Below the pieces are notes generated by a model. The model was given only the letters and a program-made list of their open reading frames with translations, was not told where the DNA came from and made no database searches. Below are positions 1-54,447 of a stretch of DNA of 54,447 bases, piece by piece. Numbering within the stretch: position 1 is the stretch's first letter; each line of letters begins with the position of its first letter. The translations under genes were made by a program, and so were the position numbers. The stretch is taken from positions 1 through 54,447 of the forward strand of contig JAGVYR010000033.1 of the NCBI GenBank assembly GCA_018303185.1, written 5' to 3'. The stretch comes from Candidatus Woesearchaeota archaeon. Its GTDB lineage: Archaea > Nanobdellota > Nanobdellia > Woesearchaeales > GW2011-AR4.

Positions 1-1
1 C

Positions 2-124
2 ACAAAGGGAGAAAACCATGTTGGAATGTTCAACTTAACGCCTGTGCTTTATGTCCTGGAGATGGGCAATATAACTTCTGTCAACATAACCAATGCTGTT
101 GAGGCAATGATTGGGCTGGCTTAA
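2..124 (+). CDS. C-terminal end of an upstream protein (partial)
   Basis: Open frame from the window edge ...TKGENHVGMFNLTPVLYVLEMGNITSVNITNAVEAMIGLA*; its stop overlaps the next start (TAATG). Confidence 0.5.
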   Translation, partial: TKGENHVGMFNLTPVLYVLEMGNITSVNITNAVEAMIGLA

Positions 125-3100
125 TGGGGTGGGAAGAAAGCTTCAATAAAATGCCAGAGAAAGGGCAGATAGGGACTGCGGCTTTCCTAGTTTTAGTAGG
201 CTCTATCGCCCTAGTTGCTGCTTTCAATCTTACAAACGAATCCGCTGCAAACGAGTCATTAAATCCGTATTTAGTTTTTAATAATACATATGTGATTTCT
301 ACAACAGATAATACATCAAATTCTACTGCATCAAATGTCTTAATAAATTTCTCAGGCATTATAGAAAACTTTACTTTTCAAAACCTCAATGATACAACCC
401 CTATTAACTTAACTACAAACCAAAGCAAGCCTGCTGCCAATGCAAAACTAAATAAAATCAACATAACAGAAGCCCTGAAAATGAACAAAGGCAAGGTAAA
501 CAAGATAACGGAGGATTTTCTCTCTAAAGCTTTCTTAAACGACACTGGAAAGTTCCTGATTAAGTTTAAATCTGGAGTGGATGCAGGTAAGCTGGAAAAC
601 GTCTCGATAAGCAAGTCTGTAAACCTTTTTGATGCTGCCATTGTAGATGGAAAGGCAAAGGATATAGCTTCCCTGCTTTCCGATTCAGAAATTGAGTATA
701 TTGAGATAGATCAAAAAGTAACAATAATAGGAGATGGAATTCCCTATAATATCAATAAAGTTAAGGCTCCTTTGGCATGGAATTTAAGCAATGGAACTGG
801 AGTTAAGGTTGCTGTGCTTGATACAGGAATTGGGCATCATTCGGACCTTAACGTTGCAGGCGGAGTTTCCTTTTTGGACAACAATTATTGGGATTCAAAC
901 GGGCACGGCACTGAAGTGGCTGGAGTTATTGCTGCTACGTTAAATAATGATGGAATAGTGGGCGTTTCCCCTGCTGTTTCTCTTTATTCTGTCAAGATAA
1001 TGCAGTATTCCACAGGCGACCTGAGCAATGCTATCGCTGGAGTTGAATGGTCAATTGAGAACAACATGAGCATAATCTCTATGTCTTTCGGCATTGAGAG
1101 CTATTCCCAGATATTTAAGGATGTTTTGCAGGAAGCTTATGATGATGGAATAATATTGGTGGCTGCTTCTGGCAATGAAGGAACAGACACAATATTGTAT
1201 CCTGCCGCTTATTCTTCTGTCATAGCAGTTGGGGCAACAACAGCAAATGATGAGCTGGCTTACTTTTCATCATACGGCTTTGAGCAGGAGCTTGTTGCGC
1301 CAGGAGTTGACATAAATACAACCACCTTAAGGGACGGCTACGGCACTGCTTCCGGCACTTCTTTGGCTGCTCCCCATGTAACCGGAGTAGCTGCATTGAT
1401 TAAATCTTTTAACGATACTTTGACAAACACTGAAATAAGAAATAAATTAAGGAATGATGCTATGGATTTGGGCGATGCGGGAAAGGACGATTATTTCGGA
1501 TACGGGCTTGTTCAGGTAAATTTACAAAGCAATAACTTTTCATATATTAATGATTCATATTACTATGAAATCTTTGATATCACCGATTATGGATTTGAAA
1601 ATGAAAGCTACTGGTTCTGGCTGGAAGGGAATGGGAGTGTTGATGATGTTGATTTCGAGGAAGGGTATTATTTAATCAATATAACTTTTCAGAATGGTAA
1701 AAATTACTTAAAACACTACAATGTTACAAAAAACGGGAAAACTTTTTTGATGGAACAAATAATATTTTTACATGATGACGACTATAGCCAATACGGTTCC
1801 AGTAATGATGGGATATTATGGAAAGATGGAATTTACAGAGTTAAATTAGATAGCGAAGTGCTTGGTGCTGATGCAGATTGCTATGATACTGACTCTGATT
1901 GGACTGATATGGAGTATTGTCTTGCAGGAACGTCTGGAGATATGGATGCGTGTGATAACCTCCAATCAGAAATTAACTGTAATACGTTCACTGATTGCGA
2001 ATACCCCGTTATCATTGGAATATACCATCCTATCTTGAATACAGGAACCATTTCTACTTATAATGTTAGAGAAGAAGTTAGTGCGTATTGCGGGACATTA
2101 AATGAAACCAATAGGGGAGATGTAACAAGAACTGTATATATTATAGATAAAATTAGGGCAAATTGCCTAAACCTTACTCATTATAATGTTGAAGGGCATT
2201 ACGGAAGCAACAACTGGGTTAATGTAGAAACACTTGAATGCACAGGTACTGCAGATCTTTGCAGTAATGATATGGTAAACTACACTACCCCTAGTTCAAC
2301 AGTAGATCCATGCGTTATCATGAATTCGTGCAGCGGCAACGTCCAAGTAATAACCCAGGACTCTAAAGGTGAACTTCTTAATAATCTTCTTGTGACGAGG
2401 GAATCTGTCTCGAATCAGACGACATCTGACGGCTTCATCAACTATAACATGACCAGAACCTGTGGCCAAGACATAGACTTTGACGTTTACTGTTCTGACA
2501 ACACGACCTACTGCGGTTCCAAGTCCGCTTCCATGGACTTTAACGGAGATTTTGACAGCTTGGTGTTTGATTGCTCCGTATGCTCAGGCGCGCCTGATTT
2601 GGCAATTGATTTAGGCTCCATAAATGCAAACCAAAAATCCGGGAATGTATATACAATAAAAGTCAACATCACAATAGACGGAAGCTTTGCATTGAGTGAT
2701 GTAAATGTTACAGTAAAAGGTCAGAATAAGGACACTGGATTGATAGAAAGGGAGAACAGCACCTTAATCAGCATTGCCTCTTCTGATAGGAGCAAATTGG
2801 CCAGTATAAATTTTGACATTTCAAATATCAATTACTTGAACATATATGTGGATACTAAAAACAAGGCAAAAGACCCAAGAGACAATAATTATGTGCTGTA
2901 TCCCTTCATCAAGAGGAAAATTGCTGCATATCTGGATATAAATACTGGAGTTACTGCTGCGAACACGGCAATAAGGAACTACCTTAAGGCTTTTGTAGAT
3001 GAGAAAAGCACGCAAGGCCAGGCTACAGTGACAATTTCTGTAGGCAAGAAGAGCCAGTTTGCTAATGTTAACACCTATCAAAATTTCTATACATTAGAGA

Positions 3101-4458
3101 ATTACGGTTGGGGTATTGGGACTGCCAATTCTGTTTTATACAACAAGAAATCATTGAGTTTTAGGCCTTATACCGGTTTAGTGGGAGGATTTAGCGATGG
3201 CAGTAATTTCTACATCTTCGCCTACGGAAAGGACATTGAGGGAGACATAGCCACTTTAAAGAAGCTAATAAGCCAATCAAATATATTCTTTTCTGAGGGT
3301 ATAGTGAACCAAGAGCGCTTAGAGATAATTGATGATTTCGATACTATTGGGATAAAAGTAATGGATATAATGCATAATCCGGAGAATCATCAGTATTATA
3401 GGCAGAACAATGCCAAGTTTGCCGATGTCATTACCAAGATATTGAACGATAATAATTTTGAGATTGCTATTAAAACTGTGATGAGCAATACCTCTAATAC
3501 GCAAAATTCTACCTTAAGGCTAAAGAACCTGAATTCAGACTTATCGGACGATTACAGAGATACAATAATTAACACCAGCAAGCCGGTAGTTCTATCGGGT
3601 GGAATATTCAGCAATCTTTTTACGTTTGAAAATGGTTTAGGTGGAGAACTGGCCAATGAAGGCTACGATGTATGGACTATAGAGCTTACAGGAGGTCCTC
3701 AGATTGAATGCGACAACTGCTACGATTATACATACGATGATTTGGTAAATGGCTTCTGGCCTACCTTAGTGAGCGGAGTTTTGGAATATTCCGGGAAAAA
3801 TAAAATTGACTATATTGGACATTCTAACGGATGTAGGGTAGCTCTGTCCTCGTTGAATGAGTATTCCAACGGAAAAGGGGATGTCGGGTTTGCCTTTGAC
3901 ACCCAAACTGGAAAGTTTGATACATTGATGGACCTTCCAGCCAATCCTGTGGACAAGTTTTTTGGGATTGGGTGTCCAGTTACTTTAAGTGCTAACTCTC
4001 AAACTAAAGAGAATATTGAGAACCTTAAAAATGGGATACCAAGAGGGAGGCTAGCAATAGCAAGCTTAAATTCATCATCTGCTAAACATATTACCAAAAG
4101 AGATTTTGTAAAAGCTTTGTCATTTGTAGGGAAGATACCTGTGATTAACTATCTCTTTGATGATAATAATAAAATCGCATTGAATTTAATGAATTTTTAT
4201 GTTGAACAATACCTAGCAAATAATTATACCAGCCCTTTTAATTTAAGTTTAAACGAAGCACATTTGTATATGGGGGATGAAGTACCTATAACTCACATTA
4301 ATACCGATAATGATGGTGCAGTCCCTATTCAAGACATATACATCTTAAATCAATCAATAAGCTCCCCATTTAAAACAGCCAATATATACCATGAAACCCA
4401 CTCAGGCATTCTTGAAAATAATAAAATGAAGGAGGATATTGAAAAGAAACTAAAATGA
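124..4458 (+). CDS. Secreted/membrane-anchored subtilisin-like (S8) serine protease with C-terminal alpha/beta-hydrolase (lipase-like) domain
   Basis: S8 triad motifs VAVLDTGIG, NGHGTEVAGV, GTSLAAPHVTGVAALI; N-terminal KGQ + hydrophobic segment; CARDB-like region APDLAIDLGSIN...; C-terminal GHSNGCRVALSSL nucleophile elbow with downstream Asp (DNDGAVP) and His (ETHSG). Confidence 0.9.
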   Translation: MGWEESFNKMPEKGQIGTAAFLVLVGSIALVAAFNLTNESAANESLNPYLVFNNTYVISTTDNTSNSTASNVLINFSGIIENFTFQNLNDTTPINLTTNQSKPAANAKLNKINITEALKMNKGKVNKITEDFLSKAFLNDTGKFLIKFKSGVDAGKLENVSISKSVNLFDAAIVDGKAKDIASLLSDSEIEYIEIDQKVTIIGDGIPYNINKVKAPLAWNLSNGTGVKVAVLDTGIGHHSDLNVAGGVSFLDNNYWDSNGHGTEVAGVIAATLNNDGIVGVSPAVSLYSVKIMQYSTGDLSNAIAGVEWSIENNMSIISMSFGIESYSQIFKDVLQEAYDDGIILVAASGNEGTDTILYPAAYSSVIAVGATTANDELAYFSSYGFEQELVAPGVDINTTTLRDGYGTASGTSLAAPHVTGVAALIKSFNDTLTNTEIRNKLRNDAMDLGDAGKDDYFGYGLVQVNLQSNNFSYINDSYYYEIFDITDYGFENESYWFWLEGNGSVDDVDFEEGYYLINITFQNGKNYLKHYNVTKNGKTFLMEQIIFLHDDDYSQYGSSNDGILWKDGIYRVKLDSEVLGADADCYDTDSDWTDMEYCLAGTSGDMDACDNLQSEINCNTFTDCEYPVIIGIYHPILNTGTISTYNVREEVSAYCGTLNETNRGDVTRTVYIIDKIRANCLNLTHYNVEGHYGSNNWVNVETLECTGTADLCSNDMVNYTTPSSTVDPCVIMNSCSGNVQVITQDSKGELLNNLLVTRESVSNQTTSDGFINYNMTRTCGQDIDFDVYCSDNTTYCGSKSASMDFNGDFDSLVFDCSVCSGAPDLAIDLGSINANQKSGNVYTIKVNITIDGSFALSDVNVTVKGQNKDTGLIERENSTLISIASSDRSKLASINFDISNINYLNIYVDTKNKAKDPRDNNYVLYPFIKRKIAAYLDINTGVTAANTAIRNYLKAFVDEKSTQGQATVTISVGKKSQFANVNTYQNFYTLENYGWGIGTANSVLYNKKSLSFRPYTGLVGGFSDGSNFYIFAYGKDIEGDIATLKKLISQSNIFFSEGIVNQERLEIIDDFDTIGIKVMDIMHNPENHQYYRQNNAKFADVITKILNDNNFEIAIKTVMSNTSNTQNSTLRLKNLNSDLSDDYRDTIINTSKPVVLSGGIFSNLFTFENGLGGELANEGYDVWTIELTGGPQIECDNCYDYTYDDLVNGFWPTLVSGVLEYSGKNKIDYIGHSNGCRVALSSLNEYSNGKGDVGFAFDTQTGKFDTLMDLPANPVDKFFGIGCPVTLSANSQTKENIENLKNGIPRGRLAIASLNSSSAKHITKRDFVKALSFVGKIPVINYLFDDNNKIALNLMNFYVEQYLANNYTSPFNLSLNEAHLYMGDEVPITHINTDNDGAVPIQDIYILNQSISSPFKTANIYHETHSGILENNKMKEDIEKKLK

Positions 4459-4874
4459 AAATCGATTTAAAAAACGTAGCTAAATTAAACGTTATTTATA
4501 TTTTAATTGAATTTTTTATATTTCTTTTTGCAGCCTTAGGATTTTTCAGTTTTTTCGTTAGAAAATGTAGTGGTTTAGATTTTGGATGCGAATATGAAAC
4601 AATATTTTACATTCAAGGAGTTGTCAATCTATCATTTGTAATATACGCAAGACAAAAATTTAAGCAACAATCATTTGCAGATAGAGTTAGTAATCTCTTT
4701 TTAGCTAGTATAATACCGATTAGCATAATTAACTTTATGATTTATGAATTTACATACTCTAAACTTAGGATATTTACCTTACTAATTGTTAATATGCTAA
4801 TCATTCTATTATTGGTGATTTTGTCATTAAGAATTCATTTTAAAAAGAAATTTCGAGGGAAAAATGATAGATGA
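4455..4874 (+). CDS. Small polytopic membrane protein (candidate immunity protein 1)
   Basis: 139 aa, about 4 predicted TM segments; ATGA overlap with upstream hydrolase-domain gene. Confidence 0.75.
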   Translation: MKIDLKNVAKLNVIYILIEFFIFLFAALGFFSFFVRKCSGLDFGCEYETIFYIQGVVNLSFVIYARQKFKQQSFADRVSNLFLASIIPISIINFMIYEFTYSKLRIFTLLIVNMLIILLLVILSLRIHFKKKFRGKNDR

Positions 4875-6168
4875 CTGCTACGACTCCACTTGTTATAGCT
4901 TGGTAAACCAGTGCTGGTGTGCATTGATTGTAATGGTTGCAGAATGCCAACATAGAAACCAGTCAAACATCTTCCTTTCTGAAAGCATTGTGAATCAGGA
5001 AAGGCTAGAGATAATTGACGATTTTGACACTACAGGCATTAAAGTAATGGATATAATGCACAATCCTGAGAATCATCAGTATTATAGGCAGAACAATGCC
5101 AAGTTTGCCGACGTCATTACCAAGATATTGAACAATAATAATTTTGAGATTGCTATTAAAACTGTAAAAACGACAAATGACAACACTACTCTGAGGATGA
5201 AGCATGTTAACAGCGATTTCTCAGTGAATTATACCGATGCTGTTGGCAGCAGCAGCAAGCCTGTTGTGCTGGCAAGAGGCTTGTGGAGCAACCTCCTTAC
5301 TTGGTTGGATTTCGGCCAGGAACTGGCATTTGACCAAGAAAATGCAAGGGATGTGTGGCTTATCGAGATTACCGGAGGCCCCACTATTGACGGAGATTGC
5401 CAGCCAAATGGAAAGTATGCTTGCCCTAACTATGGATACGAAGATTTAACTGATTATTACTGGCCTGCGCTCATAACTGGCGTTCAGAATTACTCTGGAC
5501 AGAAAACTCTTGATTACGTTGGATTCTCAAATGGGTGCAGAGTAGGTCTAGATGCCCTTAAGAACTGGTCTGCTTCTGGGAAAAGTAATGCAGGATATGT
5601 GTTTGATTCAACAACTGGAAGCTATATCTTGTCTGACTTATCCACTCAGCCAGTTGACAGGTTTATCGGTGTTGGATGCCCTGGAGCTTTTGAGGGTGAA
5701 TCGGCGTTTAGCGAAAATTTTGGTCAACATGGGCAGGATGTGTTAGATTTCTTTGCAAGAAATGGAGCAGAGCATGTAACTGGAAGAGATATTGGGTTAA
5801 GGTTACAAGAAGAATGCGGATTTTTCGATATAAAATGTCAGATTGCAGCTACTAGTTTACAAGAAGTGGGAGAGAATAGAATTTCTAGAAATCTTGGGTC
5901 AGATTACTTAAATTTTATTACTAGCGCAGCAGACCAACAACCGGGATTAAACTTACAAATCCCAAGATTATTAATAATTTATGGAGAACATCCTTCTGGA
6001 TTAGAACAATTAAGCGATGGTGTCGTAACAGCAGAAGATGCGTTTGCAATATTAGCTGCTGTTAATGGCACCAGTGAAGGCATTTTAAGAGTTAATGGCG
6101 TAGACCACTCTCAATTACCGGACAACGGAAACACGAAATTTTTGATAAGGAGGAATTTAAATGACTGA
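4864..6168 (+). CDS. Orphan alpha/beta-hydrolase C-terminal module (candidate orphan toxin tip 2)
   Basis: SIVNQERLEIIDDFDTTGIKVMDIMHNPENHQYYRQNNAKFADVITKIL... matches the C-terminal part of the S8 protein; GFSNGCR elbow, SDGVV Asp, VDHSQL His; no signal peptide. Confidence 0.8.
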   Translation: MIDDCYDSTCYSLVNQCWCALIVMVAECQHRNQSNIFLSESIVNQERLEIIDDFDTTGIKVMDIMHNPENHQYYRQNNAKFADVITKILNNNNFEIAIKTVKTTNDNTTLRMKHVNSDFSVNYTDAVGSSSKPVVLARGLWSNLLTWLDFGQELAFDQENARDVWLIEITGGPTIDGDCQPNGKYACPNYGYEDLTDYYWPALITGVQNYSGQKTLDYVGFSNGCRVGLDALKNWSASGKSNAGYVFDSTTGSYILSDLSTQPVDRFIGVGCPGAFEGESAFSENFGQHGQDVLDFFARNGAEHVTGRDIGLRLQEECGFFDIKCQIAATSLQEVGENRISRNLGSDYLNFITSAADQQPGLNLQIPRLLIIYGEHPSGLEQLSDGVVTAEDAFAILAAVNGTSEGILRVNGVDHSQLPDNGNTKFLIRRNLND

Positions 6169-6484
6169 AGAAAAACTACGTCTAAAAAACAAGAGGATAA
6201 AATACTGTATTATTGGGATTATTTTTGGTATTTTTGGTGCTATTTATGGATTTTTATCCTATAAGTACAATATTGGGGAATCGTTAAGTGGGATTTTATT
6301 CGTGCTACCTTACAAATTCTATCTTAAGGTATACCCTATCCTAAATTTATGCCCTTATGATACAACATCTTTGTGTGCTTGGTTTGGCTTGTCGCTAGTT
6401 GTATTTACCGCTCCCATATATTACGGAGCATTGGGGTATTTAATCGGCTATATAGTCGAAAAAATGTCAAAGAACAAAAAATGA
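6161..6484 (+). CDS. Small membrane protein (candidate immunity protein 2)
   Basis: 107 aa, 2-3 hydrophobic segments; overlaps genes on both sides. Confidence 0.7.
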   Translation: MTEEKLRLKNKRIKYCIIGIIFGIFGAIYGFLSYKYNIGESLSGILFVLPYKFYLKVYPILNLCPYDTTSLCAWFGLSLVVFTAPIYYGALGYLIGYIVEKMSKNKK

Positions 6485-7839
6485 TTGAACTTCAAGAACA
6501 AGAAATTATTGGAATAGAAGCTTTCAGCTGGATAGATAGAATTGGAAACCCTGCCAGTGACATAGATGGCGATATAGCATCAGTAAAGAAGCTTGTATCT
6601 GCCAAAGACCTGTTCTTCAACCGCGATTTGCTTACGCAGGAAAGGACAACGGTTATTGATGATTTGGACTTGACAGGGATTGGGGTTGCCGACTTGTTAA
6701 GGAGCCCTTCAAACTTTCCTTATTATTCTGACAGGACATCTGATAGGTTCGCTACAGTAGTGGAAAGAATACTGAATAATAACAACTTCGAGATTGCCGT
6801 TAGGACAGTAAAAACCACAGATGGCACCTCTTACGGGCAAAATACAACTTTGAGATTGAAGAACGTGAATTCTGACCTAAGCAATAATTACAAGGATGTG
6901 CTGGTGAATGGCTCCAAGCCTGTTGTCATGTCTGGAGGCATATTCTCAACCTTAACCGCATGGGAAAACGGAAACTCCAGAAATGGGTTAGCTAACGACT
7001 TGGTGAATGATGGCCATGACGTGTGGGAAATAGAGATGAACGGCGGGACTAACACGGAATGTGATACGTGCCCTGATTATACATATCAAGACCAAGTGGA
7101 TTACTTCTGGCCTGCTTTAATAGCGGGAGTGATGAATTATTCCGGCAAGAATAAGATTAATTACATAGGACACTCTAACGGGTGCAGGGTTGCTTTATCT
7201 TCACTGAATTCGTATTCTCATGGGAAAAATAATACAGGTTACACTTTCAATTCAGAAACAGGAGAATACGATATAAGTGTTGACTTGCCAAATCTGCCTG
7301 TTGATAAGTTCTTTGGAGTGGCTTGTCCTGGGGTTTTGAATGATGATACTTCTTTTACTTCATCCACAAGGGTCAATGTAATCCCTATTATAGGTCCAAA
7401 GCTGGGCTATTTTACTATGGATTTAATATCTGATCCACATGTTAAAATGAGGGATTTTACAATAAGGGCCTTGCCCTTCTTATTGAATCGTGGTGAAATT
7501 AGTTTAGGTAATTCACTCCTAACTATTGGAACTTTAATAGAACCGAGTGAAATATCAAGAAATCTATTGGACTACTATGTCAACCTATCAGTTCAAGATT
7601 CGTCAACGTTTGTCGTTTCGAGTGTTGATGTAGGAAAAATTGAGTTATTTAATGGTAAGCCATCGGATTTTATTGTTCCTTTTGAAGATCAACAATCAAT
7701 ATTAGATGGGTTAACCATATCTGAAAAGAGCGGTACCTCTATCAGTACTGGATTGTTTCCAATTCCTCTGATAAATGATCACGCTTCTATGAAGGATAAT
7801 AGCAAAGTCAAAACAAATATTAGGGAGGAACTAAAATGA
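6481..7839 (+). CDS. Orphan alpha/beta-hydrolase C-terminal module (candidate orphan toxin tip 3)
   Basis: DIDGDIASVKKLVSAKDLFFNRDLLTQERTTVIDDLDLTGIG aligns to DIEGDIATLKKLISQSNIFFSEGIVNQERLEIIDDFDTIGIK of the S8 protein; GHSNGCRVALSSL. Start placed at ATG 6481 (ATGA overlap), inside the listed ORF 6373-7839. Confidence 0.8.
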   Translation: MIELQEQEIIGIEAFSWIDRIGNPASDIDGDIASVKKLVSAKDLFFNRDLLTQERTTVIDDLDLTGIGVADLLRSPSNFPYYSDRTSDRFATVVERILNNNNFEIAVRTVKTTDGTSYGQNTTLRLKNVNSDLSNNYKDVLVNGSKPVVMSGGIFSTLTAWENGNSRNGLANDLVNDGHDVWEIEMNGGTNTECDTCPDYTYQDQVDYFWPALIAGVMNYSGKNKINYIGHSNGCRVALSSLNSYSHGKNNTGYTFNSETGEYDISVDLPNLPVDKFFGVACPGVLNDDTSFTSSTRVNVIPIIGPKLGYFTMDLISDPHVKMRDFTIRALPFLLNRGEISLGNSLLTIGTLIEPSEISRNLLDYYVNLSVQDSSTFVVSSVDVGKIELFNGKPSDFIVPFEDQQSILDGLTISEKSGTSISTGLFPIPLINDHASMKDNSKVKTNIREELK

Positions 7840-8345
7840 AATCCGATGTCTTAGACAATCTGGAAAAACCAATCTACGCATCGTTTTTTATTGCATTTGC
7901 AATGACTTTTTTATTTTACACTGTTTACATAATTGGAGGAGTATTCTATAAGATCATTCCTTTCTCTTTAGTATCTTATGTAGTGATGATAATTGTCTGT
8001 AATTATATCTTGCAAAAAATATCGACAAGAAATGATATGCTAAGTAAGAGCATAGCAATCTCGTCATTAATAATCCCGTTATTCTCTATTTTATTGCTCG
8101 TGTTGGGTAAATTTGTAGGGTCGTTTAATCAAGAGACGCAGTTTATCACTCTTGAAATTGGTGGACCATTAGTTATTGTTGTGGCTTCTTTTCTATCTGC
8201 AATTTTAGAATTTAGGAACTCTAAAAGCAAAATAAGTTTTATCGCAATTCTAGCTAAAACATTCCTGTTTTATCTTATTGTATCAATTTTAGTTGTAATT
8301 GTATCTATAATTCCAATTGTATTTTTAAATCCAATAATAGGTTAA
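7836..8345 (+). CDS. Small polytopic membrane protein (candidate immunity protein 3)
   Basis: 169 aa, about 5 TM segments; ATGA overlap with upstream hydrolase module. Confidence 0.75.
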   Translation: MKSDVLDNLEKPIYASFFIAFAMTFLFYTVYIIGGVFYKIIPFSLVSYVVMIIVCNYILQKISTRNDMLSKSIAISSLIIPLFSILLLVLGKFVGSFNQETQFITLEIGGPLVIVVASFLSAILEFRNSKSKISFIAILAKTFLFYLIVSILVVIVSIIPIVFLNPIIG

Positions 8346-8348
8346 AAT

Positions 8349-8423
8349 ATGGAAAACGGAAACTCAGGGAACGGCCTTGCAAATGACCTATTATATGACG
8401 GCCATGAGCAGGAGATTAAATGA
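8349..8423 (+). pseudogene. 24-codon remnant of a further hydrolase module
   Basis: MENGNSGNGLANDLLYDGHEQEIK* matches WENGNSRNGLANDLVNDGHDVWEIE in the 6481-7839 protein; stop overlaps next start (ATGA). Confidence 0.75.
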
Positions 8424-11005
8424 TAGATAAAACGACCAGATGGATTGCATACTTAATCCTGCTAGTCTTAGCCGCATCCTTCGCCTCTGCCGCCAACATG
8501 ACGATAAGCCAGCTCATAAATTCCTATGATTATTCCTATTACAACGGGACTATAAATGTAACTTCTTACAATGACTATATGATTGACAAGGATTCCAACG
8601 GAAAGAACGACACTCTGATAATAAACTTGACAACAGACGCAGGCAGCGGAACTTTCACTTTCATAGCCGAGATAGACAACGGAGACAGCATACTGGTGAA
8701 CAGCACTTTAAAGGCTTTGACTGCATCAGACAAGTCAGCAGACATAAGATTCCCATCAGAGCTGCTTTCAAAAGAGAGATTCAACTACAGCATAAGGATT
8801 AACAACAATAATGAGAGCCTGGTTTTCAGGAAATTCAATATAGAGATAAAGAAGTATACAAACTATGAAACAGGCACAGCCATCCTCTCTACAGCGGATG
8901 AAAATGTAAATAACAATTTCCTGAGAATAAACCTTACAATAAATTCAACAGCAGCCACAACAGAGAATATTACTGTAACTTTAGCATATAACTCATCCAC
9001 AATCTCAAAGACAGAACAAAAGACGTTAAGCACTGGAATACAGACAATGTCAATAGACTTTGACAATGAGACAGTTAAAAGCACTCATTTTTATGGCAAT
9101 TTCACCATACTCTCAGCAGTGATAGGCAGTAAGGCTTTTGACATCAATACAAACACTTCAGTTTATAATTATGAGGATTTTGCCCAAACTTCCTACATAA
9201 AATCAATTTCTGACGGAAAAACAGACAGCAACAATAACAACCTTTCAGAATTTTTGGAAATAAACTTCACTATTGAAGTCAAGGAAGCGGCCACATACAC
9301 TGTAAGCTATGATTTGTATGATGAATTTGACAATTTTGTCACAAATATAAGCAAAAGCCAGTCCTTGAACACAGGAAACCAAAAAATACAGACCTTAGCC
9401 AATGGAACTCAAATCTACAAGGCAAAGGTAAACGGCCCTTACTTATTGACATACGCAAAGCTTTCAATAGGCAACGACACAAAGGACATACTGTTTGATG
9501 CGCATACAACAAACCAAAGCTTCTACACTGACTATGAAAGGCCTCCGCTACCCGATCTTAACGTAAGCATTGATGTCTTTTTTGATGAATCTACAAATGC
9601 GACGAATATAACTGTAAACATAAGCAATGACGGGACAGCCCCAGCCTTTAATGTATTCCTGGACATTTTTGACAATACTACTTATAACAATAACAGGAGC
9701 GATGCCTTCCTGGATGTTGGAGAGTCTATTGCCTACAAATTTAACATAACCGGCAGCTCAAACGCAACTTTATATACGGCAATAGCCGACTTTGACAATC
9801 TTGTGGATGAAAGCGATGAAACCAACAACATAGCCCAAAACACAGAATCAGCAGCCCAGGTTGTTTCCCTAGCCATAGACTCAATAACCGAAATCCTGAG
9901 CAACGGAACCCTAAAAACGTTTGAATTTATTATCCATAATGACGGCGACACAGAAGTTACAGATATTTACTGGAATTTTGACACTGATGACAATAATATT
10001 ATCCAGAGCACTGAAAACATAACCTCGCTGGCAGCAGGAGAAAGGGCTTTTGTTTACTTAAAGCATAATTTTAGCACTCAGGGCACTTTTAATGTAAAGG
10101 CTAACGCAACAGGGCTTTCACAAAGCGGGGAAGTTTCAGCCTTTTTGACATCAACTGTAAGCATTGGAGACTTAATAATCAGCTCATTTGATGATTTAAG
10201 CCTAATAGGGCAGGATGCGATATTTGAGTTTAATGTGCTGAACAACCAGGAAGGCAACCTTTCGGACATAAACTGGACATTAAGCGCAGGGGATGGGTCA
10301 ATAATCAACGCAACCCAGACTGTAACCCTGTCAGGCAACGAAACCATCTTTGGCTATGTCAAGCATTCTTATGCCTCAACTGGCACTTTTAATGCCTCAT
10401 TAACAGCAGAAAGCGGCTCAATAAGCGATTCTGCAAGCACAATAGTGGAAATAGCAGACCAAACCGAAAACATGCTGCTTGACTTTGAATTGGCTTCCCA
10501 GAATTCAACAAAAGCGACTTTCAGCTTTAAGATTAACAATACGGAGCAGGGCAACTTAACAGGAATTAACTGGACTTTGGATAACGGGGAAAGCATAATG
10601 GCCGCTTCATCATTAATAAATCTTGAAGAAAATGAGACGCTACTTGTTTTTGCTTCACACAGCTATCCCAATACCGGAGATTATGGGGCTACAGCCACAG
10701 CATTTACAGACTCAATCTCTGATTCAGACACTATCAGCTTTGATTTGGAAGATATTGAGCTGAGAAATCTTACAATAATGAATGCAAGCGGGAATTACAG
10801 GCTGTTTGAGATTGTCATAGAAAATGCCCTTCCAACAAACCTGACCAACGTCTCATGGGCATTTGACACTAAAGACAGCAATGTAATAAACAGCACTTCC
10901 ATCTTGATATTGCAGCCGGAAGAAGCAGCTTTCGTCTACGTAAGCCATAATTTCTCCACGACAGGAAGCTATAATGTAAATTTTCTATATAATTTTCACT
11001 ACTAA
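8420..11005 (+). CDS. Secreted protein with repeated CARDB/Ig-like domains, C-terminus apparently abrupt
   Basis: Signal peptide MIDKTTRWIAYLILLVLAASFASAA; CARDB-like NVSIDVFFDESTNATNITVNISNDGTAPAFNV; repeated LxxGExxFVYxxHNFSTTGxxNVxA units; final unit stops mid-repeat. Confidence 0.8.
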   Translation: MIDKTTRWIAYLILLVLAASFASAANMTISQLINSYDYSYYNGTINVTSYNDYMIDKDSNGKNDTLIINLTTDAGSGTFTFIAEIDNGDSILVNSTLKALTASDKSADIRFPSELLSKERFNYSIRINNNNESLVFRKFNIEIKKYTNYETGTAILSTADENVNNNFLRINLTINSTAATTENITVTLAYNSSTISKTEQKTLSTGIQTMSIDFDNETVKSTHFYGNFTILSAVIGSKAFDINTNTSVYNYEDFAQTSYIKSISDGKTDSNNNNLSEFLEINFTIEVKEAATYTVSYDLYDEFDNFVTNISKSQSLNTGNQKIQTLANGTQIYKAKVNGPYLLTYAKLSIGNDTKDILFDAHTTNQSFYTDYERPPLPDLNVSIDVFFDESTNATNITVNISNDGTAPAFNVFLDIFDNTTYNNNRSDAFLDVGESIAYKFNITGSSNATLYTAIADFDNLVDESDETNNIAQNTESAAQVVSLAIDSITEILSNGTLKTFEFIIHNDGDTEVTDIYWNFDTDDNNIIQSTENITSLAAGERAFVYLKHNFSTQGTFNVKANATGLSQSGEVSAFLTSTVSIGDLIISSFDDLSLIGQDAIFEFNVLNNQEGNLSDINWTLSAGDGSIINATQTVTLSGNETIFGYVKHSYASTGTFNASLTAESGSISDSASTIVEIADQTENMLLDFELASQNSTKATFSFKINNTEQGNLTGINWTLDNGESIMAASSLINLEENETLLVFASHSYPNTGDYGATATAFTDSISDSDTISFDLEDIELRNLTIMNASGNYRLFEIVIENALPTNLTNVSWAFDTKDSNVINSTSILILQPEEAAFVYVSHNFSTTGSYNVNFLYNFHY

Positions 11006-11018
11006 TAAATAATAAAAC

Positions 11019-11188
11019 CGCCGAGACTGGGACTTTCACCAACGATAGCCATCGCGGGACTGAGCGAAGCGAATGTCGCGCAGATGTCAACGGGCTACCG
11101 TTGTTTTGAACCCAGATGCCCTTGCGGGCCAGGCTTACACGTTTCCTGATTTCCAGGCCTGTGCAATGCCGGGTTATGCGATCTCGGC
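11019..11188 (-). tRNA. tRNA-Ser(GGA) with two introns (anticodon loop and T-loop)
   Basis: Minus strand: acceptor GCCGAGA/TCTCGGC + G73; D-arm GCA...TGC with GG; anticodon stem CAGGC/GCCTG, loop CTGGAA^A (GGA); long variable arm GCCC-GCAA-GGGC; T-stem CTGGG/CCCAG. Introns inferred at 11136-11150 and 11033-11104; predicted mature T-arm CTGGGTTCAAATCCCAG; 83-nt mature tRNA. TATA-like TTTAAAT upstream on the same strand. Confidence 0.8.
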
Positions 11189-11268
11189 GCAGGAGTTAAA
11201 AGAATTTTAGCCCATTTAAAAAAGTTCCCAATAAAAATCTTTAAATACTGGATAATGTGCTCAATTTT

Positions 11269-12012
11269 ATGGCAATGATGCGCACAGCAAACCCAGCGCT
11301 GAACAAGAGCACATTTGAAAATCTTGCTTCAACAGGGAACGAGTACATGACGATAGACGGCACCGTCAACAGATCCTTTATCCTGCTGATACTTCTGCTT
11401 GTCCCCGCATTTTATACATGGGGCCTTTTCCTTCAGCAAAGCCCCCTCATAATGCCTTTCTTATGGGGAGGGCTTATCGGCGGGCTTGTAGTTGCCCTCA
11501 TAACAGTATTCAAAAAGCAGTGGGCGCCTTATACTGCTCCCATTTATGCGATGCTTGAAGGCCTTGTGTTGGGCGCTTTGTCATCAATGATGGAGCTTTT
11601 ATTCCCGGGCATAGTCATTCAGGCGGTCGCTTTGACTTTTGGAACGATGCTGTGCCTGCTTTTCGCCTACAAGTCAGGCTGGATAAAAGCCACTGAGAAT
11701 TTTAAGCTGGGAGTGGTTGCAGCTACGGGCGCGATATTTGTAATCTATATGCTTACCTTCATACTTGGCTTTTTCAGCATAAACATCCCTTACATACATG
11801 ATTCAGGGCTGATAGGCATAGGATTCAGCCTTTTTGTTGTCGTCATTGCAGCACTTAACCTTGTGCTTGACTTTGACTTCATAGAGCAGGGCGCAAACAG
11901 CAAAGCCCCTAAATACATGGAATGGTATGCTTCCTTTGGATTAATGGTCACTTTAATCTGGCTGTATATAGAAATTCTTAGGCTTCTTTCAAAGCTTAGG
12001 AGCAGGGATTAA
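11269..12012 (+). CDS. Bax inhibitor-1/YccA-like membrane protein
   Basis: MRTANPALNKSTFENL N-terminus plus seven or so TM segments typical of the BaxI_1 family; TATA-like tttaaata upstream; ATG 11269 preferred over GTG 11257. Confidence 0.75.
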   Translation: MAMMRTANPALNKSTFENLASTGNEYMTIDGTVNRSFILLILLLVPAFYTWGLFLQQSPLIMPFLWGGLIGGLVVALITVFKKQWAPYTAPIYAMLEGLVLGALSSMMELLFPGIVIQAVALTFGTMLCLLFAYKSGWIKATENFKLGVVAATGAIFVIYMLTFILGFFSINIPYIHDSGLIGIGFSLFVVVIAALNLVLDFDFIEQGANSKAPKYMEWYASFGLMVTLIWLYIEILRLLSKLRSRD

Positions 12013-12028
12013 ACCTTACCCAAATCTC

Positions 12029-12264
12029 GGGTTAGCAGCTTTCGCCCAATTTACGTATTAGCCGAAGTATCGTTGAAGCTCCGTAGGTCCTCGGAAAGCA
12101 ACAGACCATCCGATTAGCTTTCCGGGACTCAAGAAAACCTTCGGTTTTCTGAGCAGAAAATCCCTGATTTTCTTGCTCCTGAAAATCAGAAATTTTCATG
12201 AGAGCCAACCCTCTCAACTCTTTTGCTGTGAGAATAAAATGGGCTCACCTTTGGCTGCTAACCC
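12029..12264. ncRNA. Structured RNA candidate, unassigned
   Basis: Terminal pairing GGGTTAGCAGC/GCTGCTAACCC enclosing several hairpins: CGGAAAGC/GCTTTCCG, GAAAACCTTCGGTTTTC, GAGCA..AGAAAATC/GATTTTCT..TGCTC, TGAAAAT/ATTTTCA, GAGAG/CTCTC, GTGAG/CTCAC. Confidence 0.6.
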
Positions 12265-12288
12265 TCACCGAAATAAAACTCAAGAACT

Positions 12289-12618
12289 CTAATCAATCAT
12301 CTCAATCTCAATATTCAAGCCCTCAGGAATAGGCACTCTCATAACCAGCCTTAAAGCCCTCTCATCCAGCCCCAAATCAACTAATCTCTTGTGGATTCTC
12401 ATTTCATACCTTTCCCATGTGGCAGTCCCTTCGCCGTCAGGGCTCTTCCTGGTGGTTACTTTAAGCTTCTTTGTAGGAAGAGGAATAGGGCCTCGCATGA
12501 CAACTCCGGTCTTCTGGGAAATATCCTTTATGTAGCTGCATACCTCATTGATCTTGTTGATGTCAATGCTTGCTAATTTTATTCTTGCTTTTTGCATTTT
12601 CACACCGGAGTTTGCCAC
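12289..12618 (-). CDS. rps10: 30S ribosomal protein S10
   Basis: [70 protein letters not shown]. Confidence 0.95.
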
Positions 12619-12669
12619 ATGAAAAGCTTAGCTGGCCATGATCCCTTTCGGGGTAGCTAAGAAGGCCAT

Positions 12670-13953
12670 TTAGGCCTTCTTGACAAGGTCGATGCACATG
12701 CCGGCTGCGACTGTCGCGCCGGAATCCCTGATTGCGAACCTTGCAAGCTGAGGAATTTCTTTCTGCCTTTCTATGACTAGTGGCTGAACTGGCTTGAGCT
12801 TTACAATAGCTGCGTCGCCGTTCTTAATGAAATCAGGCTTCTCCTCCTTTACAGCGCCTGTTGCGGGGTCAATCTTCTTCTCTATTGAAATGACCTGGCA
12901 TGCAACCTGTGCTGTGTGGATATGGAATACAGGAGTGTATCCTACCGTGACAACAGTTGGATGGTTCAATACAACAATCTGCGCAGTGAATTCTGAAGCG
13001 ACTGTCGGTGGATTGTCCATATGGCCGAGGACGTCGCCTCTTGCTATATCCTTCTTTCCAATGCCTCTCACGTTAAATCCTATATTGTCGCCAGGCTCTG
13101 CCTGCTGCATCTGCTCGTGATGCATCTCTATTGTCTTGACTTCTCCCGGGACTCCTTTGCCTTCCCTGCCAGGAACAACTATGACTTTGTCGTTGACCTT
13201 CATTATTCCTGTCTCAACCCTTCCAACAGGGACAACGCCGATTCCCGTGATATTATACACGTCCTGGATAGGAAGCCTCAATGGAAGGTTTGTCGGCTTC
13301 TCAGGCTCTTTTAGCAAATCAAGCTGCTCAAGCAATGTGGGGCCTGAATACCATGGCATATGTGTTGGCTTCTTGACAATGTTTTCCCCTAATAGGGAAG
13401 CGAGCGGCACGAAGGGAATCTGGTCAGGCTTGTAGCCTACGCTCTTAAGAAGTGCAGTTACCTGCGCCTTTGTATCCTCAAATTTCTTTTGGTCATACTG
13501 GACCATGTCCATCTTGTTGATTGCAATTATCAGCTGCCCTACTCCCAATGTTCTGGAAAGGAAAACGTGCTCTTTTGTCTGAGCCTGGACGCCGTCATTT
13601 GCTGAAACTACAAGGACACCCGCATCAGCCTGCGAAGCGCCAGTAATCATGTTCTTGACAAAATCCTTATGTCCTGGAGCGTCTATGATTGTAAAATCAA
13701 ACTTTGGCGTTTCGAACTTCTTGTGGGCAAGGTCTATCGTAACACCCCTTTCCCTCTCTTCTTTGAGATTATCCATGACGAACGCAAATTCAAAGCCGCC
13801 CTTTCCGAGCTCTTCAGCCTTTTCCTTCAGCTTCCTCATCTCCTGCTCCGGGATGTTTCCTGAATCAAATAGGAGCCTTCCGACTGTTGTGCTCTTGCCG
13901 TGATCTACATGACCTATAAAAACAATATTCATATGTGTCTTGTTCCTTGCCAT
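12670..13953 (-). CDS. tef1A: Translation elongation factor EF-1 alpha
   Basis: [50 protein letters not shown] motifs. Confidence 0.97.
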
Positions 13954-14096
13954 TATTTACCACCATTCGTATTTTTTAGCATTAATTTTATAGCTGTTGG
14001 GAATCGCAGGCTGTTTATAAAGGTTATGGTTTTATTATATCGTGAAATGAATACTTTTAAAGAGAGAAATTAGCAAAAATAAGCAAAAAAACAAGC

Positions 14097-16271
14097 CTAA
14101 GCCCCTACTTGAGCATCAGTAAGGCCCTTCCTGCTTCTTATCTGCCTTGTAATCTTCTCCTGAAGCTCATCCGGCATCTTCTCATACATCTGGTCGATTA
14201 CGCTGCTTGAGCCCCTGCCTTGCGTAGCGCTCCTTAAGTCAGAGCTCCAGCCAAACATTTCCCCAACCGGAAGTTTTGCCTTTACCATCATCATGGCGCC
14301 TTCCTGCTGCGCGTCAAGGAGCTGGCCCCTCTTGTTGGATATCAGCTTGGATATTTCGCCGAGAAAATCAGCAGGCGCATCTATTTGAAGAACCTGCATA
14401 GGCTCATACAGCTGCGGCCTTGCAGTCATCATGCTTGTCCTGATTCCATCCCTTACAGCAGGATAAACCTGTGCAGGGCCCCTGTGAATCGCGTCTTCAT
14501 GCAGCTTCATGTCTGTAAGGATGACCTTGACTTTGATGCACGGGTCCTTTGCTATGGGCCCGGCTTTCATGACATCCTCGAACATGTCGAGAATGAGATC
14601 GAGAACCTCGCCGATATGCACCTGCCCTCTTGTAGCATCCACAAATAGATTTCCCTGGAAAATTTCCTTGACATTCAGCGCTTCCTTGTTGTCCCAGCCG
14701 CATTCAACCAGTTTGTCCCTGATGTTCAAATCCTTTTTTTTGATTCGCATTTCAGGCAATTCGCCTTTCTTTATAGTTTCTGCAGTAGCATCATCCAGCG
14801 GCTCTACCTTGAAAAAGAAATGGTTGTGCTTGTTGGGCGTTTTGCCCATGGCCTCTTCTCCCTGCTTTGCTATAGTTTCCCTATAGACAACAATAGGGGG
14901 GCTGGTCTGCACTTCAACGCCTTTCTCGGTCCTGATCCTGTTCTCTATGACTTCAAGATGAAGCTCGCCCATGCCGTGCATAAGATGCTCTCCTGTCTCT
15001 TCATCAATCTCGATAAGGATAGTGGGGTCTTCCTTGTTCACCTGCCTAAGGACTTCAATGAGCTTTGGAAGGTCTGAAGGCTTCTTAGCTTCAATCGCTT
15101 TCGTAACGACGGGGTCAAATATGTGCGTGATTTTTTCAAAAGGCTCTGTTTCTCCAAGCGTGACAGTTTCGCCGGCATGCGCCTTCAGCCCTGCAACCCC
15201 TATTATATTTCCTGAAGGGACATTATCCACTATTTCCCTCTTCGCTCCGTTGTAGACGAAAACCTGCTGTATCTTTCTCTGCTGCTTCAGCCTGTTTAAA
15301 TAAGCGTCAACACCCTTTTTCATGGTCCCTGAAAATAAGCGGCCTGCAGAAATCTCTCCTGCCTGAGGGTCAACAACAATTTTCGTAATCACAAAAAATA
15401 AAGGCCCCTCAGGATTGCAGGTGATAAGGGATTTGCCTTCCTCGCCTTCAAGGTCTCCATGCCATAGCTTCGGGATGCGGTATTCCTGCGCCTGCACGGG
15501 ATTCGGCAAATGCTTTACTACCATGTTAAGCACGACCTCATGCAATGGAGCCTTGTCTGCAAGCTCCTTGTACCTTTCTCCGCTCTGGTAGCACTCAATG
15601 ACATCCTTGAATGTTATTCCCTTCTGCTTCATATACTGGACTGAAAGCGCCCAGTTGTGGAATGCGCTTCCGAAACACACAGAGCCGTCCTGCACATTTA
15701 CCTGCCATTTCTCGCCCCATCCCTTCGGGGCTATGTCCATGATAAGCCTGTTTACTGCAGTTATGATTTTGACAAAGCGCTCCTGCATCTGCTCCGGAGT
15801 CAATTGAAGCTCTTTTATCAGCCTGTCCACTTTGTTTATGAAAAGCACCGGCTTTACCAGCTCTCTCAGTGCCTGCCTCAAAACCGTTTCTGTCTGCGGC
15901 ATTATGCTTTCAACAGCATCCACAAGGACAATGGCTCCGTCTGCAGCCCTCATCGCCCTTGTAACATCGCCCCCGAAATCAACGTGGCCCGGCGTGTCAA
16001 GAAGGTTGATGAGGTATTCCTCAGTTCCCAGTGTGTGTACCATGCTCACTGATGCAGTGTCGATTGTGATTCCCCTTTCCTGCTCGTCTGCATGGAAGTC
16101 AAGCTTAAGCGCTTTCCCTGCATCCTCCTTCGACATCATGCCCGCGCCCGCAAGAAGGTTGTCTGAAAAAGTCGTCTTGCCATGGTCAATGTGCGCGCAT
16201 ATTGCTATATTTCTTATATGGCCCGGAATCTTCATAATCCTAAGAACCTTGTCAACCATCTTTTCTGCCAT
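14097..16271 (-). CDS. fusA: Translation elongation factor EF-2
   Basis: IAICAHIDHGKTTFSDNLLAGAGM, LLDTPGHVDFGGDVTRAMRA, INKVDR. Confidence 0.97.
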   Translation of the reverse strand: MAEKMVDKVLRIMKIPGHIRNIAICAHIDHGKTTFSDNLLAGAGMMSKEDAGKALKLDFHADEQERGITIDTASVSMVHTLGTEEYLINLLDTPGHVDFGGDVTRAMRAADGAIVLVDAVESIMPQTETVLRQALRELVKPVLFINKVDRLIKELQLTPEQMQERFVKIITAVNRLIMDIAPKGWGEKWQVNVQDGSVCFGSAFHNWALSVQYMKQKGITFKDVIECYQSGERYKELADKAPLHEVVLNMVVKHLPNPVQAQEYRIPKLWHGDLEGEEGKSLITCNPEGPLFFVITKIVVDPQAGEISAGRLFSGTMKKGVDAYLNRLKQQRKIQQVFVYNGAKREIVDNVPSGNIIGVAGLKAHAGETVTLGETEPFEKITHIFDPVVTKAIEAKKPSDLPKLIEVLRQVNKEDPTILIEIDEETGEHLMHGMGELHLEVIENRIRTEKGVEVQTSPPIVVYRETIAKQGEEAMGKTPNKHNHFFFKVEPLDDATAETIKKGELPEMRIKKKDLNIRDKLVECGWDNKEALNVKEIFQGNLFVDATRGQVHIGEVLDLILDMFEDVMKAGPIAKDPCIKVKVILTDMKLHEDAIHRGPAQVYPAVRDGIRTSMMTARPQLYEPMQVLQIDAPADFLGEISKLISNKRGQLLDAQQEGAMMMVKAKLPVGEMFGWSSDLRSATQGRGSSSVIDQMYEKMPDELQEKITRQIRSRKGLTDAQVGA

Positions 16272-16778
16272 TTACTCACCCTTCCATAAAAGCTCAGGCT
16301 TTGTGGCAGTCTTTTCTTCTGTCGGGAAAATTGTGTGTATCAGCTCAAAAGGCCTGAACCACAGCTTGATTTCCCTTTCTGCTTCTTTCCTGCTCTCTGA
16401 AGAATGGACTACATTTTCAAAAACTCCCTTTGTCGTTATCCTTCCATATCTTCCCCTGATTGAGGTAGGCCTTGCCTCTTCCGGATTTGTGGAGCCTGCA
16501 ACCTCCCTTACTTTGGCGCATGCATCCTCCCCTTCATAAACAAGCGCAAGAACCCTTTTTACATGGAATTCTCCCATGATATACTGTATAAGCTCTCCGA
16601 AGAATTTCTGCTCCTTGAGGTGCTGGTAATGCTCCTCTGCAAGCTCCTTGGTCACCTGGACAACTTTTGCGCCTACAAGGATAAGGCCCGTGTCGGAAAG
16701 CTCTGTTATTATATTCCCGACAATGCCTTTTGCAAGCCCGTCCGGCTTTATCAATACAAGGGTCTGTTCAGCTGCCAT
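16272..16778 (-). CDS. ndk: Nucleoside diphosphate kinase
   Basis: QTLVLIKPDGLAKGIVGNII...GSTNPEEARPTSIRGRYG...ENVVHSSES. Confidence 0.95.
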   Translation of the reverse strand: MAAEQTLVLIKPDGLAKGIVGNIITELSDTGLILVGAKVVQVTKELAEEHYQHLKEQKFFGELIQYIMGEFHVKRVLALVYEGEDACAKVREVAGSTNPEEARPTSIRGRYGRITTKGVFENVVHSSESRKEAEREIKLWFRPFELIHTIFPTEEKTATKPELLWKGE

Positions 16779-16779
16779 T

Positions 16780-16962
16780 TTACTTCTTTGCTCTCTTTTC
16801 AAAGCGGGAGCTCCACTGTGTCCTTATTGGCTTCCTCCTCAGCTTGAGCATGTTCTTCTCGCATTTCATGCTGCAGAAATAAAGCACTTTTCCATCTTTC
16901 TGCACGAACATCTTTCCCGTCCCAGGCCTAAGGTTCTCGCCGCAAAAAGTGCACTTTACCAT
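16780..16962 (-). CDS. rpl24e: 50S ribosomal protein L24e
   Basis: KCTFCGENLRPGTGKMFVQKDGKVLYFCSMKCEKNMLKLRRKP. Confidence 0.95.
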   Translation of the reverse strand: MVKCTFCGENLRPGTGKMFVQKDGKVLYFCSMKCEKNMLKLRRKPIRTQWSSRFEKRAKK

Positions 16963-17255
16963 CAGACCGCACCCCTTCCTGCCTTCTCAAGCTGCCTTGC
17001 CTCGAATTCTGTTTCGCGAAGCATGAGCACATCCCCTTTCCTTACAGGCCCCCTTACATTTCTCCTCAAAACTTTGTTTTTGTCCCTTCCGTCAAGGACT
17101 CTGCAGCGTACCTGTATCGCTTCCCCTCTTGTTCCTGTCCTGCCTATCACTTCCTCGACTTTTGCAGGGGTAGCAAATGTGAAAGTGACAGCCCCTTTCT
17201 TTTCCTGCTGCTGTTGTGGCGGCCTTCTCTGCTGGTCTTTTTGTTCTTCTGCCAT
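16962..17255 (-). CDS. rps28e: 30S ribosomal protein S28e
   Basis: [60 protein letters not shown]. Confidence 0.95.
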
Positions 17256-17265
17256 TTTATCTCAT

Positions 17266-17604
17266 TTATTGCTTTAAAAGCTCTTTGAGTATGTCCTTTG
17301 CATCCCCTTCCTGTACTATGGCAACGGCGCTTGTTCCCTTGTCTATGCCTGCTGCCGCCCCCAATTCCTCTTTGCTGGGAACTTGGACGCATGCAACGCC
17401 TTTCTCTTCTGCAAGCAGCGGAAGGTGCATCACGATTTCCGGCGGAGAAACATCCTTGGCAACAACGACAAGCTTTGCCTTGCCCTTCTCTATTGCCTTT
17501 GTCACTTCATTTGTTCCTTTCCTTATCTTTCCCGTAGCCCTTGCTACCTCTATTGCTTCATAAGCCTTGTCAATCATTTCCTTCGGCAGCTCTGTCATAG
17601 CCAT
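17266..17604 (-). CDS. rpl7ae: Ribosomal protein L7Ae
   Basis: ATGKIRKGTNEVTKAIEKGKAKLVVVAKDVSPPEIVMHLPLLAEEKGVACVQVPSKEELGAAAG. Confidence 0.95.
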   Translation of the reverse strand: MAMTELPKEMIDKAYEAIEVARATGKIRKGTNEVTKAIEKGKAKLVVVAKDVSPPEIVMHLPLLAEEKGVACVQVPSKEELGAAAGIDKGTSAVAIVQEGDAKDILKELLKQ

Positions 17605-17810
17605 ATTCTCACCTTTGTTGTTTTATTTGGCGAGGTAATAGAAAAAATTACCTCAATCAGGCTTTTTAAAGCCCTCATCTATCACTGGTGCATTTCAGGA
17701 ATCTGAGGCTGTTTAAAAAGGTTATGTTTTGGCACTTTAGCTTAATTCTTTATTACATGGTGGTAACAAAATAGAAAGATTTAAATATGGGCTGAATCAA
17801 TATTCCCTGC

Positions 17811-19208
17811 ATGGTAGATAATGGAATATCCCCTTATCCAGTCGCACAAGGGGCAGTGGGAAACGGTCTAGTGCTAAACAATGCAAGGCTCAGATACGAA
17901 ATTGTAGTTAAGTTGATAAAAGAGAGAGATCCCTTTTTCGGTGGAAAACTTCAGAATAACGGCGGCATAGAGGCTCTTTTAAAAGTTCTTGATCCAAATA
18001 AGCTGGGAGCTCAATCATGGAAGAGGCCTGATGGCAAAGGAGTGTTTTATCTTACTGGCACCTTGCCATATGAGCACATTGATGGCAATCAATGCGTAAG
18101 TGACGCCTCAATTTTATTATGGGGGGCTAATGAGAGGGAGAATCTAAGAGTGACAATCACTCCGGAGGATACTATTAGGACGAATGAAGGCAAATTTCCC
18201 CCAGATCGTATGCCTGTCGAAAGCCGTATGGATTTGCAGTTTTACTGTCCTTTACCGGATGATTATAAATCGAAGGGATTGAATCCGAGAGATTTTGCAG
18301 TAGGATTTGTGACTCATCGTGAAGGAAAGAAAGACCAGATTTTTAGGTATTATAGCGCTGCTTTGCGCATTTCCAATTTGCTGGGCGCCAGGTTGATTTA
18401 TTTTCCTGAGAACAGCGATGAAGTGAAGGAATACTTATCATTGGCAAGCAAGAGCAGTTTATCTTCCAAAGGGAAAGGCGGCATCGTGTTATCAGTGGCA
18501 AACACTTCGCCCGAAGGAATAAATGAGCTGATTGCCAACATTAGTGCTGGAAAAGCCCTGCCTGCGGGCTATGATATCGCTTCCGTCGTGGCGGCAATCA
18601 ACAGTGGACAGACGGCAATGCAAAATCCTGCACAAAGCGGGGCAATAAGCGCAATCCTCACAAAACCCCAACTTACATGGGCCGAGGCAATGAAGGATTT
18701 CAAGAAGCAGTATACATTTTTTGGGCAGCGCATTGACAGGGCAGTGAAATCAGCTACATCTGGGTCTGCAATTGAAACCATGCTTAATGGGGAAATATAT
18801 AGGGTCTTAAGATACAAAAAAAAATTTACAAGAGGAGTCCTTGCAGGAGAATGGACGCTAGAAATAATAGTTCAATATCGCCCCGACATGAGTGACGAAC
18901 ATCTAACCATCTATTCAAGAGCTTCAAAAGATGAAATCGAAAAAAATAATGCTCAGAATAGAGAAATAGTATTGACTATGGTTGTTGATTATGGCGGTAA
19001 GGCGCATAAACAAAATACATCGGCTCAAGCCAACGGTAAAGCGATTGCAGTAATAATGAGAATACCGGGCCAAAGAGAGTTTAATAAAGATGACTTAATG
19101 CATCAAATAATTGAGGAGTCTCTTTATGTTGTTGCGCAAGATCTAGGTGCGGATCCCAGCAGGGCAGGTGTGGGAACTGTAATCAACAAACTCAGGCAAA
19201 CCAAATGA
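17811..19208 (+). CDS. Hypothetical protein (465 aa), no recognisable domain
   Basis: Long ORF with TATA-like tttaaata upstream. Confidence 0.75.
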   Translation: MVDNGISPYPVAQGAVGNGLVLNNARLRYEIVVKLIKERDPFFGGKLQNNGGIEALLKVLDPNKLGAQSWKRPDGKGVFYLTGTLPYEHIDGNQCVSDASILLWGANERENLRVTITPEDTIRTNEGKFPPDRMPVESRMDLQFYCPLPDDYKSKGLNPRDFAVGFVTHREGKKDQIFRYYSAALRISNLLGARLIYFPENSDEVKEYLSLASKSSLSSKGKGGIVLSVANTSPEGINELIANISAGKALPAGYDIASVVAAINSGQTAMQNPAQSGAISAILTKPQLTWAEAMKDFKKQYTFFGQRIDRAVKSATSGSAIETMLNGEIYRVLRYKKKFTRGVLAGEWTLEIIVQYRPDMSDEHLTIYSRASKDEIEKNNAQNREIVLTMVVDYGGKAHKQNTSAQANGKAIAVIMRIPGQREFNKDDLMHQIIEESLYVVAQDLGADPSRAGVGTVINKLRQTK

Positions 19209-19331
19209 GATTAAATACGATTATGATCTTATTTTTAAGATGATATCAAACAATAAACTGCTATTGTAGCAGTGATTTAATATTGAAATTATCATACTTA
19301 ATTTAGGACACTTCGAACTCAAAGGATAAAC

Positions 19332-20051
19332 TCACTTCTCAAACCACTTCAGCGCCTCATTAAACTCTTTCCCGTCAATATCCTGCCACAATTTCTTTGA
19401 ATGGAATACTTTCGCATTCACAGAATCCCAAAGCAGGAGCGAAGTGTTCTTTCCCCGGTTATTGTTTATTATCAGCTCAGGCGGAATGAAATAAGACGAA
19501 TACAGATTCTCTTTCACTAAATCCTTGTCAATCAGCTCAGGGTCCATCTTTCCTGCCTTTACCTGCATGGCAATTATCTTGAATGCATCCAGCATCTCTT
19601 CCTGCCCGTCATAGTTTATGCAGAAATTCAAAAACATGCTGTCGTAGTCTTTTGTCCCGTCTATCGCATTTTTTATGGATTCAATCACTTTTCCGGGCAG
19701 ATGGTACCATTTCCCTAGGACAGATACCTTTACCTTGTTCTCATTCACAAGCTTGCTCCTCGGAAGGTGCTCAAAGAATGATGCGAGGGAATCAAGATAG
19801 GCATCATAGAACTCTCTGTTCAAGTCCACTTTTTCTGAAAGCGCATAAAAAGTCATTACAGGGATTTTCAGCTCTGCCTGCATTTCAACAAGCTCCTTGA
19901 CCCTTTCAAATGCCTTCTCATTCGCCTCTTTCAGCGACTTTTTATTTTCCAGAGCCCAGCTCTCTATGCCGTTCATGCTGAAAGCTGCATGCTTTGGCAA
20001 TTTTGAAAAAGACCTTTTGGCGGCTCCTGTTATCTTCTGGAGCATTTCCAT
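19332..20051 (-). CDS. Divergent undecaprenyl-diphosphate-synthase-like cis-prenyltransferase, catalytic motifs altered
   Basis: HAAFSMNGIESWALENKKSL...IPVMTFYALSEKV...KVSVLGKWYHLPGKV...LNFCINYDGQEEMLDAFKIIA...PPELIINNNRGKNTSLLLWDSVNAKVF follows the UppS motif order. Confidence 0.75.
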   Translation of the reverse strand: MEMLQKITGAAKRSFSKLPKHAAFSMNGIESWALENKKSLKEANEKAFERVKELVEMQAELKIPVMTFYALSEKVDLNREFYDAYLDSLASFFEHLPRSKLVNENKVKVSVLGKWYHLPGKVIESIKNAIDGTKDYDSMFLNFCINYDGQEEMLDAFKIIAMQVKAGKMDPELIDKDLVKENLYSSYFIPPELIINNNRGKNTSLLLWDSVNAKVFHSKKLWQDIDGKEFNEALKWFEK

Positions 20052-20118
20052 CCAACCACCCTTATTGACGTGCAAATGGTAAAGAACATTTATAAATGTT
20101 TTCCTTTTTTGCAAGGAA

Positions 20119-21021
20119 ATGGCAGCCTTGCTTTTCATACCCTACACACTTGCACTCTTGGCTTTAGGCTGGGCTTCATACACTGATTTCAAGACAAGGG
20201 AAGTGCCTGACTGGCTTAATTTCAGCCTTGTTGCTTCCGGAATCGGCATTAATCTTATTTTTTCGCTTGTTTTTCTTGATTTTTCTTATATTGCCAACAG
20301 CCTGCTGGGCTTTGGGCTGTTTTTTCTGTTAGGCATGCTGATGTTCTATACAGGCCAGTGGGGCGGCGGAGACAGCAAGATGCTGATGGGCTTGGGAGCG
20401 CTGCTGGGATTGGGGCTTTTCGACAAGCTGACATTTTCAGAAGTTGAATTATTTTCCTCCTTCCCTTTGTTTTTCAGCTTTTTCATAAACCTGCTTTTGG
20501 TCGGTGCTGTTTACGGGCTTGTGTGGAGCTTTTCCCTCGCATTTTTGAATTCAAAGTCTTTTTTGCAGGAGTTTAAAAGAATCAATAAAAGCAAGGATAT
20601 TATGTTGTGGAAAAAAATTATCATAGTTGCCCTGGCAATTGCTTTCGGACTTATATTTTTCATTCAGAATCCAGCAGTAAAAGTGCCTCTTGCCTCCGCA
20701 GCTCTCCTAGCAGCCATCACCTTTTACCTTGTGCTTTTCATAAAAGCGATTGAGCACTCCTGCATGCTCAGGAGGGTTGCCCCAAATGTTTTGACCGAAG
20801 GCGACTGGGTAGCTGAAGATGTCAAATACAGGGGGAAAGTAATTGCCTCTCCAAAAGATTTGGGAGTTTCCAAGGAGCAGATAAAAAAATTAAGCTTGCT
20901 TTACAGGCAGAAGAAAATCAAGATGGTTTTGATGAAAGTCGGAATCCCTTTCATTCCGTCATTCTTTCTTGCTTTTGTTGTTACTCTGGCTTACGGGAAT
21001 CTGATTTTGATGTTTGTTTAG
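20119..21021 (+). CDS. Archaeal prepilin peptidase (A24 family, FlaK/TadV-like)
   Basis: ASYTDFKTREVPDWLNF and GQWGGGDSKMLMGLGALLG (GxGD motif), multiple TM. Confidence 0.88.
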   Translation: MAALLFIPYTLALLALGWASYTDFKTREVPDWLNFSLVASGIGINLIFSLVFLDFSYIANSLLGFGLFFLLGMLMFYTGQWGGGDSKMLMGLGALLGLGLFDKLTFSEVELFSSFPLFFSFFINLLLVGAVYGLVWSFSLAFLNSKSFLQEFKRINKSKDIMLWKKIIIVALAIAFGLIFFIQNPAVKVPLASAALLAAITFYLVLFIKAIEHSCMLRRVAPNVLTEGDWVAEDVKYRGKVIASPKDLGVSKEQIKKLSLLYRQKKIKMVLMKVGIPFIPSFFLAFVVTLAYGNLILMFV

Positions 21022-21291
21022 TCAATGGTTTCCGCCCATTATGGTTATAAGTTCCCGCGGCGTAGCAGGTATCGGGCTTTTATCCATTTGGGCAATCCTA
21101 TCTAACAGTTCTCCGCACCTGTCCGGTATCCTGAAAAGTTCATCTACTCCTTCGTGCGTTGCAATCCGTCTGGGCTTAGCGGGCGCATATTTCCGGTATA
21201 TCTCTGAAACCCCTCTTTCAATCTCCATGACGGCAGGCAGAGCCGCTGAAACCATCATCAAGGCCAGCCCGAGAGACTCATAGACTTCCAT
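21022..21291 (-). CDS. Small hypothetical protein (89 aa)
   Basis: ORF preceded by SD-like GGGAGG on the minus strand; chosen over the overlapping + ORF 21014-21283. Confidence 0.55.
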   Translation of the reverse strand: MEVYESLGLALMMVSAALPAVMEIERGVSEIYRKYAPAKPRRIATHEGVDELFRIPDRCGELLDRIAQMDKSPIPATPRELITIMGGNH

Positions 21292-21362
21292 GTTCTTGGT
21301 TTCCTCCCACGGTTTTTAACCTTTTCTGAAAAATTTATAAACCCGCAGCGTAATTTGAAGCT

Positions 21363-21944
21363 ATGGCAGAAAAAAAGCCGCTTTATTCAGGCTGGTCCAA
21401 AATTTCATTGGTTGCGGCAATAGTCCTTTCCCTTGCAGTATGGCTTTTCTCCAGGCAGGAATTCTTCACTTCCGCATACTGGCTTTTCTGGCTTTACTTC
21501 CCGCTTATGATGCTGCACCATTTCGAGAAATTCACTTTATCGGACTTTAGAGGGTGGATAAACAAAGTTTGTTTCAAAAGCAATGATGCAAATTTTCCGT
21601 TAAAAGATGAAACAGCATTTTATTTTAACGTTGTTTTAGGTTATTTAATCCCTCTTGCTTTAATCCTATTGGCGCCTTATTCTATTGTATTCCCAACAAT
21701 AGCTGTAATGTACGCACTTAATCTTGCATGGTTCCATATCTCCTACACTGTCGGCGAGAGGGCATATTCTCCGGGATTTTTTACAAGCATCTTTCTGCTG
21801 CTGCCGTGGGCGCCAATCACTTTCTACCATTACGTTTCTAATGGTGAATTAGAAGTCTGGATGATTGGCATTGCCTTCATTCTGGGGTTGGCAATGCATT
21901 ATTCTCTTTTTTTCAGGATGAGATTGAGGCTGCAGGGAAAGTGA
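21363..21944 (+). CDS. HXXEE-family-like membrane protein
   Basis: YFPLMMLHHFEKFTLSDFRGW, multiple TM. Confidence 0.6.
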   Translation: MAEKKPLYSGWSKISLVAAIVLSLAVWLFSRQEFFTSAYWLFWLYFPLMMLHHFEKFTLSDFRGWINKVCFKSNDANFPLKDETAFYFNVVLGYLIPLALILLAPYSIVFPTIAVMYALNLAWFHISYTVGERAYSPGFFTSIFLLLPWAPITFYHYVSNGELEVWMIGIAFILGLAMHYSLFFRMRLRLQGK

Positions 21945-22000
21945 GAGTTCTTACAATATTTGAATCATGTGCCAATTACAAATTTAAATTTTTAAACTCT

Positions 22001-22687
22001 CTAAAAACCAGTTAAAAGTTTCTCTACCGCTTCAGGTAAATGTGGCATTTTGTCATCCATATACAACAGAATTTCCTTATCATAAAAGTTTTGTTCAAAA
22101 GCCTTCTTGAGTTCCGGATATGTTGAAATATCATCGCCCCATAGTTTCATTGTAGTATATGTAACAAGCTGCTCTTCAAAATTTACATAAGGGTTATGAC
22201 AGTTTTTGAAATATATGTCATCATACCCATTCAACTTCATCAAATTATTAAATTTTTTATTAAATTTACTTTGCTGGTATATAAAACAAAATAATCTTAA
22301 CCTCAATGGTATACTGGGATTTTTGTATAATCCAATGATTTCATTTATTTTAGGGATATCCTGTGGAAAAATTTTCCAACCATATCTGAAGTCAGGTCCA
22401 AGCCAATAATGAACAAACTCATGAGTTACAATTCTCAGTAAATAATCAAACTTACTCGTATTTGTTGGATTTATTTTGAGAGTCCATTTTCCATTATCTT
22501 CACAAAGGCCGCCAGCCTTTCCTGTAACAAAAGTATAACGTATCTTAAGTTTAGGGAGACTAAATCCAATATCAATATTTTTAATTTTTTGAAGAACAAT
22601 TTTCTTTGCTTTCAGTATTCTAAAGTAATGGATGGGGTACATAAATAGGTCAAAAACACTTACCTGTTCATTTGTATAGTCTTGCAT
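22001..22687 (-). CDS. Hypothetical protein with HExxH-type motif
   Basis: LRIVTHEFVHYWLGPDF (HEFVH) zincin-like motif. Confidence 0.6.
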   Translation of the reverse strand: MQDYTNEQVSVFDLFMYPIHYFRILKAKKIVLQKIKNIDIGFSLPKLKIRYTFVTGKAGGLCEDNGKWTLKINPTNTSKFDYLLRIVTHEFVHYWLGPDFRYGWKIFPQDIPKINEIIGLYKNPSIPLRLRLFCFIYQQSKFNKKFNNLMKLNGYDDIYFKNCHNPYVNFEEQLVTYTTMKLWGDDISTYPELKKAFEQNFYDKEILLYMDDKMPHLPEAVEKLLTGF

Positions 22688-22833
22688 AACGTAGCGAACA
22701 GAAACTAGTATTTAAACAGTAGTGAAGGCAAGTTAGAATAAGTATCAAATCATGTAGAATCTGCCTACTTCCCCTAAAACTCTCCACAGAAATCAAAATC
22801 CCAACAGCATATACTGCAGGAATTAAAACTGGG

Positions 22834-23373
22834 TTAAGGTATCTTCCTCAGCTGCTTGGTGAAATAATCGTCTTCCTCGTCAGCAGAAATGTAGTCGGGA
22901 GCATCAAGCTGCCTTACAGCCTTCTCCTTCTTCTCAGCCTCAAACGAGCCTATGTTCTTTGCCCCTTCTTTTAATTTCAATTCAACAGTGGACATTTCCT
23001 CCTCGTCAAGCTGCTTCGGCTGCCACTGCAGATTTATGCCGTCATTCTCATGCCTTGGAATGATGTTAACCATGAAATGCGCGACAGTTTGCCCTGCCGG
23101 AACCCCGTTAGCGATGAATATGTTGGTTCCCTGCGCCTTCAAAACATCAAATACAGCGGAGCTTATCTTGTTGGAGATGCTGAAGATTTTCGCAAGCACG
23201 GGGTCGGGAACCTGCTCTATTATGGGATAATGCTCCTTCGGGAAGACAAAGCAGTGGCCGGGATTTGCGCCATTGACATCAAGCACAGCAAGTATCTGTT
23301 CGTCCTCGTAAACCTTCTTTGAAGGTATCTTTCCCTCTATGATTCCGCACACCAAGCAGCCGGGCTTTGTCAT
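22834..23373 (-). CDS. HIT-superfamily protein with altered active site
   Basis: CGIIEGKIPSKKVYEDEQILAVLDVNGANPGHCFVFPKEHY...GQTVAHFMVNIIPRHENDG. Confidence 0.85.
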   Translation of the reverse strand: MTKPGCLVCGIIEGKIPSKKVYEDEQILAVLDVNGANPGHCFVFPKEHYPIIEQVPDPVLAKIFSISNKISSAVFDVLKAQGTNIFIANGVPAGQTVAHFMVNIIPRHENDGINLQWQPKQLDEEEMSTVELKLKEGAKNIGSFEAEKKEKAVRQLDAPDYISADEEDDYFTKQLRKIP

Positions 23374-24179
23374 TTTTTCGCCCCCAGGACGCGCGCGATA
23401 TCATCAAGGTCTATGCCGCCGCCTTCATTTCCAGCATTTTTTTCCGATTCACTTTTTTCTTCTGCTTTGTCTTTTGGAATGCCTTTGCCCTCTTCTCTGT
23501 TTTTTTTATTGTAGTCTTTTTCCGATGTTTTTTTTGGCTGCGGGCCCTTCCAATCTTTTTTCTCTGTTGTTCCATCCTTTCTCTCTATTGTTCTCTCCTT
23601 TGAAAAATCTTTATCCCCTGCCTTTTCCCTGAAATCAGCGATAACCTCTTTCTTCCCCCTTGGCTCCCTTTCAAACGTGCCTCCAAGGTGCATCGCTATC
23701 TTTTCGGCAATGCCGTCCATTTGCTCCTCTGTCATGGCTTTCTGCGGCAGCTCAAAATTCACCCCATCCTTGTCTTTTCTTGGAATTACATGTATCATGA
23801 AGTGCTGCGCTCTCTGGCCTGCTGCCACCCCATTCGCTACAATTATGTTTGTTCCCTGCACTTCAAGAGAGCGAAGCATCGCGTTTGAGAGCGCCTTTGC
23901 AGCCATGAACAAATGCCCTATCTCGTCTTCAGGGATTTGGGGCATTATGGCATAGTGCTCCTTCGGCATAAGCAAAACGTGCCCCGGATTTGCAGGGTTT
24001 ATGTCCAATACTGCAAGGCTTTTGTCATCCTCAAAGATTTTCCTTGACTGCACTTTCCCGGAAATAATATGGCAGAATATGCACTGCTGCTTTTGGAACT
24101 CTTTCAATTCTTCAGGAGACATGCTCTTGATTTTCTCCTGCAGCTCCTTTATCCTCTCTTCATCCATCTGTTCAGCCAT
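23370..24179 (-). CDS. HIT-superfamily protein with altered active site and charged C-terminal tail
   Basis: CIFCHIISGKVQSRKIFEDDKSLAVLDINPANPGHVLLMPKEHY...GQRAQHFMIHVIPRKDKDG. Confidence 0.87.
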   Translation of the reverse strand: MAEQMDEERIKELQEKIKSMSPEELKEFQKQQCIFCHIISGKVQSRKIFEDDKSLAVLDINPANPGHVLLMPKEHYAIMPQIPEDEIGHLFMAAKALSNAMLRSLEVQGTNIIVANGVAAGQRAQHFMIHVIPRKDKDGVNFELPQKAMTEEQMDGIAEKIAMHLGGTFEREPRGKKEVIADFREKAGDKDFSKERTIERKDGTTEKKDWKGPQPKKTSEKDYNKKNREEGKGIPKDKAEEKSESEKNAGNEGGGIDLDDIARVLGAKK

Positions 24180-25599
24180 TTTCTTTCGATGGTTTGATTT
24201 TTATCCTTTTTACCTTTATGCCGACAGCGCGGGCATCATCACTCCCCTGCTCATAGCCTGTGAAAGTTATCTTGTCAATGAACTTCCCTTCTCCGAAGTC
24301 AAATTCGGTTTTTCCATAGGCGCCTTCGGAGATGCCGCATTCAAGGCTTATTTCTCCTGTTTTTATTTCATTCCCTGCCTGCACAAGGCAGGCTCCCTTA
24401 TCGCGCCTGCAGCACCAGTCTATATCAATCTTTTCAACATTTCTGCTTACAGGAACTTCCACATTGGAATCTGCCAATTCCACGCAGTCAGGGCTGCTGC
24501 ATACGGGCTTGTCTATGTACAATGTTCCATCCCCTTTCTCAAGGACAATGCCATCATCTTCATGGCTTTGCGCATCTGCCTGCAGAGTATCGGGCCCTGG
24601 ATTAGGCTGCTGCTGTTCATTGGCATCGGAGAGACCGGCAGCCCCCGCAGGCAGCTCGCGCGCTATGCCTATGCCCTCTATTATCTCCTTGCAGTTCTCA
24701 GTAAGCTTCTTATCAAGCTTGTAATTAAGCTTTTCCTCTTCCCCAAGTTCGCTGAACTGCCACATGATTAATGGGTCATCACGGACAATCTGCGCTTCGC
24801 TTCCAAGATTTTCTGTAAGATAATCATTTAGGCTCGATACGCATTCTTTCGGGATATACTCGTAAAACCTGAAATTCTTTACGCCTTCCTGCTTCGGCTT
24901 TAAAATTATCTCCACCTTTGTTATTCCGGTATCAGGGCAGTATTGGTAGCGCCTGAACATATTCACTCTTGACAGGGTTTCCCTGAACCTGCCTGCTTCA
25001 GAACTAATGTCGCTTAAGCTGGCTGGAATGCCTGAATCCTTAAAGCTTTCAATAATGCCTGAAATATCCTCATCAGAGGGGTTTATTGGAATCTCGGTGC
25101 ATTCAATCTCGCTGCACCCCGGCACAACGGAAGTTTTTGCGCCCTTTCCCTCGATGAAAAGCTCCATGAACCCTGCCCTTGGGGCAATGCAGAGATGGTA
25201 GGGGTATTCAAGCTCAAGCGCCCCGGCATCAAAAGACCTCAGCACTTTCCCATTTTTTACAATGAGCACGCTGTCAGCTTTGCCGGCAACTGCATTTTCT
25301 ATAATCGGCTTTTCCCTGAACATGCCCGATGGCATGTCTTTTGCCAAATCAACAAAGAATATCTCGTCTGCGCTGCACGGCACATTGACTTTTTTCTTGG
25401 CAACTTCCCCAAACCTGATTTCCTTTCCCAGCTCAGACAGGTCAATCTGGAATTTGTCCATCTCTGTCCTGCACATCCTGTCTCTTACAGAGGTATAGGC
25501 TTTCCATGCAAATACCTGCGCCCCTATTATGACCATGGCAATTATAGCATACTTCACAACATCAGAGAGCTGCCCCTTTTTTAGCATAACATTTAGCAT
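24172..25599 (-). CDS. Membrane-anchored hypothetical protein with KKGQ N-terminal motif
   Basis: MLKKGQLSDVVKYAIIAMVIIGAQVFAWK N-terminal segment; overlaps the HIT gene downstream. Confidence 0.7.
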   Translation of the reverse strand: MLNVMLKKGQLSDVVKYAIIAMVIIGAQVFAWKAYTSVRDRMCRTEMDKFQIDLSELGKEIRFGEVAKKKVNVPCSADEIFFVDLAKDMPSGMFREKPIIENAVAGKADSVLIVKNGKVLRSFDAGALELEYPYHLCIAPRAGFMELFIEGKGAKTSVVPGCSEIECTEIPINPSDEDISGIIESFKDSGIPASLSDISSEAGRFRETLSRVNMFRRYQYCPDTGITKVEIILKPKQEGVKNFRFYEYIPKECVSSLNDYLTENLGSEAQIVRDDPLIMWQFSELGEEEKLNYKLDKKLTENCKEIIEGIGIARELPAGAAGLSDANEQQQPNPGPDTLQADAQSHEDDGIVLEKGDGTLYIDKPVCSSPDCVELADSNVEVPVSRNVEKIDIDWCCRRDKGACLVQAGNEIKTGEISLECGISEGAYGKTEFDFGEGKFIDKITFTGYEQGSDDARAVGIKVKRIKIKPSKENG

Positions 25600-25661
25600 A
25601 ACATTATCCTGAAAATGCCGCTTTATAATATTTTTGCATAAGTAAGCTTATTTTGTATTTT

Positions 25662-25868
25662 CCGCACGCCACCACTTCGGCGGCTGGACGGACTGCTCAT
25701 TGCATTCGCAGTCCTACGAAACACCCCGTAAGGGACTTCCCCCGTTTCGTCCAGCGCCGGCGTGGCGTGCGGCGAGGCTGGGGAAGCCCTTTGGGATGCC
25801 GAGCAGGATTTACGGAGTAAAACCGTCGCACCGCCATTGTCGGCGCTCAAGCCTGCTTTAGCAATCCC
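25662..25868. ncRNA. Large structured RNA candidate, unassigned
   Basis: Helix CCGCACGCCAC/GTGGCGTGCGG enclosing GCTGGACG/CGTCCAGC with hairpins GGACTGC/GCAGTCC and CGAAAC/GTTTCG; second domain GGGAT-GC-AGCAGG/CCTGCT-GC-ATCCC enclosing ACGG/CCGT and CGCC/GGCG hairpins. Confidence 0.65.
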
Positions 25869-25907
25869 CTATGAAAAGTATTAAATATCCCATAATACTG
25901 GAACATC

Positions 25908-27380
25908 TTGATGAAAAAAGAGGGCAGGCCGCCCTATCTCAGGTGGCTGGAAGAGTTCATATTATTCATAATTATAATCCTCAACATAATGGACTTCTTC
26001 TCAGTGCTTCCAGGGGACTTAGGCTACATAAAGAAAGTGCTCTCATGGACTGCTTTGGGCTACCTTTTCTACCATGCCAGCCTTACAAGGATTTTCTTCA
26101 ATGAAAGGCACCATTATGTGGATTTTTTCCTTATCATTTCTTATTTTTTGATGATATCAAAGAACATAGTTGCATCTTTCTCAGCAGAAAATACTTACCT
26201 TTTCAGGGAGATGCATGCTTTCCTTGCGGCAATAGGCCCTCAGCTGCAGTCAATGGCCTTTGTTCTCGGCTCTTCGCTTGTAATCTTATTGGCGCTTTAT
26301 TCCGCAATGGCCATAAATATACGCTCCCCCAGCATGATGCAGATATTCCATGAGCAAGGCCCTTCTCCCCACAATCCCCTGAAAATCCTGCTGAGATACA
26401 CTACGCTTTTCATATCCTTCTTCGGCTTTTTCCTCATAGTATTCAACCTTTCAATGGAGTGGCTTGCAATTGCGCTTGACGCACCTATACTGATGATAGC
26501 ATTATTCTTCTACATCTATCTCGCGATAGGCCATTACAGGAAATACCATCTTGAAAGCCTGCTGTACAAAATCGGGGAATTCACCGACGGGTTTTATGAG
26601 AGGTTCATATCGCTTTTCCATGAGAAAAGGACGCTTTTCATGGGGATTACGGGAATGCTTGTTCTCCACATCCTTACAGACATTGGCAATTTTATCATCC
26701 CCTACCTTTTCTTTTTCAGGGAAAGCCCTTATCTTGAGAGCCTCGGTGCAGGGCATGAGCCGCTCATCGGCATGATGCTTAGCCATATCTCCCAAATGCC
26801 TGCTCTTGACAAAATATCCCTTGTAGCAATATATGCCCTTAATGTCATAGGCATTGTCATGCTAATGCTCATTCCGGCTTTGCTGTGGTATGCAATGTTC
26901 ACAGGAAAAGAAATTAGGATTCCAAAGCTGGACATTGCATTTTTCTTTTCAGCGATGGCTGCCATGATTTTTGCCCCTGCCTTCAGGATATCAAAAATAG
27001 CAGGAAGCAGCCTAATCGGAGTTGACATACTCACGCAGCAGCCTTCAGTCTCTGCTTTCAGGGGATTTTTTGCCCTGGCATTTTTCTGCTTCACTGTTTT
27101 TTTGGCAGTGGTATTTTTGGAAGCAGGATATAAAAGGGCATTAACTATAGCGGGGCTTTTTTCCGGATTGGCATTCTTTGCATGGTACACAGCGCTTTTT
27201 TTCATAAGCACACTGAGCTATTACGCGAGCCTTATAGGCAGCCTCGCAGCAGCCTCAAGCTTCTACTTTGCAATGCTCTTTGGGATTTTCCTTAAAATTT
27301 CAATACTTTTTTATCTTGGTGCGTTCTTGCTCTTTGTGGATGAGCTCTTTGTCCAGAGGGCTTTCGGGAAGATACGCTGA
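25908..27380 (+). CDS. Polytopic membrane protein (490 aa), function unknown
   Basis: More than 10 hydrophobic segments; start within TATA-proximal region. Confidence 0.75.
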   Translation: MMKKEGRPPYLRWLEEFILFIIIILNIMDFFSVLPGDLGYIKKVLSWTALGYLFYHASLTRIFFNERHHYVDFFLIISYFLMISKNIVASFSAENTYLFREMHAFLAAIGPQLQSMAFVLGSSLVILLALYSAMAINIRSPSMMQIFHEQGPSPHNPLKILLRYTTLFISFFGFFLIVFNLSMEWLAIALDAPILMIALFFYIYLAIGHYRKYHLESLLYKIGEFTDGFYERFISLFHEKRTLFMGITGMLVLHILTDIGNFIIPYLFFFRESPYLESLGAGHEPLIGMMLSHISQMPALDKISLVAIYALNVIGIVMLMLIPALLWYAMFTGKEIRIPKLDIAFFFSAMAAMIFAPAFRISKIAGSSLIGVDILTQQPSVSAFRGFFALAFFCFTVFLAVVFLEAGYKRALTIAGLFSGLAFFAWYTALFFISTLSYYASLIGSLAAASSFYFAMLFGIFLKISILFYLGAFLLFVDELFVQRAFGKIR

Positions 27381-27989
27381 TTAGGGTTTTGAAATATCTA
27401 TGACTGCATCAGGGCTGAAAAATCTTATGGAAGGCATCCCAAAAGCTTTCAGCCGTTCTTCAGACTCAGAATCATAAGCATCAAACGCATCACTTAAATC
27501 CAGCTTTACAATCCTGTCCAGCCCACCTACAGATATTTTGTCTCCGTCTCTAAAATCCCTAATTTCTGACGGGTTTAGGTCTTCAATCAAAATTGCGCCA
27601 TATCTTTTGCCTAAACCATAAATCAAGCCCACGCAAAAAGATGTGACCAAAAATTTTTTATTTTTTGCAGCAGTTTCCGCTTCTTGGCAAAAGCCTTCCA
27701 ATGCTTCAATAGAAGAATCCAATTCCCTGTACACTCTTTCAGGATTTTGCGGCAATTTCCCGTAATACTTGTGCTTTCTTAAAATGGCATTAATTCCGGT
27801 TGGCAGCCGGCCCAATCTGTAATGGTCATTAAATTTGCCCTGCTGACTGATTGGAAAAAAATCATTAGCAACTACCATTCCCCCTCCCATCCCTTTTGCA
27901 GTATTCAAGCTTCTGTTTAAAATACCCATAATCCTCGGGTCACTTTCGATTTGTTTTCTTATTTGTTGAGAATAACCAAAGTAGTCCAT
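27381..27989 (-). CDS. Hypothetical protein (202 aa)
   Basis: Complete ORF, convergent with 25908-27380. Confidence 0.65.
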   Translation of the reverse strand: MDYFGYSQQIRKQIESDPRIMGILNRSLNTAKGMGGGMVVANDFFPISQQGKFNDHYRLGRLPTGINAILRKHKYYGKLPQNPERVYRELDSSIEALEGFCQEAETAAKNKKFLVTSFCVGLIYGLGKRYGAILIEDLNPSEIRDFRDGDKISVGGLDRIVKLDLSDAFDAYDSESEERLKAFGMPSIRFFSPDAVIDISKP

Positions 27990-28096
27990 TCTTGCTAGTA
28001 ATGCACTCTTATTTAAAAAAATAACTATTTTTAAGTAGTTAATTACTCGGATTAGCAGCGGGTAAAGTTTATATAGCTGATTTTTTTAATGGTTCT

Positions 28097-28882
28097 ATGG
28101 CACAAGTCCTGGTATACCTAAAAAAGAACGTTGCAGAAAACGCAGCCATCTATTTTGAAAAGGCCAAGAAAGCAAAAAAGAAGATGCAGGGCGCACAGGG
28201 CTCTTTGAAAGAAAATGCGGATAAGCTCCAGTCTCTCCTCAAGAAGCAGGAGAAGCACGCTTCTTCAGAAGAAGAGGAAAAAAAGCTGAAGGAAAGGAAA
28301 AAGGAATGGTATGAGAAATTCCGCTGGTTCTTCTCTTCAGAAGGGTTTTTGGTAATCGGCGGCAGGGATGCGACTTCCAATGAGGTTGTGATAAAAAAAT
28401 ATACTGAAAGCGGGGACATTGTCTTCCATACTGATTTGGCAGGCAGCCCGTTTTTTGTAGTGAAGACAGAAGGCAGGACACCTGGAGGCGCAACAATTAA
28501 GGAAGTGGCCGATGCAACCGTTACTTTTTCCCGTGTCTTCAAGCTTGGGCAGCAAAATTCTCCTGTATTCTGGGTAAGGCCGGAGCAGATATCAAAGCAG
28601 GCACAGTCAGGCGAATACCTTACAAAAGGCGCTTTCATGGTAAGGGGAAAGGCAAATTACATTGAGAATAAAATAAATCTTGCAGTCGGCATGACAAATG
28701 CACAGCAGATTATGGCTGGTCCTCTGGAAGCAGTAAAGAAGCACTGCGAAACATATCTTGTACTTGAGCAGGGCAGCATGAAGCCGAGCGATGCAGCGAA
28801 GAAAATCAAGTCAAAGCTCGGCGGCTCTGTCGATGAGATAATAAGGGCGCTGCCTGCCGGCGGGTTTAAGGTTGTTTCTTGA
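28097..28882 (+). CDS. NFACT-R (DUF814) domain protein, C-terminal half of RqcH/NEMF-like protein
   Basis: NVAENAAIYFEKAKKAKKKMQGA coiled coil followed by KFRWFFSSEGFLVIGGRDATSNEVVIKKYTESGDIVFHTDLAGSPFFVVKTEG. Confidence 0.9.
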   Translation: MAQVLVYLKKNVAENAAIYFEKAKKAKKKMQGAQGSLKENADKLQSLLKKQEKHASSEEEEKKLKERKKEWYEKFRWFFSSEGFLVIGGRDATSNEVVIKKYTESGDIVFHTDLAGSPFFVVKTEGRTPGGATIKEVADATVTFSRVFKLGQQNSPVFWVRPEQISKQAQSGEYLTKGAFMVRGKANYIENKINLAVGMTNAQQIMAGPLEAVKKHCETYLVLEQGSMKPSDAAKKIKSKLGGSVDEIIRALPAGGFKVVS

Positions 28883-28951
28883 TTGAACCACTAATAAATG
28901 GATAAAAGGCAATTTTTATAAATATGCCTTAATTCTGGAGAGCATAGGTGA

Positions 28952-29665
28952 ATGGGATTGGGCGAACTTGAGAAAAGGATTATAATATTCGGGAAAATTT
29001 CCAATAATGAACTGGCAGAAGAGGAGGATAGGGGAAAATTTCTTTTCCTGTACGTCACTTCTGACCCTGAGGAGATTCTGTACAGCAGAGCTTTCTCGGA
29101 CACTGTCAAGGCAGGATTATGGGAATTGATTAGAAGTAGCGGGAAAAGCCTAGCTGAACAAGCAGAGCAAACTACTCCATTCTGTGTTTCTGACAAGATA
29201 GACTCGATTGAAGAGCTTGGCAGGCACTTCCCATCAACATCCATACTAAGAGTAAAGGGAGAATTTGAGACCTTCAGGAAATGCGAGCAAAGGCTGGAGT
29301 ACGAACTGAAGAAAAGACTAAGACCAGAAAACTGTGAAGAACAACTCCCATACGAGGAAGATAAGAATCTTGCTGAAAAGCTCCTAAAGTATCACGTAAT
29401 CCCTATGGTTCAAGCAAAGGAAAATGGGGACAACGCAAAGTTTGAAAGCTTGCAGAGCGATTTTTTTAAGTCAATGCCTTCAGAAAGGTATGCTCAGCAA
29501 TTCAGAAAAATAGCGTTTCAGATTCAGAATACGAGGATACGGGGCTTAAGGGACAGAAAAGTGATGGAATACCTTACCTGGATAGGGGCAATGGCCACAT
29601 ATGACTTGGAAACCAACCTCGCAACACAAATGAAACTGGCAACCTGGGACATGAGCCTGAATTAA
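28952..29665 (+). CDS. Hypothetical protein (237 aa)
   Basis: Complete ORF preceded by AT-rich promoter region. Confidence 0.65.
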   Translation: MGLGELEKRIIIFGKISNNELAEEEDRGKFLFLYVTSDPEEILYSRAFSDTVKAGLWELIRSSGKSLAEQAEQTTPFCVSDKIDSIEELGRHFPSTSILRVKGEFETFRKCEQRLEYELKKRLRPENCEEQLPYEEDKNLAEKLLKYHVIPMVQAKENGDNAKFESLQSDFFKSMPSERYAQQFRKIAFQIQNTRIRGLRDRKVMEYLTWIGAMATYDLETNLATQMKLATWDMSLN

Positions 29666-29704
29666 TGCAACAGATTTAAATAATTTTAATACAATTTCTG
29701 AATC

Positions 29705-30514
29705 ATGAGCCTCCCAATCCTCCCTTCAGGGCAGAAATTCTCCTGCTGCCAGTGCGGAAGCTGCTGCTCCAAGATAAGGGGCATGATGCCTGCTGAAGAT
29801 GCCGCTTTCATGAAGGAGATGGCATACGGGAAGATGCCCTTAGTCCAGCTTATTCCTCTTGAAAAGATATCTTTTCCTCTTTATGACTGGGAAGCCAAAA
29901 GGTTCATGGGATGGCAGCATGATGCGAATGTCGATGCAAAAATAAGGCCTTCAAGGGCAATATTCGACCTAAACACGAATAAGGCAATAATCGCCACGTA
30001 TTCCATGGATTCTGACGCATGCCCTTTCCTGAAGAACAGCAAGTGCTCAATATACGATAAAAAGCGCGCTTATATCTGCCGCCTGTTTCCTTTCAACCGC
30101 ACCCCGTTTCTTGACGTGGGAGAAAGATTAAGGAAAGAAAACCTTTTCGGCACCTGCGGAGGTATGAAGAGTGTTTTGCCCCATATCCCTGAAAGCAAAA
30201 GCAAAATGATAGCGCACTTGCAGGCAGCCTTTCCCGACGGCAGCTTTGAGAATGCAGTGCAGCACGACATTGTCATTGAATGGCTGAACAGCACTGTTGT
30301 TGATTTAATGAGAAAAAAGATTGTAAGGCCCGCAATGAACTATCCTTATGAATTTTTATTGAAAAGGATAAATAACGCTGAAAAAATAGATTTCACTGAT
30401 TTTCTTGTCGGATCAGGATACATGCCTCTGGAAGAGAAAGACAGGCTTATTGAAGGTTTTGATTCCAATAGCGGCGCAAAGAGAAAAATAACGGAATTTA
30501 TTGAAAGCTGCTGA
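29705..30514 (+). CDS. YkgJ-like cysteine-cluster protein
   Basis: FSCCQCGSCCSKIRGMMP...ACPFLKNSKCSIYDKKRAYICRLFPF. Confidence 0.85.
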   Translation: MSLPILPSGQKFSCCQCGSCCSKIRGMMPAEDAAFMKEMAYGKMPLVQLIPLEKISFPLYDWEAKRFMGWQHDANVDAKIRPSRAIFDLNTNKAIIATYSMDSDACPFLKNSKCSIYDKKRAYICRLFPFNRTPFLDVGERLRKENLFGTCGGMKSVLPHIPESKSKMIAHLQAAFPDGSFENAVQHDIVIEWLNSTVVDLMRKKIVRPAMNYPYEFLLKRINNAEKIDFTDFLVGSGYMPLEEKDRLIEGFDSNSGAKRKITEFIESC

Positions 30515-30539
30515 AAAAGTCAGGAATATACAGATAGTG

Positions 30540-30688
30540 TCAGGTTAAGGGGGCGCCTGCCTTTTTCTGCCGAGGCAGGGAAATTGTTCTGGAGCTAAGG
30601 CATTGTTTTTCTTCAATAAAATACATTCAATAGTTCAACAGCAAAAGAAATCAAAAAACAACCGAGGCAGATGGCGCCCTTAACCTGA
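30540..30688. ncRNA. Structured RNA candidate, family member A
   Basis: Closing stem TCAGGTTAAG-GG-GGCGCC/GGCGCC-CTTAACCTGA; interior homologous to 34834-34977. Confidence 0.6.
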
Positions 30689-30766
30689 ACTTATCGGGAT
30701 GCAAATCATAAAGTTTATATATTTAAGCATATTACACATATTTACACATAATTGGAGGCAGAGAAC

Positions 30767-30991
30767 ATGACAACTATGACTTTAGCTGTTCCGTCAGAGC
30801 TGAAACATAAAATGGAGGCATTTCCGGAGATGAATTGGTCTGAGGTTGCCCGGCAGGCGTTTATGCAGAGAATAAAAGATTTGGAATTTTTGAGGAAATT
30901 CAAGTCTGGCAGCACTTTGACAGAAGAAGATGCATTAAGATTGGGAAGGGAGCTGAACAAAAATCTGGCCAAAAGGTACAAAAAGGCTTAA
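30767..30991 (+). CDS. VapB-like antitoxin (apparently orphan)
   Basis: MTTMTLAVPSELKHKMEAFPEMNWSEVARQAFMQRIKDLEFLRKFKSGSTLTEEDALRLGRELNKNLAKRYKKA resembles archaeal VapB family; no VapC ORF next to it. Confidence 0.75.
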   Translation: MTTMTLAVPSELKHKMEAFPEMNWSEVARQAFMQRIKDLEFLRKFKSGSTLTEEDALRLGRELNKNLAKRYKKA

Positions 30992-31151
30992 TCATGGATT
31001 TAGTAATTTGTAATTGGGGGGTGGGTGGTTGGGAGTATCAAAGTTCGCTTTAATTGAAATAAGCTCCCGTTAATCCCATCAAGGCAGCTAAGCGCCCTTT
31101 TCACCGAAATTATTGAAAACACTTAAATACCCCTGCCTTATATGGCATGCT

Positions 31152-31766
31152 ATGATATCCGTATCGGAGATGAGGGCTCTTGAGGACAGTTCAGGCATTC
31201 CCAAAGATGTCCTTATGGATCATGCCGGCAGGGCGGCAGCACAGGCTTTAAGGGAAAAATTTGACATAAAGAACAAGAATATTCTCATTGTATGCTACCA
31301 CGGCAATAACGGCGGAGACGGCTTTGTGATGGCGAGAAAGCTGTGCGATGAGGCTGAAGTCGATGTTCTGTTTGCAGGTGATGAGGCAAGGCTGAAAGGC
31401 CCTGCGCTGAGGAACTACAGGAGGCTTCAGGACCATATAATGATACAGATGGTTGATATGGATGACGTTGATTTTTCTGATTACAATTTCATCGTGGACT
31501 GCATTTTCGGCACCGGAATTCATGCGGAGATTAGGGAGCCTATCTTATCATTAATCAACAGCCTCAACAAGGCAGAAGCAGTCAAAATTTCCATTGACGT
31601 GCCTTCAGGAGTTGACCCGGATACAGGGCAAAAAGCAAATGTATATTTTGAGCCGGATTTTCTTATAACTTTCCACGACATGAAGCAGGGGCTTGAAGAA
31701 TACAGCGATAGGGCAGTAGTTGTGGACATAGGCCTGGGGAATGTTTTAAATAATCCTGAGATATAG
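31152..31766 (+). CDS. nnrE: NAD(P)H-hydrate epimerase (YjeF N-terminal domain)
   Basis: MISVSEMRALEDSSGIPKDVLMDHAGRAAAQAL...GNNGGDGFVMARKL...DCIFGTGIHAEIREP...SIDVPSGVDPDTG. Confidence 0.92.
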   Translation: MISVSEMRALEDSSGIPKDVLMDHAGRAAAQALREKFDIKNKNILIVCYHGNNGGDGFVMARKLCDEAEVDVLFAGDEARLKGPALRNYRRLQDHIMIQMVDMDDVDFSDYNFIVDCIFGTGIHAEIREPILSLINSLNKAEAVKISIDVPSGVDPDTGQKANVYFEPDFLITFHDMKQGLEEYSDRAVVVDIGLGNVLNNPEI

Positions 31767-31774
31767 CTTATTCT

Positions 31775-32581
31775 ATGGGATTCATCTCAAAAGAGAACAT
31801 TTCAATACCTGAAAGGAAAAAGAGTGCAAAAAAAGGCGATTCGGGCCGTGTTTTGGTAATTGGCGGCAGCAAAGAGTATGTAGGCGCTGTCGCTCTTGTT
31901 ACAATAGCGGCTCCGGAGAAAGTCGCTTGGGCAATCAATTCTTTATCGGCAGATTTAGTCACAATAAAATTAAAGGGAGGCTATATCAATAATTCTCATT
32001 ATAAAATATTAAAAAAACTTATTGAAAAGCACGACGTCATTCTTATTGGCAACGGCATCGGGACAAGAAAAGAGACAAAGGCATCGATTAAAAAAATTAT
32101 AAAAAATGAAAAGCTGAAGGTTATTGACGCTGATGCGATTAAAGTTTTGTCTCTTGGCGAAATAAGCAATGCAATAATCACGCCGCACAGGAAGGAATTT
32201 GAGGCTTTTTTAAAAAATTCAAAATTCAATGAAAAAGAAACAGGAAAAATAATCAAAGGAGAAAAAAACTCAATGAAAAAAATCCAAAAAATCTTAAAAA
32301 ATAATATAATAATAAAAAAAGGAAGAATTGACGAAATAATCTCAAAGAGCAAAATCCTTTATAACAAAACCGGGAATCCGGGAATGGCAAAGGCAGGGAC
32401 AGGGGATGTTCTGGCAGGGCTTTGCGCGGGATTTCTTGCACAGAGCAGGGATATGCTCCAAAGTGCCATTAATGCAGCTTACTTCAACGGGCTTATAGGG
32501 GATATTCTTATGAAAAGAAAGAAAGGCTACACCTATCTCGCTTCTGACATCGTCGAAGAAATTACCCGTTTGAGCCATTAA
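31775..32581 (+). CDS. nnrD: ADP/ATP-dependent NAD(P)H-hydrate dehydratase (YjeF C-terminal domain)
   Basis: KKGDSGRVLVIGGSKEYVGA...VIDADAIKVL...ITPHRKEFEAF...NKTGNPGMAKAGTGDVLAGLCAGFLAQ. Confidence 0.92.
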   Translation: MGFISKENISIPERKKSAKKGDSGRVLVIGGSKEYVGAVALVTIAAPEKVAWAINSLSADLVTIKLKGGYINNSHYKILKKLIEKHDVILIGNGIGTRKETKASIKKIIKNEKLKVIDADAIKVLSLGEISNAIITPHRKEFEAFLKNSKFNEKETGKIIKGEKNSMKKIQKILKNNIIIKKGRIDEIISKSKILYNKTGNPGMAKAGTGDVLAGLCAGFLAQSRDMLQSAINAAYFNGLIGDILMKRKKGYTYLASDIVEEITRLSH

Positions 32582-32775
32582 TTTCCGTCGCCACCCGCCG
32601 AATTCTTAAAAAACCTTAAAATCAAAACATTTAAATACTATTTGTAGAAGTATTAAATTCAATATTTTATGCAGTATTACCAAGCTCGACTAAAAAAACA
32701 TTTAAAAAATATATAAAAAAGCCATAATAGATATTATTTAAAAAACTATTAAAATTAATAGAGTATTAAGGAAAA

Positions 32776-32937
32776 ATGGTCAAAATCCAGCAGCTCCCTT
32801 CCGGCCAGCTAATAATCACTATTCCTAAAGTTCTCGCAGACTATGAAGGCCTTGAGAAAGGCATGGAAATAGAATTCAAGAAGCACGAGTTTGGATTCCT
32901 ATTGGAACTAAGAAAAGAGGAAAGGGGTGAAAAATAA
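32776..32937 (+). CDS. Small AbrB/SpoVT-like protein (53 aa)
   Basis: MVKIQQLPSGQLIITIPKVLADYEGLEKGMEIEFKKHEFGFLLELRKEERGEK*; absent from ORF track because of length. Confidence 0.65.
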   Translation: MVKIQQLPSGQLIITIPKVLADYEGLEKGMEIEFKKHEFGFLLELRKEERGEK

Positions 32938-33087
32938 ATGAACTTAGCGGAAATGGCAGCGATAATGGGCATCTCGCTTGATCAGCTGAGGCAGATGCTG
33001 GATGAAAACGACGTGATTGAGCTTAAGCTGACAGAAAGGAAAAAGAAAGAGGCAAAGGAAGAAGAGGGGGAAATCATAATGGTATAA
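32938..33087 (+). CDS. Small hypothetical protein (49 aa)
   Basis: MNLAEMAAIMGISLDQLRQMLDENDVIELKLTERKKKEAKEEEGEIIMV*; abuts the AbrB-like gene and the downstream antiporter. Confidence 0.55.
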   Translation: MNLAEMAAIMGISLDQLRQMLDENDVIELKLTERKKKEAKEEEGEIIMV

Positions 33088-33096
33088 GATGATAAG

Positions 33097-34803
33097 ATGC
33101 AGAACGTTTTTTTTGAGATAGGTATTGTAATCATATCTGCTACAGTATTTGCCTTTATAGCCCGCCTTCTCAGGCAGCCATTCATCCCATTGTACATATT
33201 TGCCGGAATCCTGCTCGGCCCTGTATTCCATATAATACAAAACTCTGACATAATCCTGTTCATGTCGGAGGCGGGCATCGCTTTCCTGCTGTTCATAATC
33301 GGCCTCGAGATTGACATCAGAAGGCTGAAAGACGTGGGCATTGTATCCTCACTGGGCGGCCTCATCCAGATGTTTTCTGTATTTACGTTCTCATTTATCA
33401 TAGCCCTGCTGATAGGGTTTAAGCATATAGAATCAATCTACATAGCCCTTGTGATTGCTTTCAGCTCAACCATGATTGTTGTCAAGCTTCTCTCTGACAA
33501 GAAGCAGATTGACACCCTGCACGGCCGCATCATAATCGGAATACTGCTCATGCAGGACATCATCGCTATCTTTGTGCTTTCAATCCTCACCACTTTGGGA
33601 AGCTTTTCCTTTATGACCCTTGTTTACTCGGTTTTAAGCGGCCTTTTTGTATTCCTTATTGCATATCTTGCGGCAAAATACGCCTTCCCGCATATATTCA
33701 CTTTTGCGGCAAAGTCCCAGGAGCTTTTGTTCATAACAGCTGTAAGCGCCTCGTTTTTATTCTCTCTCCTGTTCAACATAATGGGGTTCTCAATAGCAGT
33801 TGGGGCATTTGTTGCGGGAGTTGCTCTGGCCAACCTTCCTTATAACATAGAAATTGTCGGAAAAGTGAAGTCTCTCAGGGATTTCTTTTCTGTGGTTTTC
33901 TTTGTCTCACTTGGGATGGAGCTTACCCTCAATTCAATTGGGGGCATGTGGCCACATTTCCTTATATTCCTTCTGCTGGCTGTGATTTTCAAGCCTCTTG
34001 TGATACTATTCATCTGCTCATTTTTCGGATACAAGATAAGGACATCTTTTGAGACTTCAATTTCACTGGCGCAGATATCCGAATTTTCACTGATAATAGT
34101 GGCGCAGGGCCTTTTAATGGGGCACGTCTCCCAGGAAATATTCTCGATAACAGTGCTTCTTGCAATAGTCACCATAGCGCTCACTTCATACTACATGAAA
34201 TTTGAGGAATCAATCTATTCAAGGCTGAAGAAGTACATAGGCATCTTTGACCGCATCAATAAGGAAAAGACCTACAGCCTTGAATACCAGGCATCCATGA
34301 AGTACAAGTATGTTCTTGTGGGCTACAACAGGATTGGGTACAGTGTCGTGAATATGTTCAGGCGCGCGCGCAAAAAATTCCTCGTCATCGACTTCAATCC
34401 GGAAACTATAAGGATGCTGATAAATGAGAAAGTGCCGTGCCTGTATGGCGACATTGGAGACACTGAGATAATCGAGCGCCTTGATTTCAAAGGGATAAGG
34501 GTAATCGTCTCCACTATTCCTACAGTGAAAGACAGCCTTCTCCTGATAAGGAAGGCAAAGGAGTCAAACAAAAAGATTGTCCTGATACTGACAGCAAGCC
34601 AGATTGACGAAGCTTTGAAATATTATGATGCCGGCGCCGATTACGTACTTATCCCGCATCTCATAGGCGGGGACCATGTCTCACTGATGATAGAGAACAT
34701 GGGTTCGATAAAGCAGATACTTGAGCACAGGCTGCGCCACATAGAAGAGCTTAAGAAGAGACATTCACTGCACATGTCCCATCCTGCCCACGGTCCGTCA
34801 TGA
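33097..34803 (+). CDS. Kef-type cation:proton antiporter with C-terminal TrkA-N domain
   Basis: IARLLRQPFIPLYIFAGILLGP, EAGIAFLLFIIGLEIDIRRLK; C-terminal KYVLVGYNRIGYSVVNMF...FLVIDFNPETIRML. Confidence 0.92.
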   Translation: MQNVFFEIGIVIISATVFAFIARLLRQPFIPLYIFAGILLGPVFHIIQNSDIILFMSEAGIAFLLFIIGLEIDIRRLKDVGIVSSLGGLIQMFSVFTFSFIIALLIGFKHIESIYIALVIAFSSTMIVVKLLSDKKQIDTLHGRIIIGILLMQDIIAIFVLSILTTLGSFSFMTLVYSVLSGLFVFLIAYLAAKYAFPHIFTFAAKSQELLFITAVSASFLFSLLFNIMGFSIAVGAFVAGVALANLPYNIEIVGKVKSLRDFFSVVFFVSLGMELTLNSIGGMWPHFLIFLLLAVIFKPLVILFICSFFGYKIRTSFETSISLAQISEFSLIIVAQGLLMGHVSQEIFSITVLLAIVTIALTSYYMKFEESIYSRLKKYIGIFDRINKEKTYSLEYQASMKYKYVLVGYNRIGYSVVNMFRRARKKFLVIDFNPETIRMLINEKVPCLYGDIGDTEIIERLDFKGIRVIVSTIPTVKDSLLLIRKAKESNKKIVLILTASQIDEALKYYDAGADYVLIPHLIGGDHVSLMIENMGSIKQILEHRLRHIEELKKRHSLHMSHPAHGPS

Positions 34804-34833
34804 GGCCGGGAATTGGTAACTAGGGCAATGTCA

Positions 34834-34977
34834 ACTCAAGGCAGGCGCCAATATTTTTGCGAGGCAGGATAGGAGGCTTTGGAAATAAGGCATAGTTTTT
34901 ATCCAATGGAAAAAATCCAATGGTTCATCAGATTAAAAATCAAAAACAACCGGGCAAAAGGCGGCTTGGCTTGGGCA
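34834..34977. ncRNA. Structured RNA candidate, family member B
   Basis: Homologous to 30540-30688: GCGCC, GAGGCAGG, TGGAAATAAGGCATAGTTTTT, ATCCAATGG repeats, AAAAATCAAAAACAACCG, GGCG. Confidence 0.55.
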
Positions 34978-35043
34978 TCACATTAAGCACTCAGGCGGCT
35001 TTGCCTTAACGACAAAAACAATAATCCAAAAACCAAAACAAAA

Positions 35044-35263
35044 ATGAGCAGAAAACTTTTGAAATCAAAAGCGAAATCCCTTGAGCCTATCTTAAGGATA
35101 GGAAAGAACGGCCTTTCGGAAAGCATGGTTAAGGAGATAAATTCAATATTAAGGCAGAGTCGAGGGCAAGGACAAAAAAGAGCTTGCCGGAGAAATTGCA
35201 GAAAAAACAGGCTCTGAGATTATTGAGGCTGTTGGGAGTGTTGTTGTGGTGTATAAGGGCTAG
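35044..35263 (+). pseudogene. Disrupted CRM-domain (YhbY-like) RNA-binding protein
   Basis: Frame 1: MSRKLLKSKAKSLEPILRIGKNGLSESMVKEINSILRQ; shifted frame: GKDKKELAGEIAEKTGSEIIEAVGSVVVVYKG*. Confidence 0.85.
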
Positions 35264-35531
35264 TCATTCTGGAATTTTTTTTATTCTGGAATTTTTTGCA
35301 TCTCATCTGATATGCCATGAATGCCTGCATTGCCCTATCCCCATAAAGCGATGGATTATCCTCAGCATGTCTGGAATAGCCCTCTAAGGTATTCCATAAC
35401 TTAGCTGAACATTCTGCTTTACGGGAGTTATCTATGATGCTCATATCATAGGGCGCTTTAAATTCGCTGCACCCGGAAACGACAGTAAATGCAAGCGCCA
35501 ATATAACTTTCTTAACAAGCCCGCTTTCCAT
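35220..35531 (-). CDS. Small putative lipoprotein (103 aa)
   Basis: Signal peptide with lipobox-like VVSGC: MESGLVKKVILALAFTVVSGCSEF. Confidence 0.6.
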   Translation of the reverse strand: MESGLVKKVILALAFTVVSGCSEFKAPYDMSIIDNSRKAECSAKLWNTLEGYSRHAEDNPSLYGDRAMQAFMAYQMRCKKFQNKKNSRMTSPYTPQQHSQQPQ

Positions 35532-35711
35532 ACGATAATGCGTAAGTTATAAGTATTTAAACTTTATTATTTTTACCACTATAAAGTTAATATTAATTTC
35601 AGAATACCGGGAGACACAATAAAAACCTTTATATACTAAAATATATATGAGTATACATAAAGGTACATTGAGGACTAGATTTAGCTGGATTGAGGTAAAT
35701 GAAAGCGTAAA

Positions 35712-37139
35712 ATGTCAGAACACAATGGCGGGCACGGCTCTAACTCTAAACTGAGCAAATACGGGTTTACAGAGGAGACAGCTGAAGAGACAAGAAAGAA
35801 TACAAGCATCCCGACAGGCTATCCGAAGCCCAGCAGGCGCTACAGGCTTCATTACGAGGCTTATAACATCTCCATTGAAGAGCCGTATTTCTGGATTTTG
35901 CATTACCTCAGGTACTTTCAGGGCTACCATCACATAGAGAAGATAACTGATGTTTTCGCTGCTGCCGAAAACTCATCGTTCTTCGGAGCCAATCAGCAGC
36001 GCCTTGGGCTGCAGCAGGAAAAGGTGTCCCAGTATCTTGCAACAATAGGGAAAATGGTACGTGAATTGTTCCAGCTTGTGCGCGAATTAAGGGTCATCGA
36101 TGAAAGGCTTTCTTATTATGCAGACTCTTACTCAAACAGCAGGAGCCAGGAGAGCGCGGAAATAACCCTGAAAGGGATTTGGGTGGACATGGTGGAGCAG
36201 GGAGCAAAGAATCCCGCATCTGTTTATGGCATGGCGCGCGAAGTCCAGTTTACTACGCTGCCTGACTTATTTTTCTCCACTCATCCGAGAAAATCCGAGG
36301 ATGTGGATGAAGTTGTTGACAGGGAAAGAAGCGCATTCAACAGGAAAGTGAAAGAGGTTTTGAAAAGAAAGCTGAGAAGCTTCATGGCGTGGAAGGAGCA
36401 TACTTATGAGGAGATGAAGAACAGGCGCATCTTCACCCTCAAATACCTGAGGCAGCATTATGAGATCATAAGGATGTACATGGCATGGGTAAGGCCCTAT
36501 CTCAAGAACATCCAAAGGCTTAATCTCGACCAGAAAAAGGCAGACACTCCGGACATAATAACCGCTTTCGAGAATTCCATGATTGAAGTGGAGCTGCTGG
36601 CAAAAAAAAGCGAGGGGAAGGCAAGCAGCGTAGTGGTGATGCATTACCTTTACAGGATAAGGCCCGAGATGAACTATTCCCAGGAATACAACCGGGGCCC
36701 TTTGCATCTCGGCCGTGTCGAGATTGACTTCAGGTCATACGGCTGGACTGATGGGGAAATCGAGAACTACAGGAGGATGAGGGCAGAGGAGGACATGGAG
36801 CTCCTCGGGGTTGTCGATGCATCCGTGAAGGCAGCCATGGAATCTCTCGGCGACGAATTGATGCGCTACCTTCAGGAGGCGGGAGAGGACATGCCAATCC
36901 ATAAAAAGGAAGATGCTGCAAAGAAGCTGGCCTCACCGCACGCTTCAGTGTTCAAGGGCTTCAGGGAGATGTTCACATCCTTCAGCGGGCACAAGGCTGT
37001 AAGGGCACACAAGAAGCCGAAGAGGGATGACCTCTACAGGCTTGCAAAGGGCAAGAGAGCTGCAGCGACTTCGGCATCAGCAGCAATATGGAACATTTAC
37101 CACCACTTCAAGAAGCACCACGGGATGCTGAACTGGTAA
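35712..37139 (+). CDS. Hypothetical protein (475 aa), charged, helical
   Basis: Long ORF, no recognised domain. Confidence 0.75.
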   Translation: MSEHNGGHGSNSKLSKYGFTEETAEETRKNTSIPTGYPKPSRRYRLHYEAYNISIEEPYFWILHYLRYFQGYHHIEKITDVFAAAENSSFFGANQQRLGLQQEKVSQYLATIGKMVRELFQLVRELRVIDERLSYYADSYSNSRSQESAEITLKGIWVDMVEQGAKNPASVYGMAREVQFTTLPDLFFSTHPRKSEDVDEVVDRERSAFNRKVKEVLKRKLRSFMAWKEHTYEEMKNRRIFTLKYLRQHYEIIRMYMAWVRPYLKNIQRLNLDQKKADTPDIITAFENSMIEVELLAKKSEGKASSVVVMHYLYRIRPEMNYSQEYNRGPLHLGRVEIDFRSYGWTDGEIENYRRMRAEEDMELLGVVDASVKAAMESLGDELMRYLQEAGEDMPIHKKEDAAKKLASPHASVFKGFREMFTSFSGHKAVRAHKKPKRDDLYRLAKGKRAAATSASAAIWNIYHHFKKHHGMLNW

Positions 37140-37216
37140 ACTAGGGTTTAGTATAATCCCTGGAGCATCCCTGGAGCAATCAAAGCCGAGAATAGAAAAA
37201 GAAAGCCTTGGGACAT

Positions 37217-37270
37217 TAGGCGCGCCCAATGCGGCGCGCATCAAATGCGGCCCAACATTGGGGCCGCCTA
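37217..37270. promoter_or_regulatory. 54-nt GC-rich hairpin upstream of the TIM-barrel gene
   Basis: TAGGCG-CG-CCCAATG ... CATTGGG-GC-CGCCTA, inner stem CGCAT-CAA-ATGCG. Confidence 0.6.
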
Positions 37271-37335
37271 GACAACTGAGGATTTATTTTGATTTGGATA
37301 TGAAATAGCAAACCAAAGGTAAATAACAAATTAAA

Positions 37336-39609
37336 ATGCAATTCAATACAGGCTATAACCCGGAAGCGCCCAATGCATACAGGCAGATGCATCCGATGGC
37401 AGATTATGTCGGCGCCATGGACCCTGAAGCATACGGCCATACAGCCCCCCATAGCCCTGAGCATGGAAGCTATGCAGAAGATTCCGGCGGCACAGAAGAG
37501 CTGAGGCTGGGAGTCAATGACATAGGCATGTCCGTTCCCATGGGAATAAGCGCTGCAAATGTTGCAGGCATCTATTCAAAGATAAGGATGGGCGCAGGAA
37601 ATCTTGAGCTGCAATTCCCGACTTACAGGCAGGGCAACAGGAACGCGCAAAGCCCCGGAATGTACGGCGAGGACCAGAGGCAGGCATTGAGAGAGATGCA
37701 GGAAATCAATGAGGTCCGCTTCACAACCCACGCGCCTTTCCAGATAATGGGGATGATGGGCAGGGATGAAAGGGGAAATTATTCCCTCAACGGCTCAAGA
37801 AGAGACCTTGATGAATTGAAGAGAGCAATAGATTTCCAGGCTGACTTGGGAGGCGGCTCTGTCGTGTTCCATTCAGGCGAATTCGAAAGGCCCATGATAG
37901 ATATGGTTCTTGATGACGAGACCGGGCAGTTAAATCTCGCCCGCGACCAATCAGGGAGGCTTTTGTTCAAGGAATCTGCGGCGCAGGAGCAGGATGCGCA
38001 GTTCCAGATAATGGATGACAGGACATCTGCAAAAATGGAAACAGTCCAGAAGGACAGGCTCGTCGCATATGCAAAGTGGCTAAAGGCTGACAGGGACCAT
38101 GAAGGGGAGGATCAGGACGGCAATCCGGTTTTCATCAGAAAAGGAGATTATGTAGATTATGAGGGCCAGAAAGTGATTAATCCATATGACAAATACAGGG
38201 GAAGAGTTCCAGAATTCAATAAAGACACTGGCCGCTTCGAGACAAGGATGATGCACTTTGATGATTTCAGGAAAGAAGCCAATGAATACAACGAATGGCT
38301 AAAGAACAACTGGAAAACAGTGATGAGCACTGATAAGGGATGGAATGAAGACCCAAGATGGTACTACAAGAAAAAATATCCCGAGGAATCCTTTATTGGA
38401 GCAACATTAGAGACGCAGGAAGGATATTCACGAGGCTGGAGCCTGCATCTGGGGCAGGAGTCAGGAGACATAATCAAGAATCTGGACAAGTTAAACAAAG
38501 CTATAGAATTTTATAAAAAATTGGATAAATCAATCCCGGAAGAAGAGAGATGGAAATTAACAATGCAGGAAGGGGCAAGCCATAGGATGGGAATAGCATC
38601 ACAATTAATTCCTTCTGAATCTAAAAGCCCGCTTCAGGCTTTGGAGGAAGCCAGAAAAGATATGCAAAGAGCTTTGGAATACTCCCGCCAGTCCTCTTCA
38701 TCCCAGGAACAGCAGGCAGATGATACAAGAGAGACAAGAGAGCACCTCATAACTCCGATAAAAAGGCTGGAGAAGTACGGCGTCTTAAATTACGCAGAGG
38801 CAGCAGTGCATGCAATGGAAAGGACAAAGAATCCGAACGACCCTGTAGTTGTCGCAATAGAAAATCTGTTTCCGGAAAGGTTCGGCGGCCATGTGGAAGA
38901 ATTGAAATGGATAATAAAGAAATCAAGAGAGAGGATGGTGGACATACTTACAAAGCCGTATGTCGAGCTTGGAGTTTCAAGGAATCCAGTTGATATGAGT
39001 GAGGAAAAATATAAGCAGGGCCTTTTGCAGGAGAATCCACATTTCAAGTCGGGAATAAGCAGAGGAGAGGCAGAGAGGCTGGCAGAAAAGCACATCAAGG
39101 CAACCTTTGACACAGGGCATCTTAACCTGTGGAGAAAGTACTGGCAGCCAGACCCCAAGCTGACAAAAGAGCAGAATGACGCTGAATTCAGGAGATGGTA
39201 TCTGGGCCAGGTTGAGTCTCTTGCAAAGGAAGGGATGGTTGGAAACGTACATCTTGCTGATAACTATGGGGATCAGGATGAGCACTTAAGCCCCGGCCAG
39301 GGAAATGCTCCTGTCAAGGAAGCAATGGCCATAATAAAGAAATACGGCTACGACAAGGCCATTACTGTAGAGCCCGGAGCAGACGCTTCCACAGACTTAA
39401 GCGATTTCCACGGGCTTATGAAAACATGGCGCCTCTTCGGCTCACCCATCTACGGCATCGGAGGCATAGGCGGAGGCCCGGGAGTTCCGCAAAGGTGGGG
39501 CGACATCCAGTACAGCTACTTCGGCCAGAACCAGCCGCCAAGATACACTTTTGGGGCTTACGCGCCAAGCAACGACTGGACTTTGTGGAGCCAAGTTCCA
39601 ATGGAGTGA
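37336..39609 (+). CDS. Xylose-isomerase-like / AP-endonuclease-2-like TIM-barrel protein with large insertions
   Basis: GGGSVVFHSGE, VVVAIENLFPERFGG, ATFDTGHLNLW, GNVHLADNYGDQDEHLSPGQG, KAITVEPG metal-site style motifs. Confidence 0.7.
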   Translation: MQFNTGYNPEAPNAYRQMHPMADYVGAMDPEAYGHTAPHSPEHGSYAEDSGGTEELRLGVNDIGMSVPMGISAANVAGIYSKIRMGAGNLELQFPTYRQGNRNAQSPGMYGEDQRQALREMQEINEVRFTTHAPFQIMGMMGRDERGNYSLNGSRRDLDELKRAIDFQADLGGGSVVFHSGEFERPMIDMVLDDETGQLNLARDQSGRLLFKESAAQEQDAQFQIMDDRTSAKMETVQKDRLVAYAKWLKADRDHEGEDQDGNPVFIRKGDYVDYEGQKVINPYDKYRGRVPEFNKDTGRFETRMMHFDDFRKEANEYNEWLKNNWKTVMSTDKGWNEDPRWYYKKKYPEESFIGATLETQEGYSRGWSLHLGQESGDIIKNLDKLNKAIEFYKKLDKSIPEEERWKLTMQEGASHRMGIASQLIPSESKSPLQALEEARKDMQRALEYSRQSSSSQEQQADDTRETREHLITPIKRLEKYGVLNYAEAAVHAMERTKNPNDPVVVAIENLFPERFGGHVEELKWIIKKSRERMVDILTKPYVELGVSRNPVDMSEEKYKQGLLQENPHFKSGISRGEAERLAEKHIKATFDTGHLNLWRKYWQPDPKLTKEQNDAEFRRWYLGQVESLAKEGMVGNVHLADNYGDQDEHLSPGQGNAPVKEAMAIIKKYGYDKAITVEPGADASTDLSDFHGLMKTWRLFGSPIYGIGGIGGGPGVPQRWGDIQYSYFGQNQPPRYTFGAYAPSNDWTLWSQVPME

Positions 39610-39700
39610 ATTCAGAGTATCCTGTTTTATAAAACCCATCTTTATATAATATTTAAAATAAAGCTTAAATACAGCGCTGCTTATTCTTGCCTGAAACATC

Positions 39701-40192
39701 ATGGATAAAGGCCAGAAGGAAGAGCTGAAAAAACTTTCTCCAAGGGAGCGCGTGAAAAAGCTCAAGGAGCTTGAAGATCAGCGCAAGAAGGAATTCTCTG
39801 AGATAGATGAGATGATAGAAGCCTCCATGAAGGAGATTGACACAGACGACCTTGCATCCGAGATTGCGCCAGCGGCAAGAGAAGTCAACATTGACGACCT
39901 TTTTGAGCAGGAACAGGGCAGCATTGACGCTTCATTGAAGAAAGCAGATGAAGATGAGGAGGGCCATGCTCCAAAGTACACGGCCCTTGTCCAGGACTAT
40001 GAAAACCTTAAGGACCTTTCCTACGCATCAATGGAAGGGCCCCTATCTGAAAGGCAGATACAGCTTCTCGACCAGATCGGCGAAAGGATAAGCACCAGAA
40101 AATATGTTTCCGAGTCCGACAAGCTTGCAGACCTTTTCGTGGCTTCAAGGAGTGTACTTTATCAGGTGAAGAAATACCAGGGTATTGAATAG
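39701..40192 (+). CDS. Hypothetical protein (163 aa), charged/coiled
   Basis: Complete ORF, TATA-like region upstream. Confidence 0.65.
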   Translation: MDKGQKEELKKLSPRERVKKLKELEDQRKKEFSEIDEMIEASMKEIDTDDLASEIAPAAREVNIDDLFEQEQGSIDASLKKADEDEEGHAPKYTALVQDYENLKDLSYASMEGPLSERQIQLLDQIGERISTRKYVSESDKLADLFVASRSVLYQVKKYQGIE

Positions 40193-40216
40193 GTTCTTGA
40201 GGGTGTGTTCTAAAAA

Positions 40217-40359
40217 GGTTGCCATCTGGATGGCTCTGTAGAAAATAAGCATAGTGCCAATATGCGAGCCCTGTGAAAAGCTCATCAAGCCTGACAGGGG
40301 ACGCTCCCTGCGGGATGGCAGGCTCTTGAATAGCTCATCGAGTGCGAACGATGGCAACC
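40217..40359. ncRNA. Structured RNA candidate, unassigned
   Basis: Closing stem GGTTGCCATC/GATGGCAACC with inner GGCTC/GAGCC containing GCATA/TATGC, and AAGCCTG/CAGGCTCTT containing CAGGG/CCCTG. Confidence 0.6.
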
Positions 40360-40430
40360 GAAACACGGAGTTCCAACTCCGGCTAGCAGTTTAAGAAAAG
40401 TATAAAAACCACCTTATCCCTGAGACGTGC

Positions 40431-40970
40431 ATGAATCCATCCAAGTTCAGCGAGATAAAGAGCGAATACGATAATTTCTACCGCAGCCTCATGGCACAAG
40501 GCAAGCTTCCTTTATGGAGCACAGGGCACGGGTTCTGGAGCAATGCAATCTCAGAAGAGGTTTATGAAGCCTTCAAAAAGATAGGGCTTCACGGGCACCG
40601 CACTTTCATAGACCTTGGCTCCGGCGATGGCAAAGTAGTCCTGATTGCCGCATTGTTCTGCCAGCGGGCAGTCGGGATTGAAGGGGACAATGTGCTGCAC
40701 CAGAAGGCGCTGGAGATGCAGAAAAAGCTCCTCATCCCGAATGCAATATTTTTCAATGACGATTTCTACAACCACAATATCCTTGATTATGATATTGTAT
40801 TCACATATCCCGACGCTCCTATGTACAGGGGCATGGAGAAGAAGTTCCTCAGCGAATTAAGCGGCAAATTGCTCCATTACGGGCATCATTTCCATCCGGA
40901 GCAGCTTGAAAAAGAGGATTCATTTATGGTTAATGGCAGCCCGTTCACGATATACCGCAACCCTAAGTGA
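40431..40970 (+). CDS. Class I SAM-dependent methyltransferase
   Basis: RTFIDLGSGDGKVVLIAALFCQRAVGIEGDN. Confidence 0.8.
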   Translation: MNPSKFSEIKSEYDNFYRSLMAQGKLPLWSTGHGFWSNAISEEVYEAFKKIGLHGHRTFIDLGSGDGKVVLIAALFCQRAVGIEGDNVLHQKALEMQKKLLIPNAIFFNDDFYNHNILDYDIVFTYPDAPMYRGMEKKFLSELSGKLLHYGHHFHPEQLEKEDSFMVNGSPFTIYRNPK

Positions 40971-41784
40971 ATTCAAGGAAATATGCCTCTTTTTCCTTTC
41001 CTTCGACGCTTATTTTTTTGTCTTTATCAAATTCAAATTCTCCGGCATTGCTTAATCCATTGAAGAGCCCATTGTCAGCAGTTCCGGTGATTTTTATTAT
41101 TTTTATTTTATTGCCTTCTTTTTCATATTCTTCAAGCAAAAAGACGCCGTTGCCTTTTGTGTATATTATGCCGGATTTTAATTTCTTAACGAACAGTGCA
41201 GCAGTTTCTTTGGAGCTGTTTTCCAAAATCTCAAGGCTCGTTTTTGAAATCCTCAGCGATTCCCTGCAGTCAAAACTGCACGGAAAGTGAAACAGAAGCG
41301 AAAAATCAAAATGCCTTGCAGCGATGTTATTTTGGAAATGAAAGTCTCCCTGCGAATTTCTTAATGTTTTTAAGGTCAAATCATAGCTATCTTCAGAAAA
41401 ATTCTCCGTGAAAAAGCGGCAGCAGCATTTCGGGTAGCCGAGCGCAATGCCGAGCTCAAAATGCTTTCCTTCACTTTCATGCTTTTTCGCATTTTCAGCA
41501 AGCTCTTTGGTTTTTGAGGCATACACGAAAAAATGCCCTTTTTCATTGGAGTTAGGATTTATTTTCATTGACTTATCTGAATAGTGTGAATTTGAAGACT
41601 CTTTTTTAACCTTGAAGCCAGAAATCGCTGTATGTATCTTATTTTCACTGAAAAAATCAAGAACCTTCTTCAAATCGCGCTCATGCACCATTATCCTTGC
41701 GCACGGCTTGGTGCCTTCAATTAATGAAAGCATTTCCAGCGCTTTTATCTTTGATCTGAATAAACCAGTTAAATCCCATGCCAT
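40963..41784 (-). CDS. DUF483-like protein
   Basis: LGIALGYPKCCCRFFTENF; archaeal DUF483-type layout. Confidence 0.6.
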   Translation of the reverse strand: MAWDLTGLFRSKIKALEMLSLIEGTKPCARIMVHERDLKKVLDFFSENKIHTAISGFKVKKESSNSHYSDKSMKINPNSNEKGHFFVYASKTKELAENAKKHESEGKHFELGIALGYPKCCCRFFTENFSEDSYDLTLKTLRNSQGDFHFQNNIAARHFDFSLLFHFPCSFDCRESLRISKTSLEILENSSKETAALFVKKLKSGIIYTKGNGVFLLEEYEKEGNKIKIIKITGTADNGLFNGLSNAGEFEFDKDKKISVEGKEKEAYFLEFT

Positions 41785-41894
41785 AAATAGAAAAGAATCA
41801 ATGGATTATAAAAATATTGCCAGAAGCAATGTTAAACACTATCCTTCAATGGTCATAAACCTTTATAAAAGCTTTTCAACAATTCCGCTGTATA

Positions 41895-42701
41895 ATGAAA
41901 TTTGACCTTCCGATGCGCGAGCATCCAAATATGGAGAAGTATGACAGAAATGACATTGAGAAAGCCCATATCTTTGCGAATGAGGTATACAAGGAGCTCG
42001 GGGCATTAATCAGGGGCGTTGTTCTATTTGGCTCAAGCGCGAGAAAAACAGCCACGGCAAAAAGCGACATAGACATCCTTGTTGTCATTGACGACCTGCA
42101 GGTTTCCCTGACGCCTGAAGTTACAGAGGCATACAGGCTGATTGTAAAGAATAAGATTGCAAGGGTCTCAACCCGCATCCATGTCACAACCCTGCGCTTC
42201 ACCGCATTCTGGGACTACATCAGGAACGGGGATCCGATCGGGGTTAATATCCTCAGGGACGGAGTTGCGCTGATAGATGCAGGCTTTTTTGAGCCTCTTC
42301 AAGTGCTGCTGAAAAAAGGGCGCATAAGGCCGACAAAGGAAAGCATATGGTCCTATTACATCCGTAGCCCAAATACGCTGCACAACAGCAAGTGGCATAT
42401 ATTGCAGGCATCCATTGACCTCTATTGGGCAGTGATAGACGCGGCCCATGCAGCCCTTATGAAGCTTGGGGAAATTCCGCCAACTCCGGAGCATGTTGCC
42501 GACCTTCTGGAAGAGAAGATGGTGAAGAAAAAGCTGCTTGAGGCAAAGTACGTCACGATAATGAGGAATTTCTACAAGCTCATGAAGATGATTACCCACA
42601 GGGAATTAAAGGAAATCAAGGGCGAGGAATTCGACCGCAACTTCCTTATTGCCGAGGATTTTGTACAGAGAATGAGGAAGTTCATTGAGGATGAGAAATA
42701 A
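41895..42701 (+). CDS. Nucleotidyltransferase (MNT-like) domain protein
   Basis: RGVVLFGSSARKTATAKSDIDILVVIDD. Confidence 0.85.
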   Translation: MKFDLPMREHPNMEKYDRNDIEKAHIFANEVYKELGALIRGVVLFGSSARKTATAKSDIDILVVIDDLQVSLTPEVTEAYRLIVKNKIARVSTRIHVTTLRFTAFWDYIRNGDPIGVNILRDGVALIDAGFFEPLQVLLKKGRIRPTKESIWSYYIRSPNTLHNSKWHILQASIDLYWAVIDAAHAALMKLGEIPPTPEHVADLLEEKMVKKKLLEAKYVTIMRNFYKLMKMITHRELKEIKGEEFDRNFLIAEDFVQRMRKFIEDEK

Positions 42702-43151
42702 TCAGAGAGTTACGAATTCTGTCTTTATCTGCTTTAGGGATGTGAGGGATATTGCCTTTGCAAAGCCGTATTTTTTAATTGCGAACTTGACGAATGAATA
42801 ATAATCATCAATGTCTCTGCTCCTTAATTTCAATATCAGCTCATAATCCCCTGTGACTATATCTACGCTCTCGACGTTGGAATTTTTTGCAATCTCCTTT
42901 GCAACCTCTTCAGGGTCTCCATACTTTCCCTCTACAAGATTCACCAGCACGTAAGTGCAGTGCCCCTGCCCGATTTCCCTGTAATTGAACACTGATTTGT
43001 AGGATTTTATCGCTCCTTCTTTTTCAAGCCTTTTTATGTTATAGTGGATTGTAGTGGCAGGCACCTTTAGCCTCTTTGCTATGCTGGAAATCCTCGGGGT
43101 GCAATGCCCCTCCTTCAGCATTTCAACCAGTTTCTGCCTTATATCCTTCAT
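42702..43151 (-). CDS. Lrp/AsnC-family transcriptional regulator
   Basis: HTH RISSIAKRLKVPATTIHYNIKRLEKEGAIKSYKSV plus RAM-like domain VESVDIVTGDYELILKLRSRD. Confidence 0.9.
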   Translation of the reverse strand: MKDIRQKLVEMLKEGHCTPRISSIAKRLKVPATTIHYNIKRLEKEGAIKSYKSVFNYREIGQGHCTYVLVNLVEGKYGDPEEVAKEIAKNSNVESVDIVTGDYELILKLRSRDIDDYYSFVKFAIKKYGFAKAISLTSLKQIKTEFVTL

Positions 43152-43155
43152 AATA

Positions 43156-43222
43156 TTGAATAATATTCAACTATTTATTAATTTTTTGGTTATTATTTGA
43201 ATAATTTACAACTATTTATTTA
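43156..43222. promoter_or_regulatory. Duplicated operator/promoter element in the divergent lrp-racemase intergenic region
   Basis: TTGAATAATATTCAACTATTTATTAA (43156) and TTGAATAATTTACAACTATTTATTTA (43197), 41 bp apart. Confidence 0.65.
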
Positions 43223-43246
43223 AGTGTATGGCAATTACTTTCAATA

Positions 43247-43966
43247 ATGACAGCTGAAAATACCAATCCAAGAGCAGGTATAATAGGGGGCATGGGGCCA
43301 CAAACCAGCTCGCAGTTTTGCCTAAATATCAATATGAAATTCAGGCAGCTTGCAAACAGGCAGCCAGATATGGTGATTGAGAATGTCCCAATATCGCTTG
43401 AGGATGAAACGGAATTAATAAATGGAGGCAATCCTAAGAATTTCAGGGCATTGCTTACTGGCGCAGTAAGGAAACTGAATCATGCCCATTCGGATTTTAT
43501 CGCAGTGCCATGCAACACAGCCCATTTTTTTCTTGAAGACCTTCGAAAGATATCATCAGCGCCGATAATAAGCATTATTGATGAATGTGCGCTTGAATGC
43601 AGCAGCAGAAACATTAAGATTGCAGGGTTGTTGGCAACCCCGAAAACAATAAAGGAAAGGCTGTTTGAGGCTCCGATGAAGGAAGCGGGCGTCGATATAA
43701 TCCTGCCAAGCGAAGCAGACCAAAAAATGATAACAAACATAATATTCGGGCTTATTAGCAATAGGGCACGCAAGAAAGATTCAACAGGTATTCTAAAAAT
43801 TATCCGCAGGCTTAGGGATAATGGAGCAGAAGCGGTTGTGATTGGATGCACCGATATATCCTTGCTTATTTCTGATAAAAATTCAGCTATCCCGGTAATT
43901 GAAACTGTAAGAATTCTTGAAGATTCTGTAATAAAAATGCTTTTACATGGGAAGATGCCAAAATGA
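43247..43966 (+). CDS. Aspartate/glutamate racemase family protein
   Basis: GIIGGMGPQTSSQF, FIAVPCNTAHFF, AVVIGCTDISLLI. Confidence 0.92.
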   Translation: MTAENTNPRAGIIGGMGPQTSSQFCLNINMKFRQLANRQPDMVIENVPISLEDETELINGGNPKNFRALLTGAVRKLNHAHSDFIAVPCNTAHFFLEDLRKISSAPIISIIDECALECSSRNIKIAGLLATPKTIKERLFEAPMKEAGVDIILPSEADQKMITNIIFGLISNRARKKDSTGILKIIRRLRDNGAEAVVIGCTDISLLISDKNSAIPVIETVRILEDSVIKMLLHGKMPK

Positions 43967-45252
43967 ATTTGGCAATAATCGGTGCAGGAATAATGGGGCA
44001 ATACAGCGCAAAAGCACTGGCAGGAAGGGCAGCCATTACCTTATACGATCCAAATAAGGGCAAGGATGAAATTCGGGAGCAATTACGTGGGATAGATGCC
44101 GTGATAGCGGGCGATAGCAAGGATGCTGTCAGGAACGCGGACGTGGTTCTTTTCTGCGTTCCAACTCACCTAGCCTATGATGTAATGCAGGAAATACTGC
44201 CGTACTGCAGAAAAGGTGCGTTGATATCAGGGCAGACGAGCAATAAGCTGCCTGAGGCGAAAGCATTTGACGATTACATGGCTAAAAATCATTCCTCTGG
44301 ACTGGAGATGGTCACGATTCACACTATGTGCAATCCAGCAAAGTCTAATCCTGAGAACGAGATACTTGCAGTTATCAGGCATAAAGCCAAGCCGGAAACC
44401 TATGATTTTGCATTGAGCTTTTACAGGTGCATGTCCAGAAAAATCAGCGAATTTGAGACTGTAAGGGAACATGATACTATGACTGCGCGCACTCAGGTAA
44501 GCCCATCGCACCTGTTTTTGTCAATAGCAAGCACCTATGCGGCTGGGACAGGCTTTCCATGGATAGATGCGGATTTTGGACACGGCCTTGAAATAATGAA
44601 GCTTTCCTTGGGATTAAGGGCTGCAAGTCTGCCTAGCCATGTTTACCGGGAAATCCAGATGGGAAATACTCTCGGCAGAAAAATCACTGAAGCGGCAGCT
44701 GCAGTAGAGCGGGATTTGATAGGCATGGCAGCATCAGGGAAGAAGTCTCAATACAGAGACATGGTCATGAAAGCTAGGGGAAGGCTCATGGGCAGTGGCA
44801 TGCCGCCTTTGCTAACAGACGAGACCATCATGCTTTTTAATAGGAATGGAGTGATGAGGCCGAATTCCCACTCTACATTGATTCAGTATGCGGTTTCACT
44901 GGCAGAAAGCGGCGCGGGGCTTTTAGACAGCATGAAAGCCACAACCCCTATGCACACAGCATTGGTATGCATGATTGAATATCTGCTGCGCAATGACGAT
45001 TTGCTTGAGGAGGCTATCGCCATTCCATTCGAATTCCCGAAAGTGATGTCTATGGATTTTGCCTTTCATGAGCATTTCAGGGATTGGGAAAAGGCAATAA
45101 TGCTAGGAGACAGAGACGCATATGATGCTAAGCACAGTAAAATGAGTGAAGGCCTTAGCATGATGGGGAACAGCAGCCTACTTGAATTGAGCACTGAAGT
45201 AGTCAGCCGATGCAGGAGAGACGCAGAATCAGCTTTAGACAGTAAACTTTAA
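43963..45252 (+). CDS. Prephenate-dehydrogenase-like NAD(P)-dependent protein
   Basis: MNLAIIGAGIMGQYSAKALA Rossmann motif; NADVVLFCVPTHLAYDVMQEI; MVTIHTMCNPA; ATGA overlap with racemase. Confidence 0.75.
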   Translation: MNLAIIGAGIMGQYSAKALAGRAAITLYDPNKGKDEIREQLRGIDAVIAGDSKDAVRNADVVLFCVPTHLAYDVMQEILPYCRKGALISGQTSNKLPEAKAFDDYMAKNHSSGLEMVTIHTMCNPAKSNPENEILAVIRHKAKPETYDFALSFYRCMSRKISEFETVREHDTMTARTQVSPSHLFLSIASTYAAGTGFPWIDADFGHGLEIMKLSLGLRAASLPSHVYREIQMGNTLGRKITEAAAAVERDLIGMAASGKKSQYRDMVMKARGRLMGSGMPPLLTDETIMLFNRNGVMRPNSHSTLIQYAVSLAESGAGLLDSMKATTPMHTALVCMIEYLLRNDDLLEEAIAIPFEFPKVMSMDFAFHEHFRDWEKAIMLGDRDAYDAKHSKMSEGLSMMGNSSLLELSTEVVSRCRRDAESALDSKL

Positions 45253-45285
45253 GCCAAATCCCTTTTTTCTTAAAAACAAAGAATT

Positions 45286-48200
45286 CTACCTCTTCCTCAT
45301 CATAAGCATCGTAACCAATGCCGCAACAAGCCCTGAGGCAAGCACGAAATTAGCTGCAAGGAAAATCAGATAGCCGTTGCTTTCCATGAATGTTATGCTT
45401 GTCGCAGGAACAGCTTCAGGCTCTGTCACAGGCGGCCTGACAACCTCAACAGGCTGGCTTGGAGACTTCACAGCCTCTTTTGCCTCGCTTATTCTTTCGC
45501 AGTCCTGCACGGTAAGCTCAAAAACCCTTGAGTCGCTCAGCTTCGTATCATCATAATAGGCATTGACTGCTATTGGATAAATCCCCTTTCCAACCGTCTC
45601 AGGAACCATGAAAGTCAGGGATTTCTGGTATTCGATGTCATCGCTGCCTTCATCAAGCTCAATATTCTCCTGCCTGAAATCAAGCCCAAGCTCACTGCCA
45701 ACAATCTCAACAGCAACTTCATCCTCTTCATCCCTTCCGAGATTTAGTATTTCCGTGCTCAATGAAACAGCCCTTGTGCAGGATACAGAAGAAGGCGAAA
45801 CACTAAGCTTGTTAATGTACAGCTCATGCTTCTCCTTATCAACTTCAAGCAGGACTTCCCATCTGGCTTCATGCTTCGTGTTGTTTTCATCCTCGCCTTC
45901 AGCCCTTATAATCACATCATAGTCCCCTTCGGTTATCTTATAGGGAATGTCAAAGCTTATTGATATTGTGTCCTCGTCATCAGCGCTCAGGTCGAATTCG
46001 CTGGCTTCCTCCTCAAAGTCATCCCCGTCATCTATATCTTCTATAATCACTTCAACCTTGATGTCCTCTATGTCCAGGTCTTCAGCGTTTGTGAAAAGAT
46101 TTGAGACTTCTATCTCGAATTCAACATCAGAGCCCGGGCTGACTTCTTCGCTTACCCTTGTGTTGTTTGCGACATTCTTGTCGCTCTTCCCGTCAACCTT
46201 GACATCAAGGTCAGTTATTGCAAGCCTTGGGCCTTCCGATACCCTGACTTGGAAACTCTGGTTGTCTGTGAGGATGCCGTCGCTCACGAGCACTGTCACG
46301 TTATGGGCTCCAAGCTGGCTGGAGACTGGCTGCCAGCTAATCAGGCCGGAGGAGCTGCTTATGCCCATGCCGCTTGGGAATTTTAAGAGAGAGTATGCCA
46401 ATGTGTTTCCGTCAGGGTCATCTGCATTCACATCATAGCTGTATGATTCTCTTAGGGTGGCTGAAGTTTTTGCTGCAGATGTAATTATAGGCGCACCATT
46501 AGTCGTGTTTGTCTGCGCAAAAAATGCCGTGAAATGTGCAACACTGAAGCTCAGCTTTCCGTTTGTCCTGTTGTACCTTATGTTTGAGCATATATTTGAA
46601 GGGCAGGCAGCGCCTCCTGAAGCCTTGAATCCAGATGCCATGAATATTAAAGGCGTTTTTGTGAAGTTCAGGCCTTTCATTACAAGCGATGCGGATTTGT
46701 TAAGGCCGGGAAAATTGGCAGTATCAATTGCAACAACCCCTTTGCTGATGTTTATTGCGCTTTCAAGCTGGGTAATCCCGCTGAAATTCAATGTGTTGCC
46801 ACCAAAATTAATTCCGCCATTGGCGCTGCTGTTAATGACAACATTCTTGACAGCTTCAAGCTGCGATGAATTAAGATTTGTTATGTTGCTTGTCAGGCCT
46901 GTAGAGTTCAGCTGGTTGGTTACTGCCAGTTTCCATTCCCTTCTTGCCTTGGCTCCTGAGCCGTCAGTCGCAATGGCTGTTATGTTGTATCTGCCTTTTG
47001 CCAGTCCGCTCACTGTGACACTTGTCCCGCTGCCTATGCTTGTCTCATTCCTGAACCATGCGATTGCCGCTGTGTCTCCTGTGTCAACATCAGAAACGCT
47101 TACTGAGAACTGCTGGCTTCCTGCGCTTTCGGCAATTGTCGTATTTGAGGCAGGGCTGAATGAGCTTATTGCCGGCGCGTCATTCACATTGCTTACAGTG
47201 ATTGTTACAGTGTTGCTGCTTGTTATGTTTACGCTGTCGCTGGCCCTGAATGTGACTGTATTTGTCCCGTTAAAGTTTGCAGAAGGCGTTAGAGTGACAG
47301 CTCCTGTTCCGGAATTTATTGAAACCCCTACATTGCTCGGAGTTGTGGAGCTGAACGTGAGTGCATCAGAGTCTGGGTCTCTGAAGTAAGCCTTCAGGTT
47401 CAATGAGCTGTGTACAGTATCCTCGCTCATCGCAACATTGGGGATTGTCGCATTGTTCACAGGAGCATTGTTTGGCGTTGCCAGGAATGAAAATTTGCTT
47501 GAATTCGAGCTGTTCTCCATTCCGTCGCCTGCAACAACAAGCCACCTGTATGTTTTTCCTTTTGTAAGGTTAGTTATGGTTATATTGCGGCTGGTTGTGC
47601 TCCTGTTGAATTTTGGATTGGTATGGTTGGAGAAATATACAAAGTACGTTATGCTGCCGCTTTCTGCATCTGTAGAGGCGCTCCAGTTCAGCTTTACAGA
47701 CTTAAAAAGCACATTGGCGCCGTTTGCAGGCGTGGAAAGCACAGGGGCTGCAGGTGCGTCATTCACAGCGCGCACTGTGACAGTGATGGGATTTGAAGAG
47801 TCGCTGAACTCGCCGTCATTTGCTATGAGTATTATGTTGCTCTCAGCGCCGTTGAAATCAGCAGGAGCGGTCACATTCATTATCTTTGTAGTCTGGTTTA
47901 TCTTTATCACAACATTGCTGTTGCCAACTGCTGTCCATGTTATCGCGCTTAAGGCAGTGTCCTCATCCGTCACATACTTGCTCAGGTTTACCGAAGCATT
48001 GTGCGCATCTTCATCAAACCCTATGTTCGGGATTGCCAGCACAGCAGGAGCCCTTGTATTTGCAAAGGTGACATTCAGTATAACAAGGCTGCTGCCGTTC
48101 GCGTATATGCCGTCAGTCGCATTGAATGTTATGTTTCTAACTCCATAGAAATTTGCTGATGAGGCTAATGTTGCAACGCCGGTATTATTGTTTATCATTG

Positions 48201-50370
48201 CCGTAATGTTATTCGGGCTTGATGATGTATAATTGAGCTTGTCGCCGTCAGGGTCAGTGAAGTACAGTGAAAGATTAATCGTCGTGTTAGAATCTTTTGT
48301 CCAGTTTATTTTTGGAATTGGCGCTGAATGAGGCTTCCTGCCCTGCACAGTTATTGTAATAGATTCAGAGTTATTCACATTGCCGGCTATGTCTGTTGCA
48401 ACAGCATTAATGGAGCATGCGCCGTTTGTTCCGCATCCAAGTGCATTTGAAGTTGTTGTCAGGGCATAAAGGGAGGAATTCACCCTGCTCATCACCAGCA
48501 CTGTGCTGTTGCCTATTGTTACTGTTGAGCCAGAGTCAAAGTTTGCATCATTTATTGAGACATTTATCTGTATCTGCTGTGTGGTCTGGACAGTAAGGTC
48601 AGCATCATTTACAGAAAATCCGGTTACTTTGGGATTTGCGCTGTCTGCAGTGATATTGAGCCTTTCTGAATTGTTCCTGTTTCCTGCATTGTCAAGCACT
48701 GTGAAGGAAAGGCTGCACACTCCGTTTGCAGCGCATCCAAGGGCAGCTGGAGTCGTGTTAACGAACCAAAGCCCGCCGCTTAGCCCCATTGAAAGGTTAT
48801 TCCCGCCGGAAACATTAATGGAAGAAACTCCTGAAGATGCGTCAGAAGCATTTACCCTTATGCTCAGGCTTGAGCCCTGCCTTAGCTTTTTGTCAGAATC
48901 ATTTACTAAGATTGCATTTACCTTCGGATTCTTAAGATCTATTGTAAAAGACCATACAAGCTGCTGCACTGCATTGCCCGCGTTGTCCTTGCCGTCAGCG
49001 AACAGGTATACTGTGCCTTCGCTGCCAAAATCTGTTATAGTGCCGTTCACTTCCAAACCATTCGGTATGGCAGTCTTAACCACATTATTCACACTGAAAA
49101 CTGCCGGAAGCAATGAAAAATTATATTTGAAAACTATTGAGGATGAATTAACTCCGCTCAGTGCATCAGTTATGTTGAAAGCAACTTCAGGAGTCCTTGT
49201 GTTAACGAAGGAATTGCCTGCAGGCTTGATTACGGCTCTTGAAGGGGCCGCAGAGTCTATATTAAATGATATAGCTGCAGAATTTGAATTTCCCTGAGTA
49301 TCATTTGCATTAACTGTCAGGTTATAGCTTCCGTCCCCGAAGGCTGCTGCGGAAAGTTGCGAAGTATAATAGTTTCCTGATTTGGAAGGGGAAAAGTTTG
49401 CAAGTATCCCTGAATTATTGGAGATGCTGAAATTTACTTTATCCACTAGGGATGCAATATCGGCTATTGTAACATTTATGGTATAAAGCCCCGGCTTAAG
49501 GCTTGAGCCGTTTCTTACCGCTCCATTGAAGCTCTGGATGGAAGGCCCAAGATTGTCCACGCTTACATTTGCCAATACGCTCACTCCCCTGAAACCGAAG
49601 CTGTCATTAAAATATGCAGTTATATTGTACCGGCCATCGGCATTCAGGGCAGTATTCCACACAAAATACCATATATCCCCATAATTTGCCATTGAATAAT
49701 TTGAGCCGTTAAAATTAACAAGCGCGGAATCAACGCTTGAAGTAACATCGGTTATATTTGCAGTTATATTGATGGCGCCTTTAACAGTAGAGTTGGCTGC
49801 CGGCCTTACCCACTCATTCAGGACAGGGACTTCATTGTCATTTTCCTCTCCCGGAGTCTGTATAGCCAGGTTCACAATGCTTGAATTTCCATCGGGATAT
49901 CTGCCTATTGAAACATTTTCGCCGGGGTTGGCATAGTTCAATATTGAATCTATAAGCCCGCCTGATGCGTTATACAGGTAAATACTGTCTCCGCCGTCAT
50001 TCAGGTTTAAAGATGGCACTATTGGCCCGTATTCAATTACAATAAGCCCGCTTTTGTTGCTATAAGTGTAATTGAAAAGAGTGGAATTCCTTGCCAAAAC
50101 AGCAAATCCCGAGGCTGCTATTGAAATTCCGGAGATTGTGAAGTTCTGCGAAGCCCCTGTTTCAGATATGTTATAATCGTTAAGGTCAACCGCAATTGTT
50201 CCGTTATTGTATATTTCTATCCACTCATGGTTGGTATTCGCGCTGTTCGGAAGAAACTCGTTGATGAAAACAGCGCCTGAAGCAGATTGCACTATGAAAA
50301 GCATAGCCAAAGCAGCAAGAATTCCTAATAGCAAGTTCTTTCTGAAAATAAGACCCATCATGCCCCCCAA
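45286..50370 (-). CDS. Giant secreted cell-surface protein: lamin-tail domain, Ig/cadherin-like repeats, acidic module, C-terminal TM
   Basis: Signal peptide; VFINEFLPNSANTNHEWIEIYNNG LTD motif; repeated Ig-like units; C-terminal YLIFLAANFVLASGLVAALVTMLMMRKR. Confidence 0.85.
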   Translation of the reverse strand: MGGMMGLIFRKNLLLGILAALAMLFIVQSASGAVFINEFLPNSANTNHEWIEIYNNGTIAVDLNDYNISETGASQNFTISGISIAASGFAVLARNSTLFNYTYSNKSGLIVIEYGPIVPSLNLNDGGDSIYLYNASGGLIDSILNYANPGENVSIGRYPDGNSSIVNLAIQTPGEENDNEVPVLNEWVRPAANSTVKGAINITANITDVTSSVDSALVNFNGSNYSMANYGDIWYFVWNTALNADGRYNITAYFNDSFGFRGVSVLANVSVDNLGPSIQSFNGAVRNGSSLKPGLYTINVTIADIASLVDKVNFSISNNSGILANFSPSKSGNYYTSQLSAAAFGDGSYNLTVNANDTQGNSNSAAISFNIDSAAPSRAVIKPAGNSFVNTRTPEVAFNITDALSGVNSSSIVFKYNFSLLPAVFSVNNVVKTAIPNGLEVNGTITDFGSEGTVYLFADGKDNAGNAVQQLVWSFTIDLKNPKVNAILVNDSDKKLRQGSSLSIRVNASDASSGVSSINVSGGNNLSMGLSGGLWFVNTTPAALGCAANGVCSLSFTVLDNAGNRNNSERLNITADSANPKVTGFSVNDADLTVQTTQQIQINVSINDANFDSGSTVTIGNSTVLVMSRVNSSLYALTTTSNALGCGTNGACSINAVATDIAGNVNNSESITITVQGRKPHSAPIPKINWTKDSNTTINLSLYFTDPDGDKLNYTSSSPNNITAMINNNTGVATLASSANFYGVRNITFNATDGIYANGSSLVILNVTFANTRAPAVLAIPNIGFDEDAHNASVNLSKYVTDEDTALSAITWTAVGNSNVVIKINQTTKIMNVTAPADFNGAESNIILIANDGEFSDSSNPITVTVRAVNDAPAAPVLSTPANGANVLFKSVKLNWSASTDAESGSITYFVYFSNHTNPKFNRSTTSRNITITNLTKGKTYRWLVVAGDGMENSSNSSKFSFLATPNNAPVNNATIPNVAMSEDTVHSSLNLKAYFRDPDSDALTFSSTTPSNVGVSINSGTGAVTLTPSANFNGTNTVTFRASDSVNITSSNTVTITVSNVNDAPAISSFSPASNTTIAESAGSQQFSVSVSDVDTGDTAAIAWFRNETSIGSGTSVTVSGLAKGRYNITAIATDGSGAKARREWKLAVTNQLNSTGLTSNITNLNSSQLEAVKNVVINSSANGGINFGGNTLNFSGITQLESAINISKGVVAIDTANFPGLNKSASLVMKGLNFTKTPLIFMASGFKASGGAACPSNICSNIRYNRTNGKLSFSVAHFTAFFAQTNTTNGAPIITSAAKTSATLRESYSYDVNADDPDGNTLAYSLLKFPSGMGISSSSGLISWQPVSSQLGAHNVTVLVSDGILTDNQSFQVRVSEGPRLAITDLDVKVDGKSDKNVANNTRVSEEVSPGSDVEFEIEVSNLFTNAEDLDIEDIKVEVIIEDIDDGDDFEEEASEFDLSADDEDTISISFDIPYKITEGDYDVIIRAEGEDENNTKHEARWEVLLEVDKEKHELYINKLSVSPSSVSCTRAVSLSTEILNLGRDEEDEVAVEIVGSELGLDFRQENIELDEGSDDIEYQKSLTFMVPETVGKGIYPIAVNAYYDDTKLSDSRVFELTVQDCERISEAKEAVKSPSQPVEVVRPPVTEPEAVPATSITFMESNGYLIFLAANFVLASGLVAALVTMLMMRKR

Positions 50371-50452
50371 ACATGAAGGAATGGGCGGGCGTTTTATAAA
50401 TATTATTGTTATGAAGTGACTATAAAATTTAATCTAAAACAAGTGGTAAAAA

Positions 50453-52204
50453 TTACTTCTTCTTCATTGCATAAGAGGCAAGCCCCACAGCTCCTGCGCC
50501 AAGCACAACGGTAGCGCCAAGCAGAATCAAAATATTCCTTCCGAAAGCCGGCTCCTTTGTTTCTGTCACTTTTTCCTTTATTACAGGAACTCCGGTCAGG
50601 TTGACTTTTCCATTGGCAGCTTCAGGCTCCTGCCCGGCTTGTGTTTCCTGCCCTTCCTCTTTAACTTCAGGCTCCTGCTCAGGCTCAGCCGTTTCCGCTG
50701 CCGGCTCAGTTTCGGCACCGCACGCCTTCACTTCCAGAGCGGCAGTATCTATCGTATAGAGTATCTCTCCGCCTGAAAGATAGGCATTGATCCTTATCGG
50801 GTAATTTCCTGGAACAGCATCCTTTGGCACCGCTATATCCAGCTCTTTGTCGTACTTGCTGTCATCGTCAAAAGGCACAGCGTCTACTTCAATATCCTCC
50901 TCAGCGAAATTTATGCCCAGATCCTTGTTTATTATCTCTACTTTGACGTCATCCTCATCCTTTGTGCCTATGTTCATGACCTGGACATTCAGCTGCGCGT
51001 TCCTGTTGCAGCTTACTGATGCAGGGAAAAGGCCCTTTTTTGTAATAATAATATCCCTTCTTTCCTTGACAACCTTCATATGCAGCTCCATCTCAATTAC
51101 ATGATCCACTCCGTCCTCATCGTTGCCTTCTATTGATAAAAGAATGTCATAGCTTCCGTCCCTGACTTCAAGGGGTATGTCGGCTGTGATGAAAATGCGC
51201 TCTTCGTCTCCAGGAGATATGGTGAATTCCGGGCTTTCCTCCTCAATATCCTCGCCGTCGTCAATCTCCGGTATTGTCACAGTTGCAATTATATCCTCAA
51301 TGTCAGGATCCTCATCGTCATCTGTAAAGAGGCTCTCAGCATCAATCTGAAATTCAAGACTTGAGCCGGGCTTTACATGATCTTCAAATTCCAGAGTGCT
51401 GCCGTCAGCAGCATCATTGAAGGTGTCAGTGTCCCCGTCATAATAAGTTATGTGCACGTCAAAATCATTTATTCCGAGCTTTCCGGACGAAGCGACATTT
51501 ATTGAGGATACTGTCTGGCTGAAGCTGCCCTGCGCCATCATTATATCGCCCACTTTATGGTTGGACGCTGCTTCATCATGAGGGATGAAATAAGTCACTT
51601 TTATCTTGGTGCTGCTTCCCTGCGTAAGGCTGAATGCTGTCCTGTTGAACGAAACGTTGTTTGCAGCAGGGGCATTGCTTGACGGAATTATGCTGGTAAA
51701 ATTCCCGTTGCCGTTGTTTGTCAGCGTTATCACATCAGAATATGTCCTGTTCCTGATTGCATTGGTCCTTGTAATTGAGCTTGGCGCCGCGCTCAGGCTA
51801 AGGCTTGGGGTGACATTGACTGTTATGGGCATTGAATCGAACCTGAATCCGTTTGACTGGTTTGTAATGTTTATCGTTCCTGAATAGGTGCCTGTTGTCT
51901 GGCTTCCTGATATTGTGAAGCTTATGCTCCTGGAAACAGACGCAGAGCCGTTCTGAAGGCTGCTTATGCTGCTTATCGGGCCTATTGAAATTGTGTCAGT
52001 GCCTTTTGCCAAAGTTGTTCCTGTAAATGCAAGGTTAAGCGCAGTATTCCCCGTATTGTTTACATTAATCGTGCCCGCAACCGACTGGCCCTGCCTTCCT
52101 GAAAGAGCCAGAGAGCTTTCAATTATATTGGCGCTGCCTGCTGCACTCGCTATGTATGGCAGGCATATCGCGGCCATTAAGAAAATCAATAGTGTTTTTT
52201 TCAT
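50453..52204 (-). CDS. Secreted CARDB/COG1361-like surface protein with C-terminal TM
   Basis: Signal peptide MKKTLLIFLMAAICLPYIASAA; Ig-like domains; acidic module; C-terminal ILILLGATVVLGAGAVGLASYAMKKK. Confidence 0.85.
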   Translation of the reverse strand: MKKTLLIFLMAAICLPYIASAAGSANIIESSLALSGRQGQSVAGTINVNNTGNTALNLAFTGTTLAKGTDTISIGPISSISSLQNGSASVSRSISFTISGSQTTGTYSGTINITNQSNGFRFDSMPITVNVTPSLSLSAAPSSITRTNAIRNRTYSDVITLTNNGNGNFTSIIPSSNAPAANNVSFNRTAFSLTQGSSTKIKVTYFIPHDEAASNHKVGDIMMAQGSFSQTVSSINVASSGKLGINDFDVHITYYDGDTDTFNDAADGSTLEFEDHVKPGSSLEFQIDAESLFTDDDEDPDIEDIIATVTIPEIDDGEDIEEESPEFTISPGDEERIFITADIPLEVRDGSYDILLSIEGNDEDGVDHVIEMELHMKVVKERRDIIITKKGLFPASVSCNRNAQLNVQVMNIGTKDEDDVKVEIINKDLGINFAEEDIEVDAVPFDDDSKYDKELDIAVPKDAVPGNYPIRINAYLSGGEILYTIDTAALEVKACGAETEPAAETAEPEQEPEVKEEGQETQAGQEPEAANGKVNLTGVPVIKEKVTETKEPAFGRNILILLGATVVLGAGAVGLASYAMKKK

Positions 52205-52310
52205 TTTGCCAATTGTTATTATTCAATTGATATTATTAGTCAGTAGTTAATAACCTTATATAAATCTTGCTATTTTTACTTGTACAGCCCGCGAGTAGGA
52301 TATGCCTTCA

Positions 52311-53342
52311 CTATCTATAGAATACTGGCTCTGAATCGTCATCAGAAGGCTCTTCATCTTCCTTGGCTTCATGCGAGTGCTTATCTGCATGGCTCTCCTC
52401 TTCATGCTCGTCTTCAGTTTCCTCTTCAGCCTCCTGCTGTCTGCTCTCCTGCTCTTCATATCGCTGCCCAGCATCATCTGAAGCTTGCTCCTGCAATTCC
52501 CCGGCAGATTCGCTGCTGGAATATTCAGGCTCTGTAAACTGGGACTCTTCTTCCTGAGTTTGCTCACTTGTTTCCTGCGGCTCTTCATTCACAGCAGGCT
52601 GGCTTTCTTCCTCCTTAAGCATCTCATCAAGCTCTTTCTGTATATTCTCATCAGAAGCATCTTCCTGTGCAGGCATGGCTTCCGAACCTGCATCTTCTTC
52701 AATGCCCATTCCTATATCCTGGCTGGCATCAGGCTGTATAGGCTGAACATCCTGCTCCTCCTGGCTGTCTTCCGGCAGGCTTTCCTGCTCAATATCCTGC
52801 ACTTCCTCTTTAAGCTCTTCAATCTTCTCCCTTATATCTGCAGCCTTGCTCTCGTCATTTGAAGCTTCAGCTTCCCTTATTTCTTCCTTCAGCTTCTCAG
52901 CCTGCTCTATTATCTCCTCTTTCTCCTCGTCTTTTTCTTTCGGAATGTCCTCATCTTTTATGCCCACTTCTCTCATAAGGTCATTTACAGTAAGGTCTTC
53001 CCTGTCAAGGTTAAAGCAAGGCTCAGATGTTTTTTCAGAAGCATGCTTTTCAAGGTGCAGCTTTTCCTTAACCCTGCCAATGAAGCCTTCCTTTTTCAGG
53101 GGCTCCTCAGGAATCTTAGGCTCTGTTTCCCTTGGCACTGCTTTTTCAAAATCCTTTTTCTCTATCCTGACGCCAAGTATTGCCCTTGCCTTTTCCATAG
53201 CCTCAAAATTAGAAACAGCAAGGCCCTGCCTCCTTAAGGTGCTGGCAAGCTCCCTGACCTTCTCTTCTTCATGCATATTCCTTTCCTTGAAGCGCTCGTA
53301 TATAAATTTTTTTGAAGAAATGGGATTTCCGCCACCTCCCAA
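52311..53342 (-). CDS. Glu/Asp-rich, probably disordered protein (343 aa)
   Basis: N-terminal KFIYERFKERNMHEEEKVRELASTLRRQGLAVSNFEAMEKARAILG, remainder acidic low-complexity. Confidence 0.65.
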   Translation of the reverse strand: MGGGGNPISSKKFIYERFKERNMHEEEKVRELASTLRRQGLAVSNFEAMEKARAILGVRIEKKDFEKAVPRETEPKIPEEPLKKEGFIGRVKEKLHLEKHASEKTSEPCFNLDREDLTVNDLMREVGIKDEDIPKEKDEEKEEIIEQAEKLKEEIREAEASNDESKAADIREKIEELKEEVQDIEQESLPEDSQEEQDVQPIQPDASQDIGMGIEEDAGSEAMPAQEDASDENIQKELDEMLKEEESQPAVNEEPQETSEQTQEEESQFTEPEYSSSESAGELQEQASDDAGQRYEEQESRQQEAEEETEDEHEEESHADKHSHEAKEDEEPSDDDSEPVFYR

Positions 53343-53388
53343 TGCATAAAAGGAAACTATTTTATTATTGAAGTTTTTCCTTAGTTAC

Positions 53389-53688
53389 ATGGTGCTCAGG
53401 GCGGAAAGGGAGGTGCTTAATAAGCTCTTTTGTGATTTTAGCAAAGAAGCATGTAAAAAGATTCCATCTGAAATGAGCCAAAGGATGGAGGCAGTTGAAA
53501 GGTGGGCAAATTTCGTAAGGGATAATCCGGACAAATGGAAAAAGATTCAGTCAGAGTTTATAGATGCCCAGTTTTCAAAGTCCAATGCGTTCATCAAAAG
53601 GCTGCTTAAGCAGAAAGGCGGCAGGGAAAAAGTCATTGAGCTGTACGGGATAAAGAACCTTAAAGGGTACAAGGACTTTCTGGGATAG
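53389..53688 (+). CDS. Small hypothetical protein (99 aa)
   Basis: ATG 53389 inside listed ORF 53368-53688. Confidence 0.6.
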   Translation: MVLRAEREVLNKLFCDFSKEACKKIPSEMSQRMEAVERWANFVRDNPDKWKKIQSEFIDAQFSKSNAFIKRLLKQKGGREKVIELYGIKNLKGYKDFLG

Positions 53689-53689
53689 C

Positions 53690-54166
53690 CTATTTTCCGC
53701 AGAAAAATATAATGTCTTTTTCTTCTTCAATAGTTTTTTTTATTTTAAAGTTTTTTTTGATTGCGTTTTTTATTTCATTGAATTTCTTTGATTTTTTTAA
53801 TACTGAAAATGCGAAATCCCTTTTCCCGACCCTTTTCATCTCCAAAAGCCCTTTTTCTGCATCATCAAAGTTGTGGATTGCTGTTACAGAAACTACAATG
53901 TCGAAAAAATCGCCTTCAAACGGGTTTTTTTCAGCCCTGCCGAGGATTTTATTTTTTATCTTGCTCTGCTTCAGCAGTTCCGTGGAAGGGTCTATCCCGT
54001 AAACATTGCAGTCGAAATCAGAAGATAAGCCGGTCCCGCAGCCCACGTCCAGAAGTTTGTAGGATTTTTTTATTTTGAGGTTTTGCTTTATTATTGCAAC
54101 TTTCTTCCTCTGCTCCTCGCTGTGAAGCTCGTTGTAGCCCTTGGATGTTGAATTGTAGTAACCCAT
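53690..54166 (-). CDS. Class I SAM-dependent methyltransferase
   Basis: YKLLDVGCGTGLSSDFDCNVYGIDPS. Confidence 0.85.
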   Translation of the reverse strand: MGYYNSTSKGYNELHSEEQRKKVAIIKQNLKIKKSYKLLDVGCGTGLSSDFDCNVYGIDPSTELLKQSKIKNKILGRAEKNPFEGDFFDIVVSVTAIHNFDDAEKGLLEMKRVGKRDFAFSVLKKSKKFNEIKNAIKKNFKIKKTIEEEKDIIFFCGK

Positions 54167-54262
54167 AAGCAGGAGATAACTAGGTCATCTTTAAATATAT
54201 TTTGTTACTTATAAATAGTAAAATATGGAAACATTTAAATAGTGTTGAAAAATAATAAGAAT

Positions 54263-54447
54263 ATGGCTAACAGAGGGGCGATTTTAGCAGCCGCAGGCGC
54301 GTTTGTTTTAGCAACAGCTATGCCTTTAAGCCAATCTTCTAACTCCGTAATAGGAACACCTAGGGCAGCCATGCGGCAGCCATCTTCTCTGGCCGATAGG
54401 CTGAATGGTGCGCCTGCATCACCCAGTCTGCTTAGCCAAGGCGTTAT
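54263..54447 (+). CDS. Secreted protein, 5' part only (runs off window)
   Basis: MANRGAILAAAGAFVLATAMPLSQSS signal-peptide-like N-terminus; AT-rich promoter upstream. Confidence 0.55.
   Translation, partial: MANRGAILAAAGAFVLATAMPLSQSSNSVIGTPRAAMRQPSSLADRLNGAPASPSLLSQGV

Follow-up and report, generated by a model that had tools for sequence, protein, structure and literature searches.

A probable polymorphic effector-immunity locus of lipase-type hydrolases and small membrane proteins in Nanoarchaeota

Organization of the hydrolase array

The window analyzed here is the whole 54,447-nucleotide stretch of contig JAGVYR010000033.1 from a Candidatus Woesearchaeota archaeon, and the genes under study begin at position 124 and lie on its forward (+) strand. 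The first gene (124..4458) encodes a 1444 aa carrier made up of a secreted S8 (subtilase) protease, a CARDB-like middle and a C-terminal alpha/beta hydrolase, C1, at residues ~1030-1444. The carrier's match to the Peptidase_S8 domain is strong (9e-56), its S8 triad motifs DTG, GHGTEVAG and GTSLAAPH are all intact, and its N-terminus, MPEKGQIGTAAFLVLVG, is like an archaeal class III (prepilin-like) signal. Within C1, the conserved N-terminal half (3211..3975), which is shared and recombining, comprises the linker, the first strands and the elbow GHSNG up to a GIGCP motif, while the variable C-terminal half (3976..4455), assigned to class A, holds the lid, the Asp and the His. The proposed triad of C1 is Ser1234, Asp1397 and His1426 of the carrier.

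Three small membrane protein genes alternate with two orphan hydrolase cassettes behind the carrier. TM1 (4455..4874; 139 aa, ~3 TM helices), the proposed C1 immunity protein, has the Shine-Dalgarno sequence GGAGG and an ATGA overlap with the carrier. It is followed by the cassette C2 (4864..6168; 434 aa, class B C-half) and by TM2 (6161..6484; 107 aa, Shine-Dalgarno AGGAGG), proposed as C2 immunity. The second cassette, C3 (6481..7839; 452 aa, class C C-half), most likely starts at ATG 6481, with an ATGA overlap to TM2, rather than at the upstream GTG 6373. TM3 (7836..8345; 169 aa, ~5 TM helices), proposed as C3 immunity, again has an ATGA overlap and a Shine-Dalgarno sequence, GGGAGG. Neither cassette has a signal peptide, and both reading frames are open for more than 400 codons. 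A 24-aa ORF at 8349..8423 is the remnant of a fourth cassette, a partial C3-type copy with 73.7% identity to C3 over 57 nt (E=1e-5), as the preliminary description of this DNA had suspected. That description had also set out this gene order, which is real, and had called the reading frames overlapping throughout, which holds for nearly all the genes, the exception being the 3 nt that separate TM3 from the remnant. At its N-terminus, C2 has ~31 aa that resemble a decayed piece of hydrolase core (blastp E 7e-4; aligned by HMM to positions 165-195). Another module was therefore probably deleted at this point, although the evidence is weak. Downstream of the array, genes for EF-1A, EF-2 and an S10-like protein point to an archaeal host.

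Fold and relatives of the hydrolases

The cassettes had been proposed to be paralogous to the carrier's C-terminus, and all comparisons bear this out at E<=1e-78, with identities of 43% for C1/C3 and 54% over 288 aa for C1/C2; at the DNA level, C1 and C2 are 87.6% identical over 210 bp. Structure prediction and profile search, both suggested beforehand, place the modules among lipase-type alpha/beta hydrolases. Two structure models (pLDDT 80.7 and 80.4, the latter for complete C3) have this fold, and the Ser, Asp and His of the triad are kept in nearly all rows of the hydrolase alignment. By predicted fold and conserved Ser-Asp-His, the array hydrolases are lipase-type alpha/beta hydrolases. 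A GHSNG elbow with downstream Asp and His had been described for the carrier's hydrolase domain; C1 and C3 have GHSNG, and C2 has GFSNG.

The best solved relatives are acid lipases (lysosomal acid lipase 6v7n and gastric lipase 1k8q), with a profile E of 1.6e-7 and a fold E of 5e-10, the latter from the top Foldseek match of a hydrolase model. The profile match is confined to the nucleophile half, and, unlike the acid lipases, the array hydrolase is fused to a protease carrier and has a C-half that varies from genus to genus.

Type VI secretion system (T6SS) lipase effectors (Tle/Tli) likewise have a lipase fold and come with immunity proteins of the envelope, and single members of the present family show weak Pfam similarity to Tle3, below cut-off (E 0.02 in the window, 0.002 in 1 of 25 members). 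In contrast to Tle/Tli, the carriers here are of S8, FG-GAP or NosD type, and the proposed immunity genes are multi-TM and lie 3' of the effector. No T6SS parts were found at the locus. Viral contigs searched for relatives yielded none, PADLOC found no match to known anti-phage defence, and NCBIfam returned only generic subtilases and sub-threshold matches.

Pairing of hydrolase modules with membrane protein genes

All 77 hydrolase modules that we found are in Nanoarchaeota (DPANN), as are all the named relatives, and the family was detected in ~12% of the order's genomes (42/353). Nearly all carriers have signal-peptide-like N-termini, but the N-terminal region that carries this one hydrolase family may be an S8 protease, an FG-GAP propeller, a NosD beta-helix or an uncharacterised sequence. 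The pairing was examined on the 57 modules with intact 3' ends, a partner being defined as a protein of 80-205 aa with at least 2 TM helices. A small multi-TM gene lies directly 3' of 52 of these 57 modules, compared with 8 of 247 background genes, and is joined to the module by a 4-nt overlap in 16 cases. Shine-Dalgarno sequences are only modestly enriched at the TM genes (29/52 vs 130/386 background) and were therefore not counted as general evidence.

The three TM proteins of the window had been described as unlike one another, and no mutual similarity was found; when the profiles of their classes were compared (hhalign), Prob was <=5% and no common family emerged. Two outcomes that would have refuted the preliminary description are thus absent: the TM proteins do not form one family, and the hydrolases are not a conserved enzyme without a paired TM gene, being variable and paired in 52 of 57 cases. 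TM1 is homologous to the TM partner of a class-A module on contig C11 of the same genome (E 5e-12), TM2 to that of another class-B module, in genome G014 (E 7e-13), and class-C modules elsewhere pair with TM proteins of 145-199 aa. TM proteins of the same class often show no detectable similarity (z>4 in 16% of pairs from one class and in 0% of pairs from different classes). The hydrolases L032_8326 and L033_8133 are very alike (N-half 0.91, C-half 0.61) and their TM partners are unrelated (z 1.2); pairing is therefore not strictly one to one.

Co-variation and a breakpoint inside the enzyme

Co-variation was assessed by a partial Mantel test, with shuffle-corrected z-scores and TM length as measures of TM similarity. 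C-half similarity predicts TM-partner similarity when the N-half is controlled for, both in all 48 modules (partial r 0.68) and in the 36 with a TM protein of at least 93 aa (partial r 0.31 for the sequence z-score and 0.38 for length, p=0.0002); in the latter set, N-half and TM similarity are uncorrelated once the C-half is controlled for (r ~0). We would like to note that earlier Mantel tests, in which normalised scores were compared by raw rank correlation, gave only weak or non-significant results in subsets (p 0.16-0.23), since no similarity can be measured for most TM pairs, and that the corrected measure was adopted only after the raw one proved noisy. That an ordinary secreted hydrolase gene was merely duplicated in tandem by chance and then decayed, with small ORFs of no relation lying between the copies, is suggested by copies that have clearly decayed, namely the 5' end of C2 and the remnant at 8349-8423; this is barely credible, however, given the pairing in 52/57 vs 8/247 cases, the partial Mantel p of 0.0002, the occurrence of modules from many families and the open reading frames of C2 and C3.

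The modules have a mosaic history. On N-half data, a clade made up of C-half class A is rejected (AU p 6e-12), and the group that window C1, window C3 and the module at L126 form in the N-half is in turn rejected by the C-half data (p 0.001); for the L112 pair, rejection in the C-half test was not significant (p 0.08). In pairs from the same locus, identity falls at a GxGCP motif inside the enzyme, as in window C1/C2 and in the L112 pair, where 71-92% nt identity gives way to 36-45%. C1, C2 and C3 of the window share one N-half type and have three different C-half/TM classes. The comparison of orthologous loci, which had been set beforehand, gave the same picture: between the window carrier and five other S8 carriers, identity is 56-72% in the S8 domain, 41-55% in the module N-half and 22-32% in the C-half, and in the S8 carriers of related genomes the diverged C-half comes with a different TM gene. 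Divergence of the C-half proves little by itself, since the lids of alpha/beta hydrolases vary in general. As inferred from these sequence comparisons, what is exchanged is the enzyme's second half along with the TM gene, not a whole toxin domain. The earlier proposal of an S8 carrier with a variable lipase tip and a paired TM gene is accordingly supported, with the amendments that S8 is one carrier type among several and that half an enzyme is swapped.

Arrays and remnants elsewhere

Orphan cassette arrays occur in the window and at loci L030, L032, L033, L112, L113 and L122, the last with four modules, three of which lack the first ~140 residues and start at the same model position. Hydrolase remnants are present at L033, L034, L038, L041, L112 and L113, and at L139 an intact TM gene stands behind a truncated hydrolase of which only 77 aa are left.

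Near-universal pairing and co-variation would also be expected of an enzyme and its obligate partner, for instance a surface enzyme (a nutrient lipase, or an envelope-modifying acyl hydrolase or transferase) with a dedicated TM anchor, chaperone or activator, in tandem-duplicated pairs. Bacterial lipases can have dedicated membrane-anchored foldases, which provides a precedent, and one large group, in which FG-GAP carriers of ~1050 aa are accompanied by a conserved TM protein of 80-91 aa, is vertically stable and not obviously polymorphic. Such an arrangement is nevertheless unlikely to explain the family. Many orphans have no signal peptide and those of L122 lack the first ~140 residues, which rules them out as working exported enzymes, and still their TM genes are retained; another TM gene persists behind a 77-aa stub; three unrelated TM families accompany one hydrolase family; and recombination between N- and C-halves, with remnants, is typical of diversifying conflict loci.

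A conserved third gene and comparison with known systems

The gene at 8420..11005 (+), which has an ATGA overlap with the remnant and forms the conserved 3' boundary of the array, encodes an 861 aa CARDB/PKD surface protein. Homologues occur in 18 other module loci and lie downstream on the same strand in 17. Alongside the hydrolase and TM genes, this gene forms a third, conserved component of the unit; we propose that its product is a surface stalk or adhesin partner.

VARTIG modules of Thermococcales (2021, PMC8416519) have the same kind of layout in archaea, with a long secreted protein whose C-terminus is hypervariable, short downstream homologues of that C-terminus and branch-specific membrane proteins. 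A related role in kin or self/non-self recognition, with variable half and TM partner serving as matching labels or receptors and no killing, would suit this layout and the adhesin-like CARDB/PKD and FG-GAP parts. We consider it quite improbable, since what varies here is an enzyme whose triad is kept in nearly all copies, and a pure recognition label would not need one. In VARTIG, by contrast, the variable part is an Ig domain and no toxin can be identified, and sequences and lineage (Thermococcales vs Nanoarchaeota) are unrelated.

Polymorphic toxin systems share with the locus a secreted multi-domain carrier, a variable C-terminal toxin, a downstream immunity gene and standalone cassettes; some have Tox-ABhydrolase-1/2/3 tips close to lipases, and subtilisin proteases occur in carriers (Zhang et al. 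2012, PMC3482391). According to the same work, most archaeal lineages generally lack such systems, although there are rare exceptions among methanoarchaea and haloarchaea. Here, by contrast, the breakpoint lies within the hydrolase, so that the second half and the TM gene alone change, the proposed immunity proteins are diverse (2-5 TM), and the host is DPANN. Different toxin folds on one carrier were not seen, all tips belonging to the same alpha/beta hydrolase family; the search was seeded with the hydrolase, and other tips on the same carriers were outside its reach. With only one hydrolase family and its second half exchanged, the locus is therefore a variant of polymorphic toxin systems and not a typical member. 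Archaeal toxin-immunity loci have been predicted by comparative genomics (Makarova et al. 2019 mBio, considered only as cited in PMC8416519), and we cannot exclude that some members of the present family are among those candidates.

Proposed function

We think it probable that the locus is a polymorphic effector-immunity system of Nanoarchaeota (Woesearchaeota-like, DPANN), whose architecture, fold and triad, near-universal pairing, co-variation, mosaic history and remnants are established by the comparisons above, and in which toxicity, immunity, delivery, protease release, direction of switching and target are inferred. In such a system, an exported carrier, here the S8 protease, would present or release its C-terminal lipase-type serine hydrolase, whose site of action would be the membrane or envelope of cells nearby, and the multi-TM protein encoded behind each hydrolase would protect the producer by recognising the hydrolase's variable C-half (lid plus Asp and His). 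The downstream cassettes without signal peptides may be a silent store of alternative C-halves and immunity genes; homologous recombination via the conserved N-half could put a new C-half and TM gene behind the carrier, the old pair being demoted.

Because the lipids of archaea are ether-linked, it is not obvious that an ester lipase would harm the membrane of the producer itself, and why a membrane antidote should be needed is unexplained. If the producer does need one, the target of the enzyme would be some component of archaeal ether-lipid envelopes. The combined proposal, a DPANN-specific weapon in which half of a lipase-type enzyme is swapped with a non-homologous multi-TM immunity gene and the target is an ether-lipid envelope component so far not known to be attacked by toxins, is possible but remains tentative.

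DPANN archaea live touching other cells, and little is known of their competition or recognition. The family offers a testable pairing rule, and the breakpoint within the enzyme is a natural experiment on the hydrolase surface seen by the immunity protein. Should the hydrolases prove toxic, these archaea would have a defined weapon-antidote system, and the question would arise of what a serine lipase targets in an ether-lipid membrane.

Two further matches, in genome G002, looked unrelated. On G016:C31, a lone homologue of TM2 (L166, E 1e-6) may represent an orphan immunity gene or else a small membrane protein with no relation to the system.

The Carrier Gene and Its Hydrolase Cassettes

The locus starts 123 bases from the start of the window, which is contig C46 of a 1.62-Mb genome in 76 contigs. 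Its carrier gene (124-4458) had been described as a secreted S8 protease ending in an alpha/beta hydrolase, and this is borne out by a Peptidase_S8 match (E 9e-56), by intact S8 triad motifs (DTG/GHGTEVAG/GTSLAAPH), and by an AlphaFold model of the C-terminal hydrolase (C1). Behind the carrier follow a small membrane protein gene (TM1), an orphan hydrolase cassette (C2), TM2, a further orphan cassette (C3, most likely starting at 6481), TM3, and a 24-codon remnant (8349-8423) that copies part of C3 (73.7% over 57 nt). The joins are mostly overlaps of 4-11 nt, so the claim of overlapping ORFs throughout holds for most junctions, though not for every one.

The models of C1 (pLDDT 80.7, pTM 0.80) and C3 (pLDDT 80.4, pTM 0.78) show a complete alpha/beta hydrolase fold in both cases. 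Among solved structures, acid lipases are the best match, with E 5e-10 for fold (6v7n) and E 1.6e-7 for a profile match that spans the nucleophile half. We propose Ser1234, Asp1397, and His1426 of the carrier as the triad. Few or no substitutions occur at these positions in a 25-row alignment; their geometry in the models was not measured. The Asp lies within a ‘DG-x-VP’ context, as it does in LCAT-type lipases.

Nearly Every Hydrolase Is Followed by a Membrane Protein Gene

We collected 77 distinct ORFs containing the hydrolase unit (module), of which 57 could be tested, having a complete 3' end and sufficient sequence beyond it. A module was counted as paired if the next same-strand gene lay within 30 nt and encoded 80-205 aa with at least two TM helices, as predicted by a simple hydropathy window. 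This was satisfied by 52 of the 57 modules, compared with 8/247 other genes of the same loci. One exception is L031 (G000:C33, locus 7110-8568): the contig end truncates its module, and the gene behind it encodes no small multi-TM protein but a predicted 135-aa lipoprotein with an LAGC lipobox, which may represent another kind of immunity protein. Strict pairing is contradicted by L032_8326/L033_8133, in which similar hydrolases have unrelated TM partners. In L042-L049 and similar loci, FG-GAP carriers of ~1050 aa are accompanied by a well-conserved TM protein of 80-91 aa; within one family, these loci form a stable variant of the system, possibly a domesticated one.

The Unit Exchanged Is Half of the Hydrolase

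We divided every module just behind its GxGCP motif. The N-half carries the nucleophile elbow; the lid, Asp, and His lie in the C-half. Across 36 pairs, with the conserved short TM group (<93 aa) left out, C-half similarity predicted TM similarity when the N-half was controlled for (partial r 0.31 by shuffle-corrected score and 0.38 by length, p = 0.0002); N-half similarity with the C-half controlled for did not (-0.01 and -0.04, same pairs). Raw-score versions, run earlier, were noisy.

The window’s C1, C2, and C3 represent three C-half classes (A, B, and C) but a single N-half cluster, and classes A and C are scattered in the N-half tree. A clade made up of class A is rejected on the N-half data (p 6e-12). 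In the other direction, window C1, window C3, and L126 group together in the N-halves, and the C-half data reject this grouping (p 0.001); the equivalent test for the L112 pair did not reach significance (p 0.08). As the C-halves themselves served to define the classes, the N-half rejection is the one result that bears on them independently. Identity falls at GxGCP along aligned pairs (window C1/C2; L112; L032 vs. L038). Among S8 carriers the protease is 56-72% identical, the C-half drops to 22-32%, and a different TM gene comes with it, which matches the constant S8 region with swapped C-terminus and TM gene that the preliminary description had anticipated at related loci. Since the lids of the alpha/beta hydrolase fold vary anyway, our argument leans on tree conflict and co-variation and not on divergence alone.

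Silent and Decayed Cassettes

L122 holds four consecutive modules, each with its own TM gene behind it, although the contig end truncates the last. Of these modules, three lack the first ~140 residues, all starting at the same model position, and therefore could not fold as complete enzymes. The last copies are truncated in L033, L034, L038, L041, L112, and L113. In L139 (G010:C19, 198-932), all that is left of a hydrolase is its final ~77 aa, joined to a signal peptide, and the 101-aa TM gene that follows is intact; this is a deletion product retaining the proposed immunity gene. If the hydrolase were simply an enzyme with the TM protein as its chaperone, such partial modules, truncated last copies, and a stub with an intact TM gene would be poorly accounted for. 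They suit a silent donor store in which immunity is kept.

Distribution and Proposed Mechanism

The window’s own genome has two further loci, at the end of C33 and on C11, where an FG-GAP carrier of 1069 aa is accompanied by a TM gene and an orphan cassette. A scan of a species-genome collection gave 32 loci, all labelled Woesearchaeota, Pacearchaeota, other Nanoarchaeota, or simply archaea. The family is present in 42/353 genomes of the order, and all 20 positives among 371 genomes sampled across the phylum come from that order; no module was found in the viral contigs scanned.

Secreted carriers with interchangeable N-termini share a single hydrolase family, whose TM partners are tied to the C-half and whose history is mosaic, with silent and decayed cassettes. 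In organisation the locus resembles a polymorphic toxin system, except that only half of an enzyme is exchanged and toxicity has yet to be shown. We infer that the S8 domain would process the carrier protein and free the hydrolase, which might then damage neighbouring cells; each TM protein would inhibit its cognate hydrolase at the membrane, and the active pair could be switched when recombination occurs through the N-half. As archaeal lipids are ether-linked, the substrate that would make a membrane antidote necessary is a puzzle. A 2019 mBio paper reportedly surveyed archaeal polymorphic toxins. In bacteria, polymorphic toxin systems are described whose tips include alpha/beta hydrolases and whose other parts include subtilisins; the same source states that most archaeal lineages generally lack systems of this kind (PMC3482391). 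VARTIG of Thermococcales (PMC8416519) has a plan similar to the window locus, but no identifiable toxin.

Neighbouring Genes

The next gene after the remnant, which it overlaps, encodes a CARDB/PKD surface protein (8420-11005) with homologues at 18 other module loci, 17 of them same-strand downstream of the module and usually straight after the last cassette. Conservation covers the N-terminal ~480 aa, and the C-terminal architecture varies (PKD in the window; Ig and CBM96 in L034). We propose a surface stalk or adhesin, although its role is unknown. Just upstream of S8 and other carriers (L035, L037, L038, L033; L112, L113; L139) are uncharacterised proteins of ~490 aa and ~212-236 aa without a Pfam match; in the window this region falls past the contig end. 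Class III (prepilin-like) signal motifs (KGQI, RGQA, KGEL) occur in several S8 carriers (window 124-200; L033, L038), so these proteins might be handled by a prepilin peptidase and displayed on a pilus-like structure.

Elsewhere in the window, a 757-aa protein with a xylose isomerase-like TIM barrel (AP_endonuc_2; 37336-39609) adjoins a 475-aa protein without a Pfam match (35712-37139). A tandem pair of large secreted proteins at 45286-52204, of 1694 aa (LTD, cadherin-like, and Ig domains) and 583 aa (CARDB/NPCBM-like), may be related surface proteins.
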